Origin: Trissonchulus latispiculum
Taxonomy: Eukaryota; Nematoda; Enoplea; Enoplida; Ironidae
DNA length: 64,000 nt
Direction of reading: 5' to 3'
NCBI GenBank assembly: GCA_030248195.1
Contig: JASAND010007680.1
Location: forward strand, 1-64,000
The notes beneath the pieces are model-generated. The model worked only from the letters and a program-made list of their open reading frames with translations, was not told the origin of the DNA and ran no database searches. Position numbers and translations under genes: made by a program. This document shows, one piece after another, positions 1 to 64,000 of this stretch. How positions within the stretch are numbered: position 1 is the stretch's first letter; each line of letters starts with the position of its first letter.

Positions 1-672
1 TGCTGATGTCTTTTGCTCGCCGCGCGGATCCGGCTGCCACGGTTGAGCAGCTGAAAGATACTGTAAAAAAATCACTTTATCTATCAAACCAGACCTTCGA
101 TTGCTAAGAGTTTACTGAGGCGGGATTTCAGATCATTGGACGAAGCGGTTGATGCCACCAAAAGACAGGAGTACGTAGAGCAAGCCTTCCCAAGTGTCGA
201 TACAGCCCTGCGTAGTCAGGTGAAAACCTTAGTTTCTCAAAATCAGCGTATCGTTGAGGCAGTCAGCGCACTTACCGTGGACAGAACTGTTGCAGCGGTG
301 TCGTCACCTTCGACTACACCAGCCGAGAATCAAGCTAGCGACTTCCAGACATTAGCTCAACAAGTGGCCTCATTGGAACAGAAGGTAGATAGTCTGCTAA
401 ACAGTAGAAGGCCTTCAGGTTTGGACCAGAGGGGCCCCAGGGGGATTTGTCATAACTGCAATCGGCAAGGACATTTCGTGCGTAATTGCCCTTTCCTAAC
501 AGGGCCGCCAACACCCTTCCGGGCATTAAACCGGGGAAGGGGTACGAATACGTGGAGTAATACAAGTCGGAGGCCACCTGCGGCAGGGGTGACAGCCGTC
601 GAGGAAGAAAATCCGGGAAACTGGTGGGGGACCGCCGATGGGGAGGCGGGGCCGTCCCACCCTCGGTGGTAA
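1..672 (+). pseudogene. Gag C-terminal part with CCHC zinc knuckle
   Basis: An open frame from 136 to 672 encodes 178 residues with a retroviral-type knuckle CHNCNRQGHFVRNC (C-x2-C-x4-H-x4-C) near residues 104-117, the RNA-binding nucleocapsid signature. The upstream part (1-135) continues in another frame and has a stop, so Gag is frameshifted and its capsid region lies before the window. The C-terminal part is rich in Gly, Arg and Pro. It overlaps the protease frame by about 50 bases, as expected for Gag-Pol. Role: particle assembly and RNA packaging in the parent element. Confidence 0.85.
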
Positions 673-1580
673 ACAGACAGTCAAATAATCAGTGCCAGCA
701 TCCGCATAACTGTTTTGAAATTTCTGAAATTCATTCATTTGATTCGCATGATTCTCCCCACCAACTCAATCAATTTGAATCAACATTAACTACTAGAAAA
801 TTTTATTCAGAGACTCGTTTATGTTCAGTGTGTGCAACGATTGGTAAAAATATATCACAGTCAAAATTAATCGGTTCCTTAATATTTGAACAAGTTGTTG
901 TTAATAATGTGTCATGCAAAGCATTAGTTGACACCGGCGCTGCGGTGAGTTTGTTACGAGCGGATTATTACAGGAGGATGGTGGATCCTCCGGTGCTGCA
1001 ACGGCCCTGTTACCTGCCAATTAGTGTTTCTGGGAATGACTTATCCGTTTTAGGGTGCGCAAATTTTCCCACTAAAATTAGAGGTAAAATCTACGAAATT
1101 CCGTTCATAGTTGTGGAAGCGTGTTGTCATCCATCCATTTTGGGAATGAATTTTTTGCAACATGAAAACAACGACATTAACTTAGTTAAGGAATTGTCAA
1201 CCTTAGCTCGCGCCAAGGAACACAAGACTAACAACACCGTCAGCATAGGATGTGTTACGCTGAAGGATCATACCATTATCCCGCCGCGAAGCACAACTAT
1301 GTTAAGGGGCGGTATTTGCGCCGACTTTAACCGCAGGGAGCTTTTGTTTGAACCGAACGTAATTGACAAAAATCTGGTCGCTGAGCCAGAGTTAGTGAAA
1401 TCTTTATATTCCAAAATCCTGGTGCAAGTAACTAATAAGAGCAACCACTCTATCCGCCTCAAACGCGGAACCACGTTAGGTATCGTGGAAACTGTGCAGT
1501 CTGATTTGATACACGAAATAGAACCAATGGAGTCACATTCCGGAATTGGCGTTAGCTCAATTTCAACGAAAGCAAACTAG
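624..1580 (+). pseudogene. Retropepsin-type aspartic protease region of gypsy pol
   Basis: This 318-residue frame contains VDTGAAVSLL at about residues 102-111, the D-T/S-G catalytic motif of a homodimeric retropepsin, with a later ILGMNFL (the ILG flap-side signature). It would cut the Gag-Pol polyprotein. It ends with a TAG at 1578-1580, six bases before the next open stretch of the same polyprotein, so the stop is probably a mutation. The start is nominal because translation would normally come from a frameshift out of gag. Confidence 0.85.
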
Positions 1581-1586
1581 ACTGTT

Positions 1587-3034
1587 GTGCCGAGAGGAGT
1601 CAAGCTAGATAATGTCAGCTTGAACCCAACGGAACTGGAGCACTTGAAACAGTTTTTAATGAAAAATGTGGATGTGTTTGCCAGTTCCGACACTGATTTT
1701 GGCACAACAACAGTTGTGAAACACAGAATTGATGTCGAAGATTACCCACCAATTAAGCAATCGTATTATAGACACGGTCAGGCTCAGCAGAATGTGGTAA
1801 AAACACATGTTGATGATTTACTGAAAAGGAAAATATTAAGAAGTCATCGGGACCGTGGGCGTCTCCAGTCGTAATTGTTAAAAAGAAAGACGGTACCGAT
1901 CGATTTTGTGTTGACTTTAGGAAACTTAATAACATTACTAAGAAGGACACCTACCCTATACCGAAGATAGATGAATGTTTAGACGCTATGGGCAGCGCTA
2001 AATATTTCTCTACGTTGGATCTAATAAGTGGGTATTGGCAAGTCGCTATGCATGATCGCGACAAGGAAAAGACAGCATTTGTGACTAGGGATGGTTTGTA
2101 CCAGTTTGAGGTCATGCCGTTCGGCCTCACTAATGCTCCGGCAACATTCCAACGTTTGATGACCACTGTCCTCGAGGAGCTGCTTTGGAAATGTTGTCTG
2201 GTGTACATAGATGACATCATCATATTTTCTAATTCGTTCGAAGAACACCTCAACCATCTAGGTCTTGTACTAGACTGTCTTCGCAAAGCTAATCTCAAAA
2301 TCAAAGGAAAGAAGTGTAACTTCTGCCTACAAGAGGTGCCTCTCCTCGGTTACGTTATAACTGCGAAAGGTGTCAAACCGGACCCTTCCAAATTGAAGGC
2401 AATTAATGATTTTCCCAGGCCGCAGGACACCTCGGGCGTCAAAAGTTTTCTCGGGTTAACGTCATACTATCGGAAATTCATCCCGAATTTAGCTGTGGTT
2501 GCAGAGCCGCTGAATAGGTTGCTTCGCAAAGATCAGCCGTTCAATTGGAACGAGGAATGCGAACGCGCATTTTGTGATCTGAAGCGGAAAATGCAGCGGG
2601 ACCCAATTTTGACTATGCCGAATTTTGAGTTGCCGTTTCAGATACAGACCGATGCCAGTGGTAAAGGTTTAGGAGGTGTGCTTTCGCAAGTCATAGATGG
2701 GCACGAAAAGGTCGTCAGCTACATCAGCAGGACTTTATCGCCAGCTGAATCTAGGTATTCTACCATTGAACGGGAAGCATTAGCTGTTGTTTGGGCCCTG
2801 CGGAAATTTAGGCCTTACATATACGGACAGAACTTTACTGTGTTCACAGACCATCGACCACTTCTTAAGTTCCAATCAATTAACACACCTTCATTTCGTT
2901 TGCAGCGTTTGGTAGACGAACTGAGGCAATATGACGGTTTCATTACATTGCGGTACCGGTCTGGGTCTCAAAACGGAAATGCGGTCTCTTGTCTTGTCAC
3001 GGTCTCCGTTACTAGAGCAGGCACCCCATGCTGA
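1587..3034 (+). pseudogene. Gypsy reverse transcriptase and RNase H, frameshifted
   Basis: The N-terminal fingers occupy 1587-1874. The frame then shifts near 1860 and continues through 3034. Visible RT motifs are STLDLISGYWQV (motif A), FGLTNAPATFQRLM (motif B) and YIDDIIIFS (catalytic YxDD box). RNase H follows with TDASGKGLGGVL, an E in TIEREALAVVWAL and FTDHRPL. The final stretch, after RYRSGSQNG near 2960, is shifted out of the expected frame, so the end of RNase H is degraded. Catalytic residues are intact but the reading frame is not. Confidence 0.92.
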
Positions 3035-4880
3035 AATCGCAGCCATTTGTACTGAGCTGATGGGCACGTTGTGTCCTGGAGAAATTAAAAAGGAACAATT
3101 GAGGGACAACTTCACGAAAACTCTTACGGGAGTTCTAGAAAACAGGGTTCACCCGGACGCTCTACCGAGAGGTATTACAATGAAAGACTTCGTTGTCAAA
3201 AACGGCATAGTTTATCGTTTGACCCGTCGCAACAAAAGCTTGCGACTGGTAATCCCAAGAAGTCTACAACTTCAAGTATTAGAAAACTATCATAACTCAC
3301 CTTTTGCAGGGCACCTTGGGGCACACAAAACCTTAGTGAAGCTACAACCACATGTCTACTGGAGAAACATGGCAGTAGACGTGAAACACTTTTGCAAGTC
3401 ATGCCCTAAATGCCAGGAATTAAAGGAGCCTGCTAGACGCGGGAAAGCGCCTAGGTACCAGTACCGGTAAAAGGGGGGCCGTTTGACTGTATAGGTGTGG
3501 ACGGGATAGGGCCACACGAAGGAAGAATCGGTTTATCATAGTCTTTGTAGATTATTTCACTAAATGGCCGGAAGTGTTCGCTGTATCCTCAACAGAAACC
3601 GAGGTGATTGCGAATCTTCTTGTGCGCGAAATAGTGTGCCGCCGCAGGTGTCCTCGCAAAATTATTTCTGACCAGGGGCCGAACCTAACATCAAAATTAA
3701 TGCACGAAGTAGTCCGTCTGCTGGAATGCAAAAAAGTGCAAACCACTCCGTACGTCCGCAAACAGATGGATTGGTTGAACGATTCAATCGCACTTTAAAA
3801 AACAATGCTTTTCTCATACGCGAATGAAAGGCGTACTGATTGGGACCAATCATAACTCACCTTTTGCAGGGCACCTTGGGGCACACAAAACCTTAGTGAA
3901 GCTACAACCACATGTCTACTGGAGAAACATGGCAGTAGACGTGAAACACTTTTGCAAGTCATGCCCTAAATGCCAGGAATTAAAGGAGCCTGCTAGACGC
4001 GGGAAAGCGCCTAGGTACCAGTACCGGTAAAAGGGGGGCCGTTTGACTGTATAGGTGTGGACGTGATAGGGCCACACGAAGGAAGAATCGGTTTATCATA
4101 GTCTTTGTAGATTATTTCACTAAATGGCCGGAAGTGTTCGCTGTATCCTCAACAGAAACCGAGGTGATTGCGAATCTTCTTGTGCGCGAAATAGTGTGCC
4201 GCCGCAGGTGTCCTCGCAAAATTATTTCTGACCAGGGGCCGAACCTAACATCAAAATTAATGCACGAAGTAGTCCGTCTGCTGGAATGCAAAAAAGTGCA
4301 AACCACTGCGTACGTCCGCAAACAGATGGATTGGTTGAACGATTCAATCGCACTTTAAAAAAACAATGCTTTTCTCATACGCGAATGAAAGGCGTACTGA
4401 TTGGGACCATTACCTCCCATTTGTGGCTTTTGCGTTCAGGACTTCCGTGCAAGCTTCGACAGGGTTTTCTCCTTTCCACCTGGTGTACGGTAGAGAGCCT
4501 CGTCTGGTGAGCGATCCCAACTGCAAGCCGCCCGTGATGGTAGACCAAAATGTATACTTTAATCGGCTTCGGGAAGGCCTAGGGGGCGTTTTTCAAATGG
4601 CTGCCAGCAAGATACAGGTAGCACAGGAACGGCAAAAAGGTACTATGACCGTCATACGACGGACATAAGTTTCGAGGCTGGCCAGAAAGTCTTACTCAAG
4701 GTAAAGCCCAAACTATCGAGGTTGCCACCTTGGGAATCCGGATACACTGTTATCAGACAAACATCACCGGTCAATTACGAAATAAAGAAAGACTCCCATC
4801 CCCGTAGTGTGACGGTTGTCCATGTGGACAGGTTAAAGCCGTTCGTGGCGAGTACAACAATAGTTCTCCCTACCATCTAA
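2931..4880 (+). pseudogene. Gypsy integrase carrying an internal 560-bp tandem duplication
   Basis: The first part (2931-3470) holds the zinc-binding HHCC domain (HNSPFAGHLG ... CPKCQELK). The catalytic core (DQGPN for the second Asp, then a region ending LVERFNR in the correct frame) lies at 3552-3800. The block 3290-3849 is repeated at 3850-4410, so the HHCC domain and half the core occur twice. The remaining core (4366-4668) and C-terminal region (VVHVDRLKPF, stop at 4878-4880) follow. The duplication and A-run length changes destroy the frame. Confidence 0.9.
3290..4410 (+). repeat. Tandem duplication, period 560 bp, inside integrase
   Basis: CATAACTCACCTTTTGCAGG starts at 3291 and again at 3851. 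By eye only three differences are seen between the copies: G/T in GGACG(G/T)GATAGG, C/G in ACCACT(C/G)CG, and 6 versus 7 A after CACTTT. Near identity means the duplication is recent relative to the decay of the element, or reflects an assembly artefact. Confidence 0.93.
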
Positions 4881-5550
4881 GATTATCGTATTCTCTCTTA
4901 TTCTTCACTTTCTGTGACACTGCTTCGGACTTTTCGAACTAGAAACTCCTGGAAAAAGTGAAATTAATAAGAGCCTGAAGGAAACAACATTTATCAACTG
5001 GGTGTACGTTGATTGAATGTTGTTTTGTTCGATTGCATTCGAGAGTGCGCTGCTAGTTTCTCACAAACCCCATTTTGAGTGCGAATGTCTTCTAGTTTCC
5101 GCCAGACCAACAGTGAGGTGTTCAGACCTCGGTAGTCGGTGTGGGTGTGGCGGGAACCTTAGGAGGACTTGAGAAACGGATTTAAACTAATTTTTTAAAA
5201 AACTTCTGATGTCTTTCGCAGTGCACGTTTTGGGCGCTAAGCTAGCGAGGTTTGGTTGGGTGTGCTGACCCTTATGGACACCAAAGAATGCTAGTGTTTG
5301 AAATTAATTTAGTAGAAGATTGTGCATGATTTTGGAATTGGCACACAGCTTGCTGGAAATTTTTAAATAATAATATATAATAGTAAACTTTTGAGTTCAT
5401 CGTTAAGAAGTGCACACGATGGTAACTAGCTCTCTTGTTTGTTTATATTGGCCGTCGTTTGTTTTGTATTATTCTTATTGCTACCTGTATTCATATATAA
5501 GTTTTGTTGTTTATATACATATGTTTATACTTGTTTGTGGAGGGGGGAAA
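4881..5550 (+). other. 3' untranslated region of the gypsy element, ending in a polypurine tract
   Basis: No coding signal follows the integrase stop at 4880. The stretch is moderately AT-rich and ends with a purine run at 5539-5550 directly before the proposed LTR. The purine run would prime plus-strand DNA synthesis. Confidence 0.6.
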
Positions 5551-5947
5551 TGTAAAGGGATTTCGGGTACTTCAGTTAAAAAGTAACGTTTTAGAGAGAT
5601 TGTATCTTGTACAACAAGTCTGGTGGTATGTCTTGATGTAGCTGCGTTAGTGGCATTAAACGGAACATTCGTTGCTTCTGTGTCGCTCAACAAAGGAGAC
5701 CTCCTACATTTTTATCTATTGGCCATCTTGGCAAACCGTGGTAGGACGTGGCATCGGACTCCTCCCATCACAACCTTTGTGTTGTGTGTTGTACTCTGTC
5801 TTTTGTGCCTTTGTGCCACGATTATTGACGTCAACATTTAAAATTCGTCAGCATCATACATAAGATATAAATACTAAACACCTTGAATTCAAATCAAGCC
5901 AAGTCTTAGCGCAAATTGTGTCAAATTAAACGTCTTCCAAAATGACA
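5551..5947 (+). repeat. Proposed 3' LTR of the gypsy element
   Basis: The segment begins TGTAAAGGG right after the polypurine tract and can end at AATGACA, giving a TGT...ACA inverted terminus and 397 bp. A TATA-like ATAAGATATAAATAC lies near 5860. The right edge is inferred, since no second LTR is in the window to align with. Confidence 0.55.
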
Positions 5948-6357
5948 GGTTCACACCGATTTATACTAGTTTTCTTAGAACACTACTTTTATTGCGTTTC
6001 AGTGTCCTAAAAATTCTGTAATTGCTCATCTGCAGCTTGAAACCTCAAGTACTCGATACTTGACACATTAAGTACTAATCGTCTTCAAGTTATCGAGTTG
6101 GAAGTTTGCGTGCTACAAGCGCTCGAGTTGCAAAAGCTCTATACACTAGGGTCTAGTACGTGTTTCATAAAAGTCTTTAGTTAACAAGTTGTGCAATGTT
6201 TGAGTACTTGAACTTGAGGCCTAGAGTTCTCTTTCTAAACTCGAGATCTCAAAAACCTTTATGAAAATGATCCATACTGTTTATAGAAAGGCTGAGTTTT
6301 TCAAACATAAATCAGAATATATACACGTATACGATTCATGTAAATCTGTTTCAGAAT
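5948..6357 (+). other. Intergenic; CAAGT-rich repeat related to the miniature element at 51611-52203
   Basis: About 6035-6273 is full of CAAGT/ACTTG words and contains GTTTCATAAAAG and a terminal TTTATGAAAATGATCC. These are the same building blocks as the CAAGT element nested in the second gypsy copy. It is a divergent or partial copy with no clear left end. Confidence 0.45.
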
Positions 6358-7351
6358 TTAGCAATCATGATTTTCCAGAACAAACCTCAAGAAGTGAGCC
6401 GCTTCTTCACCGCATTCGGACCCAATTAGCCTTATCTGGCAGTTTATAATTCCTCTACTTCGACTACAGTAGTTGTCTTCCGGGCCATCTCCATACATGC
6501 AGGATCGTATTTCATCTCTGAAAGATTAACAATTGCATAGCAATAATGATTGTTTACACGATACAACTGAGCGCATTCGTGCGTATGTGTAGTGTATGTA
6601 TATGAGTTGGTACTTGTGCGCATGCTGCTTTTCCTTGAACCGAACAATGTTAGCATGATGAGAGTTTATGCCATCGGGAGGCGGTAGGATTGTCTTGTAA
6701 ATTTTTGTTTCTCTGACTCTGTGCTCTGGCACTCTGAAGCATTAAAATCTCACTTTAATGTAAAAAAGGTATAGTGACCCCTGGAGAGAACTCCAACCTA
6801 CAGAAGGTTATAGGGTGCCGGTGGTTATCTCCGGAATCACAGCCCGAAGCCAGGAGCGACATCTCTAATGTTGACTACATCTGTGGAAGGGAGGCCAGCC
6901 CTTCATCAGGAATTACGATAGAACACAGACTCCTGCTACCTTCCCACCGCAGTGGTACCCATTTACCGACCAGTTAAGGATGGACAGCTGGTAACTTTAA
7001 TGTGAACCATTTAACATGAACCAACCGATGAATTATGTCAGCTGTGACCATACACTCCAGTTGACGGCTAGCTATATGAAGCATCGCATCGTCAGCGCAC
7101 AGCTTGGAAAGATACGAGTACGGTATACAGTTAAGTTGGTCTGATTTGCACGTTTCCACCTCTTTCATGGTTTCGCATATACGTTGCAGCTCTTCGCCTG
7201 TTCTGAAGCTCGGCTCGAAGTCGGCCAATGGCGGGCATTGCTCCGCGACATTCGAATCAAAACGATTGCATCGGTTTTTTCCAAGATTTCCCGAGCTCTG
7301 CGACAAAAACATGCAAAGCAATACAGATAAGAACATCAAAACTAGCGACAT
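6358..7351 (-). CDS. Secreted cysteine-rich protein, family copy 1 (two exons)
   Basis: Exon 1 is 7351-7026 and exon 2 is 6517-6358, joined by a phase-2 GT-AG intron (donor GTTGGT, acceptor TTTCAG). Summed coding length is 486 bases, 161 residues plus stop. The first ~20 residues (MSLVLMFLSVLLCMFLSQSS) form a signal peptide. The mature part has 12 cysteines, seven in exon 1 (including NCIPYSYLSKLC) and five in exon 2, ending exactly in a terminal Cys. The same exon boundary and Cys pattern recur in the genes at 17716-19299 and 46639-47516. Function unknown. The spacing is loosely like nematode DUF19/T20D4.11-like secreted domains, but this needs a profile search. A SINE fragment (6777-6991) sits in the intron. 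Confidence 0.8.
6777..6991 (-). mobile_element. 5'-truncated copy of the tRNA-headed SINE seen at 40505-40856
   Basis: The body matches the 40.5-kb SINE over its length, for example GGGTGCCGGTG, ATCTCCGGA and TGGTACCCATTTACCGACCA. The tRNA-like head is absent. It lies in the intron of the copy 1 cysteine-rich gene and is in the same orientation as that gene. Confidence 0.75.
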
Positions 7352-7510
7352 GGTAAATTAGAATTTTGGACTGGGTTTAGGCTTAACTAAAACGTTTGGA
7401 CGAATTCTATGTTTTATGGTTAGATTTATCTATTGCTACCAGTTATTCATTGTTGGTTCATACCTGCAGGTTGTTTCCTGTTCGGTGCGGTAACAGCCCG
7501 AGATAACTAG
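7352..7510 (-). promoter_or_regulatory. Conserved upstream block of the cysteine-rich gene family
   Basis: The ~150 bases upstream of the ATG align by eye with the regions upstream of the 47516 gene and with the promoter-only remnant at 20670-20830. Shared words in plus orientation include TTATCTATT (GATA-like AGATAA on the gene strand), TTTGGNCGAATT and CGGTGCGGT. A TATA-like CATAAAAC lies about 70 bases before the ATG. Confidence 0.5.
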
Positions 7511-9010
7511 AAAGTACAGACTATTTGCTGAAGATGGCATAATAACACAAATAGAGCGTAGTGTGCCCTAGAAGCGTACATTAATGTTTGTTGGTAGAAA
7601 GCGTTAGACTAATCTAGTGCAATGAAATACATACAAGTATTTTATACCCTAAAATTAATTTTTATAAGAGAAACTATCAAGTTTACTTGCTATTTTACAC
7701 TTGAAGTCGATTATCAGGGAGAGAATGCAAGCATAATGGAAATACCATTTAACCAAGTGTCTACAAGACATCTCAGTTTCATACCCATTTCCAGAACTAA
7801 GCATCCATGAGTCATGTAGTCGGCAGACACATTTGGTAACTCGATTGTTGTGGCTAAGTTTGAAACTTTACAATGATTGAGCACCCTGCACTATCGAAAC
7901 AGTTATGTCACCACGAGAGTAAAACATTCATATAGAGTCAGTTAAATCTAAAACTAGGGCACATACTTGCCGAAAAATTCCAATCATTCAGAAAGCGCAA
8001 ATCATATTGAAGAAGGCAGCAAATCAATTCTTCACAAATGCCAACCTTTGTTGTTAAGTGTTGTTACAAAAGAAACGGAGAATACATGCCAAGTAAACGG
8101 CTCTCCAAATAAATCCTGACTTAAAAGTAACTAATAGTTAAATTTTGACTACCGAAAGATAATGATACATCAGACAAATGTTCTCTAAGTCTGATGGAAC
8201 TCTGAAGTTAGTGGAAGGAATGGTTCATGAGCGTAGTATGTGACAAATGTCGACAACATAATGCCAGTCAGAACCGTAAGGAAACGATGGTTTCAGAAGG
8301 AAACAGGTGTAGGAATACTGCGTAACCTCATTGGATAAAATACTAAATCGGAATTAGTAGATGATTGCAAGCACGTGCTCGGTGTGTGATACCTAGACCC
8401 AAGAAAGTGAGAGCGAATCTAGATAATAGCGGATGAGAGTACCTAGACGACCGTTCTAATAAACCAAATAAAATGGAAAACCACTTACGACTTTACTTTT
8501 AAATCACGAATATAAACGTGTATAACTGAAACTTGGGTCACAACTAAATAAAATATTACATAAACTATACGAGAGACGCGAACAAATCAAATCAAAATCA
8601 AAATAACTTACGAAAACCCAACTGGGACCCGCCAAAGGAGGCAACAGAACCCCAAAGAAGCCTACCCAACAAACTCCCCGACCACACTAAAGCTGATGAC
8701 AAACCATACACTGCCGAAATTCAGGTTTGCACTTCCTTTTATACTCGTAAAACTAGCGCTGTAGCTAGTCCAAAAAGAAATCATATTTATCATTTCAAAC
8801 GAGGTAATTTCAAAATCATTTGATATTGAGTAATTTCACAAACTAAATGCACTACTGCGCTTGAAACGTGAAGATAGCGACTGCTATATTTTACTACTGC
8901 TCTATTGCGCAGCTAACAATCGGGGAAGGTAACAATCAGTTGCTCAGTGAGTAATAGCCCACACAGGGAGATAACTTTCGGATAGATGGAGGCAACGCAA
9001 TCGAGACTTA
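7511..9010. other. Intergenic, no gene recognised
   Basis: AT-rich, with scattered short open frames below 65 codons that lack recognisable motifs. No repeat with clear ends was seen. Confidence 0.6.
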
Positions 9011-12000
9011 AGGCGCATTTATAGTCGCAAGCGCATAGAGATGCGCGTGTACGCTCAGATTTTAGCGTGCCGTTTTAAACGTTTAAAATTAATTGCAATG
9101 TATTCATGCTCACGAACGCATGCGCATGTCAAATCTTCCCCCCGGAAAAATTTCACTAGGGAAATTTTTCCCCCGGAAGATTTTCCCTAGGAAAATTTTT
9201 CCTCCGGAAAATTTTCACTAGGGAATTCTTTCACCCCCAAAAAAGTTTCCCTAACGTAGTAATTGTTTTGCTGGATGTATTCATTGCAGGAATTTTAACT
9301 AATCCAAATAGATTTTACTACTTATTTTTATGTTATGTTTCTATTTGGTATTTATTCGTTCTTCCTTTCCCCCCTTTATTCACTGTTAAATTGAATGTAC
9401 CTAAATTAAGCATATATGTGGAGGATAGAATTTTTGAAATGTTAGGAATGAATTTAAAATGTAGAGAAAGCTTTGAAATAGTAGTTAAAGAATTAAAGAA
9501 TGAACTGAAACTGTAGTATCAATTTTCTGTATGCTTGAGTGATTTTTTGCATGTTTTTGTGAATTTTTGTGAATTGGGCATTTTATGTTTTACTGAACTT
9601 CGACTGTGTTCTGACTTGCTTTTGTACATATGCTGGCTAGCTAACTGTATCTCTCTATCTAATAACTGCATTTGATTGTTTGGGTCTTGAACTTGGTTTG
9701 TTAATTGTTGGTTTGAGGTTGAGCATTCACTCTATTCTTCGGTCTCTGCTTGAAGTTGAGCATTGTTCACCATTTGGGAGGTTTTGACGAAGAAGTTTAA
9801 GAATCCTTGCTGTTTTCATGATGGACATTTTATTTGCAAGAAAGATCAAAACTTGGGGACTTATCTCCCCAGGAAACTAAGTTGGGTTAAGTCCAAGTTC
9901 AAGTTCGGGAATTTGGGGAGCCTCCTTCACCCCTTGAGCTGGGTTCATACGTTACAGATAAGTGACATATGACGATTCACACATACGTGAAACGCACTAC
10001 ACAAAAGGGAGCCGCAAGCTCCGCCTCTGCACGTCACGCACACATGATCGACAGATCATCCCCCGAACCTCAAAATTTCCCAAATTTCAAATCAGTCGTG
10101 GTTGTGCTGCCTAACTGAACGGTTGTCATTTTTTGACTCTTGTCTCACTTCGTTTTGGAGTTGGACCGAGGGCCCTATAAGGGAGTGACCGGTCAGCAAT
10201 TGGATTTGTCTTGTGGTCAGTTTAGACCTTCTGTGATTTGTCTTAACGGGACCAGCCACGGCTCACGTCTTGATTCTGCTCATTACCATTTATTTTGATT
10301 CTGTTATTCCCATTTTCCCTCTCTTCTGAAGATCAGTCACTTGGATCTATTCACACGCGGAACAGCATCTTTGGAGGTAACTCGAATTCGTAAGTCTAAC
10401 GGTTTTGGATAGGGTTTGTTCTAGTAAATGGGAGGTTGTTTGAGTCTTTGAATAGAGATCACTAAAACTTGAAGAGCTCTTGATTGTTGTTTACGTATTT
10501 TAATCTGTAGATAATCATAATCTTGCCTGTAATTATAACTGATCGATACCAATTAAATTAAGAATAATTTAATTTATCCTGTCTTTTATTCCGCGTTACC
10601 TGTGTCAGAGCGAGAACTAAGGTTAAGATAGGAGAGAGAAGTCAATTATCTGTGTGTTTAGAGATTTTTCACAGTTAGGAAAGTACTAGCTAATTGAGTA
10701 AGTTCGGGATTTCTCGGTGGATTAATGCTATGACCCCTGTGTTTGCGATCATGAAGTTCTAGGTTTATTTGAATAAGACCAGTGCTCGATATAGATTCAG
10801 GAGGACCAGTTGCTAAGCTTTCTAAAAAGGAATACAAAACGATTCCCCTATCTTGCATTTTGTTACATATAATTAAAATAAATTTGCACTCAAGAAAGAG
10901 AAACAGGAAATAAGCGATTTAATAATAAAGCTAATTAAAAGACGGATTAAATTTATATTTGATTCTATTTCTTTGATTCACAGAGGATTACAATTTTAAT
11001 TAAATTCTGTGTCGTTAATACCACTTCGTAGTGAAAAGTCATTTTAATTTTAAAGGATTCGGCAGTTTTAATGACTTTTTCTTTAAAAATAAACAATCTT
11101 TTCAATCCGAATGCTGAGTTTTCAGTTAGAAATGTAATCTTTAATTTTAAGTCCTATTTTGTTAAAAGAATCGGAATCTAAAACTAAAACTGAATGAACT
11201 AACTAAAAGTAGCTTTGATTAAAATTTGATGGGGATTTCTTTTGGAGCCATCAAAATTGAAACCATGCCTACATTATCATTATATTTTAAACTAGGAAGC
11301 GGCATATATCGAACTAATGTAACTTGTAACCTGTAGCCTGTTGTTTAATGTTTTCTCTTATTAATGGAACTATAATTTTAGTTTTGTAGAAGTTCCCTTC
11401 GTGAAATAGAAATAAGAGAAATGCAAGTTTTCAGATTTTTTGTAGACTATTAAGTAAAGTTTCTCGCGGGACATCGGTTATGTTCGATACATATCAAGAG
11501 AACTAACAAACGTAGCTGTGGAACTTTTCTAAGAAACATGCCATACAATACCATACATGTTTGCTGCCATCCCAAATTATTAGATAACAGTTATCCAATT
11601 AGTTGGGATGTCACAAGTGCCCTATCTAAGGAAAATAGATAACTGTTATGCAATATTTTTTACAGTGTAGAAAAAAGTGAAAGTACTTAACTACCGGTAG
11701 TATCTGATATCGGAAGCTGCATACTTAATCCCAACTGACTCTTGATGGAATGACTAAGATTGAAGCTTTACATATTAGTTGATAACTTAATAGCGTTTGG
11801 AATAAAAAGATTAAAATTAATTTAAAAACGGCTACTAAGGTTGGTGGATTTAAGTTGAGTCGATGAATTAAACTGAATTTAATCCGAAGACATTAATGAA
11901 ATAGGATTTCATCTTAATTTTGACATTAAAGGTGCATTAAAATGGATTAAGTATAAATTACAATTAAGTAAAAACTTAATCCAATTCTTTTCAATAGCTT

Positions 12001-12309
12001 GCTTATTAGCATTAAGTCGTTTAATCCAAGCTTCTTTTTCTTTTATGCAGATTAATTTTAATACTACTCTTAGAATATGTATACATTGTTGAAGGTTGGG
12101 ATAGTTTAACTAGCCTACTATTACTATGAATACAGTACTTTCTACACAATAATTTGCTGCATTAGAGAAATTTTTCCGGGGCAAAAATTTTCCTATGGAA
12201 ATTTTTCTGGGGGGAAAGATTTCACGGGGGAAAATTTTCCTTGTCACACGGACGCTCACACATGCGCGTCGATGCGCGTCTGCGTGCGACAGGAACTATG
12301 AATGCAGCA
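9011..12309. mobile_element. 3.3-kb terminal-inverted-repeat DNA element, probably non-autonomous
   Basis: The left end AGGCGCATTTATAGTCGC pairs with the inverted right end TGCTGCATTCATAGTTCC. Next to each end are GCGCAT-rich stretches and then iterated GGGGAAAATTTTCC-like blocks (9136-9250 and 12165-12245). TTA flanks both sides (9008-9010 and 12310-12312), consistent with a 3-bp target duplication. Inside, only short frames without transposase motifs are present, the longest being 82 codons at 9268-9516. A TTA duplication would suit a Harbinger-like group, which is an inference. Confidence 0.55.
11568..11610. repeat. 43-bp near-perfect palindrome
   Basis: CATCCCAA at the left pairs with TTGGGATG at the right around the self-complementary core GATAACAGTTATC. 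A second diverged copy of the core, ATAGATAACTGTTATG, follows at about 11634. Probably the termini of a decayed foldback element. Confidence 0.55.
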
Positions 12310-12312
12310 TTA

Positions 12313-15300
12313 GGATTTGTAGACGCAGGTTGTGAGAGTCCATTCAAATCGACACTTCCATAACCGAGGTCTGCACTACGAAACTTCTATCGTGCAGATG
12401 AAACCAGAACAGTTAGACTAAAGTCTGATGCAAAAATGCGTGTAGAAAACTGTAGTCGCATATATTTATAGCATATTAATAGCACTGTTATGTTTAGCTT
12501 GCGTTTTCAGTGTTTCACAAAGTTGAAGCCCTATCTTCAACATCTTCAGCTAGTATAGGACGCTTTTTGCAGCAGTCAATTCATGCAAATTAGATTAGCA
12601 GTTATTTAAGGAACGGAATTAACAGTTTTCTTGCATGTTTTGCTACTGGCACAAAAGTCGCGAGGCACATTGATGGATGGTATCTTGCACATCGCCATCG
12701 ATACCTGCCCACAAAACGTATGACCTTGCCAGAGCTTTCATCTTGACCACACCTGGATGACCCAGATCTTGACTCTGTAGAACAGCTTTGCATAGTTTTG
12801 CAGGATTGATCATCCGACTACCTCAGACGAGGTATGTGCCTTGAACAAATAATTTAGTGCAACATAGGTAATGTTTCGAACTCAACCTACGCTGACCATC
12901 CTGTTTGAACCCATACAAGGAGTTGCTTTTGGCGTAGGCTGCGTCGCATTGCTCCTCAACACGTTAACTGTCATCAATGCAACCAATTAAACCTATTTGG
13001 TCGCATCAGTGTAGCTTGGGAGCTCATTTTGGCGCAAGCATTACTCAGCTCAAGTTGCTGAAACTGAGTGTGTGTGTGTGTGTAGATACGGTAAGGTTAC
13101 TTAAGATATTCCTTTTGGATAATAAAATTGCAAAAACTCAGCGACATCCTTGAGAGACAGAATTAAATCTCCTCTGAATTTCTGGCAACCGTTTCTTGAT
13201 CACGCGATAGATTTTAATCAGCAGATTAATTTGGGCACATGTGTGACGGTACTAAGCTTCGGAGTGTGACTTCAGTCATGTATCAACATTACTTCATTGT
13301 CATGCTAGCTGCAGTATGGATATGAATCAATGTTGGTTCAACTGTAATCTAGCAACTTATGGAAAATACGCACTGCAGAATGATTAAAATTGTCTAATAG
13401 GTGCGTGTAGTATGGTTTTCCACAAGTTTACAGAACAGTCGTTTTGATATATCTATTTCGCCATTTTGATATTACATTTATTCTTTAATCTAATTGCTCT
13501 GTAAGAAATTTCACTTTCTCAATTATTCACAGACTTGCTGCCTGATAATATGTCAGTCGAGGATCTAAACTTCTATTGTTGTTAAACTGAATTTACTCTG
13601 GCTTCGGATGGATTTAGTCTTCAGTTTGTCTGATGGCCATTATAGAAATGTTTCATTCGAAGTGTCTCGGAACATTGCTTAATTAGGAAACCCTACCTGT
13701 TCAAACAGTCTGTTCAGCTAGGATGTCTAGGGCAGATGTCAGTAGGAGAATTTTTAGCTGAAAGGTTTTTAACAAGGTAAACTCCCGCTGTCTGGATGCA
13801 ATTTATACCTATTGCCCCGTTCCTTTGTGGAACCGTACCTACTAAAGTTTCTCCTTTTCATTTGTGGAAGGGCACTATAAAGTAAACAAAAATGAATTCT
13901 TTTCTAATAGCGGTAACATAATTAGAACAGTGCTCATTGACTGGCTACATTTGTTGGGTTGAGACAGCTTGAAATTTGGAGTACAGTTAGGAGTTAGCAT
14001 TTGTAGACAACTTTTCTTATTGCATGAGTTGAGTGGTTTAACAATGCTTAAATTTGCACAATACAGGCTATGCTTACTGCTGAATAACTGAAGTAATATC
14101 TACTGTACCGGCAGAACATGAGCCAGTCTTCTGCAAGAAAACCAAATTATCATTACCAATAGAATTAATGTTAGCTCTCAGCGTGTGATGCACAATTTTG
14201 CTCAAACTGATTTAAGGCTGAAACTTAACAAGTTCTTTTACTATTTTTGAACGCCACTACCCGTCCGTTGAGATTTATTTGGCATTGCTTAAATGAAACC
14301 TGCACTGGCATTTATCTATTATTATAACCATTCTTTTCGCATTAACATATGTTTGTGAACGTAACAACGAGTGATAATAAGAGTGCACATTTGTACTATT
14401 TTTACTTCATTTCATAGTGTAACGCTATTCCAATCAGAATACGTGAATCTCCCAACGTTTGGTGGAATGGACTTAATAGAACATATCTTTGCTTGAGGGA
14501 GAGGAATCGCCCAGTCACTTTGCAACCAGAGGTAGGCCCTCGTTTGGCGGGGAGGGGGGACAGCTACGATTTTCTGGAAATTCATTTTATCCAGCAAACG
14601 AAATCCCCTGTCATGGAGGATGGGACGCCTAAAAACGTTCCCGAGTAGAGATTTGGACCACACGCTCTCAAAACAAACTATTGAAACTTGACTAAAACTA
14701 AAACTAAAACTAAAACGGAGGATTGCGAAGTCGCTGAGTGTATGTATATCGGATTCCACTCGTTAAATTATCTCAGCGGGCACAAAGCGAGGGCAGAACT
14801 GAGTTGTGTTGTGGTCTGTGATTGTGTGATTGTATCCGTTGCTGGGAAAATGTAGGAAAGTTCTTGCTTAGAACTGATTACTGATCGGATGTTTGAGCAC
14901 TATATAAGTGTGCTGTTTTTTGCAATTAAATATCAGTCTTGCTAGTAGGATACACAAGATACAACAAGTTGCACGTAGATTTCAATTTTAGACATAGGCG
15001 TAGACGTAAATTTCAGACGACGAGTGAACACATAGATGGAGTTACTTCTGAATAAGTCTGAAATAGAAACATCGGAAATTGAAATAATTCACATCCGTTA
15101 GGAGGGTGCCGCCCCATTGAAACCCCTTGCAATCTTGAATCCGTCGTGGATCCATAGTGGATGCAGTCGCATCAAATTAGTCTTACAGAGCCCCCGTTAA
15201 TGCAGTGGTTTCCTACATGCATATTGAATCCTGTAAAGTCTAGAATAGAAAGAATTAGCCCGTCTCTGACTTATAGCCAGGACTCAAGATTTTCCACGCG

Positions 15301-15967
15301 AGGGCCTGAAGCAATTGTTGCTCAGCTGAGCTGCACGTTTGCTCGAGATATTCCACATGGCGGCCGTTTTCAGAGAATGTCTGCTGCCCATACAGCCTTA
15401 CAATCGCCTCGGGTATACTTCAGGTAAACTCAGTGCCACCTTAAAGCTCAAAGTAGCTTTCAACTGAAAGGATGACACTAATCATAACCGGATTTCCACA
15501 CTGGAATAAGGTGTATCAAGAATTTCTCATTACAGATGAAAACGAGGCAAATATTTTAGTTTGATCTAAAATGCAATAAAGTTCATCAAGAGCTTTCATA
15601 AATGTTATTCTTGATAGTTTTCACAGCATTAGAACTTCTAAATATTAAAAATTGCAACTATGATATCCATTTAAATTTATACGCCTTTAGTCTGCGATGG
15701 TTCCCAGTACAATTGCATTTCAAACTCAATGATGATTTAAAAGACGGTTAGCAGATGGAAAATATAATGATCATCTAAGCAAACCTATCAATAACTCCGG
15801 ATGTCTCATCGGAATTGATGATTATCTGTCTGGTTTTCCTGAAATGGATTGAATTTCAAAAATTCATGCTGAGAATATTAGATCCTTTCTGTCAAGGGTT
15901 GAACCACGTGCGTTTGTTACCTAAGTTAGAGTCAACCGCTACCTAAAACCGTACTGGATTTTATTCC
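12313..15967. other. Intergenic; microsatellites only
   Basis: No coding region is supported. A (GT)n run lies near 13068-13083 and a (CTAAAA)n hexamer array at about 14692-14715. The remaining sequence is ordinary AT-rich DNA with short frames that have no motif. Confidence 0.6.
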
Positions 15968-17307
15968 ATGATGTGCTCTACAAACGATACCTCCACGACT
16001 TCAGCCACAAGAGTACAGGTCGTTCTTACGGGAGCCACAATACTCTTTTCACTGACAGGCTTTCTGGGAAGTGCCATTGTTGTAAGAGTGCTGGCTAGTA
16101 AGGTCACACAAAGACCGAAATACTTCCTTTTGACTGTCATTTCTGATGTTATTATTTGCTTGGCACTTTTTCCTCAGTCAGTTCTCAGATTTGCTTGGTC
16201 ACTTGGCTATAAGTCTTGCTATCCTATCTGGCAATGCATTTTGATGAATACAATTCCAGTAACAGGTAATTGCAATGAGTCAGGTTCGATTAATTAATAA
16301 ACAATGAATTTATGTATTGACATGTCTTTCCTTTCTTTCTTTCTTCCCAGCAAATAGTCCTGTACGAACGCAGTCCGTTACGGCTAAACGTTCGACTAGC
16401 CGTTTATTATTCGACTCCCAACAAAATGTCAAATTTGTAAGATAGCAATACTGTTTTTGCTCACTTGATTGTAACCTCACCAAGCTCACCTTATAAACTT
16501 CGAATAGACTTTTTCAGTTGATGCTGTAACATCGCTTTTAAACACACTGAGCCGTGTTACGACAAGACATTACAACATTATGCATTGTAAAACAAGTATT
16601 CTTTGTTGATTGTTAAAGCAAGAGCCTGTACTCAATGGTGGGCGACTGTTATGGCATTAGATCGAGCATTAGCAGTGACCTTCCCGGTTTGGTATTTCAA
16701 ATCTCCGAAGAAGGCACTCTTTACAAAGCTTGGACTTACCATGCACATAGCGAATACGCTAGGTTTTGGTTCATTGCAGTTTTATGGAATATCTCCGTTC
16801 GCCAGAATTCCAGTATGCTATTCTGCAGCATACAGCCAGAGGACAGTTGCTAGCATTTACGCACTATCTGTCCTATTTGGGGGCATTCTTTTGACATGCT
16901 TTTATCTAATTTTGGCCGTTGTAGTTATCTATCGAAATGGACAAGCCGCCAGGAAGGGTCGTCATACCCAGATTTTAAACCAGCAGTCTAAACTCACAAG
17001 TGTTGCGTCGGCTTTGGTTGGTGCAACAGTCGTCTTGGTATTTCTTCCAAACACGACAGTAGTTTTGCAAATTCTCATGAAATTTGGGCCAAGTCAAATC
17101 ATGGCCGGTGGGCAGAGTGTTTTGTTGTCAGCTGCTTTGAGAGCAGTTGTATTTTCCGGTATTCAATTATTCAAAGACGGAGAAATCTATGCAGCGTTTA
17201 GGAGAATGGTTGGCCTCCAAACACAGGTCTCAGCTAAAATATCACTCATTGAAACAAATAACAGAAAATTGACGGAAACTACTGGTTGCGCCACTGTTGG
17301 CGTTTAA
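15968..17307 (+). CDS. Divergent rhodopsin-like 7TM receptor (two exons)
   Basis: Exon 1 is 15968-16265 (donor GTAATT) and exon 2 is 16619-17307 (acceptor TTAAAG). One base carried over from exon 1 makes the join in frame, giving about 328 residues. Exon 1 holds a short Ser/Thr-rich extracellular N-terminus, TM1 and TM2 with the first extracellular loop. Exon 2 starts in TM3 and carries ALDRA where class A receptors have DRY, then TM4-TM7. TM7 lacks NPxxY. The loop after TM5 is basic (RKGRHTQ), as expected for G-protein contact. A membrane chemosensory or peptide receptor is likely. The ligand cannot be told. A second 7TM gene lies at 45058-46074. Confidence 0.75.
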
Positions 17308-17715
17308 GCTGAATTAAAACGTGGAATTTGAACTTATCACCTTCTGCGAAATTTGTCAAACGCTTTTGATCTGTCTACGTGGTTACAGATAGCGTTACTG
17401 TCCAGAGCTTGTTGAAGACGAAGGACACCCAGACAAGTAAAATCAACATTAGTTTGAAAAGTACGTATGATATGTCGAAACAACTATTTAATGAGGTCTA
17501 AATATATGTCGTAGCTTGAATGTTTACGACTTTCTCAGAATATTAACTGATATGTTCTCTCTTGCATGATATCAAAGGTCCTTCAAAATGAAAAGCATTA
17601 ACCGAACTTAAATCAATCAATAATCAATCAGCTATGACTAAGAATCATCTTAGGTTTAAAAAGCCAACCAAACAAAGAGTTGGGATTTTAGCATTAATTA
17701 ATATTTAATATGTAT
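17308..17715. other. Spacer between convergent genes
   Basis: AT-rich sequence between the stop codons of the 7TM gene and the minus-strand cysteine-rich gene. Nothing recognisable. Confidence 0.6.
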
Positions 17716-19299
17716 TCAGCAATTATGATTTTTTTGAATAAATGTCAAGATTTGAACAGCATCCTCTCCACACACAGTACCGACTGGCTCGATCAGGCAC
17801 TGCACGGTCCTTATGTTCCGATTACAGTAGTCTTCTTCCGGAGGACCTTCTCGATACATGCAGGATCGAATTTCATCCCTGAAATTCAGAATTATAGTTG
17901 GTAATTAGTGAGCTAACGAAAACTCTAACGCTTATTATTGCAGTGTAGGCTGCAGATTTGGTAATGCCGGAGGCTTTGATTTATCTTTGTGCACTTAGTT
18001 TAATGCTTACATTAAACGGTATGCCATAACCTACTTTTTTCAACTACACAATCAGCAAAACCTACGACCACACATTTACAACCTCAAATCTGTTTAATTA
18101 GTCGATAATCAAGTAAGCAACAATTTCATGTAAGATTGATCAGTTTCCAAAATTCCCATTGTTTTGTCAGATAGTTACCAACTGGTGACTATAGTCCTGC
18201 TGCGAGCAGCAGCAAGGACTAGCTTGTGTCAAATGTTGCCACTGTCACAATGAAGGGTTGAAGACGCTGTAGGATATATTGTGGTAGAAGTGACTTGACG
18301 AAATTAGCATTAAGATTAAGGTAAAATCTAGATTTTGTTGATCTGCGAAATATGCTTATTGCTTTGGTTGCTGTGTCATCTCCATATATAGGATCTCCTT
18401 CTGTTCTGACACTATAAATTAGGAGAGTTTGATGTTTTAAAATTAGGAACGAAAATAGTGCAAATGTTCCAAAACTGGAATACATGTAAACTAATATTAT
18501 TTATGTGTATTTCATATGAAAGTCTATAAATATATTCGCCTATGTGTACCATATATTCTGAATACCAATCATAACTGACCTGCTGCGCCGAGGAAAAAGC
18601 GCTCAGTTTTTGTGCAGTATACGCGTCAGTATATTTTAGAGCAACGGGTATAGTATAATTTAAGTAGACTGAAGAAATGTGCTCAGACCGTTATTTAAGT
18701 TCAGCAGAAAAAACCAGGTCCTTCCCAATAAAGGCACCACCAACAATAAACATTAATAAATCTGTTATGACGACTACGCGATTGATCTGTTTTGTCTAAA
18801 ACTGTCGAAAGTAACTACGTATGTTAATTAAAGACGCACTAGAATTCAAAACGCAATTAAAATTCGCACGGATTAAAATTCGGATTTGAATAAGATCCAA
18901 TTTCTTCTAGTGGTTAGTCAGCTTTCTAAGAACATTAAAAGTTCTAATTAGATGCAACCTATTGTTAACAACTAACTGCTGGTCTATGATTGCTGTTTGC
19001 ATGCACTGCAGATGTCGTTTGGTTTTTTCCGCCATCACGTCGTCATCGCACAGTTTGGACAGAAACGAATACGGTATACAGTTTAATATATCCGGTTTAC
19101 ACGTCTTCGCCTCTTCCATGGCTTCGCATACACGCTCCATCTGATTCCCCGTATGGAAGATTGCATCAAAGCTAGCCGTTAGTGAACACTCCTGAGCAAC
19201 TTCCGAACTAAGACGATTGCACTGACTCGGATCATAGCTTCCTGAAGTATAAGACAAAAAGGCAGAGAGCAGCACTAGAGCTGCCAAAAATAGCGACAT
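17716..19299 (-). CDS. Secreted cysteine-rich protein, family copy 2 (two exons)
   Basis: Exon 1 is 19299-18977 (donor GTTAGT) and exon 2 is 17878-17716 (acceptor TTTCAG), again phase 2. Total 486 coding bases, 161 residues. A signal peptide covers about residues 1-20. Mature cysteines number 12, with CIPYSFLSKLC in exon 1 and a Cys-stop end. The exon structure and length equal those of copy 1, which supports a real, selected family. The intron is unusually long (1.1 kb) and contains a decayed extra exon-2 copy (18330-18420). Function unknown; extracellular action is inferred from the signal peptide and disulfide-rich mature region. Confidence 0.82.
18330..18420 (-). pseudogene. Decayed exon-2 copy of the cysteine-rich family inside the copy 2 intron
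   Basis: On the minus strand an AG acceptor is followed by AGAAGGAGATCC and TATATGGAGATGACAC, aligning with the start of exon 2 in copy 1 (AGATGAAATACGATCC, GTATGGAGATGGCCC). The first conserved Cys codon is gone and the later Cys positions are not recognisable. It suggests partial gene duplication followed by decay. Confidence 0.45.
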
Positions 19300-20669
19300 T
19301 GGCTTAATATTAAATGCTTAGCTTGGGACTGGCTTAAGGACCTATGTTCGTTTACCTTACATGGGCTGTTTTTATCTATCGCGAGCACACACTTGTAGTC
19401 TGTCCTTTGCCAGTTATTTCTTGTTTTGCGGCACATTGTGGACACAACTAGAAAATAAGGGCGAAATTCATTTAAATTGCACATTAAATAAATTTACTAT
19501 TGTTATGCTAAGTGATATGGTGAAAAAGTTAGGTATCAAAATTGTTTCAATGTTACAAGCAAATAAGCACTTTAATCTTATTGCATATTGCTGTCTGCCA
19601 GAATAATACGCAGTCGAGAAACATTATGTAGTGATTGCGCCATGTCGACAACTGTCACCTTCTTTTGTTTTTTGTTTAAGGAATTAAATTAAATTAAATT
19701 AAAATCAAATTAAATCAAATTAGAGATAAAGGGATCTAGCAGACATGCGAAGTAACGCATTGTAAAGTGAATGTTGGTGGCTGAAGCCTACAGTAGAAAT
19801 CTTTTTGAAAAGAGCCTTTTCACTTCATTGTGCTATCGCATGCTAAAATTTGGCCTTCTAAAATTAATTAGTCATTAACAAGAAAAAGTTGTGTGCAAAA
19901 GGATTTTTGAAATTTATGGAGCTTAACTTTTCAAAAGTATTGTGCCGGCTACGCAGTGAAGCTTATTTATTGTCTGAGTTTTGACATTTCTTCAGTTTTT
20001 AGTTATTTGACATTGTTTCTAAAGCCAAGATTCCAAATGCTTGGCCGCAGTGATTTCAAAAAAGAATGGGAAATGCGAATTCAAAAAAATGTGTTTCGTA
20101 ATTTAAACATACACGACTTCGCATGAATGAATGGCTGATTCATCTGAACATATATATGCTTTTATGATGACTAAGGCATGAATGCATCATTCATCTGAAC
20201 ACATATGCTTTTATGATGGCTAGTTAAACGAAACTGCTATTTTTCCGAACTCAAACTTAATTTGCATAATATAGAAAGCATTCATGTCATCATTACATGA
20301 ATCCAAATTCCAGTTCGCAGACGGATATGTATTCTGCAATGCATATACTACTATATACGTATTATTGTGTTGTACTAAACCCCCTCCTATGTTCAGCACA
20401 TGATCAGTTCTGCTAGCTTTTCAGTGTAAAGGAGACACAAATGTACACAGCATAATGTATAATAGCCGGCTACGCTGCGGCGTAGCCGAAAAATTATAAG
20501 CTTTGTTTAATTACTTGTGACAAGAATACATAATGATAAGAGTATGACAAGCGTCACACTCTATGCAGCGAAGGCTAAAACTATGCTATGCGCGCTATCG
20601 GCTGACCCCCCCCCCCGAATTAACCCCCTCTCACACCGCCCCTATATTTAGTTATCGCTACAGTTATCA
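19300..20669. other. Intergenic with small simple repeats
   Basis: An AAATT/TAAAT repeat lies at 19684-19725. ATTCATCTGAACA and TATGCTTTTATGATG recur about 56 bases apart near 20137 and 20193. GCCGGCTACGC occurs near 19945 and as a palindromic GGCTACGC/GCGTAGCC pair near 20465-20487, which may be ends of a small element. No coding region is supported. Confidence 0.5.
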
Positions 20670-20830
20670 AAACTAGCGACATGGTAAATGTTAAATTTTA
20701 AACTGGCTCCAATTGAGATGTTTGGGCTCGTTTGATGCTTTTTAGATACATAGACTTTGTCTATTATTGCCAGCCATTTTTGCCAGTTGACACAAGGGTG
20801 CCGTTGTATTCTGATCGGTGCGGTGTTATG
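20670..20830 (-). pseudogene. Promoter-only remnant of a fourth cysteine-rich family gene
   Basis: Plus-strand AAAACTAGCGACATGGTAAA at about 20670 matches the start codon region of copy 1. The following 150 bases keep the family promoter words (TTTGGGC, TCTATTATTGCCAG, GATCGGTGCGGTG). Coding similarity stops about five codons after the ATG, so only the promoter and the first codons remain. Confidence 0.65.
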
Positions 20831-21355
20831 TGGATCCAATTAAGAACTGCAGCATTTTTTTTGAAATGGAAAAACGTCTGATAGATATGTAACCTGACAT
20901 AAAATTGTTTACAGTGCAGTTTGCACAGTGATAAACTTTAAAGGCTCCTCTTGGTCACAAGAAGTCGCATACACTTTAATCCATTTTTAAGCTTATGCTT
21001 AAAACTTTTGTATGTAAACATCTTAGTGGAACAACAACAACTTGCAACTAGTGTTTGAAATCGGCGGGGGTTGCACCGTCCGGTAAATTTTCGGTCGGCC
21101 CGGCCGAACATCTCGGACATCCGGCGGCTAGAAAGCTCGTAGGCTTGCAGCAGTTTACAGTGCATCTATTATGACTGCTAAGATATTGATTTTCGAATGT
21201 TATATTGGAAATACACAGATGTAATACTGACTGCACATAGGCCAGACGAATCCAGCTTAGTTTTCAGTTTTGTGTAAATATGTAAGGGAAGCAGGCATAG
21301 GAAAGATTGATAAGCTTATCTTATCAACTATGGGAGTTCAGCTGATGGTCATGTG
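20831..21355. other. Intergenic, no feature recognised
   Basis: Contains a short GC-rich island near 21060-21130 (GGTCGGCCCGGCCGAAC). No open frame with motifs. Confidence 0.5.
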
Positions 21356-21490
21356 GTGTGGTGTAGTTGGTTAATATGTCTGACTCCGGATCAGAAGGGC
21401 CGTGATTCGAAACCGCGCAGTGCCCTGGTGCAGTGATTACATTGAGCATTACGTTACATTGAAGATGTAATAAATGTCTATTAATGAAAT
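21356..21490 (+). mobile_element. tRNA-derived SINE
   Basis: A box A-like GGTGTAGTTGGTTAATATG is followed about 30 bases later by a box B-like GTGATTCGAAACC, the internal RNA polymerase III promoter spacing. An unrelated AT-rich tail with ATTAATGAAATGAG follows. The acceptor stem does not close, so this is not a functional tRNA gene. Confidence 0.7.
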
Positions 21491-21619
21491 GAGTAAATAA
21501 CTTCTTTTGTTGTTTTATTTTATTTAAAATTTTCCAAACTTAAAGAAGTTTCTTTAAAATTCTCAAATGGTGAAACGTTAGACCTTGTGTAAGCAAAAAT
21601 TATATTATTATTTCAACTC

Positions 21620-21812
21620 TTCACGTATGCGGAGGGCTAATTTTAACTTTGCCAGTTTTAACTCTTTTAGCTCTTTGATTTTGAACCCTGCAGAGTTAAA
21701 AGAGTTAAAAATAGGCAGAGTTAAATTTAACCCTGCGCATTCACGAAAAGGGTTAAAAAGTTAACTTTAACTCTGCTCTACTCTGCTCTACCCACCCATC
21801 CGCGAAAATGCC
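21620..21812. mobile_element. Miniature element with GAGTAGAGTTAA-type ends, relative of 54709-54863
   Basis: The right end read inverted is AGGGCATTTTCGCGGATGGG followed by GTAGAGCAGAGTAGAGCAG and GTTAAAGTTAAC. This resembles the terminal sequence of the clear element at 54709-54863. The interior repeats GAGTTAAAAGAGTTAAAA. The left end is less certain. Confidence 0.45.
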
Positions 21813-21887
21813 CTTACCTGCGTTCATCCAATGTGGTTCTGTGTGTCCTTGGAACGTAGACAAAATTATTCAGGGATGTTACGAGCA

Positions 21888-22046
21888 TACATGTGCCTGG
21901 GGGAGGGGGAGGGTTGAGGGGATTTCACCCCCCCCCCCCCGACCTGAACCTCGCCCCAGAGGAAGCCGCAACCCCCTCCCCCCAAAATCTGGATTTTTCC
22001 GGTTTTTTGGGCAAAAACCGGTTCACCCCCCCACCTCCTGCACATG
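21888..22046. repeat. GC-rich inverted-repeat segment
   Basis: ACATGTGCCTGGGGGAGGGG at the left is the approximate inverse of CCCCCCACCTCCTGCACATG at the right. The ~160-bp interior has long C runs and an ACCGG/CCGGT hairpin. It looks like a tiny non-autonomous element next to the LINE 3' end. Confidence 0.45.
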
Positions 22047-22178
22047 TCTGCTTTCGACGCAATATCAAACACTGAGAAGTTTGAGCCCAAATATTTCCCC
22101 CTGGGAGTGTGACAGTTGTACTGGTTGTGAAGTGTTAGTCTTCTGCTTGATTCCAGAAGGTAGTGACCTGCGAGCATG

Positions 22179-23626
22179 TTAGAACAAGACAGATGCTCGC
22201 TGATCGTGTACTCGCCCTGAAGGGAAACGGAGCTTGGAGGATTCGAACTCACAGCCGAACGCGAGGAAAATGCCGCTTCTCTTCTTCTTCTTCTCTTCGG
22301 GCGCAGAATGGTCTTCCCATTGTATTCGTCGTTCTCCAAGGAGAACGCACTCCCGCAGGAATTCGGCCACCCCTGCAGGGTCGGTCGCAAGCATCGTTGT
22401 ACTGGCTCCAGGACCCAGTGCTCGGAGCCTGGCTGGGGTAAGGGCTGGGCATTTTTCAATCAGGTGAATAAGAGTATCCGGTTCTTCGTTGCACCGAGGA
22501 CAGACAGTCCCGGCCAAATCCAGGTTGAAACGGTCCCTGTAAGCAGCGAGGAGGTAGCAGTGGCCATGGGATCTCAGTTGAGGTAGAGTTCTCCTCTCAA
22601 GTCTGCTCAGACGAGATTCCGTGCACCGCCTGGCAGTCATGTTGAGTTCGTAGGAGCCACGCCGAATCAAACTGGTCCGCCACTGGTCTTCTAGATGTCG
22701 TGAGATAACGGCCTTCGCCGTTTTGAAGTCGATTGGGGAGTTCTGTTGCTCCATACCAGACCCTAGCTTCGTCAAAGCATCGGCAGGGTCATTGTTCTCG
22801 AGTGAACAATGACTAGGTATCCACTGAAAGTGAATCCGTTTATTGGCACAGGAACCAGTTAGCAGGCGGGCCCAGATCTCAGTTCCTGTTAGGTCCTTCT
22901 GATTGCCTGGACCCTCTGACAGTCGCTGTATCGCCGATATAGAATCCGTGCAGAGTCTAACTGAATTAGTTTCGGTTCCCTCTGCTGATTCTGCTATCCC
23001 GTCTAGAGCCACTTTGATGGCTTTCATTTCTGCAGAATAACTGGAGCAAAACCGGCCAGTCGGTTCTGCAAGTTCCCTAGTACCACCGGTGTTAGGAAAT
23101 CGCACCAGTATACCAGATCCACCATTGTTGGTACCGTTCTGGGCAGATCCATCCGTCCAAGGCTCGATATCCGCAGGGGGAGTGAGTCTAAAGTTTCAAT
23201 TGCTGCGGCAAGTTTTAGGTGGCTAGAGTCACTTGCAGAGACTGGTCGGATAAAACAGTCTGCAAAGCTTGCATGCTCAGTCTTCCTGAGCCAAGGTGGA
23301 GTGGGAAGTGGGACGAGATTTTCCCTTTGGAGCCCAGCCAGTCCCGCAGATTCCACAGTATCAGAGGCACAGTGGCACCAACCGGATAGGGACTTCGGTC
23401 TGGGGCGAATCTGTGTATTTGCCGGATCTCTGACCGGATTGTCTTCCGCAGTTCGAAGTGATTTTTCATATGCAGTAGCCGCCAGGAGTCTGTATCGATA
23501 TTCCATCGGCATAAGGCCACTTTCCAGCATCAGACTTTCTGTGGGTGTTGGGAAGGCCCTAGCCACGTTAGTGCACATCCAGATGTCCCCGTTGTCTTCA
23601 TTTTCCAGAGCAAAGCTGGAATCCAC
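22179..23626 (-). pseudogene. LINE post-RT linker, RNase H and C-terminal zinc knuckle
   Basis: The linker (ARAFPTPTESLMLESGLMPM, 23626-23024) is typical of the region between RT and RNase H in R1/I-type elements. The frame then changes and RNase H follows in 23105-22179, with SAEMKAIKVAL (catalytic Glu), CTDSISAIQRL (catalytic Asp) and WIPSHCSLENNDPADALTK. A CPRCNEEPDTLIHLIEKC knuckle (C-x2-C-x8-H-x4-C) ends the protein. The frame change near 23060 is another disabling mutation. Confidence 0.85.
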
Positions 23627-24162
23627 ACTCGATCAAATGCCCTGCTGAAGTCGATGAGGCAAAGGACAGATCTTCTTCCTGGCTTAGCTTGTAAGACATC
23701 ACAGACAGTTTGGCTGATACGTAGTACTTGGTCTTCGGTCGATCTCTGCCTCCTGAAGCCTGCTTGGAATGGAGAGAGGGTGCCGCTGCATTCGAGCCAT
23801 AGTTCCAGTCGAATTTTAATAAGCCGTTCCAGTAGCTTGACCACACAGCTCGTAAAACTTATTGGCCTGTATGAAGAGATTTGGTCTGCAGGCTTTTCCT
23901 TTTTGGGAATAGGGATGATCGTAGCCTTTCGCCAAACAGATGGGACTTCACCTGATACCCAAGACCGGTTGTAGATTTTGAGCAGATAGTCAAGAGCAGC
24001 GGAGGGTAGGTGGGAAAGCATTTCATTGGAGATCTTATCTGGGCCAACTGACTTCCGAGGTTTCAGCCGTTTGATTCCTTCGAGGATTTCTGATTTGCTA
24101 AATGGCTGGCAGATGCCGCTGATTCTATGGTTTTCAGTGCAGTCAGCCTTGGTTTCATCCAT
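23530..24162 (-). pseudogene. LINE reverse transcriptase, N-terminal half only
   Basis: The 210-residue frame shows GPDKISNEML, IIPIPKK, YRPISFTSCVVKLLERLI and motif A FSRAFDRVW with the catalytic Asp. Homology stops about ten residues later, and the next recognisable protein (23626 and below) is the post-RT linker. Motifs B and C (YADD) and the thumb are absent, so the enzyme cannot be active. Confidence 0.85.
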
Positions 24163-24165
24163 ATA

Positions 24166-25369
24166 TCACTTTCCCTGGAGACGGTCGGCTTTGCACAGGC
24201 TTAGACGGCTAACTTCACGGTAAACACTCATGAAAGCATTAGCCTTGTCACGTTCCCCACAGACGAGCCTCTGGGTATCCTTGATTTCCTCACCCGATGA
24301 AGTCGGGGCACAGTTTCCATTAATGCTGCCAAGGACCTTCCAGACCCGCCTAGGATCAGTATGGGCATCCAGGTGACTTGCGAAGGTCTGCCACGCAACA
24401 GCTCTTTTCCTCCTAGCCAGCTGCTGTACATTGTTGGCCTTTTCCCTCAGAACCGGGCGTAGGCTAGGGTCAGCCATAGCATTGGCGTGGGCCACCTGTC
24501 GTTCCCTCACAGCTTGAGTCATTTCATCATCCCACCAAGATTTAGCTTTCAGACGGCGCCCCCTGGGGATGGTTTCAGCTGCTGAACTGAGGATGATGCT
24601 GCAGAATTCCTTTTGGGCTGCATTGACGTCAGTCAGTTGGACAGGGTCAATGCATGACATCTTCTCAGAGATTAGCTGCTGAAATTTCTTCCAGTTTGCT
24701 TTCGAGTGGCACCAGGTGGGTGGACCTGTTTTTCCAACAGGGACATGGCTACTTCCAACAGCCAAGCTGATGATTAGTGGTAAGTGGTCTGATCCTAGAT
24801 CTTCAGCAACAAACCAGTCAGATCTTCCGAATAGGCCAGGATGACATACGCTCAAGTCAGGGGCCGTAGGCCCCCCAGCACCAAACGGAAACCGCGTCGG
24901 CTGACCAGAGTTGAGGACTGCCATTGAGGTATCAGACAGCCAGGTTTCTATTTGGGCACCCAGGGCGTCTGGTTTAGGGTAATGGTTGTCCCAAAGGGGT
25001 GAGTGTGCATTAGCATCCGCAGCTATGAGTACCCCCGGGCCAGCCGGGAGATAATTTGGGTCAAATTGCTGTATCCGGGCATCGTTTCCGCCGCCTCGGA
25101 TAGGGGGGGACGTACAGACTAACTAGGGTTAACTTAGCTCCGTCCAGGTGAATGGAGGCAGTAAGGGGCTCAGTGGTGTTATCAGTGGGGGCCACTCCTA
25201 GATTGTGGTCGATGGTGAATTGGATACCGTCCCTTATTAGGATAAGGAGGCATCCACCTCTGGGTTGTTCACCCTGGCGTGGGGTGGAGCGCGGTTTGGT
25301 ATGAGATGAGTAGCCCCGCAGTGCAAACCTGGATTCACTGGAAAGGTGTGCCTCCTGGATTAGTGCCAC
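24166..25369 (-). pseudogene. LINE APE-type endonuclease
   Basis: MALIQEAHL (catalytic Glu strand) opens the domain at 25369. LVSLYVPP follows, then in a shifted frame around 25010 ADANAHSPLWD (the GD/AD-N-A-H catalytic strand), and GSDHLPLIISL near 24790 (the SDHxP/L active site). All four landmark motifs of apurinic-like endonucleases are visible. The domain nicks target DNA to start reverse transcription. At least one frameshift separates the halves (25061-25369 and 24166-24924). Confidence 0.85.
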
Positions 25370-25376
25370 ATCAATC

Positions 25377-25859
25377 TCATTTGAATCCAGAAATCGGCTT
25401 AGCTCTTCCTTCTTCTGGACAACACCATTTGCATTCCATTACATTACCCTGAATGGTCGGGCAGGCGGTGCATTGTCCCCCCGTTTGGTTTTCTGGCGTC
25501 TCCTCTGACGTCGACGGTGGGAGGGAGCAGGCGGGGGTAGTGGGTGGAGTCCCAGAGGACAGACTGGAATGGGCAGGGCTTTCAGGGCGGATGGTACAAT
25601 GTTGGCAGGTCCAGGGGGCATTTGCGTACTGATTTGAGTGAGCCCGGAACAGGTTCGGTGGGCCCACCGGGAGCAGACGCAGCACAGGATGGAGTAGTCC
25701 TTCCATCCAACAGGGCGACTGCAGAGGGCACACGGGTATCGGGGCTGCAGGTTGAGGACCAGGATTCCTCTCAATGTCTCCGGCCAGAAGAAGTAGCTGA
25801 GACCAGTAGGCCGGGTTTCCGACCTCAGCTACCAAAAACCCAGCATGACTGATGGACAT
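25377..25859 (-). pseudogene. LINE ORF N-terminus: 2A peptide then PHD-like zinc finger
   Basis: Starting at the ATG at 25859, residues 27-35 read GDIERNPGP (25781-25755), the D-x-E-x-N-P-G-P ribosome-skipping signature, preceded by a hydrophobic LLLLA stretch as in other LINE 2A leaders. Just after it the coding frame shifts to the one spanning 25774-25439, which has CALCSRPVGW, CCVCSRWAHRTC: a C-x2-C ... C-x2-C-x4-H-x2-C PHD/RING-like zinc-binding pattern. The rest is Pro/Ser-rich linker. The 2A should release the leader from the downstream polyprotein co-translationally. Confidence 0.8.
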
Positions 25860-26033
25860 GCCGCCAAATGGATGCTTGCGCCGACAAGGCAGGGGGGCTC
25901 AACCCAGAGGGAGCCCCGTAGATGACACCCATTTCGCTTCTTTCCACGGCAGGACACCACAGGAATATCCACCAATCCACCGCGATGAGGTAAGTATCGA
26001 TGGATCGGATGCCGCTTCTGGCACAGCAACCAA

Positions 26034-26270
26034 ATGCCGCCTCTGGCACAGCAACCTATCTTTAACATATAAAAATCGAACCAATAATGAACCAATATAT
26101 TTTAAAAGCCGCAATCTCGCCATGCCGCTTTTGGCACAGCAACATATCGCTTCTGTTTTAAAAATAAAGCAGACTCAATATACCCATACCGCTTCTAGCA
26201 CAGCAACTCATTGCTCATTTGCAAATTTCAAAAATCATGCCGCTCCTGGCACAGCAGCCTCTCAGGTAAA
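26034..26270 (+). repeat. Left terminal inverted repeat of the Polinton, with iterated 20-mer
   Basis: Contains copies of GCCGCTTCTGGCACAGCAAC at 26036, 26124, 26188 and 26239, each with one to three changes, plus one more just outside at 26011. The 20-mer has TGCC...GGCA dyad symmetry. The segment matches 43777-44013 in inverse orientation at equal length. Confidence 0.88.
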
Positions 26271-26351
26271 ATTTTAAAACAATAAAAACGCTAATAGCTG
26301 TTCATATTAATAACGTCTGAAAGGCAGTGCAAACTTATAACGACATAGATT

Positions 26352-26637
26352 ATGATTATGTATTTTCGCTCGAAAACTAACTGTAGCATCATGTGGATGC
26401 AGTATGACGATTACTTAGATATGAGTACAAACTTTTGGAATACCAGACTAGGACAAATTATGGATGGAAAACAGAAGGTGTCAATGATTATTAACTACGG
26501 ATCTCCGGAATTAATTACAATTGGTATGATAAGTACAGAGCATTTCCCAAAACAAGAAATTGCACACATGTTGAACAATAAAAAGCATGTTAAAATCTAT
26601 GTTACCTACATCAAACGACAGCAAGAATCAATAACAG
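26352..26637 (+). pseudogene. Polinton ORF A, unknown function, interrupted by an LTR element
   Basis: About 95 residues starting MIMYFRSKTNCSIMW, with no motif recognised. The frame is cut at 26637 by the LTR retrotransposon. A short continuation lies after 30413 and ends within about 50 bases, so nearly the whole protein is left of the insertion. It is the first gene from the left inverted repeat. Confidence 0.55.
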
Positions 26638-27216
26638 TGTGAAGATAGTGTGCACATAACATAGAAATTGTGTGCAGGTAGCACACACTCCTAAATTACG
26701 GAATTATTTGGAAAGTATTCAACTTAACAAACGCTCAACGTTTCTGTGACTTTTGTCCGAATTCGCTGGTAGTTTAGCAAAGTTGTCGATTAGGTTCACG
26801 CTTGAACAGTTCAGTTGGGTTTTGGGATAGTTGCGAAGTGGTCGGGGAATTCGCTTGGGTCCGATTCAGTCTCTGGGGTTTCGCTTATTTATCGTCTAGT
26901 TGTGAGTTTTGGATTATTTTGTGAATTCTCTGGCGCTATAAATTTATTGTGGTTTATATTTGAAAAGTAATGCGAAAATATTTGCACTGTTAGTGTGATT
27001 TTGTATTTTGTGGAGTCTTGCTGGCTCAGTTGTAAATGCGACAGTAAAATCATTTGTTGTTAAATATTTTCTTTAAGTAGACTTAGGGCTCTTTCCATTG
27101 GCGTCGCACACCACACAGTTACCTCGTGATCTAGTCTTATCCTAATTTAGAATAGTCAACTCGTTTTATTCAATAATCAGTACATTTTACTAACATACGT
27201 AGTCTCGAACTTCACA
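26638..27216 (+). repeat. 5' LTR (579 bp)
   Basis: Aligns to 29938-30409 apart from about 107 bases (roughly 26709-26816) missing from the right copy and a few substitutions. A TATA-like CTATAAATTTATTG is present near 26936. Confidence 0.88.
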
Positions 27217-27231
27217 TGTGGCGACCGTGTC

Positions 27232-27901
27232 ATGTGGCAGATGCCAGTGGAATTTGCTCCTAAGTTTCAAAATTTTTTTGACGATCGTTTACAAGATATT
27301 CAGCGAATTTTTGAATTTTTGCCTAATTTTGATGCGCCAGCTGAAGTTGAAAATTTAGTTTTTCGTCAACGTTGTTGCGAACAAGCGCCTCTTTTAGAGC
27401 GGGGGGATAGGTTTGAAATGGAAAATTATACAGATCCTCCCTTTCGTGATGGGGCACCTCCCGGTACTCGTGGGGGGGCTCCGGATAGACACTGGGGGAT
27501 CCCGTATATTCCGACTACTATCCCTTTGCAAAATTGGCGGGGTCAGCAACAGCGTAGCGTATGTCAAATGTGCGAAATCCAGTCCCGGTCAGTCAAAGCC
27601 AGTGGCGGCCGGCTACAGACCGGCCTGCCGCTCAGGTGGTGGGGTCGGGACGGGGGCCCCAAAACCGGCTCCAGCAATTTCTCAGATGTTGAATAATACT
27701 TTTGTTAAGCCTGTTACCGGGGGGAACCAGTCGGTGCAGAGTGGGGGCAACCCCCCCAAAATCAGTCTCCCCCACCCCCTCCCCAGGCTCAGAATTCCCA
27801 ACCTCCCCCCTTGCCAGTCCCCACCCCTGGTCAAAATTCATCGGTGGAAATGCTCAGAATGCGGCTACAGATCATGTGTGTATTGTCAAAATGTCATGTG
27901 A
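27232..27901 (+). pseudogene. Gag-like remnant of the nested LTR element
   Basis: A 154-residue frame (27232-27696) opens 15 bases after the LTR with an acidic, aromatic N-terminus (EFAPKFQNFFDDRLQDIQ) and becomes Gly/Pro/Arg-rich. A second frame to 27901 ends with CSECGYRSCVYC, two C-x2-C pairs that could be a degenerate zinc finger. The position suggests Gag, but no capsid signature can be confirmed. Confidence 0.4.
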
Positions 27902-29937
27902 AGAGGCAGGAGGTCCCCCTCCCCCCCAGACTAATACGTCAATTTTACCGTCGGACGAGGAAATTTGGGCGGCGGCGGCGTTGCGTTGCGACCTCCGTAT
28001 GCCGGGTGGGAGGGCCGCACGCTCGGCACCATTCTTTTTCATTTTTAGATTCCGTTTCAAATAGCCTAGAGTTTTTCTGTGAATTAGCACAGGCCTTTGT
28101 GCCGGTGCCTCCATATGCTGGTGCGTATCGTCACTCTGGTCTGGAGCTTTTCCAAATCTTAGGTGGGGCTGTAATTGTGTCGTCTATAATTATGTCGTAC
28201 TTATTTTTGTTTTGCATAATTCTTTTTGCCATTTTATTAATCAGATTCCATTGTGTGCTTTATTTGTTGGCCTTAATTTTTTGTTTTGTGTTCTAGATTT
28301 TGTTGTGGTCTAATCATTGCTACTGTCCGGTGCCGACCCCCTGTCTGGTGGCCAGGTGTGCTCCCCAGGGCCAAGGTGTCTTTGTTGGCTGGTGGAATGG
28401 GTGGAAGCGGCGTGGTTGTTGGGTGGCCTGACTGTTCTGCTTAGGTCTGGTGGTGCGGTGGAAGGTTGGCCGCTGGAAGTGGAAGGTGGACCTGGCTGCT
28501 TGCACGGATTGGCTGGTCTCTTCTGGTGCTATTCCGGTGCTCCGGGTTCTCACGGTTTGAACTTTTCTACTGTGTTGCCATTATTTTGGCCATGACTTTC
28601 TATTTTTATTGTCATTTGTATTTGCTATGCGGGTTGGTCGCGCTTCTTGCCTGCGCGTTTCCCATGCCTAGTTGGGGGCCTTGACTCTTTGGGGCTCTTG
28701 TGAAACTTTGATTGGACCATGCAGGAGGGGTTACAAGGCCTCCTGTTTTTCCAACTGTCCGGTCCTGACGCTGGCAGGGGGCCCTACAGTGGTCATAGGC
28801 CCTCCTGCTATGGTGCGTGCGCTCTCGTTTGAACTGTTTTCCATCGCTGACCTGTCGTTGCTCGGTTCTTCGGTTCCTTGGGCTGTCCCGGCTGGCTTGG
28901 TGCGGATTTTTGTTGGCTGATGCCCAGCCCGGCTTCGGCTTAGCTTCAGCGTTGACTTTTGGCCTTTCCATCCTGCCTGGCAGCCAGGTTCTGGATTGTC
29001 TTTGCGATGGCTCCTGTTACGCTGGATAGTTTTGCGGTGCTGGGGTGAATACCGCGTCTTCCTTTCCTCTGCACACCTGTTGACACTGTCCCCCCCATCC
29101 TGTATTGTGGTTGTGGTGATTTTCGGGTATCTGTCTGTCTTATATTTTGCGCTTAGTTGGGAGGGAGCCTCTGGGATAAAATTTTTTCTTTAAATGGGGT
29201 TGTTTGATTCTTTCATTGTTTTTCATATGGGTGCCCGCTACCTCGGCTTGGCCGTTGTAATGTATATATTTGGTGCCGGGCTAGTAGATTTTTCACTTTC
29301 CTTTTTCTTAACTTGTTTACTCATATGTTTTGATTTACTGACTGTCAATTTCACATATTTCCGTCAAAAGTTTTCATTTTTTCTTTCTATTCTTAAATAC
29401 GCAGCTAGGCAAAGACTCTTTAGTATATTCTGTATCGATTAATTCGGCATTGCTTATATTGTTTTTGGATTCATATACCTCTCTATAGCTCTTTTGTTTG
29501 CTGTTTTGCACACTATACATTGTCGTCACTTATTTACATATATCATTTTCTAATTTACTTATCTTCTATTTTTCGTGGGTTTCTTCAATCGGTGTGTTTT
29601 TGTCTGTTTTCGCGGTCTTCGGACGGTTCTGGTCTCTCGATTATTGTTCTGTTGTTATACTGTATTGTAATAGTTGTTGTCAAAAGTAGTTGTCAAAAGT
29701 CGAAAAGTCGTCTCAATTAAGTTTGAGTAGTTTTACCGTAGTCCGGTCAGCATGTCGAGAATGTGTTTGCTTGACCGAGGTCCGATGCATGTGCATCAAA
29801 AACTTTTTATTTTTAAGTAGAATTTTAACAAACGTTTTATCTTATTAGTACGTAGTATACCTGTGATAATTCCTTTTTAGCCTTTTCTAACCGTCAAAAC
29901 CCGTCCGAGGCCCCCCGGGGGAAAAGAGGGGTTATTA
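27902..29937 (+). other. Interior of the nested LTR element, mostly non-coding
   Basis: T-rich sequence giving many short hydrophobic frames that look like compositional artefacts. No pol motif was found on either strand. Confidence 0.5.
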
Positions 29938-30409
29938 TGTGAAGATAGCGTGCACATAACATAGAAATTGTGTGAAGTTAGCACACACTCCTAAATTATG
30001 GAATTATGGTTTTGGGATAGTTGCGAAGTGGTCGGGGACTTCGCTTGGGTCCGATTTAGTCTCTGGGGTTTCGCTTATTTATCGTCTAGTTGTGAGTTTT
30101 GGATTATTTTGTGAATTCTCTGGCGCTATAAATTTATTGTGGTTTATATTTGAAAAGTAATGCGAAAATATTTGCACTGTTAGTGTGATTTTGTATTTTC
30201 TGGAGTCTTGCTGGCTCAGTTGTGAATGCGACAGTAAAATCATTTGTTGTTAAATATTTTCTTTAAGTAGACTTAGGGCTCTTTCTATTGGCATCGCACA
30301 GTTTACACAGTTTACCTCGTGATCTAGTCTTATCCTAATTTAGAATAGTCAACTCATTTTATTTAATAATCAGTACATTTTACTAACATACGTAGTCTCG
30401 AATTTCACA
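29938..30409 (+). repeat. 3' LTR (472 bp)
   Basis: Starts TGTGAAGATAG directly after the purine tract and ends TTTCACA before the ACAG duplication. It is shorter than the 5' LTR because of a single deletion after GGAATTAT. Confidence 0.88.
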
Positions 30410-30456
30410 ACAGAGCTTCTAGTGGTCCCACAAAGCGTATTTATGTTTTCTATTCA

Positions 30457-30879
30457 TTGATTATATTTCTTATCGTAACAACTATAACAATCCCGATTGT
30501 AATAAGCTGCAAATGTCACACTGTCATAAACGAAAGTTCTACTCGTGAACTGAAAGCTGCAAGTACATGGACTGTTAATGCGTCATTTTCACCAATTACA
30601 ATAGAATTACTCCACGACGGTCAAGTTGGTATTGTTCAAGATAATATCAGAATGATATATCCCTTAAAGCAGTTTAATAAGATACAGCAATTTATTTTTG
30701 CATGTTTCAATCAAGAAAAGGAATGTGTAGTTGCTGAAACAAATAACCTAATGTGTCCATATATTGCTGAAAAGTTTAATCTACAGATATGTCTAGTAGA
30801 CCAGTGTCAGATAGTATTTGGTCGCATAGGACACATGCATAAATCACGTGAAGGTCTATTTAAAATTTACGAAGTTTAA
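30457..30879 (+). CDS. Polinton ORF B, hydrophobic N-terminus, unknown function
   Basis: 140 residues. The first ~18 (MIIFLIVTTITIPIVIS) form a signal peptide or membrane anchor, followed by a Cys-containing, mixed-charge domain with no family recognised. This is one of few Polinton frames here without an obvious break. It is the last gene before the zinc finger-NADAR gene and is on the same strand. It could be a membrane or secreted accessory protein. Confidence 0.5.
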   Translation: MIIFLIVTTITIPIVISCKCHTVINESSTRELKAASTWTVNASFSPITIELLHDGQVGIVQDNIRMIYPLKQFNKIQQFIFACFNQEKECVVAETNNLMCPYIAEKFNLQICLVDQCQIVFGRIGHMHKSREGLFKIYEV

Positions 30880-30993
30880 TATTTGTGCGTGGGTGTTACA
30901 CCGTTGCTAAGCAAGTGACTCATTTTTGAACATATAAAAGCAGAATCAAAATGTGAATTATCAGTTGTAAGCTTCGGTTTTCATCGAGTCAGT

Positions 30994-31607
30994 ATGGTTT
31001 TTAAATGCGCTATTGTACCGCTACTGCAGTGCAAAGTTTATTGATTTGAGAGAAAAGCGAAAACACATTAGACAAGAGCATCCGAAAGAACGCGTTGTAA
31101 AGAAATTTGATTCTCAACCAAACTACTCAATACGTCTAAAGGATACCAATGTTAAATGGGTTACATTCTTTACAAGTGGGTGGCATCCGTTCAGCAACTT
31201 CTATCGAGCAGAATTCACGAATGTGTGGCATTGCTTTCCGAAATGTAGAACAATTTTACCAAGCAGAAAGGGCAAAATCATTTGGAGATTGGAACTGTTA
31301 TTGGCGCATTGTTGGAACTTGGTCACCTTCTGCAGCAAAACAAATTGGACAAAGCATTAGTGGCCACAATGAGGAAGATTGGAAGAAACAGCGTGAAAAA
31401 GTAATGGAAACTGGAGTGAGAGAAAAAGTTAAACAGAATCAGGATATTGAGCAGCTTCTGGTTAACACTGGAAGCGATATCGTAGCAGAAGTGTCTAGAT
31501 TTGATACATTTTGGGCATGTGGACTGGATATCAGCGAACCAAGCATTAACGTTGCAGCGCAATGGACTGGACAGAATAAACTGGGGAAAATATTAATGAA
31601 AATTTAA
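30994..31607 (+). pseudogene. Polinton C2H2 zinc finger plus NADAR (YbiA-like) domain protein
   Basis: The N-terminal part has YRYCSAKF ... KRKHIRQEHP, the end of a C2H2 finger, with its first Cys in another frame. Next come GWHPFSNFYRAEF (the NADAR S-N-F-Y/F start), VEQFYQAERAKSFGD (the W/E-x2-FQ-like helix), FDTFWACGLDIS (the D-x2-W-x2-GLD signature) and GQNKLGKILMKI (the N-x-LGK-x-LM end). Frameshifts lie near 31010 and 31225. NADAR enzymes act on ADP-ribose-linked substrates such as ADP-ribosylated guanine, so a role against host ADP-ribosylation is possible but inferred. Confidence 0.85.
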
Positions 31608-31753
31608 GAGACGAAAAAGTATCGGACTCTATGTGATGTTATGTACTGTTAGTGTAACGTAAATGTTTGCTTTTGGAATAAACAATAAAAAACAGCCAGT
31701 CTCCTTTTAGAGAGACAACAGCGGACTCAGACAAGAATCGTTAGCGATACGAA

Positions 31754-32415
31754 ATGTCTCAATCCACAAATTCACCAAACGTTTTACATACACGATTTTT
31801 GTTATTTCAATGCCCATTTACATGTATTGTAGCTGCACCTACTAAGGCAGGGAAGACAACTTTTGTGATAAAATTAATTAAATCTGCTAACGAAATGATA
31901 AAACCTCCTCCCATGGGAATCATTTGGTGTTACACGGAATTGCAGGGTGCATACGAAGAGATTAGCGATATTGCTGAATTTCAGCTAGGCTTGCCTGATA
32001 TGAACAAACTAAAAGCAAATAAGAATCCCAAATTGTTGATACTTGATAACTTCATGTCGGAAATTGGTAAAGACTAAAAAATCACTAAATTATTCACTCG
32101 CGGTTGTCACCATTGGTCTTTTTGTGCCGTTCATATTACGCAAAATATATTTTACAACAAACGTCGAACCGGTAGAATAAATAGTCAATATATTGTTATT
32201 ATGAAAAATCCTGCAGACAAACTAACACCAATGAATTTAGCTAAACAAATTTTCCCTGTAATTTAAGTGCGTTTTTTTAAGCTTACAATCACGCTACACC
32301 GCAGCCTCATGGTTACTTGTTAATTGATCTAGACCAGAATGCACCTGACGACTTTCGTCTTCGCACTAAAATATTTCCGGACGAATTGAACGGTGTGTAT
32401 AGAATAAAGACATAA
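31754..32415 (+). pseudogene. Polinton FtsK/HerA-like genome packaging ATPase
   Basis: Walker A is APTKAGKTTF (about residues 28-37). Walker B is LLILDNFM, with Asn where relatives usually have a second acidic residue. The 31754-32077 frame stops at 32075-32077, then the same protein continues (KLFTRGCHHW, ITQNIFYNKR, IVIMKNPADK), and after a frameshift near 32270 it ends around 32413. It would drive DNA into capsids. The N in Walker B and the stop argue against activity. Confidence 0.85.
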
Positions 32416-32457
32416 AAGGAGGAGAAAATGCAAGCAGGTTGTTGAAAGTGTCACAAT

Positions 32458-32794
32458 ATGGCAAAAAGATTTGAAATGAATGTAGATTACTTGTGTGTGC
32501 TGTGCAAATGCTCTCCTAAGGTGAGAAGTACAGTATTGAAATCTGCAAATGGAGAACTTATAAAAACCATATGCGATTGCGTCGAGAATATTCTGTCCGG
32601 AAAAGTAATATTGAATTCAATGCAACACAACAAATTAAAAAAGCATAAACAGTTACTTCGACGCATTAAACATTAAACGATTTAAAAAAGAAATAGAAGA
32701 TAATTGTGCAAACGGTGGTTTCATGCAAGCAGTCTTAGGACCGATATTGGGAGTTGTTGGTAGCTTGATTGCAGATAAAATATTTAACAAATAA
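32458..32794 (+). pseudogene. Small conserved Polinton protein with hydrophobic Gly-rich tail
   Basis: The first frame (32458-32676, 72 residues) has LCKCSPKVRSTVLKSA and a basic C-terminus. The second part, in another frame up to 32794, reads GGFMQAVLGPILGVVGSLIA, a hydrophobic Gly-rich segment. In other animal Polintons these two parts are one protein of about 100 residues, so a frameshift near 32670 is inferred. The tail could interact with membranes. The function is not established. Confidence 0.7.
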
Positions 32795-32827
32795 TAGAAT
32801 ATTCGGTGTTGGTACGTCCAGATATAT

Positions 32828-33426
32828 TTGAAGAGCATTCAAAGGAAGTCGCTAATGAAGGAAAGAAAATTAAAAAATCCAATCTACTTAAATCTACCTA
32901 TATCTACCAAATTAGCACTCTTCAGACAAAACAACTACAGGAAAAGGCTTTTACGCAGCAAACCAATGGCAGACATTAAATTAAAACAGCAAAACCAACA
33001 GATTAAAAGCGACCAAATTAATGATGGAGATAAAATTATAGTGGAAACGTTACCAAAATGTCTGCAACAAAAGGCATCCCTTTTGCTGGATCATGCAACA
33101 AGATTCCCGATTTTAAAGTCAAAGAAATCGGAGAAATTGAATACAAAGGTCAAAACGCAACAGGATCAAAAATATACGATTTGATTCATGATTTCACGAG
33201 AAACTGATCAGGCAATCCCGCAGTAGGCGCAGAACTGTTTACCAAAGCTCTACGTGATAGCAATATTTCGAGAGAATATATTGGGAATAAAAAACGGTGG
33301 TTGGATCTTGAATACTTCCGAGAAACGAGATCTAGACGCAGGCGCAAACAAACAGGCACTGGTATAACAAAACAAATAAGCATAGCTAGTGCACTAAACA
33401 GCTTGGATGGAAAGGGTGTTAAATAG
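32828..33426 (+). pseudogene. Conserved Polinton structural/accessory protein, frameshifted
   Basis: Pieces in three frames form a familiar Polinton protein: LPKCLQQKASLLLDHA (33048-33100), then GEIEYKGQNATGSKIYDLIH, and after a stop near 33206 AVGAELFTKALRDSNI and IGNKKRWLDL. The GS-x-I-x-DLI segment and the order of parts match the protein that usually sits just before integrase. Function unproven. It overlaps the start of the integrase reading frame. Confidence 0.65.
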
Positions 33427-34391
33427 AGCCTACTACGATTCAGCAAGCTCTGTAGCGTTTTCAAGTGCTGCAAAATTGCACAGGGCGATAAAAGCTGAGC
33501 ACCCAGCAGCAGCAACAGTATACATATACGGTACATAAACCAATACGACGCAAGTATAAACGAAGACAATATTTTGTGGATGGTATTGATAAATTATGGC
33601 AAATAGATCTTGCAGACTTAACTAGGCTAGCAGATGACAACGATGGGTATACATATTTGTTGACATGCATGGATGTATTTTTAAAATATGCTTGGGCAAT
33701 ACCTGTAAAGTCAAAATGTGCAGGAAACATAGTTAATGCATTTGAATCTATTTTAGTGTCTGGAAGAGTTCCCGAAAAATTGCAGTCAGATCAGAGAAAA
33801 GAATTTCTGAACAAACCCTTTCAAGCTTTATTAAAATCACTAAAAGTGCAGTTTTATACTTGCACCAATTCTGAATTCAAATGTGGCGTCGTTGAGCGTT
33901 TCAATCGGGCAATTAAGTCAAAGCTGTGGAAGATTTTTGCACATACGCGAAGTTACAGGTACATGGATGAATTACCCAAGCTGGTAGAAGACTATAGTCA
34001 CTCAGCGAACAGAAGCATTAAAATGACACCAACTGAAGCGTCACTAGAGGAAAACGAATCCGTTGTATTTAATAATCTATACGGTAAAACTGTTGCTACC
34101 CATGGACGAGCAAAGATGAAAGTGGGTGACGTTGTTCGCAATAGTAAAGCTAAAGGTTTATCTGAAAACGGATATCTACCAAACTGGTCAGAAGAATTAT
34201 TTAAAATTAGAAAGGTAACTGCAAATGCATTTCCACCAATGTATCATCTTGAGGATTTGCAACAAGAACAACTGCAAGGCAGATTTTACAAAGAGGAATT
34301 GCAGGAAGTTACTGAACCTGACTCCTATTGGATTGAAAAAGTAATCAAAGCCAGAATATTTGGAAAACGGAATATTTGGTTAAATGGTTAG
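33406..34391 (+). pseudogene. Polinton retroviral-type integrase (DD35E)
   Basis: The N-terminal region is in one frame from the ATG at 33406 (NRAYYDSASSVAF) and stops near 33540. The catalytic core is in the next frame, 33576-34391 (271 residues), with D11 in LWQIDLADL, D72 in LQSDQRKEF and E107 in GVVERFNRAIK, a D-D-x34-E triad. The second motif has QRKEF instead of the usual KGxEF. The C-terminal part (VGDVVRNSKAKG ... YKEELQEV) is the SH3/chromo-like DNA-binding region. It would insert the element into host DNA. Confidence 0.92.
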
Positions 34392-34430
34392 GATATTCTG
34401 AAAAGTTTAACAGCTGAGTTAAGCAAAAAG

Positions 34431-36465
34431 ATGGATTTGTTCCTTCAGTTGCCTTGCAATACAAAAGATTATGTTGACAATACTTTAAATAAATTCCGCG
34501 TGAAGCTTCCACATCGCATGGATTTAGATGGAGAATGGGAGGTGGCCTTAGTGGAAATCTTACATCCTGTCGTAGAGTTGTGACGCGGGCCGGTGGCGGG
34601 CCGCGGGCTCGGGCCGGGCCGCGGGCCGGGCCGGCCCGGCCCGGGCCCGGCCCGGATTTTTCGGCGACGGCCCGGCCCGCGGCCCGGCCCGCAAGATTAC
34701 AAATAGGCGGCCCGCGGGCCGGTGGCGGGCCGCGGGCCGGGCCGGTTTTTTACACGGTAAATGGCAATTTTTCAATAAATTTCGATGCAATTTCAAGTTT
34801 CATTTACAGATTTTCAATGGCTTTGTTTTTTTACACATAATGGAAATAAGAATTGACCTGTGCCGGCCGGTATCTGGGGGTTAAGGATGTTATATAGTGA
34901 CTACTTATTGGATATACCTAATCCTTTTTAAGTTACGTCTATGAGAAGGGTGTGGAAACTTTTTATATGTGAACAGCTGTCGCAAAACAATTGGAATGAA
35001 AACATTCACAAATATAATTAGGTTTGGTGGTATTGGTCTTGATGTAAGGGGTTATCGTTCGCAGTTTAAGATGCAGTGCTCTTGCTTGCGATTGTAATTG
35101 CTAATTTGAAACGTAACCAACATCCAAAACCTTGTTAGACAAACTAAATGAAATCTGGTTTAATTCATCCCCTGCTATTGGTCATGTAAATTAGACCTTT
35201 ATGTCAAAATCAAGCAATGGACAAACTTAACACAAGAGACATTTAGTTTGAGGAAGTGAAAAGCTTCAGAAAAAGTAGGACAGCATCTGTAAAAAATAAT
35301 TGAATCGAAATTGTAACATAAGGTAGAGTGGAGTAGGAGCACCGAGAGACAGCTTGGATTTGTATTTAGATAATGGGTGGAATTCTGCATAACAATTTAA
35401 TATTTACCAAACACGTAATCGGCTGACCAGTGACCACTTGCTATTGCTTATTTGTTGTTTGTGAAAAATGGAAGACATAAAATAGAGGTAAAATAAGTTG
35501 GAGTTAGACTTAAAACAAGTTGAAATCAATTTACCTAACAGTTCGGGCCGTTTTTTGCGACGTCGGGCCGTTCGGCCCGTAGAAATTTGCGGCCCCGGGC
35601 CGGCCCACATGGCCCGGCCCGCCACCGGCCCGCGGGCCGGTGGCGGGCCGCGGGCTGCGGGTCGGGCTCGGGCCGGGCGGGCCCGGCCCGCGGCCCAGCC
35701 CGTAGGACCACATCGGCCCGCGGGCCGGCCCGGCCCGCAAAATTTTCTTATTTTCCAACTAGTCACATGGCACAATTTTGGAGATGATGAGGATGCAACA
35801 ATTGAAATATCCTTCTCTGATAGGAGCACTTAAAGGTGAAAACATTACCAGCGATTCACTACGAAACCGTGCATGGATTGTGGGAATCACTAAATCACAT
35901 AGTTGGGGAAATAAAAAACTTAAAAGGAAAAACGGCAGAATTAAGAATGACCTACAACAGTCAAAGACAACGTACTGTTTTCAAAGTTTACGAAAATCCC
36001 GAAAATTTTGAACATCCAAACTTTAACAGCTTAAGGCTCAGTAAAAAGCTTGCGTATGTCTTAGGGTTTACAGAGCAGACGTTAGCGTCTCAGCCTTCTG
36101 TTGATCGCAGTGATATTAGCAATTGGGATAAGATATCACAAGAAGTTGCTGTTACTAATCGTAAAATCATTGTTGACAGCGATTCAGACATACGTGCCAG
36201 ATTTTACTCAATGTTCGTATACTGTGATTTGGTTGCTCCGCAAATTATCGGCAATACTATTGCTCCGCGGCTGCGAGTTGTTAACACCGCAGGGCAGTAC
36301 GGACAAGTAGTCAACAGAGAATACCACAACCCCCATTATGTTCCAGTACTAAAGAAGGAGTTTGATAATGTTGAAATTAATATAAATGACGACACTAGTA
36401 CACGAGTTAAGTTTGCATACGGAAAAACTCTTGTGAAGTTGCATTTTCGAAAACCTCGACCATGA
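34431..36465 (+). pseudogene. Polinton minor capsid (penton-like) protein, split by an insertion
   Basis: The first 49 codons (34431-34579: MDLFLQLPCNTKDYVDN ... LDGEWEVALVEI) match the N-terminus of the Polinton minor capsid family (LxLP, N-T, L-x-GEWEVxLxEI). A 1.18-kb GC-rich insert follows. The rest resumes near 35761 and, after a frameshift at about 35835, runs 35836-36465 with LAYVLGFTEQ, FVYCDLVAPQIIGN and LKKEFDNVEININD. It would form capsid vertices. The gene is broken by the insert and the frameshift. Confidence 0.8.
34580..35760. mobile_element. GC-rich inverted-repeat insertion inside the minor capsid gene
   Basis: Both ends are dense arrays of GGGCCGGGCC/CCGGCCCGCG words (about 34585-34745 and 35545-35745), largely inverse of each other, around an ordinary AT-rich 800-bp interior without genes. 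The left end TAGAGTTGTGACGCGGGCC resembles hAT miniature elements. A clean 8-bp duplication could not be defined, so edges are good to about 10 bases. Confidence 0.7.
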
Positions 36466-36496
36466 GATCGTATTCCTATCCAGAATCTGTCAAGAC

Positions 36497-36870
36497 ATGG
36501 GAAACTGCGTGGAGGATCGCTACCAGCATATGCAGGTATGCCTTATCAACGAGGGGATGGTATTGGTAGTTTGTTTAAAAGTATGTTTCGTGCAATATGG
36601 CCGACAGTAACGAAGGTCGGTTTTCAAGTTGGTAAAGAAGCACTTAGAACGGGTAGTGAAGTAGCTAGAGATTATCTTAATCACGGCGAAGACATTAAAA
36701 CATCATTCCGCAAACGAGGTCGACAAGCAGTTGGACGGACGCTAAGTACCGTAGGTGAGAAACTGCAGCAGGAAGGTGAAGGGTTGGGTTGCAGACCCAT
36801 TAGAAAGAGCATAAAAAAAAGTAGAAAAACGCAGAAAAGTAATCAAACGCGACATATTCTGAAATGGCTA
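36497..36870 (+). pseudogene. Polinton PX-like basic minor protein
   Basis: The recognisable part starts about 36538: MPYQRGDGIGSLFKSMFRAI, then FQVGKEALRTGSEVARDYL, then a Lys/Arg-rich tail (RKSIKKSRKTQKSNQ). The YQRG-x-G-I/L-GS motif, amphipathic helix and basic tail characterise the small Polinton/adintovirus protein compared with adenovirus pX/pVI. The start is uncertain because the preceding Gly-rich leader is in another frame. It probably binds DNA or membranes in the virion. Confidence 0.75.
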
Positions 36871-36879
36871 AACAAGTTA

Positions 36880-38210
36880 ATGCACAATCGTAATCCCGGG
36901 TTTAAAAGCGAATTGGATTTACTTTCCTTCCTCCAACTCAAGTATCCATCGAAACAGGACATTGGGCAGGGTACTATCCGCAAAATCCAACTACAAATGC
37001 TGGTCCTTATAGATTTGTTATTCCAAGAGATGTATACATGCTGGATTTAAACAAAAATTATTTATACCTCAAGATAAAAATTACAGAAAACGATGGTACT
37101 TACATTGGTCATCCAACTACTCCCAAAGGCACTAATCCAGATACAAGCAAAATTAACGTTGCACCTATCAATATGAGTGCCGCAACGTTGTTTGAACGCA
37201 TCATTGTAAAAATTACGGATAAAGAAGTTGAGAATACTGGTCCCCTCTATGCTTTTAAAGCATACTTGGAGACATTACTAAACTTAGAAAAGGAAGCAAA
37301 AAAGACTCATCTGCAAATGGCTCTATATCATGCTGACAATGCACAAAAACTTGAAGATCCAACCGGAAAGGCAAACCTTGAGCGTGGAAAACCATTTGCT
37401 AAAAATCATGGAGTCGAACTGTTATCACCGCTGCACTAGGATCTATTTAAACAAGACAGGTACATGTTGAGTGATACTGAAATTGATATGGAACTTCATC
37501 GCAATTCAGATAAATTCGTGTTGTTGTCGGACGGAACTGATTACAAAGTACAGATTGACGATATGCGATGGTACGTTTGGAAAGTTAAACCACAAGAGTC
37601 GTTGAGTTTAGCAATTCAAAATGTGCTGCGCACAACCGCAGCAAAATACCCTATTCGGAGAACAAAGATGGTCACGCGACATATAGCTCCCAAAGTCAAA
37701 CAACAATCGAAAATTCAATTTTCTCTGGACAACTTCCACGTAGATTAGTAATGGTTATATTTTAAATCAGAAGCGTTCAATGGTAGCTACACAAAGAACC
37801 CGTTCAAATTTGAGCACTGCAAACTATGTGAGATTTCCTTAAAGTTGCGAGACGAGTACGTTTCTAAACATCCAATGAAAATTGATTGGAAAGAGTACAG
37901 GTACACATTTCCTTTCATAGCATTTTATGACGGGTGCAACATTGCAAATTCAAATAGACGGTTGGACATAAATTATGCAAATTATAGTGAAGGGTACATA
38001 GTCTTCGTGTTTGATCTGACACCAGATAGTGTAGTTGGTGGTGCAATGGAGCTTATCCGAGAAGGTGATCTATCCCTGCATATGTTACTGAAAGAACCTC
38101 TAAGCTCAGCAACATACCCTCAAGCAGTGGAAATTATTATTTATGGTGAATTTGACAATTTATTATCAATAGACCAAAACAGGACTCCCTTTTTTGATTA
38201 CTCAATATAA
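36880..38210 (+). pseudogene. Polinton major capsid protein (F54H12.2-like, double jelly-roll family)
   Basis: The N-terminal SELDLLSF and a following stretch lie in two frames around 36900-37040. Then 37038-37439 has YLYLKIKITENDG and LFERIIVKI, 37464-37748 has LLSDGTDYKVQIDDMRWYVWKV, and 37845-38210 has YTFPFIAFYDG and GYIVFVFDLTPD, ending FFDYSI. This order is that of the Polinton capsid protein commonly annotated in animal genomes as F54H12.2-like. In-frame stops (near 37437 and 37746) and frameshifts separate the blocks. Confidence 0.88.
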
Positions 38211-38430
38211 AGGCATACTAGTTTCGGAATGACGTCTACAAAATGTGGTTTCAGCTGATATGTTTGCTTGTTTCTGCTAATACTGCTTAGCAGTTAATGA
38301 AACTGACAATAACCATTTGGTCATTACCAATGGCAGAAAAGACATCAGTATAGATATGCAACAGGCAAATGCCTTGTATCACCGTTTGTAGCTTGCATCT
38401 ATGTACTATAACAGAACCTAGACGAAATAA
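38211..38430 (+). other. Short Polinton intergenic stretch with a broken frame
   Basis: A frame with NETDNNHLVITNGRKDIS near 38300 is followed by stops and may be the N-terminal part of the next gene. Confidence 0.35.
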
Positions 38431-38658
38431 TTGCCAATTGCTTATCTGGAATGGGAGCACTGCTGGGAATATTGCTACGATGATGATAGAAAATTGGTTT
38501 ATGTATTTAATAAAATGAATAATTTCAAGCTGGAGAGCAATCTGAAGGATTTAAAAAAACCAACACTTTGGAAATTGAAACAAGTTGGCCCCAAAAGGTG
38601 CAGTATTCCTGCTAATAGACCTGTTAATTATTCAATTACGAACATTGTCCTTAGTTAG
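38431..38658 (+). CDS. Polinton hypothetical protein, possibly partial
   Basis: 75 residues (MPIAYLEWEHCWEYCYDDDR ... SITNIVLS), charged and aromatic, not recognised. It lies between capsid and protease genes on the same strand. The upstream NETDNNHLV fragment in another frame may belong to it. Confidence 0.35.
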   Translation: MPIAYLEWEHCWEYCYDDDRKLVYVFNKMNNFKLESNLKDLKKPTLWKLKQVGPKRCSIPANRPVNYSITNIVLS

Positions 38659-39238
38659 ATAAAAGCACGGTTAAGCGTTTAGAAGCTTCAGGTTTACATA
38701 ACAATTTCACTTGACATTTCTTTAGCTCATTTGAGACTAAGACTACTATTATCTTTTAAAATATCCTACATACTAAATCTTCATTATTTCTTGTGAGGCC
38801 AGATGTCATTTCCTTTAGTAAACAAAACACAATTGAACAATGCAATAAGTAGCTGCATTGGAATCAGATGTACACCTTTAAATAAGTACACATTCGATCC
38901 CAAATAAAGATTAAAAAGTCGCTGATTTCCAAGACTAAAATTTCATGACATTTCATTCCGCTGCTCAATCTTTTCTCGCTTATCTGACTAAAGATCAGGA
39001 ATAGCAAGCCTATGCTTGCCCATGTCATGACTGGACTGGACTTGTGCAGCGCAAGCTGGTACCTTCTTACCTACAGCACCTATGTGTAGCTCCGAAGCTA
39101 CACTAGTGCTCAAAACTCCGCTACCGTGTAGATTGCTGACAGTCGAAGACTGCGTAAAAGTTGTCAGTTTTGATGCTTAAATAGGACCTAAACCTAATTT
39201 GCATAATCTGAATGCAAAAAATCACCTAAGCTAGCCCT
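38659..39238 (+). other. Polinton non-coding spacer
   Basis: No frame with motifs. AAAGATTAAAAAGTCG and several T-rich runs. Nothing that resembles DNA polymerase B. Confidence 0.5.
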
Positions 39239-39699
39239 GTGTTGAAAATAGGGTATCTAAATAGAGAAATGACTCACTATACACAAAACATATTAGTTTT
39301 CATTTTACACATTCCTGCTCCAGCAGGAATAAAGACGCTGAGGCTTTACTCCATAGTTGATGCTCAGTTTCTTGGTGTGTTTGCAAGCGATCGTTTACCC
39401 AACATTACAACCATTCCGTCATGCTTATTTGCTACCTTAATACAGACCCTTCTGACCAACCTGGACAGCACTGGATTGCTATATACTTTGATTGTCAAAC
39501 CGAATATTTTGATAGCTACGGATTAGAACCGTTAGCACTATTTTCAAGAAAATATGCAATTGATAGAGTAAATCGTTTCCGTTTACAAGATTTGGATACT
39601 GCAGTTTGTGGTGAATATTGTATCTATATTTTAGTGCAACGATGTCACGGTGTATCCATGGATACTGTTATTAGCTATTTAAGAAACGACCATCCATAA
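39239..39699 (+). pseudogene. Polinton adenain-like cysteine protease
   Basis: The start region ends FLGVFASDRLPNI in one frame. After a frameshift near 39420 the core continues to 39699: NTDPSDQPGQHWIAIYFD contains the catalytic His, EYFDSYG the supporting acidic position, and AVCGEYCIYILVQR the nucleophile Cys. These are the landmarks of the adenovirus protease (C5/Ulp1) family used by Polintons for virion maturation. Catalytic residues are kept, but the frame is broken once. Confidence 0.88.
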
Positions 39700-39778
39700 A
39701 CGATTCAATTGTGAAACAGTTTGTTGACAAGTTTAAACAGTGTTGTGAATCCACAGAGTTTTGTCAAACTTCAAAAGC

Positions 39779-40270
39779 ATGCAAATTGTAAATATTGTTA
39801 TTTGCGGTAAATTGAGTTCAACGATATGTCTTAAGAATTTGAAAACTATAATCCCAAACGGGTTAGTGGAGCAATTGTAAACAGGTTACACTGTACTATT
39901 CTCTTTTCTCAACGGGAAGCTTAGTATGTGCTGGTTCGAAAACCTATCAGGATGCGTACCTGTCAGTCAAGACATATGCAGCGGAACTAGGTCTTACTGT
40001 TCTGTTTTGTGAAATAAAAACGCAGTCTTGTCCGAAGCTTTATGCAGACGCATTCATCTGGAAAGGGTGTATTCCTTTCTTAAAGACCATGGCTATCATG
40101 TATGCTATGAACCAGAACTATTTTCAGGGCTGACTTGGCAGCATTGTAATGCAACTGTGAGATTGCTTTATAATGGTAAATTATTTGTAACTGGAATGTC
40201 TAATGTTAATCACTTGAAAATGGTATGTAATGTAATTTGTAATGTTTGTTTGTTTTGTAATAAAACATAA
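39779..40270 (+). pseudogene. TATA-binding-protein-like gene in the Polinton
   Basis: Two TBP-type repeats can be traced in shifted frames. Repeat 1: IVNIVICGKLSSTICLKNL (39785-39850), NGKL, then VCAGSKTYQDAYLSVKTYAA (39929 on), comparable with the IQNIV ... SGKxVCTGAK ... ARKYA landmarks. Repeat 2 (40028-40270): YEPELFSGL, the most diagnostic TBP motif, followed by LLYNGKLFVTGMSN. Frameshifts lie near 39880, 39920 and 40048. It is intronless, follows the protease by ~80 bases and is divergent from conserved animal TBP, so a host processed copy is less likely than an element gene. Confidence 0.75.
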
Positions 40271-40504
40271 CAAAGGCAGCGGTGACAGGAAGCCTTCACG
40301 AGGCGCTGCTGAGAATGTCCTAACGTGGCTACCAAATTTTATCCAGTCTTTAATAAGGGTATGCAGATACAATCACGCGGTCATTGTAATCATAAACTTA
40401 TTCAATGCTGTTTACGAGTTCAACAGTATAACCTCTAAATCCCGTGTTTTCGCCAAAACATGCTTGCTTATTTTGAACCTGGGAAACTCCATTTGGAATC
40501 GCTT

Positions 40505-40856
40505 GTGGTAAAGGTAAAAAGGTAAAGGTTTACCCCAGGAGATATCTCCGTCCTGCCACAGGACATGGGGTGCCGGTGCTCATCTCCGGATTCTCAGCCG
40601 AAGAGCCAGGAGTGTCACCTCAAATGATGACTGCATCCGTGGAAGGGGGGCCGGCCCTTATACACAGACTCCTGTTACCTTCCCACCGTAGTGGTACCCA
40701 TTTACCGACCAGTTAAGGATGGATTGCTGGGTTGGCTAGAGTCGAGAAAGCTTTGTGGAGATCGGAAGGATCGAAGAACTCCGGGGATCGAACCACCGAT
40801 CGTAAGATCGGAAGTTCTGACCAGCGCCTTAGACCACTCGGCCATCCCGACACATG
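40505..40856 (-). mobile_element. tRNA-headed SINE, full length
   Basis: On the minus strand from 40856 the head reads GGGATGGCCGAGTGGTCTAA (box A) and, after a hairpin, GGTGGTTCGATCCCC (box B), the pattern of a type II tRNA (Leu/Ser-like). A conserved body and a TTTACC-repeat tail at the plus-strand left end follow. A headless copy lies at 6777-6991. It inserted within the Polinton downstream of the TBP-like gene. Confidence 0.8.
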
Positions 40857-41700
40857 GGGGACCTGTACTACAACAATTGGACGTATTTCTTTATGAAATG
40901 GACTGCAACTGTATTGACGCTTTCAAATCTAAATCAAAGACTGAGCTGATTTAGCATTTCACGCATTTGCGTATCATGATGTTTTATATTAAACTATTCA
41001 AAAATTTGCTCTTCTGTCAGGTAGGCCTAAGTTAGACAGGGGAAAGCAGGAGCTGTCTTGTATTTCCAACTGGGAAACTTCAGTTAAGGCAAAGGTTTAG
41101 CTACCTTTCTGCCTTATTAGAATCCACATGATGTAAACTTTCATGCATAGGGAAAGCTTTTGTGTCTAGTATGAACAATTTCAAACAGAAGCTCCAATAC
41201 GCTCCTGTCAAATGCTCATCACTTAAATTGAGGTAATTACCAGTAGAGCTACCCATTTATGCTATTATTTATGCACACTTTAGATGTTCACTATTATTAC
41301 TGAGAACACTGGTCCAACCAATTCACTAACATTTGCATTGGCATTGGAGTACATTGGATTATGGATTAGAATACATTAGGGACATTAGAAAGAGGATCTG
41401 CAGTTCGTACCAGTATAAATCATTTCTCATTGTAACGAGAGCAACTTGCGTACAATTTGAAACACACGAGGCTTCAGCATTTATCCTATTGTTCTGCCTT
41501 TCAATGTGCAAAGCAACCAATTACAATGTGCCCTAACATACTGCTTGTCCTAACGTAATCTATTTGCTTCTTGTCTCTGTCTCTCCCTGCTCCCTCTCTC
41601 GTATTTACTACATGAAAGTTACGCAGACAGATATAAAGTATTTGCAAGAAGAAAAGTTCATTTTCACTAATTTCGTATTTAGTTTACATATTTATTAATT
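40857..41700 (+). other. Right part of the Polinton, no gene recognised
   Basis: AT-rich; the longest frame (41333-41536) has no motif. This is where a polymerase gene could have been expected, but no YxDTD or similar motif was seen on either strand. Confidence 0.45.
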
Positions 41701-42183
41701 AATTTCATATCTTTCACCCTTCCCAATCGTTCTCTACACACAATCCCCTGCCGCTATTTCTAGTATCGCTTGGCGTAAGCTCTTCGCCACAGCAGCTGGG
41801 CCTGTCACAGCAGCTGGGCCTATCACTACATCGGCTACAGTCAGCACAGCTTCCAGTAGTCCAGTCTTTCATTCGTCGTCTGCAATTTCATCCGCCACTG
41901 CTTCGTCCATGGGTACTGTTTCAACTACGAGTGCAAGTCTGTCCAGTACAACTTCAACTGTACTATCAAGCGCTAGCACTTTTCCAACTGCTCTCGCTTT
42001 TTCGTCTGCTGCTACATCGTCTACTACAACGCGATTTTCGCTTCGTGTTTCGGCGTCTAGGCTGAACACCTTAGTATTACCCACTATCACTCAGGCAGCT
42101 GCATGCACTCCGGATGCAACCACGTATACATCCGCTACTGGCGGTCTGAAAAGAGCTGGGTATGGAAACAATATTACAACTTA
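41701..42183 (+). CDS. Ser/Thr/Ala-rich open region, possible exon
   Basis: An open stretch of about 160 codons with very high Ser, Thr and Ala (SSTTSTVLSSASTF, AATSSTTT), mucin-like. GCAGCTGGGCCT is tandemly repeated at 41792-41820. A pyrimidine tract ending TTTCTAG at about 41764 could be an acceptor and GTATGG near 42160 a donor. The composition alone does not prove coding. Confidence 0.35.
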
Positions 42184-42601
42184 GGTTTTTGTATTCACTC
42201 TACGTTTGACGGGCTACTTGTATTCTACTACTGCTCTTTTTTAACTTCGTTTTACTTATTGCAATCTTTTAACTTCGCTTTCGCTATCTGCTGTTAGAAA
42301 CTACATAATTTTAGATGTTTGTATTAACTATTTTGCGCATGCGATGCATTAATGGATTAGATGCATTCTTTTAGTGATACTGCTATAATTACTTATTAAA
42401 CTTTTCAGGCCAGCTGCAGTCGCGTCAATAAGCGACCACGAATAGCCGTAGACAGGGGTAAGGCTTCGTTACGTTATGTGTTTACCTTTCCATCAGAAAT
42501 ATTAATAACTCAGATACGCTCGCACTATAAATATTAACATTTATCATACTTCACATTACATTTCTAAATGCGTTACAATATGTAGTCATTTCTTTTTACT
42601 T

Positions 42602-43219
42602 TTTCGTACTCTTCTTGAGCACTTCTTTTCTTGGTTTAAGGCTACCCATACTATATCTGGTCTTGAGCCAGAGGCACTCGCTGACCAGCCCTCTACTTCT
42701 ACAGGCATAGACTGTTGCACCCTGAAAATTACAGCTATCGAGGATATTTCATATATGGACTGCCACCACATTTACCACTTTGACTGCAGTCGGAGATGGA
42801 GTTCTGAAGTCAACATTTGCCCCTACTGCAAGACCGTACAACGACGTTATTATAACTTTGAAGGCCTAGCACATGCCGTTACGGTACTTATACCCTTTGT
42901 ACGTTTTACGCTGCTCATGTTTATCACTGTAGCTTTTCAGAATGACAACAATTCTAGTAGATTCGCGAACATTTCTATTTTAGGGTCGCTCATCAACTTT
43001 ACCTCCGAAGAACTACTCGCCTGTGGAAGCAGATTTCCTGGAGCTTGTCACGGACATGGGCGCTCGAGTGCTTGCACAGCACGAAGACTTTTCTGTCGTC
43101 TATCCAGGGAAACTCACAACGTCAATGAAATTGTATCTGTGGATATGGTTTTGAAGGCGAATCCTCATATTTGGCGACACACTGGTCGACGCTCGACAAA
43201 CTGGAACTCATGGAATTAA
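42602..43219 (+). CDS. RING-H2-like zinc finger protein, possible Polinton accessory gene
   Basis: The open frame is about 205 codons, with a first ATG at 42755. CHHIYHFDC followed by W and CPYCKT gives C-x-H-x2-H-x2-C ... C-x2-C, the second half of a RING-H2. A GLEPEAL segment resembles the helix that precedes RING domains. The first zinc pair is reduced to DCC instead of C-x2-C, so one site may be damaged. A hydrophobic helix (VTVLIPFVRFTLLMFITVAF) follows. E3 ubiquitin ligase activity would be the usual role. Membership of the Polinton rests on position only. Confidence 0.5.
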   Translation, partial: FRTLLEHFFSWFKATHTISGLEPEALADQPSTSTGIDCCTLKITAIEDISYMDCHHIYHFDCSRRWSSEVNICPYCKTVQRRYYNFEGLAHAVTVLIPFVRFTLLMFITVAFQNDNNSSRFANISILGSLINFTSEELLACGSRFPGACHGHGRSSACTARRLFCRLSRETHNVNEIVSVDMVLKANPHIWRHTGRRSTNWNSWN

Positions 43220-43776
43220 CTAATGGAACCAGGAATCTCAGACTGTACCTCACAATATTCTGGAATATACCTCATATGATTATTGACTACCTCATTTTCA
43301 ATGAAGACTTATAATGCTATACTGTGTCAGACTTGCAGATACATGATTGGTAGATAGCATGTAGTGTTTAGCCATTAAACAAATTAACGGTTTTTGCTTT
43401 ACTGAAAAACCTACTCTCTTAGGTTAAAATATTCGATATCGGTTACCTCTCAAGCTGGCAATGTATTTGCAATAACTTTCACAACATTGGCGGAGTATGT
43501 GCATCTGTGTTGACCATTTGCTATGGAAATAACCATCTAATGCCTAATCGCTTTTGGTAACACGAGGTGCATACTTTTGTTATACTTGGATTCGATTACC
43601 CTTTTAAAGGAGTTGGCTGTGTCAGAAGATAACTCTATTCTATTTGATTTATATGTTTAATGTTACTGATAGGTGCCTGTGTTCGGATCGGAATTTCTAA
43701 ATAGTATTTCTATCATACTTTGCAAGTAACCGACAGATTGCTGCTTCAGAATCAGCATAACCATATTGCATCGGAG
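43220..43776 (+). other. Polinton right-end non-coding region
   Basis: AT-rich with no supported gene, leading into the right inverted repeat. Confidence 0.5.
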
Positions 43777-44013
43777 TTTACCTGAGAGGCTGCTGTGCCA
43801 GGAGCGGCATGATTTTTGAAATTTGCAAATGAGCAATAATTTGCTGTGGTAGAAGCGGTATGGGTATATTGACTCTGCTTTATTTTTAACACAGAAGCGA
43901 TATGTTGCTGTGCCAAAAGCGGCATGGCGTGATTGCGTCTTTTAAAATAAATTGGTTCATTTTTGGTTCGATTTTCATGTGTTAAAGATAGGTTGCTGTG
44001 CCAGAAGCGGCAT
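43777..44013 (-). repeat. Right terminal inverted repeat of the Polinton, with iterated 20-mer
   Basis: Inverse of 26034-26270. The 20-mer recurs inverted at 43789-43808, 43840-43859, 43904-43923 and 43992-44011, in the same order and spacing as the left repeat, with independent substitutions in each. Confidence 0.88.
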
Positions 44014-45057
44014 CTTACATACTACTAACGCGGACAAATCCCGGTTTGGGTAGACCAAAACCAGGCTGCTTAGTCCGAAGGTTCTAAGTGGTGACGCAGT
44101 GCCATCTCGTCTGTTCGTGCCGCTTCTAATGCTAGAAATCCAATGCTGTGACTGAACAAGGGTACCCACCGACCCCCGTACTCTCTCAGCCTTTTTCAAC
44201 TTTCAGTCCAAAACCAGTGCTTCAAAGAGTAATCTTGTGGAGCCTAAAATAACATAACTTTCAGGCGTTTATTTAACCAGAGCACCAGTATACATAGTTT
44301 TTAGTACTCTTATCATAATACACTTGATTCTAGTGACTGTAAGCGAGACACACTGGAGTAAACTGCTGATCAATGTTTCGCTAAATCATTACATTCACGT
44401 ACAGGTACAACCTCTGTTTACTCTACTTTCTACGCAGTCTGTGGTAACCCAGGAGAAATTTTGCGAGATGAAACGACATTTTCTGCCTGATAAATAATGG
44501 TAATGTCTTCCAATGAAACTTGACAACCGAGTAATAATAAATTTTGCTTGGTCTTCCCTTCCAAATATTAGTTTAGCCAGGGTTTGTTTATTTTCTTGCA
44601 ACTTCCGGGACGTATTTCAATCTGCGACGAACCTGAGACTTTTTGTGTCGAAGATATATCTCGTTTAAGGTATAATGTCCGCATAAAACTCCTACTTTTT
44701 AAACCCTGGGAAATTTTGCGAAGTAAAATGATACTTCCTCCAGGAATTAGGAATGCATATAAGTCTTCCAATAGAACCTGACAACCCAGTAATAATAATT
44801 GTACTTCAGTACGTATATGTCAATAAGTATATAAATATTTCAGTATTTTCAACAGTGCTTTTGTTACAGAATTTGCACTAAATTGTATTAGTAAATACTT
44901 TTTACAGCTGTTCATTTTTTCTGAAATACAAAACGTCCTGGATATTATTGAAGAACTGCTTGCTGTTTTCCTTTTTAACAAAACTGCTCGTATAAAGCTC
45001 AGTTAATTTAACAACTAATACATAAGCAGCAGGTGCATTAATCAATTACTATTATAC
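44014..45057. other. Intergenic, with a partial tandem duplication
   Basis: Segments 44448-44548 and 44704-44807 share GAAATTTTGCGA and the longer GTCTTCCAAT-GAA-CTTGACAACC-AGTAATAATAA block, about 257 bases apart. No coding region is supported. Confidence 0.5.
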
Positions 45058-46074
45058 TTGCTGAGTCGCTTTGCTGAACCAAGCCGCGGAACTTATACTC
45101 ATTATTTCAATAGCTCTGGCACTACATACGACAACCTGGACAACAACAAACTTCCAGAACTCACTGCAACAATGTTTAACAATTCTACAGCACACAGTTC
45201 GGAAGTTCCGGAAAGCTATGGCTTGGTGCTTTTGTGCTCCACAGTGTTGTGCATTGTGCTAAACGTTTCTGTCGTTCATATCCTCTGTCAGATAGCAAAG
45301 GCTGATAAAGTCCCCATTTACCGGTTGCTTGCCAGTCAAATTATCACAGATATTGTTTTCCTTTGCTGGTGTTTCCACAGAGCAATTTGTGTGATTCTTC
45401 GACGACAAATATCGCTGCTAGTTGACTGTGCATTTGCTGCCGTAGCGGATTTTGGATACAGTAGTCAAATGTGGCACCTTCTTCTGATTGCTATGTTTCG
45501 TTTTCTGACAATTGGTAACGGAACACTAGCCAATAATGTGATAGATAACAAATTCTTTGGCATGAAAGCCTGCAAAATATACATTGTAGTAGCCAATACC
45601 GTAATTTTCGCCAGTAATTTGTTGATGTCCTTCTGTTCGAGGTCTTTCTACTACTACGAGGCTATCTCTGGCGTAATGGTTTTTGTGGATGAGGTCAAAT
45701 TCGACATATTCAAATATGTTGACCTTTACTACATCTACCTTAGTCCTGTTACTGTTGGCCTATCACTTTTGTTTTATTCTGGAACTTTTGCGATTCTTTT
45801 GCGAGAGCGAAGAAAATTAACTTCTTCATATAACTTTGGAGCAGAGGTTAGACTGGTAGTGGTGGGTCTTGTTAATCTGATATTTCAAAAACTTAGTCTA
45901 TACGCCTGGATATATGGTAAATTCTATCATTCAATTATAGCCTGTTTAAATTGTTCAATAGGAAGCTTATCCTGTTTGCTTCTGATTTCAGCAATCAAAC
46001 GATACTGCCAGAGAGCCGTAAAACAGTACATTTCAGGCAGTCGTAGCACTACAGTGAAAACGTTACACTCCTAA
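45058..46074 (+). CDS. Divergent 7TM receptor, intronless
   Basis: 338 residues from the first ATG. The ATG at codon 40 (MFNNSTAHSSEVPES) gives a more usual short extracellular N-terminus with an N-glycosylation site (NNST), so the start is uncertain. Seven hydrophobic segments are visible: YGLVLLCSTVLCIVLNVSVV, LLASQIITDIVFLCWCF, MWHLLLIAMFRFLTI (with FRF where DRY would be), IYIVVANTVIFASNLLM, YIYLSPVTVGLSLLFYSGTF, VRLVVVGLVNLIFQKLSLYA and CLNCSIGSLSCLLLISAI. A basic tail follows. No NPxxY. Likely a lineage-specific chemoreceptor-type protein. Confidence 0.68.
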   Translation: MLSRFAEPSRGTYTHYFNSSGTTYDNLDNNKLPELTATMFNNSTAHSSEVPESYGLVLLCSTVLCIVLNVSVVHILCQIAKADKVPIYRLLASQIITDIVFLCWCFHRAICVILRRQISLLVDCAFAAVADFGYSSQMWHLLLIAMFRFLTIGNGTLANNVIDNKFFGMKACKIYIVVANTVIFASNLLMSFCSRSFYYYEAISGVMVFVDEVKFDIFKYVDLYYIYLSPVTVGLSLLFYSGTFAILLRERRKLTSSYNFGAEVRLVVVGLVNLIFQKLSLYAWIYGKFYHSIIACLNCSIGSLSCLLLISAIKRYCQRAVKQYISGSRSTTVKTLHS

Positions 46075-46638
46075 CAAGTTGTTACTTTCACCCATCGTGT
46101 TGCAAATGTTACAGTAGACAGGAAGTTTTCTGTGACTTTAGTTGAGCCATGTTTTAAGAATGTGCTACAAAATGTGTGTGCTATTTGCTACAAAGTCGGA
46201 AAAAGTTTTAATACATGAATCAAGAATCACATCAAATAATTGGAAACGTTGAGATCTCGAAAAATGGAAGTTTTTTGTAAAATTGGCACAGGCACAGATC
46301 GTTCACTACTGCTATGCGGATTCACTATACCTGCTTGTTCTGCGAACTGAAGGATTTTGTACCTGTTCTCAGGGCTAAAGCTAAGGGTTATCTCTCATAC
46401 CAAAATGGTCTGATAATTTAAGGAATATACTGTAAGAGTGCTTGTGCGTTATTGCTGTATATATCAAAATAATTTATAGAAAATTCTCTAACAGTGCATG
46501 TATAATTGCAATTCGTATTATATCTAAAACCCAAGAAGTGCAATAAAAGATCCTAATGGTAAATAGAAAGTGTTCTTGAACACAAACAGCACATGAACAC
46601 GAAGTACTGGGAATGCTATTTATGCAAATATTAAGCTT
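46075..46638. other. Intergenic, nothing recognised
   Basis: AT-rich spacer between convergent genes. Confidence 0.6.
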
Positions 46639-47516
46639 TTAGCAATTATGATTTTCCTGAATAAATGTCAGCACTTGAACCGCTTCTTCACCGCATGCGG
46701 TCCCGACTGGTTCCATCTGACATTGGACGGTCTTTTTGTTTCGCTTGCAATAGTCGTCTTCTGGGGGACCATCTCCGTTTATGCAGGACCGTACTTCTTC
46801 TCTGAAAGTGAGAAATAAATGCCTGTTGGTTTCAGGACTGCTTTTGAACTGTTTCGAAACTATGACCGTGAATGGATGCACTTTGTTTAAGAAAATACAT
46901 CTTAAGCATGCAGTCGTAAATTAATAATTCCAGAATCAATTATTACATTTAATGATTGTAGTGATGACGAAGATGGTGCTAAAAGATTAGATTGTTAAAA
47001 TACAATTATTTTTAGTGTATTTCCAACAACCGACATGCTCCGTTCGTTAACTCGGGGGCGGGGATTATTCGCTGATTAGTTCAAGGCTTACGGTAGAAGC
47101 ATGCATACGTTCAGTACATGATAGTGTAAGAGTTTCCTACTCTTATCCTATTATGTACTCTTGCTTAAACTAAAGCTAAATTTAAGGTGACATGTAACAA
47201 CTAACTGATGGCTGGTGGAAGCTGTATCCATGCACTGTAACTGTCCTTTAGCTTTCTCCAACATCACTGCGTCATCGCACAGTTTGGACAGAAACGAGTA
47301 CGGTATGCAGTTGAGTAGATCAGGTTTGCGCGTTTTCGCCTCCTCAATTGCTTCGCAAATACCCTGCAACTGATCGGCGGTTTTAAAAACCGGTTCCATC
47401 GACAACGAACATTCGCTTGCGGCTTCCGAACCGAGACGATTACACTGCTCTACGTCTAGGCTTCCCAAGCTATACGACAGAATCATGAAAAATAAAATCA
47501 CCGAACCTGGAGACAT
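46639..47516 (-). CDS. Secreted cysteine-rich protein, family copy 3 (two exons, one Cys lost)
   Basis: Exon 1 is 47516-47206 (donor GTTAGT) and exon 2 is 46801-46639 (acceptor TTTCAG), phase 2, 474 coding bases, 157 residues. The signal peptide is about MSPGSVILFFMILSYSLGS. Mature cysteines are 11: the position that is Cys in the AKTCKPD/VETCKSD segment of copies 1 and 2 is Arg here (AKTRKPD), so one disulfide partner is unpaired or re-paired. Exon 2 ends in a terminal Cys like the others. A TATA-like CTATAAAAAGC lies about 60 bases before the ATG. Function unknown. Confidence 0.8.
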
Positions 47517-47660
47517 GGCAAATGTGCTAAATTTGTGAACTGGGTTTGATTGAACTGTTTGGGCGAATTTGCAGCTTTTTATAGTAAGGTTTTATCTATT
47601 CTGCCAGACCTTATTCCCCGGTTGACTGCAGCCGGTCGTATCCTGATCGGTGCTGTGTAA
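47517..47660 (-). promoter_or_regulatory. Conserved upstream block with TATA box, family copy 3
   Basis: CTATAAAAAGCTGC on the gene strand (about 47573-47586), GATAGATAAAAC upstream of it and CGATCAGGATACG-type sequence further out align with the same words before copy 1 and at 20670-20830. Confidence 0.5.
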
Positions 47661-48170
47661 ACTGAAACTAACTAGAAAATACAAAATTTCAACAGAGAAA
47701 CATTTTTTGATAACATGGCACAGAAAGAATTTATTTGCAAAGCAGTTTAAACAGTGATAAATACTTGGGCTGGTTATATGCCACAAATTAATGCTTCTTA
47801 GGATTAATATGTGAAAAGCTTATGATTTAAAACTTTAACGTATTAACCAACCTTTTAGGAACATCAATCAGCTAAGTTTTCGAATTCATTTTCCTTAAGT
47901 TTAAAATAAATTAGATTCAAAAAAGTTATAATATGTAAATCGAATTGAGATTCAAGTTGTAATGGGCATGGGGGGTGAAAAAGGTCCCCCTATGTCTCTG
48001 GTACAACTTGAATTGAAACACTTCTTATTCGCTAATTTGAAGGTTATCGACTGGTATTTTTGAGTAAGTGCGAAACCTAAAACTTTGAAATTTCTTAAAC
48101 ATTTCTGCATTTTTCAACTAAATAATAGAAGTTAACAATTATACTTTCAAACATTAAATTTCGAAACCTT
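47661..48170. other. Intergenic, nothing recognised
   Basis: AT-rich with no motif-bearing frame. Confidence 0.55.
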
Positions 48171-48181
48171 TGCTTGCATTT

Positions 48182-48399
48182 CAGAGCTTCTCAGACCGCA
48201 TTTTTCAATCTTTCCTATCTTAGAGCTCGGCCTCCCCTACCGTTTCCGCTTCTGCAGCCTATTTTTAATGGCTTTTTCCTCCCGAGCAGGCTATCAGCTT
48301 TCCGCTATCATAGTTGCTATTACCAAGCGGGGGGCAACAGCAGTCGGATTAACGACTGCTGCTGCCTTGGGCGTGACTGCGGTGCTTCCGCGCCAATAA
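48182..48399 (+). CDS. Possible small exon or small hydrophobic ORF
   Basis: After a good acceptor-like TTTCAG the frame is open for about 70 codons to a TAA at 48397-48399. Its last 43 codons, from an ATG at 48268, encode a small Ala/Thr/Gly-rich hydrophobic peptide (GATAVGLTTAAALGVTAVL). No family recognised. Minus-strand frames over the same bases are equally open, so strand and coding status are uncertain. Confidence 0.25.
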
Positions 48400-48571
48400 C
48401 CGTATGGTAGTTTCGCTTGGGAATCATGTTTCTGTTCTTGATCTTCGTCTCTTCGCCTCTTGACAGCGGTCTGCGGAGAGCACCACTCACAGGACACTTC
48501 GTGTGCCTAGATAGTGGATGAGCCCTGACCAAAAACCAATCTTTTAGCTTTGCTTACAAAAGTATATGTAC

Positions 48572-48725
48572 TGTTGTGAAGGCTTACAAAACAAGCCACT
48601 TTACTCAATCACTGATATACTGATAATAACGAAAACTAGGAAAACTGGTGATGTATAATTCCATTCCTTTTATAGAATTATTCATCCTTTTACTAGTGGC
48701 TACAATCACAGTTGACTACACCTCA
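48572..48725 (-). repeat. 3' LTR of gypsy 2
   Basis: Plus-strand TGTTGTGAAGG ... CTACACCTCA. Differs from the other LTR by C/T at TA(C/T)TTCCATT-like position about 48659 and A/T in GGCT(A/T)CAATC. Confidence 0.92.
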
Positions 48726-49824
48726 TCACCCTCTCCCCCAGAGACCTGGGGAAAACGTCGCATTTTCCGAGCATTCCACATACTGCCATCAGAAAGTCGG
48801 TATGTCCACTTCCCGATGACATCCCTAACAACGAGCGGTCCTTTCCAAGGGGACTTCCCTTTTGGACACCAGGGTAAACGGACAAGCACCAAGTCCCCGC
48901 ATTGTAGATACCTTTAATTCCATCAGCTTCTGGTACATAGACTTTAGGTTCTCTTTTTGGCTGCCATGATCTGACTTGTCTCCCCAGGAAAAGTTCAGCA
49001 GGACATTTATCTCCCGTTGACAGGGGCAACATGCGGTATGATTCCATTAGGTTCAGCACTTTCTGTTCCCACGTGCCTTTCTCTTTGTCTGCCGCCTGAA
49101 GTCCAAGCTTGACGTAACGGTTGAACACCTCTATCTTTCCGTTGGTTTGGGGGCTGTAGACGGGGCAAAGCAAGTGAGTGATGTCTCGCTCAGCCAGGAA
49201 TTCTTTGAAGTCTTGGCTGACAAACTGCGTTCCATTGTCGGATAGAAGGGAATCTGGATTGCCGTGGCGGGAAAAGAGCTCTTTCAACCATACTATGATT
49301 TTCCCAGACGTGATGTTCCCAGTCAAAAGGTATTCCGGAAAACTGGAATAATGATCTTGGAGGATCACAATGAATCGCTGGTTTTGGGGAGCGGTAGAGA
49401 AGGGGCCTGTTATGTCAATCGCGACACGCTGCCATGGCCGTGTGGATTCAGGCCAAGCACTGTCCCAGATAGAGTGCGGGCGTGATTTGTCACTGTACCC
49501 ACAAGCGGTGCAATTTTTGACCAAATCTTCAATATCCTTGTCCATGCCTGACCACCAGTACGTCTGTCGCAGAAATTTCTTCATGCGGACAATGCCTGGG
49601 TGTCCTTTGTGTGCGAGGTCCAGGGCTTCGCGAACTAGCGCTGAGGGCTCCCAGATGATTCGCTCATGGGATCTGGTCAGGAAACCATCATCTGTTAGTA
49701 GTTCATCTTTGATCCCCCAAAAATAACGGCATTCTGGGGGTAACGTATTCTGCTTCGGCCATCCCTCTACGCGGTACTGCGCAACCTTTTGCAGTACATC
49801 GTCTTGTGTAGTTGCTGACCGCAC
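48706..49824 (-). pseudogene. Gypsy 2 integrase
   Basis: HHCC finger (HKGHPGIVRMKKFLRQTYWW, CTACGYSDK), core AIDITGPF (first Asp), LLSDNGTQFVS (second Asp) and SPQTNGKIEVFNRYVK (Glu). The C-terminal part changes frame near 48920 and ends at the 3' LTR. The catalytic triad is intact. Confidence 0.9.
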
Positions 49825-50464
49825 TTTGTTCAGGGTGATAGTGGTGTGTAGTGATCGCTTTGATCATGAGTTCACGAGCCGGGTCTTCAATACGGTCCCC
49901 AGTGGATTCTCTTGGAAGGCGTGAAAGAGCATCCGCCACCACGTTCAGGGAGCCTTTTCTATATTCGACGGTGTAGTCGAAATGGCACAGACGTTCGTGC
50001 CAACGAAAGAATTTGAGCGACTTTCGTGAAGTGCCGTTCCTCCCCAGGAGGGTGGTCAGGGCGTTGTGGTCAGTGCGTAGCGTAAAATGTCGCCCTAGCA
50101 AGAACTTCTCCCAATATTCGCAGGCCCATACGCATCCTAGGGCCTCCTTCTCACCAGCAGCATAGCGACGTTCGTGTTCTTGCAGGGTGTATGAGGCAAA
50201 GGCTATGGGGACTTCCTTGCCTTCTTTGACTTGGGTCAGAACGGCGCCGAGTCCAACGTCCGAGGCGTCGGTAGTGACGATAGTATCATGGTTTGGATCA
50301 AAGATGCAATTGATCAGTCGTTGGGTTAGCGTTTCTTTGACTCTTCGGAATGCTGTTTCGCATTCTTTGTTCCACTGAAATTCCACATTTTTTCGGGTTA
50401 ACTTCCTGAGTGGCTCCAGTTTCGTTGCCATATCAGGGATGAATTCGTTGTACCAGTTGACCAT
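49703..50464 (-). pseudogene. Gypsy 2 RNase H region
   Basis: TTDASDVGLGAVLTQ, EKEALGCVWACEYW and LRTDHNALTTLL show the catalytic Asp and Glu set, followed by NVVADALSRLPRES, the conserved end of gypsy RNase H. The frame overlaps that of integrase by about 120 bases, which marks a frameshift near 49760. Confidence 0.9.
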
Positions 50465-51393
50465 TCCAGGAAACGTCTTTGTTCTTTAAGATTCCTTGGA
50501 GCGGGTGCCTCCAGCAGTGGTTTCATCCGCTTGGGGTCCGGGGAAACTCCGTCCGCTGAAATGATCAGGCCTAAGAAAGGGACAGAAGAGCACCGGCATA
50601 AGCACTTTTTAGCGTTGATTCTGTAGTTGCCGTCTTGCAGGGCGTGGAGTACTTGTTTGAGGTTGTGATCGTGCTCCTCTTGTGTTTTGCCGTATATGAT
50701 TATATCGTCGATATAAGGACGGCAGCCCGGAATTCCAGCTAGAGTTTCCTGGATGCATCTTTGGAAAACGGACGCTGAGTCTTTCAGGCCCATGGGCAGG
50801 CGACAGTACTGGTATAAGCCTAGTGGCATAATCGTTGCTGTGAGATGCCGTGATTCTGGATGTAAGCCAATGCTGAAGTAAGCTTTTTCCAGGTCTAGCT
50901 TTGAGAAGACTTTTGCATCTTTTAGCTCAAGACGGATGTCGCCAACGGTTGGGAGGGGAAAACGGTCGGGGATAACGTACTTGTTAAGACCAGTTAGATC
51001 TGTGGTGATGCGTACAGATCCATCCGGCTTTGGAACCGTGACCAAACCGTGCACCCATTCTGATTTCTCTGTAGGTTCCCAAATGCCTCTATCTTCCATG
51101 GCTTTGATCTGTTTTTCTGCCAATTCTTTCCGAGCTAAGGGAATGGAACGTAGACGGGATTGGTGTGGGATTGCATTTGGTGTTATCTTTATCTTGTGCT
51201 GAAACTTTCCGTAGTTGGCTAAGGTGGCTTCCGTTAGCTTAGGAAAGCTGCAGAGGTAGTCACGATGATTATCGGTGGCAATAGCACCGACAGAAGCAAT
51301 GGGGATCGTTAGGATGTCGAGGCCGTCCGTCCGGATGGGTCCGTCAATCTTAAACTGGCAGCAGAATGGACTCATTCTAACAAGACTTCGCAA
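50398..51393 (-). pseudogene. Gypsy 2 reverse transcriptase
   Basis: Motifs FSKLDLEKAYFSI (A), LPMGLKDSASVFQR (B) and YIDDIIIYG (catalytic) are intact. The domain begins downstream of the nested insertion. The frame changes near 50430 into the RNase H frame. It copies element RNA into DNA. Confidence 0.92.
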
Positions 51394-52411
51394 TTGCCCT
51401 TTTTATTCTAATTAGAATTAACCATTGCAATTTTGCTCTGTACCGCTGTTCTCATTAAAAAACAATAAACACAAGTGCGCAATCTTTTACAAATCGCATC
51501 TTCTAGAAATTTGTCTGGCATTTTTAAGTAGATTTCGTACTTTGGTCATATATTATAAGCTATATAAGCTATAAAAGCTATATAAGCTATATATAAGGTT
51601 GATGTAAGCAGGGGCCAATTTCATAAAAATCCTACAACTTGAACTTGCACTTGAACTTGCACTTGCACTTGAACTGCAAGTTCAAGTTGTCACTGTTTCA
51701 TAAAACTTTTCCTGCTACTTGCGGAAATTAGCCAAGCAAGTTGCAAGACTTGACAACTTGTAAACGCAAGTGCAAGTGCAAGTTGGCAAGTAGCTGATCT
51801 TTAAAAAATTAACCAAAAGTATTTGGAAATTCATATAAATTTCAAAAGCTAAAGAAATTGTTTGAAATTGACACTATATTACGACAACAATCCAAAGAGT
51901 ATTGTCATAAAATTTTTTCAAAAAATATTAACATTAACATAAGTTATAACAATTTTTGTTTCATTTGTTCAGTGAAAATTCACTCACCCACTTGCACCGC
52001 AAGTGCAAGCAGCAAGTGCAACTACTGACCGTTTTTATGAAACAGATTTAAAGTGCAAGTGTTGTCCGGCAACTTGCAACTTGCGGACTTGCAACTTGCG
52101 GTTTAAGTGCAAGTCCGCAAGTACCACTTGCAGTTTTATGAAAGAGTTAACTTGTAACTTGCATGTGTAAGTTGCAAGTTTCAAGTTTTATGAAACTGGT
52201 CCCAGCTGCTATTTCTATTGAGGACTTGACAATATTAGTCCTAACAGCTGCGCATTCTATTTAAAAACTCAACTTCGCAAAGCGCAGTGTATTTAGAATG
52301 CGCAGTGCTGAAAACTAGCGTACGGCTCAATCTCATTAAAAAACGCAAGCACGAATACGATTTCTAAGTAGATGCGTCCATTCTGCTGCCAGTTTAAAAT
52401 TGACGGACCCA
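51324..52411. mobile_element. Inverted-repeat insertion in gypsy 2, flanked by a 104-bp direct duplication
   Basis: TGGGTCCGTCAAT-TTAAACT at 51336 on is the inverse of AGTTTAAAATTGACGGACCC at 52391-52410; about 36 bases pair. The gypsy sequence on each side (51220-51323 and 52412-52515) is the same 104 bases. The left side has 12 extra bases (CGTCCGTCCGGA) before the repeat. The interior contains the CAAGT element (51611-52203) and no gene. Confidence 0.8.
51611..52203. mobile_element. CAAGT-rich miniature inverted-repeat element
   Basis: Left end GGGGCCAATTTCATAAAA and inverted right end GGGACCAGTTTCATAAAA. Flanks AGCA/AGCT. The interior is dense in CAAGT and ACTTG words, so the strand can fold on itself many times. 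Related fragments lie at about 6035-6273 and 58036-58238. Confidence 0.75.
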
Positions 52412-53065
52412 TAAGGTGGCTTCCGTTAGCTTAGGAAAGCTGCAGAGGTAGTTACGATGATTATCGGTGGCAATAGCACCGACAGAAGCAATGGGGATCG
52501 TTAGGATGTCGAGGCGCATGATTGGGCCTCTTCCCAACACAGGATTACAGTGCTTAGCAACGTAAATCTGCTCTTCTGTCTTGCCATTGCTGTAAGTGAT
52601 TTGTGCAGGAAAGTACCCCAAAACATCCTTGACTGGACTGCCATCATAGTTCAGAAGGGTGTTAGGGGGTGATAATGGTTCTTTATGGAAGTGCTGTCGC
52701 CAAACGCTTTCACTGATTGTTGTAACTTCTGCCCCTGTGTCGCACTCTAGGTTCAGTTCAGCTTCATGATTGGACCCTGAAATCTTAACGGCACAGGTTA
52801 TTGGCGATGGACAGGTTGCAGTTAAAGTCCCTATGGTTAATGACTTTATGGTCCGAGGTTGTTGAAGGCTTCTTTTTTTGCTCTGCAGGCGGTTTCGAAG
52901 TGTCCTCTTTTTTTGCAGTAGTGGCAGGTTGCCGAAACGGCTGGGCAATCTTTGATCGCGGTAGATGACCTTGACGGCCACAGTGGGTACAGCTGGCAGC
53001 AGTGTAACGAGGTTTGCTGCGTGGTGTGTAGTGGTCTGAACGTTTGGGGGCTGAAATCTTGGCAA
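52394..53065 (-). pseudogene. Gypsy 2 aspartic protease region
   Basis: The frame contains LECDTGAEVTTIS (D-T-G active site) about two thirds through and PVLGRGPIMR (the LG-R/D side). It runs into the 104-bp duplicated block and then into the nested insertion at 52411, where it ends prematurely. Confidence 0.88.
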
Positions 53066-53645
53066 CGACCTTCTCGTCCCGGATGTGGTGGCTAACTTCG
53101 AGAGCGGTTTCGTCAGCCTGCATCAATCTGAGAACGCATTCGACAGTAAGGTCGGCAAAGTTCTCTTTCGAAATCAGTTTTCGTTGTGTTGATTCTTGAT
53201 GACAACCGGCGATGAGCTGTTCTACCAAGCGTTCGTTCTCGCTGTTGCCGAAATCGCAGTCGAGGGCCAGAGTGCGCAAAGCGTTTAAGAAGTCCTTCGC
53301 AGATTCGGAAGAACGTTGTTTGCGCCTGGTAAAGTCCACTCGGGCTTTGATGATATTAGGGGGTTTGTCGAAAATCCCGCGAACGATGGCCAAGAATTCA
53401 TCGTGGGTTTGTGCAGAACGGTCATCTGCACGGTGAGAAGCACATAGGACCTGTATCCCTTCAGATCCCAGAAACCCGAAAAGTAAGTTATTTTTCTCCG
53501 GGTCACCCAAGCGAGTTCGGCGGCCCAGATTGAGCAGTTCAATGTAGTTTTCGAATTCTTGGAGCCAAATTCGAAAGCTGGCAGATGGATTTCCAGGACT
53601 GGGTAGATACGGATTTGGGGACGGAATAGGAATTGATGATGCCAT
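52785..53645 (-). pseudogene. Gypsy 2 Gag with CCHC knuckle
   Basis: 286 residues from the ATG at 53645. The capsid-like part includes FRIWLQEFENYI and DFLNALRTLALDCDF, the common retrotransposon Gag helices. CTHCGRQGHLPRS near residue 220 starts a zinc knuckle, but its last Cys falls in another frame, so Gag is shifted there and continues to protease in the 53065-52394 frame. Confidence 0.88.
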
Positions 53646-53675
53646 TCCGGTTCAAAACTCAGTGCGCCATTGTAC

Positions 53676-53829
53676 TGTTGTGAAGGCTTACAAAACAAGC
53701 CACTTTACTCAATCACTGATATACTGATAATAACGAAAACTAGGAAAACTGGTGATGTATAATTTCATTCCTTTTATAGAATTATTCATCCTTTTACTAG
53801 TGGCTTCAATCACAGTTGACTACACCTCA
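53676..53829 (-). repeat. 5' LTR of gypsy 2
   Basis: Same length and ends as the 3' LTR. Gag begins 31 bases beyond its inner edge. Confidence 0.92.
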
Positions 53830-54337
53830 GTATATATGGATATAATAAATAATATCGTAGTGGAAAATAGTTTTAGGAACGGCCGGTGTAACCCAGGCCA
53901 CATACACCTCATACAATAGCGAAATGTCAGTACTCGACATTATGATAACCGAGGTTAAAAGCTTCGAAATAAATGTCAAATGTTCAGTATTGGCATAAAA
54001 CTGGCTGTTGCGTGTAAGCAAGCACTTGGCATACAGCAAACTACAAGTAACCTTACCCTGGACTGCACCAACTAAGTTTAACAATAGCTGTAGATTAGTA
54101 GAAGACTACCCTTGGACTAAGTTTAAGAATAGTAGCAGAATAGCTGACGGTTGACTACTGGATTCCCATTGAAAAATCGGTCTTAACCTTCTGCTATCCC
54201 GCAGCTATTATATACGTAGTTTAATAGAATCACTCAACATAGCATAACAGGCATTAACTGCATATATGTAAAAATAAAAAACAACAAACAAAATCAATCA
54301 AGAATTATTATAAATTATTATAAATCAGGTGAAAAGT
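53830..54337. other. Intergenic between gypsy 2 and the aminotransferase 3' end
   Basis: AT-rich with no supported gene. The aminotransferase 3' untranslated region should lie in 54240-54337, where A/T-rich stretches could carry its poly(A) signal. Confidence 0.5.
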
Positions 54338-57300
54338 TTAAGCAGTCTTTGTGGCCAATTCTTCGACGACGTCACAAATTCTGTTCACAGCATCGATCAG
54401 AACAGACTCGTCGTAGAAAGCAAACGAAATTCGCACATAATTTCCAAATCGTTTCTTCGCATCAGGAGCGCAGGAAAAGCTGAAATAAGGCACAAAACGT
54501 TTCAGCAAATCAAATGTAAAGTCAGTTTAGTATACTCCACAAATAATAGGCTCGCATTATTGGAAAAAACAGTACTGCACCCCTGTTTGGGGGGGGGGGA
54601 CCGAAGACAGACTTAACACGCCAGGGTTCCCACCACCTATTCAAATAGACGACTATTCGCAGTCATAGTCGACGCGAAGTACTGCTAAGCAGTGCACAAC
54701 AAAAACCTAGGACCATTTCAAGAAAGTGTAGAGTAGAGTTAAAATGAACTCGATCTTTTTCATGAAAGAGTTAAGAGGGAAAATCAAGCTTGAGAGGAGT
54801 TAAACGAGTTAAAACAGTAATTTTAACTCTACTCTACTCTACCCTTTCCTGAAAAGGACCCTAGTGGCTTACTCTTCTTAGTTTGTCTTTGAAGCTACGT
54901 ACGATCACGATGGCTGAACTAAATTGAGTTTTAAACCAAATCTAACTCGCTATTCTCATGATTATTTTTCTGATGAACAGAAAAATTAATACTATACCAG
55001 ATTTATACTGCAAAATTGATATTTTTCTACATACACATGGCCTGAGAAAAAGGAAAGATTGTAGCGATCTTTTGTAATCGCATTAACGTCCTCCGCGAAA
55101 ACATTGTCAGGCAGTCGAAACCAAACAAAATACCCACCCTAAAAATAATAAAAATAAAATTAATAATTACAGCATAAATACCCACACAAAGCAATAGTTC
55201 AATGCCACATGATGTCAATAACACTAATGGCTGTAATAAAGCTATTCCAAATCTACGTATAATATAATATTACTAACTACAATTTAGAATTTCTGAAAGT
55301 TTTGCGCAATTCTCTAGCTTAAATCCATCAAAAGTAGCATTTGATTACCCTCGGCGTGGTCACACGAAAGCCTTTATAGTTCGCCAATCGCTGAAGGGCA
55401 GACAATATTTTCCGCAATCGACACTAAAAAATCAATAAGCAACAGATGTTGTTAAGAAAATTGTCAAACTGTTCATGTCCAAACCAATAAAGTTCTGCTC
55501 AGCAAATCGATATGTAAAATACCCACCAACTACAACATACTACGATATTATTGCACTGTGTCACAGAGATGGACGCGGGACGAAACTTTTCGTCCCGTCC
55601 CGTCCTGTCCCGCCCTCAATTTGTTTGTCCCGTCCCGCGGGATACCGCAGTCCCGCAAATTTAATAATGCCCGTCCCGCAAAATCCCACATAATTTCTTA
55701 ATTGTCTCATTAGCTAAAATTAATGGTATTAATTAAATTAGTATTAAATACTAATTTAATATGAAAATTTAAAATAAGTTTTTTATGTAAACTTTACGCT
55801 ATATAATTATTTTTTCCTTGCTAAGATGCACAGTCAGTACTTAATTTATTATTCAAATACGCTGCTGTGTGTAAAAATGTGAAATGCTTATATCATCTGC
55901 AAACAAACAATATCAATTGTTGATTTCAAAATATTGGCTAAATTGACCAAATAAAATCAAATTTAGCGGAATCAGAAAATTACTGCCATACAAAAGCGAT
56001 GGAACCGGGTCACCGTGTCAATTTGGGCTACTTTTCGGATCGGGTCACTGGGTCACCGGGTCAAGAGCTTGGATCCGGCCTTGATCCGGGAAATTTCAAT
56101 GTGATGCTGATACATGATTTGCATTTTTAAAATTTAACTTGCGCTTCATAATTTTCGCAGCTTGAGGTTCTTTCAATATGGTCTCCAGCAAAATAGTGTT
56201 TGTTCTCATCGGTGTCATGAATATTGCATTGCATAGATCTGTTAGAACTAGCTGGTTGCAAATTATAACTGATTAAATTAGGCAGTGCAGATAAAGCCAA
56301 GTTTCAAAAGTCTCTAGCTTTGTCCCGTCTTTAAGTTAAAAATCAAAACTTTGACTGGTTATACATAATCAACACTTTATACAACTTCGAAGTCATTTAC
56401 ATTACCTGCGTATACTCAAAATGAAACAATAAACTTTCAATCAGAAAGATAAACCAGCACAGCAAACTAAACCTTATTACCTCAAAATTAAATTTTATAA
56501 AATACTTTGAAGTGTGACTGTAATGTTTTGAAAACTGTTATCTAGCTTTCTTAAAAATTCCTTAATTTTGAAGTAAATATAAGAAATTTTTGTCCCGCGG
56601 GAGCCCTGTCTGTCGTCCCATCCCGTCCCGTCCCGCGGGATCCCGCGGGCTCCCGCGGCCCGCGTCCATCTCTGCTGTGTCACAAGACATCTGGTAATCA
56701 GTACGACGATATATATATGTCGTAGTTCAGTATGTAATTCAGTTCAGTTCGGAACTGAACTAGTCCAGTATGTAATTACACACTGAACTAGTTCGGTATG
56801 TAATCAACATTTTCAAAGCTATTACAGTTCTTGTTTATGAAACCCCTCGTTGTGATGTTGCAAATGTTACAGGGTCTGTAGTGTACAGGGTCAGTATTCT
56901 GCGAAATTAAGATGAATGAAATTTGTTCCATTTTCCACCTTCTTGTTTCTTCTTTTAATTTTCTAATCTTTTCAATTTTCTTAATTTTGCATCTAACTTT
57001 TTCTTCGAGCTGTTTATAAAGTGTCAGCTACGAACATGTTCGTTGGAATCTCCTGATTCCAAAAATATAAACAATTAATTTTTGAATACATGACCGTAAA
57101 ATGCGTTTGTATATTTTTGAAATTTGTTGCAAATAATTAAGAATACAGATTCTACAACTTAATTTTCAAAAAAACGCAGACATATATGAATAATTCTGAG
57201 CAATTTAATACCAATTTAACTGCTTTAAGATATTTTAGCTTTACTAAATGTTGACTAAACACTTCTTTAAAATTTGACTTTACTGGACAAAGTTTACTGT

Positions 57301-60300
57301 AACTTATAGTTCTTTGCAAAATAATGAAGTACATGGGGCCCTATCTTAAAGTGCGTCATTTCTAAGTTCCTAGATTTCCATTAGAAAACCAAATTTTGAA
57401 ACGCTATATCAAAAGTTAAAGTTTTACACTAGGTACTCACTCTCACACAATATAATAGGCAAATATAAACATTCGGCATTAGTGATGTGGATCGGATCGG
57501 ATCGGCAGTAAAAAATTTAACCGATCCGATCCAGTAAAATTATTTGTCGATCCGATCTGATCCGGCGATCCGGGTTAGCTTCTTTAAAAAAGCTAGATGA
57601 AACTTTTTTAAAGTCGGATTTACAGTGTCAAACACATCTTGCACACTAATTTGACTGAGCTAGCTTTATTTTATTATTCCTATTAACAAATGCCTAAGGC
57701 ATTAAGAAAGATTGCTGAAGTGATATTTCAGAAAACAGAGAGCTAGACAATGAACGTTACGTACTGGGTAAATATTACGTACCAATGAAAATACGAAAGC
57801 ACTTTATCAGTTAAAAGCTATATATAAGGCTAAGAGTTAAGTTATTCGAAACTAAAACTGTAACTTTTTTGGATTATTGGATGTTCCTGGGTGGAACTCA
57901 ATTAGAATTTAATTTTGTTGAAGAGTTAGAGATTGAAACTGCATCCTGAATGGCATCTTAAAACTACATACAGCATAAATTTCAACAATCTGTTTCATAT
58001 TTTGGGTTTGGAGGTATTTTAAACATTTTTGCTACTCTTTGAAAACTCAATTACTTGTAAACTTGAACTTGAACTTGCTTTTACAGTTCTCAAGTCTGAC
58101 ATACTTGCTCAGCTAATTGCCGTAAGTAGAAGGAAAAGCTTCATGAAACACTGACAACTTGAGCTTGCGATTCATGTGCAAGTACTTTCAGTGCAAAGTA
58201 TTCAAGTGCAAACTTGCAAGATTTTATGAAATTGGTCCGGATCTTGCTTTTTCACGTATAGATGCCAACACATATAATGTGCTGTACGCACGTATTAATC
58301 AAGTTAGTAACTTGAAGTTACTATTCACTAAGTGCCAATCTATCCAGCTTATATTCTCCCTGAGAAACTAAAAACTTGGAGCACCAAAATTGTAGAAGGA
58401 AAATAGGAAAAGGAAACGTTTGCGCACCAATTGAAGTCATGTTTGGTGATAATGCTGAGCATGGTGAGGTTGCAATTTATATGATGATTGAAATTTAGCC
58501 GGATCGCCGATCCGACTGGCTCAAGCGATCCGATCCAAGCCGATCCGACGGGCCTACCGATCCGATCCGATCCGATCCGGCCCCCGGATCGCGGATCGGA
58601 TCGATTTTACCGATCCGATCCACATCACTATTCGGCATAACATACAATCAATTTGCATAGAAATCCACAAAATCTGTGATCATCGAAAAATTTGTGAAAA
58701 TGAGGTTACAATGTTACTTCAAGTTAATTTGAGTTGCAATTGAAGCTTTAACATTTTATAAAATATAATTTTGTGATTTGAAGCACGAAACAACAGATTT
58801 AGTAAAAATAAAATGTCTTAAAACAAATTGGTATTAAATTGCTCAGAATTATTCATATATGTCTGACTGAGTACTTGTTTTTTGAAAATTAAGTTGTAGA
58901 ATCAGTATTCTTATTTATTTGCAACAAATTTCCATTCAAAAAATACAAACGGACTTTACGGTCATGTATTCAAAAATTAATTGTTTATATTTTTGGAATC
59001 AGGAGATTCCAACGAACATGTTCGTAGCTGACACTTTATAAACAGCTCGAAGAAAAAGTTAGATGCAAAATTAAGAAAATTGAAAAGATTAGAAAATTAA
59101 AAGAAGAAACAAGAAGGTGGAAAATGGAACAAATTTCATGCATCTTAATTTCGCAGAATACTGACCCTGTGCACTACAGACCCTGTAACATTTGCAACAT
59201 CACAACGAGGGGTTTCATAAACAAGAACTGTAATAGCTTTGAAAATGTTAATTACATACCGAACTAGTTCAGTGTGTAATTACATACTGGACTAGTTCAG
59301 TTCCGAACTGAATTGAATTACATACTGAACTACGACATATATATATATATATATAAGATAAAAATACGTAATTTTATTATAGTCGTATATACTAGCCTAC
59401 CCCATACATAGTTCTGAGCTCTGACACAAACTGCGACACAGCCCCAGACCGGATGGCCTTTGCAACGATTCCTGAGGTATAGTTGTTCAGACAGCCTCCG
59501 CTGTGAAGCATCCCGCTAAAACAGAAACAAAAAATGCATGGTTGAATTTGAACTGAACGCAACACATCACAGATAGTACAATACCAACTTACGTTTCATC
59601 ATTTCTACACGACAGTAATCCTAGCCCCCAAAAAGGGAATAAAAGCTTTCTGCAACCTGATTGGTTGTTCCCTATACATCTATCTATATACGTTAGACGC
59701 CCACCCTTCTGAGCTTATTCTACTGGGAGGGGGCGGGAGGGTCCCCCTAAGAAAAAAATCCCTAGAATAAGGCCAGCCTCTCCGCTCACCAAAAGCGCTC
59801 CAGTGGGGTGCCGGGAGTCCGGATTCCCCCTCCTACCTCCCCTTCTGGGGGTTATGAAAATTTTAGCTACTTCTAAAGAAAGTAGGACCATTTAGTGATG
59901 TGGAACGGATCGGATCGGCAAGTAAAATTCTAACCGATCCGATACAGCAAAATTGTCGATTCGATCCGATTAGATCCAGGTCCTGAATCGGTAGGTCCGA
60001 TCCGATCCGGCGATCCGAAATGACTCCTTGAAAATAGCAAGTGAAACTGGATTTAAATTCGGTTCTTGCATTGTCAAACTCGTCTTACACAGTAGTTACA
60101 ATGAGATTTCTTCTATTCCGAAACACAAACGCATAATTGCATAAAAATTGAGACTAAGCAAAAGAAGTAAAATTATTTTGAAGAGTGAGCCTGCCGATGA
60201 CGCTAAGTTTAGTACAGAATTAAAATACCAAAATACAAATTTAACATTACGAGCTTAAGAATATATGGCCCATGTCAAGATAAAAGTCACTTTTTGATGT

Positions 60301-63300
60301 GCTCTGATCTACCACTTGTTTTTCTTGAAGCTTTTATTTTCATGGGGGTTCTTGGGGTTCTGGGGTTCTTAATTTTTTTGTAGAGATTTGATCTATAACT
60401 ATGTCTAGTTTCATTTTTTGATGGGGGTTCTGGGGGTTCTTGGGGGTTCTTAACTTTTCGAAGATATTTGATCCTCCACTGTTTAGTTTTAAGTGTTTGC
60501 TGGAAGTTCTGAGGGTCCTGGAGTCCGAATATACCGAAAAGTGTGTGCGGTGCCTGGACTTAGATTTAGGACGAACTTGTTCTGCTTTCGATAGATACCC
60601 ATATTGTGAATATTGAATGTAGCATATGCACAAATTTTAGTCTAAATTTATGAGAAAAGCCAGGAGAACCCCCCCCCCCCCAGTACACCCGGGTTATATG
60701 CTACAAATTTGATGATTGTGATGCTTATACACGTATTAATAAACATATCATGTCTGCGGAAGTGTCTGTTGCAGGAAAGGATCCGCAACGTAGTCACATA
60801 CAAATCAAAGTTCTGGATGCAAACGCATGAAAAAAATTTGAGAACCTCCTTTTTTTCTGATGGGGGTTCTGGGGGTTCTAACTTTTATCTTAACATGGGC
60901 CGAATAGATGAATTAAAACTATAAGTTTGAAATTTAATTTCACTTGGAGCGAAAAATTACTAACTGTCCGTTGCTCCAGCACCGAAACTAAAATATTGGT
61001 TTTTTGGATCACCGACAAGACTTCAAATTGAATCAAATTGAAATCTTTCTCGGAAACTGAAACTGAAGCTTGAACTAAGCTGAAATGGATTACAATGAAA
61101 CTTTAAAAACATTGTGGTAAGAAAATTTTATATAATTACAGAGCTATAATTCTTCTTGCTTTGAATATCTAACCACAAAGAGTTCAATCATAAAGCCTAA
61201 GTTAGACTGCATCAAGCTCAAGTTACAACTCCACACGATAGAGTAACCACGGACCTCGTATGCCACATTGTTTTGATCCATTGCGGGGCTTCCATCCACC
61301 CTAGGCGCAGTCCAGGCGTCAGGAGTTTAGAAAATGACCCATTGCTGACCACACTGCCCACATAGTCATCATCGGATCTGAAACACAGAAAAATTCTAGT
61401 CATGGAATTCAGGCGAAACTGCCACAAAATGGACACATCCGCATGTCGAGTTTATATTATATGCGTTTGAACTAAAACGAAATCCGACAGAGGGAAACTT
61501 AACAACAACTTAACAGCTAACACAGAATATTTGCTTTCAAAGTGTCGCCAAAGATGCACCAAAGATGCTCTGATTGAGCAAATGCCTTCTCGAAAGAGCC
61601 GACAGCACTTAAGATTCATGAACAAAGTTTACCAGAACAGAACCCACTTTGAGTCGAATGCAAATAGGCGTTTTGGTGAGCCTTCATCGGTATAATAGAG
61701 AGCATTATAGACATCATCGCAAACAATCAATAATTGATACTTGCGTGCTAATTTTATCAGTCGTTCGCATTTATCTATAAGCATCAACGTACATGTCAAC
61801 TTCCCACAAAAATTCGTAACATTCTAATTGAAAACTGAATGAATTCAAAAGCCAAATCCTAGCACTAGAAACCACTAAAATTTGTGCACGCATGCTTCAA
61901 CTCTACAATCTACATGGACACACAAACATCAAATCAAAAAGCTTTCATTTTCAGCAATATCCTAGTTACCCTAAACTATATTATGTCAACGACAAAAACT
62001 TGCATCTAATCCATTTAATGCATTTTAATTCTTTAAAAACTTTTCCCGTGCCTGATACCAAGAGAAAATAGACAAGAATATGCCAGTAAGGCATGCTCTT
62101 TGTTATCAGAGCAAAACTATGCCATGTTCGCTAATAGTGTTGTTGACCGTAGTCGTCGACGGGCCAAAAACGGCCTGCTGACGAATCGAAGACTAAAAAT
62201 GGCCCATGTGTACCAGAACAAGAAATCAGGATATGAAAATGAATAAGCATGATTTAAAATCGATTTACTGAGAAAATTCTGATAAACTGCTGAAATATAA
62301 GCGCGGCCGGCGAGCCGGGCGCTTACCGGCCGTTCACCGGACGGCATGACGCGTGCTGGCCGTTTTCCACCCGACCGGTCAACAACCCTATTCGCTAACG
62401 GCTGACCCCCCTCATCCGTAAATTAGACCCATCACTTCAGAGAAATTCGCGTGCTATATCTTGCCAGCTGAACTACTAAACGAACACACTGCTTGTGTTT
62501 TCGAGCTTAAACGTATACGTAAAAGTAAACATAGAGTTTTGCTCTGATAACAGAGAGCATGGCCAGTGGCACACTCTGATTATTATGTATTGTTGCTGCA
62601 GCAAAAGCAAAAAGCTTGAGAACTGCACCTGGGGAATAGCAAATGCCCGTTGGATTGTGAAACGTTGGAATCAGATAGACGATGGCCCGCAGTGCCCGCT
62701 CTGGTCCATCCACAGTGACGATTTTCTGCGGCTGCAGGGCCGCAACTCTGGCCTCGAGTTGACTCAAGTCCATGCCATCCTCGTCCAAGTGAACTAAAAT
62801 GGACAAACAAACTACATCAGATATAGCTAGAATTGATGATAATCAGCATAATCTTGCTGACGATTAAACTCATTCTCACAGCTCTCCTAACTACATAATT
62901 CTGCATAATTATTTCTCTTGTGTCTAACTTGACACTAAACTAAATTAAAGGTGGATGACAATTGACATGTTAACTTGAAATAGTGTTTAAATAACTTTAA
63001 ATAAATTTATACTAATATGAAAAGAGTTTGAAGCCAAACTGAACGGGTGGGTTGGTGGGGTGAGTTAGCCAACGTTAACCGCCAACGGGTTAGCCAAAGT
63101 CAACGGTTAAGCCCGTTTGAATTACGCCTGCCAAACTGAACAACTGGGTGGGTTGTCCTTACATAGTTCAAGAACTAAACAGGGAAGGACCACACACATA
63201 AAAACTAAAAACCAAACAAACAAACAAACAAGCAAACAAACATACAAACAAACAAGCTCTAATTTACTTGGTATCAGTTGACACCCCAGATCTTTTCCAA

Positions 63301-63812
63301 ACATGTCCAGAGCAATCATGTAGGTCAGATCTTCCAAAATTAGGGGACACTTTTTCTCCGGGAACAGTAGACTGAGCAAAACATAAACCGCTGAGCTGGC
63401 GCCTCCAGTGGCAATTAAATCTTCCCTGAACAATCAAAAATATGCAAATAGCTGCTTTTAAAGGTTACAATTAAAAGCTAAAATTAACTTCTACACTTCT
63501 AAACAAACCTTCTACAGAGCTCGCAGTAAGAACGTGACTTACGACCCTTTTCGAGCATCGAGTTTAATGGATAAAACAGTTAAGATTAGCAGAATTCTTT
63601 TTGGTATTTTAAAGTTAAATGTCTGCTGAGTTAAACTAGATTCAAAAAGAGAAAAATTCGAAATCACTTCATTGCTTTAACACTAAGATTACTGATTACT
63701 GAAGAACAGGTGCGCCATATTCCTTGGATAGAAATTCAGAGACAGCTTTGAGGTAGGTGGGATAGCCAATCTGAGGTCCATACTGCATGAATCCACTGTC
63801 TTGATCTTTAGC
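54338..63812 (-). CDS. PLP-dependent aminotransferase (class I/II), 3' nine exons, 5' end outside window
   Basis: Exons: 63812-63700, 63425-63268, 62793-62629, 61774-61648, 61377-61255, 59515-59401, 55423-55349, 55138-55035, 54479-54338. All have AG/GT borders and all junction phases agree, giving 373 codons plus stop at 54340-54338. Landmarks: GPQIGYPTYLKAVSEFL, EDLIATGGASSAVYVLLSLLF (cofactor phosphate loop), YLIPTFHNPTG (Asn contacting PLP), VCDDVYNALYY (Asp and Tyr on the PLP ring), SNGSFSKLLTPGLRLGW (Schiff-base Lys and the phosphate-binding Arg) and FGNYVRISFAFY (carboxylate-binding Arg). Closest to 2-aminoadipate/YER152C-type enzymes. Substrate not determinable. Confidence 0.92.
54709..54863. 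mobile_element. Miniature element with GGACC...GAGTAGAGTTAAAA inverted ends
   Basis: Left end GGACCATTTCAAGAAAGTGT pairs with the inverted right end GGTCCTTTTCAGGAAAGGGT, continuing with AGAGTAGAGTTAAAA in both. CTA flanks both sides. About 155 bp, in the last intron of the aminotransferase gene. Confidence 0.7.
55564..56674. mobile_element. hAT-type miniature element, exact 8-bp target duplication CTGTGTCA
   Basis: CAGAGATGGACGCGGG at the left and the inverse CCCGCGTCCATCTCTG type end at the right are terminal inverted repeats. CTGTGTCA occurs directly outside both (55556-55563 and 56675-56682). Subterminal GTCCCG/CGGGAC words recur on both sides. The 1,111-bp interior has no transposase. 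It also holds a GGGTCACCGGGTCA-rich fragment (about 56004-56095). Confidence 0.88.
57480..58630. mobile_element. hAT-type miniature element, exact 8-bp target duplication TTCGGCAT
   Basis: Ends TAGTGATGTGGATCGGATCG and inverse CGATCCGATCCACATCACTA. TTCGGCAT sits directly outside both ends (57472-57479 and 58631-58638). Subterminal CGGATCG/CGATCCG words are dense at both ends. The 1,151-bp interior lacks a transposase and contains a CAAGT-element fragment (58036-58238). Confidence 0.92.
58036..58238. mobile_element. Fragment of the CAAGT-rich miniature element
   Basis: ACTTGAACTTGAACTTGC, TTCATGAAACACTGACAACTTG and the terminal ATTTTATGAAATTGGTCC correspond to the right end of 51611-52203. 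The left end is missing. Confidence 0.6.
59893..60180. mobile_element. Truncated copy of the 57480-58630 hAT-type element
   Basis: TAGTGATGTGGAACGGATCGG at 59893 and the following GATCCG-rich 150 bases match the left part of the 57480 element. The expected inverted right end is not found downstream, so the copy is truncated or its right end has decayed. Confidence 0.7.
60267..60901. mobile_element. 635-bp hAT-like miniature element with internal GGGGGTTCT arrays
   Basis: GGCCCATGTCAAGATAAAAG at the left pairs with CTTTTATCTTAACATGGGCC at the right. Flanks GAATATAT (60259-60266) and GAATAGAT (60902-60909) agree at seven of eight positions, a target duplication with one later change. GGGGGTTCT(T)GGGGGTTCT repeats lie inside near both ends. 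Confidence 0.8.
62090..62561. mobile_element. Miniature inverted-repeat element hosting a nested hAT element
   Basis: GCATGCTCTTTGTTATCAGA followed by GCAAAACT at the left is the inverse of AGTTTTGC and TCTGATAACAGAGAGCATG at the right. GCCAGT flanks both ends (62082-62087 and 62562-62567). It lies in an aminotransferase intron, 70 bases from an exon. Confidence 0.65.
62135..62390. mobile_element. 256-bp hAT-type miniature element, exact 8-bp duplication TTCGCTAA
   Basis: Starts TAGTGTTGTTGACCG and ends CGGTCAACAACCCTA. TTCGCTAA lies on both sides (62127-62134 and 62391-62398). Subterminal GGCC/CCGG-rich words are on both flanks. Nested within 62090-62561. Confidence 0.88.
63195..63257. repeat. 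(AAAC)n simple repeat
   Basis: CAAACAAACAAACAAAC-type tetranucleotide run with a few interruptions, directly after (on the gene strand) an aminotransferase exon donor site. Confidence 0.8.
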
Positions 63813-64000
63813 CTAAACAGCACAAACTGCACAATTTTCCGAACAGGTTGCACAAATTTCAGATGTCAGCACAGATCTAGTATGAAATACAAATTATTAA
63901 GTTACCAGTAATATTTCTGAAACACACTTCATATCTATTTAGGAAATCCATTGGAATTACTGCCATCAGCGAAAAATGTTTCCTTGCATACATTAACATA
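63813..64000 (-). other. Aminotransferase intron at the window edge
   Basis: The exon ending at 63812 has an acceptor, so at least one more upstream exon lies beyond 64000. No exon is visible in this stretch. Confidence 0.6.

What the first reader, a model, noticed from the sequence alone, without database searches (positions are those of the whole stretch)
39779..40270. A TATA-binding-protein-like gene inside a Polinton
YEPELFSGL and the paired NGKL...VCAGSK / NGKLFVTGM strands are TBP-repeat landmarks. The gene lies on the same strand just after the protease, within the element's inverted repeats, without introns, and is far from the highly conserved animal TBP. Large DNA viruses are known to carry TBP; I do not recall it for Polintons. 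It would let an element redirect host transcription to its own late promoters, which is an inference.
Basis: partly seen in the sequence, partly recalled or inferred. Interest (0 to 1): 0.9.

Follow-up and report, generated by a model that had tools for sequence, protein, structure and literature searches.

The report
Broken TATA-binding-protein gene inside a Polinton
A virus-like jumping element (a Polinton) in what looks like an animal genome carries the broken remains of its own copy of the cell's transcription-start protein TBP, and a related freshwater element carries an intact one, suggesting that some Polintons bring part of their own transcription machinery.

Summary
The TBP similarity is real: piece 40013-40267 matches Pfam TBP at E 8.5e-8, and a frameshift-tolerant scan of the whole window finds its best tiles here. 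But it is not an intact gene: it lies in pieces in all three forward frames, the longest 88 aa. It follows a broken adenovirus-type protease on the same strand, inside a decayed 18-kb Polinton (inverted repeats). At 26-29% identity to yeast TBP it is too diverged to be a host TBP copy that decayed in place, since the inverted repeats differ by only 5%. The strongest evidence is outside the window: contig L016, a Polinton binned with a freshwater bacterium, has PolB, ATPase, integrase, capsid and protease genes and an intact 183-aa TBP (E 5.7e-37) beside the protease; its model is a TBP saddle. L017, same bin, has a partial TBP nearby. A short, weakly resolved tree groups the window piece with these (88%); AU tests do not exclude cellular TBP. 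The papers searched hold no report of TBP in Polintons. Function (starting transcription on the element's promoters) is inferred. The host genome could not be searched.

The parts
26034..26270 (+). left terminal inverted repeat (237 nt)
   Evidence: 95% complementary to 43777-44013, 12 mismatches
43777..44013 (-). right terminal inverted repeat
   Evidence: no target-site duplication recognised
31149..31607 (+). NADAR-domain ORF, 152 aa
   Evidence: PF08719 E 1.6e-32
31745..32077 (+). packaging ATPase, first piece (continues in other frames)
   Evidence: tblastn from L016 ATPase E 6.5e-27 over 31796-32400; Pfam matches only weak and below cut-off
33492..34391 (+). Polinton integrase, cut off before the chromodomain
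   Evidence: rve E 8.9e-11; 243 homologues, best E 3.9e-113
35824..36465 (+). minor capsid protein, C-terminal part
   Evidence: tblastn from L016 minor capsid ORF E 3.1e-19; no Pfam match
36466..37050 (+). small ORF after minor capsid (pVI-like position; name recalled)
   Evidence: tblastn from L013 E 2.1e-8; no Pfam match
36906..38210 (+). major capsid protein, one frame interrupted by in-frame stops
   Evidence: tblastn from L013 MCP E 1.9e-41 over 36927-38201; three ORFs in one frame
39361..39699 (+). adenovirus-type protease, N-terminal third missing from this frame
   Evidence: tblastn E 1.4e-18, residues 56-147 of the L013 protease; Peptidase_C5 18.0 bits, below cut-off
39749..39880 (+). 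possible N-terminal TBP piece
   Evidence: by eye only; not significant
39835..39924 (+). TBP first-repeat piece with YNPKR
   Evidence: 1 of 500 shuffles reaches its score to yeast TBP; no Pfam match
39867..40133 (+). TBP piece, end of first repeat
   Evidence: PF00352 E 0.0018; PDB TBPs best E 4.9e-5; 0 of 500 shuffles
40013..40270 (+). TBP piece, second repeat with YEPELFSGL
   Evidence: PF00352 E 8.5e-8; PDB TBPs best E 1.1e-4; 0 of 500 shuffles; model pLDDT 86.3 matching TBPs

Best explanation
The stretch is the decayed remains of a TATA-binding-protein gene that belonged to the Polinton's own gene set: a single-exon, two-repeat TBP beside the protease gene, diverged from cellular TBP long before this copy inserted, and broken afterwards together with its neighbours. 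At least one related element still has the gene intact. Likely role, inferred: in a working element the TBP binds and bends the element's promoters and recruits TFIIB and host RNA polymerase II, so that transcription of the element's genes depends less on host TBP. Shown: TBP homology, location, decay, and an intact TBP in a related Polinton. Inferred: that the window's gene once worked, DNA binding, partners and benefit.
For: Pfam and PDB sequence matches to TBP; score far above shuffles and unique in the window; both repeats collinear, no introns; position inside the inverted repeats after the protease. L016: intact 183-aa TBP, E 5.7e-37, beside the protease in an element with PolB, ATPase, integrase with chromodomain, capsid and protease genes; L017: partial TBP near the protease. 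L016 model: saddle, pLDDT 93.7, PDB matches TBP. The window piece groups with L016, L017 and P0122 at 88%, and with these plus the P0123 group at 93%. Inverted repeats differ by 5% while the protein pieces are 26-29% identical to yeast TBP, so most divergence predates insertion.
Against: The window's gene is broken. The tree has 86 columns and a very long window branch; cellular placements are not rejected (AU p 0.08-0.11). The window's DNA scores lower with L016 TBP (82) than with yeast TBP (125), so the link to L016 rests on the tree alone; in the full-length tree L016 and P0122 do not join the P0123 group with support. The TBP in L016 and L017 is on the opposite strand to the protease, and both contigs come from one bin. 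L013 and L015 have protease and sequence beyond it but no TBP. No TATA enrichment in L016. Other copies in the host could not be searched.
Confidence: 0.78

Rival explanations
1. A processed pseudogene of host TBP, or of a divergent host TBP-related factor (TRF/TLF), that landed inside the Polinton and decayed there.
For: No introns; broken; cellular and TLF placements are not rejected on the tree (AU p 0.08-0.11); host TBP and TRF were not available for comparison.
Against: Only 26-29% identity to yeast TBP, no better with a recalled nematode TBP (126 against 125 for yeast) and lower with a recalled vertebrate TLF (109), while the inverted repeats differ by only 5%; TBP also sits beside the protease in other Polintons.
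Confidence: 0.12
2. The TBP gene is intact in the living genome and the frame changes are assembly or sequencing errors.
For: Several breaks are shifts between overlapping frames; nearby long ORFs such as NADAR 31149-31607 and 45172-46074 are open.
Against: In-frame stops in the capsid gene, a cut-off integrase and protease, an inserted LTR-like element and no PolB found all point to real decay.
Confidence: 0.07
3. The TBP came from a giant-virus or mirusvirus gene captured separately by this element, unrelated to the TBP of L016.
For: TBP occurs in giant viruses and mirusviruses (PMC11464507, PMC12085832, PMC10132985, passages); the best-scoring relatives of the window, the P0123 group, have unknown context.
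Against: 10 of 12 IMG/VR TBP loci score 48-77 against 125 for yeast TBP; grouping the window with the IMG/VR rows is rejected (AU p 0.006), though those rows are not one clade, so the test is not clean.
Confidence: 0.15

Closest known systems
Polinton/Maverick elements (and adintoviruses) of animals
   Same: Inverted repeats; ATPase, integrase, minor and major capsid, protease genes in the same order as in L013, L015 and L016
   Different: Carries TBP and NADAR genes; no PolB found in this copy
Cellular TATA-binding protein (TBP core, PF00352)
   Same: Two-repeat core with YNPKR / YEPEL landmarks; L016 model matches PDB TBPs at TM about 0.8
   Different: 26-29% identity to yeast TBP; sits in a mobile element; broken in the window
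TBPs of giant viruses and mirusviruses
   Same: A virus-encoded TBP; in CpV-BQ1 proposed to redirect host RNA polymerase (PMC12085832, passage); 59% of mirusvirus genomes (PMC10132985, passages)
   Different: Those viruses are far larger; the IMG/VR TBPs score lower with the window than cellular TBPs do
TBPs of haloarchaeal viruses HJTV-2 and HRTV-9
   Same: Virus-borne TBP gene
   Different: Archaeal tailed viruses (recalled); 29-31% identity to P0123; no relation to Polintons

Membership tests
TBP family (PF00352) | Score above the curated Pfam cut-off | tested here: met
   One of five window pieces: 32.4 bits against 22.9; the middle piece 18.5 is below. L016 TBP 125.9 bits
TBP family (PF00352) | Two tandem repeats forming a saddle | tested here: met
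   L016: two matched stretches and a saddle model. Window: collinear pieces of both repeats, only the second repeat modelled
TBP family (PF00352) | Open reading frame | tested here: not met
   Window: pieces in three frames. L016: open, 183 aa
TBP family (PF00352) | Four DNA-bending phenylalanines (positions recalled) | tested here: inconclusive
   By eye: L016 has F at all four; the window reads V, F, F, Y across pieces
TBP family (PF00352) | Binds and bends TATA DNA | not testable with these tools
   -
Polinton/Maverick | Terminal inverted repeats | tested here: met
   237 nt, 95%
Polinton/Maverick | Integrase, ATPase, protease and capsid genes | tested here: met
Polinton/Maverick | Protein-primed PolB | tested here: not met
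   No match at E 0.05 from two L016 PolB pieces or long upstream ORFs of L015 and L018; lost or never present in this copy
Polinton/Maverick | Target-site duplication (recalled: 6 bp) | tested here: inconclusive
   None recognised by eye at the ends; a LINE-like element abuts the left end
Processed host TBP pseudogene | Near identity to the host's TBP | tested here: inconclusive
   Host TBP not available; far from every cellular TBP tried

The most novel reading that the evidence does not exclude
A lineage of Polintons, spanning a decayed element in an animal-like genome and an intact freshwater one, carries its own TBP as a regular gene beside the protease, so that these small viruses supply a general transcription factor to host RNA polymerase II; the P0123 group of metagenomic TBPs may be further members.
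Probability: 0.45. Interest if true: 0.8.

Novelty: new variant of a known kind. Interest (0 to 1): 0.66.

Why it matters
How Polintons and adintoviruses control their transcription is, to my knowledge, little studied. A self-encoded TBP would be a general transcription factor in a virus of under 20 kb, would tie Polintons to giant viruses and mirusviruses in which TBP recurs, and is directly testable with the intact L016 protein. It would also be a marker for sorting Polinton lineages.

Tried and rejected
Led nowhere. Phage collection with the window by DNA and by protein: no match; with P0123: 3 records, haloarchaeal-virus TBPs. Protein database with the second-repeat piece: nothing. IMG/VR with the TBP piece, capsid piece, integrase, integrase alignment, L016 TBP and capsid alignment: no relative. 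IMG/VR with cellular TBPs gave 12 loci and with the P0123 group 2; window Polinton proteins find nothing in the 12 at E 0.1, and in the 2 only a stray protease match at E 0.08 besides TBP. L009 and L011 read like haloarchaeal viruses by eye. TATA-motif scan of L016: 15 matches on both strands, 2 outside annotated ORFs (14% of the contig), one of these 46 nt upstream of the dUTPase; no enrichment. Paper searches gave nothing on the point.

Rejected: chance similarity; introns as the reason for the frame changes (spacing leaves no room); an IMG/VR giant-virus TBP as nearest relative.

Limits: the second-repeat tree has 35 rows and 86 columns. Before it 4 rows were dropped (P0136, P0138, L009, L011); P0121 was left out as 99% identical to L016, and L007 and L008, with the same match lengths and scores as L006 and L002, were never used. 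The models were made from alignments of TBPs, which lean towards that fold. L018 has one tile scoring 64 with P0123, inside its long upstream ORF, not followed. 'Nematode' rests on one Srsx match.

Full report
1. The observation. The stretch 39779-40270 encodes TBP-like sequence on the + strand, but in pieces: stop-to-stop reading gives 39835-39924, 39867-40133 and 40013-40270 in three different frames. Pfam TBP hits the last at E 8.5e-8, above the curated cut-off, and the middle one at E 0.0018, below it; three further pieces of the stretch have no match. PDB sequence matches of both are TBPs. A frameshift-tolerant alignment of 39741-40280 to yeast TBP scores 125 against a mean of 28.4 and a maximum of 46 in 200 shuffles. 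Over overlapping tiles of both strands of the window, the best tile with TBP P0123 is at 39781 (164), and no tile away from this stretch exceeds 56. The similarity is real and the gene in this copy is broken. The second-repeat piece alone models with pLDDT 86.3 and matches PDB TBPs (best E 6.5e-4, TM 0.79), from an alignment of TBPs.

2. Surroundings. The stretch lies in a decayed 18-kb Polinton. Inverted repeats 26034-26270 and 43777-44013 have 12 mismatches in 237. Between them, on the + strand, lie a NADAR ORF, ATPase, integrase, minor capsid, a small ORF, major capsid and protease genes, found by Pfam or by tblastn from other Polintons. The capsid gene has in-frame stops, the integrase stops before its chromodomain, and the protease lacks its N-terminal third in frame. 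A 402-nt direct repeat at 96.5% suggests a later LTR-like insertion in the left part. Two L016 PolB pieces and two long ORFs from L015 and L018 find no PolB. LINE-like ORFs, by eye, abut the left end.

3. Relatives. An alignment of Polinton integrases (A1) against bacterial and archaeal genome bins returned 9 loci. I read these as eukaryotic contamination; at least two bins are animal symbionts. TBP was found in 2 of the 9, L016 and L017, both from one Limnohabitans bin. Of four loci with a significant protease hit (L013, L015, L016, L017), two have TBP. L016 (13.4 kb, 30% GC) carries PolB, a Pox_A32-like ATPase, integrase with chromodomain, Peptidase_C5, TBP (E 5.7e-37) and dUTPase by Pfam, and capsid genes by tblastn. 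The TBP is 183 aa and lies directly beside the protease on the opposite strand. L017 has the second TBP repeat, cut by the contig end, one gene further on. The L016 TBP models as a saddle (pLDDT 93.7, pTM 0.84, 20 rows); the 44 PDB matches at E 0.001 or better are TBP entries or transcription complexes of the kind that contain TBP. Among the 50 viral models listed, those named TBP or TFIID belong to large DNA viruses.

4. Origin of the window's TBP. A protein search with the L016 TBP gave 19 relatives, among them a group of 10 on mostly short contigs, 66-78% identical to P0123 (A4). The window's DNA scores 164 with P0123, 130 with a fungal TBP (P0124), 125 with yeast, 126 with recalled nematode TBP, 109 with recalled TLF, 82 with L016, 75-78 with archaeal TBPs and 48-77 with 10 of the 12 IMG/VR loci. 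Window and P0123 group share a two-residue shortening between the GL and GK motifs of the second repeat that L016 lacks. In a tree of the second repeat the window piece groups with L016, L017 and P0122 at 88%, and with these plus the P0123 group at 93%. Against this: 86 columns, a very long branch, and AU tests that do not reject cellular placements (p 0.08-0.11) and cannot tell the L016 group (0.52) from the P0123 group (0.61). In the full-length tree, without the window, L016 and P0122 do not join the P0123 group with support. What weighs more is timing: 5% divergence of the inverted repeats cannot account for 26-29% identity to yeast TBP, so the gene had evolved on its own before this copy inserted. 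That is inference.

5. Mechanism. A working copy would act as TBP does: bend promoter DNA and recruit TFIIB and RNA polymerase II. For a giant virus such use of viral TBP and TFIIB is proposed in PMC12085832 (passage). For Polintons it is inferred here. L016 keeps F at the four positions of the DNA-bending phenylalanines (positions recalled); the window reads V, F, F, Y. No TATA enrichment was seen in L016.

6. Novelty. Full-text searches: polinton + TATA-binding protein, 3 papers; adintovirus + TATA, 2; polinton + TBP, 2; Maverick + TATA-binding protein, 2. None is listed as reporting a Polinton TBP. [quoted passage not shown] Term searches within PMC11071308, PMC10675990, PMC4028283, PMC11464507, PMC12220804, PMC10120064, PMC10328495, PMC12721341, PMC7805220, PMC10132985, PMC7786948 and PMC12085832 showed passages only, or no occurrence. 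Starrett et al. 2021 on adintoviruses is not held. The library holds open-licence papers only, so a report elsewhere is possible.

7. Verdict. The better exhibit is L016. I file this as a new variant of a known kind: a Polinton with a TBP gene. The odds for the best explanation and the novel case were set a little lower in this version, after restating that the window's DNA scores lower with L016 than with cellular TBP and that the context of the P0123 group is unknown.

Noticed in passing
31149-31607 (+): NADAR-domain ORF (PF08719, E 1.6e-32), open over 152 aa, inside the Polinton; a paper search for Maverick with NADAR found nothing relevant.
   Followed up: partly
42755-43219 (+): RING-type zinc-finger ORF near the right inverted repeat (zf-RING_2 25.4 bits, just below the 27.3 cut-off).
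   Followed up: no
26638-30409: Direct repeats 26818-27217 / 30008-30409 (96.5%) and 26638-26707 / 29938-30007 (94%), suggesting an LTR-like element inserted in the Polinton.
   Followed up: partly
34584-35733: Two very G+C-rich repetitive blocks, partly palindromic, between the integrase and the minor capsid gene.
   Followed up: no
56709-57217 / 58825-59346: Long inverted repeat outside the Polinton: 409 nt at 98%, with further arms of 55 and 41 nt, about 1.6 kb between.
   Followed up: no
6974-7357, 18907-19317, 47151-47591 (all -): Three similar small secreted-looking cysteine-containing ORFs spread over the window, without significant Pfam match.
   Followed up: no
L013-L021: Polinton contigs, evidently eukaryotic, sit in bacterial genome bins of GTDB species representatives: contamination worth flagging.
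   Followed up: partly
L016 12006-12428 (-): dUTPase gene (E 4.6e-38) in the L016 Polinton, with a TATAAATA motif 46 nt upstream.
   Followed up: no
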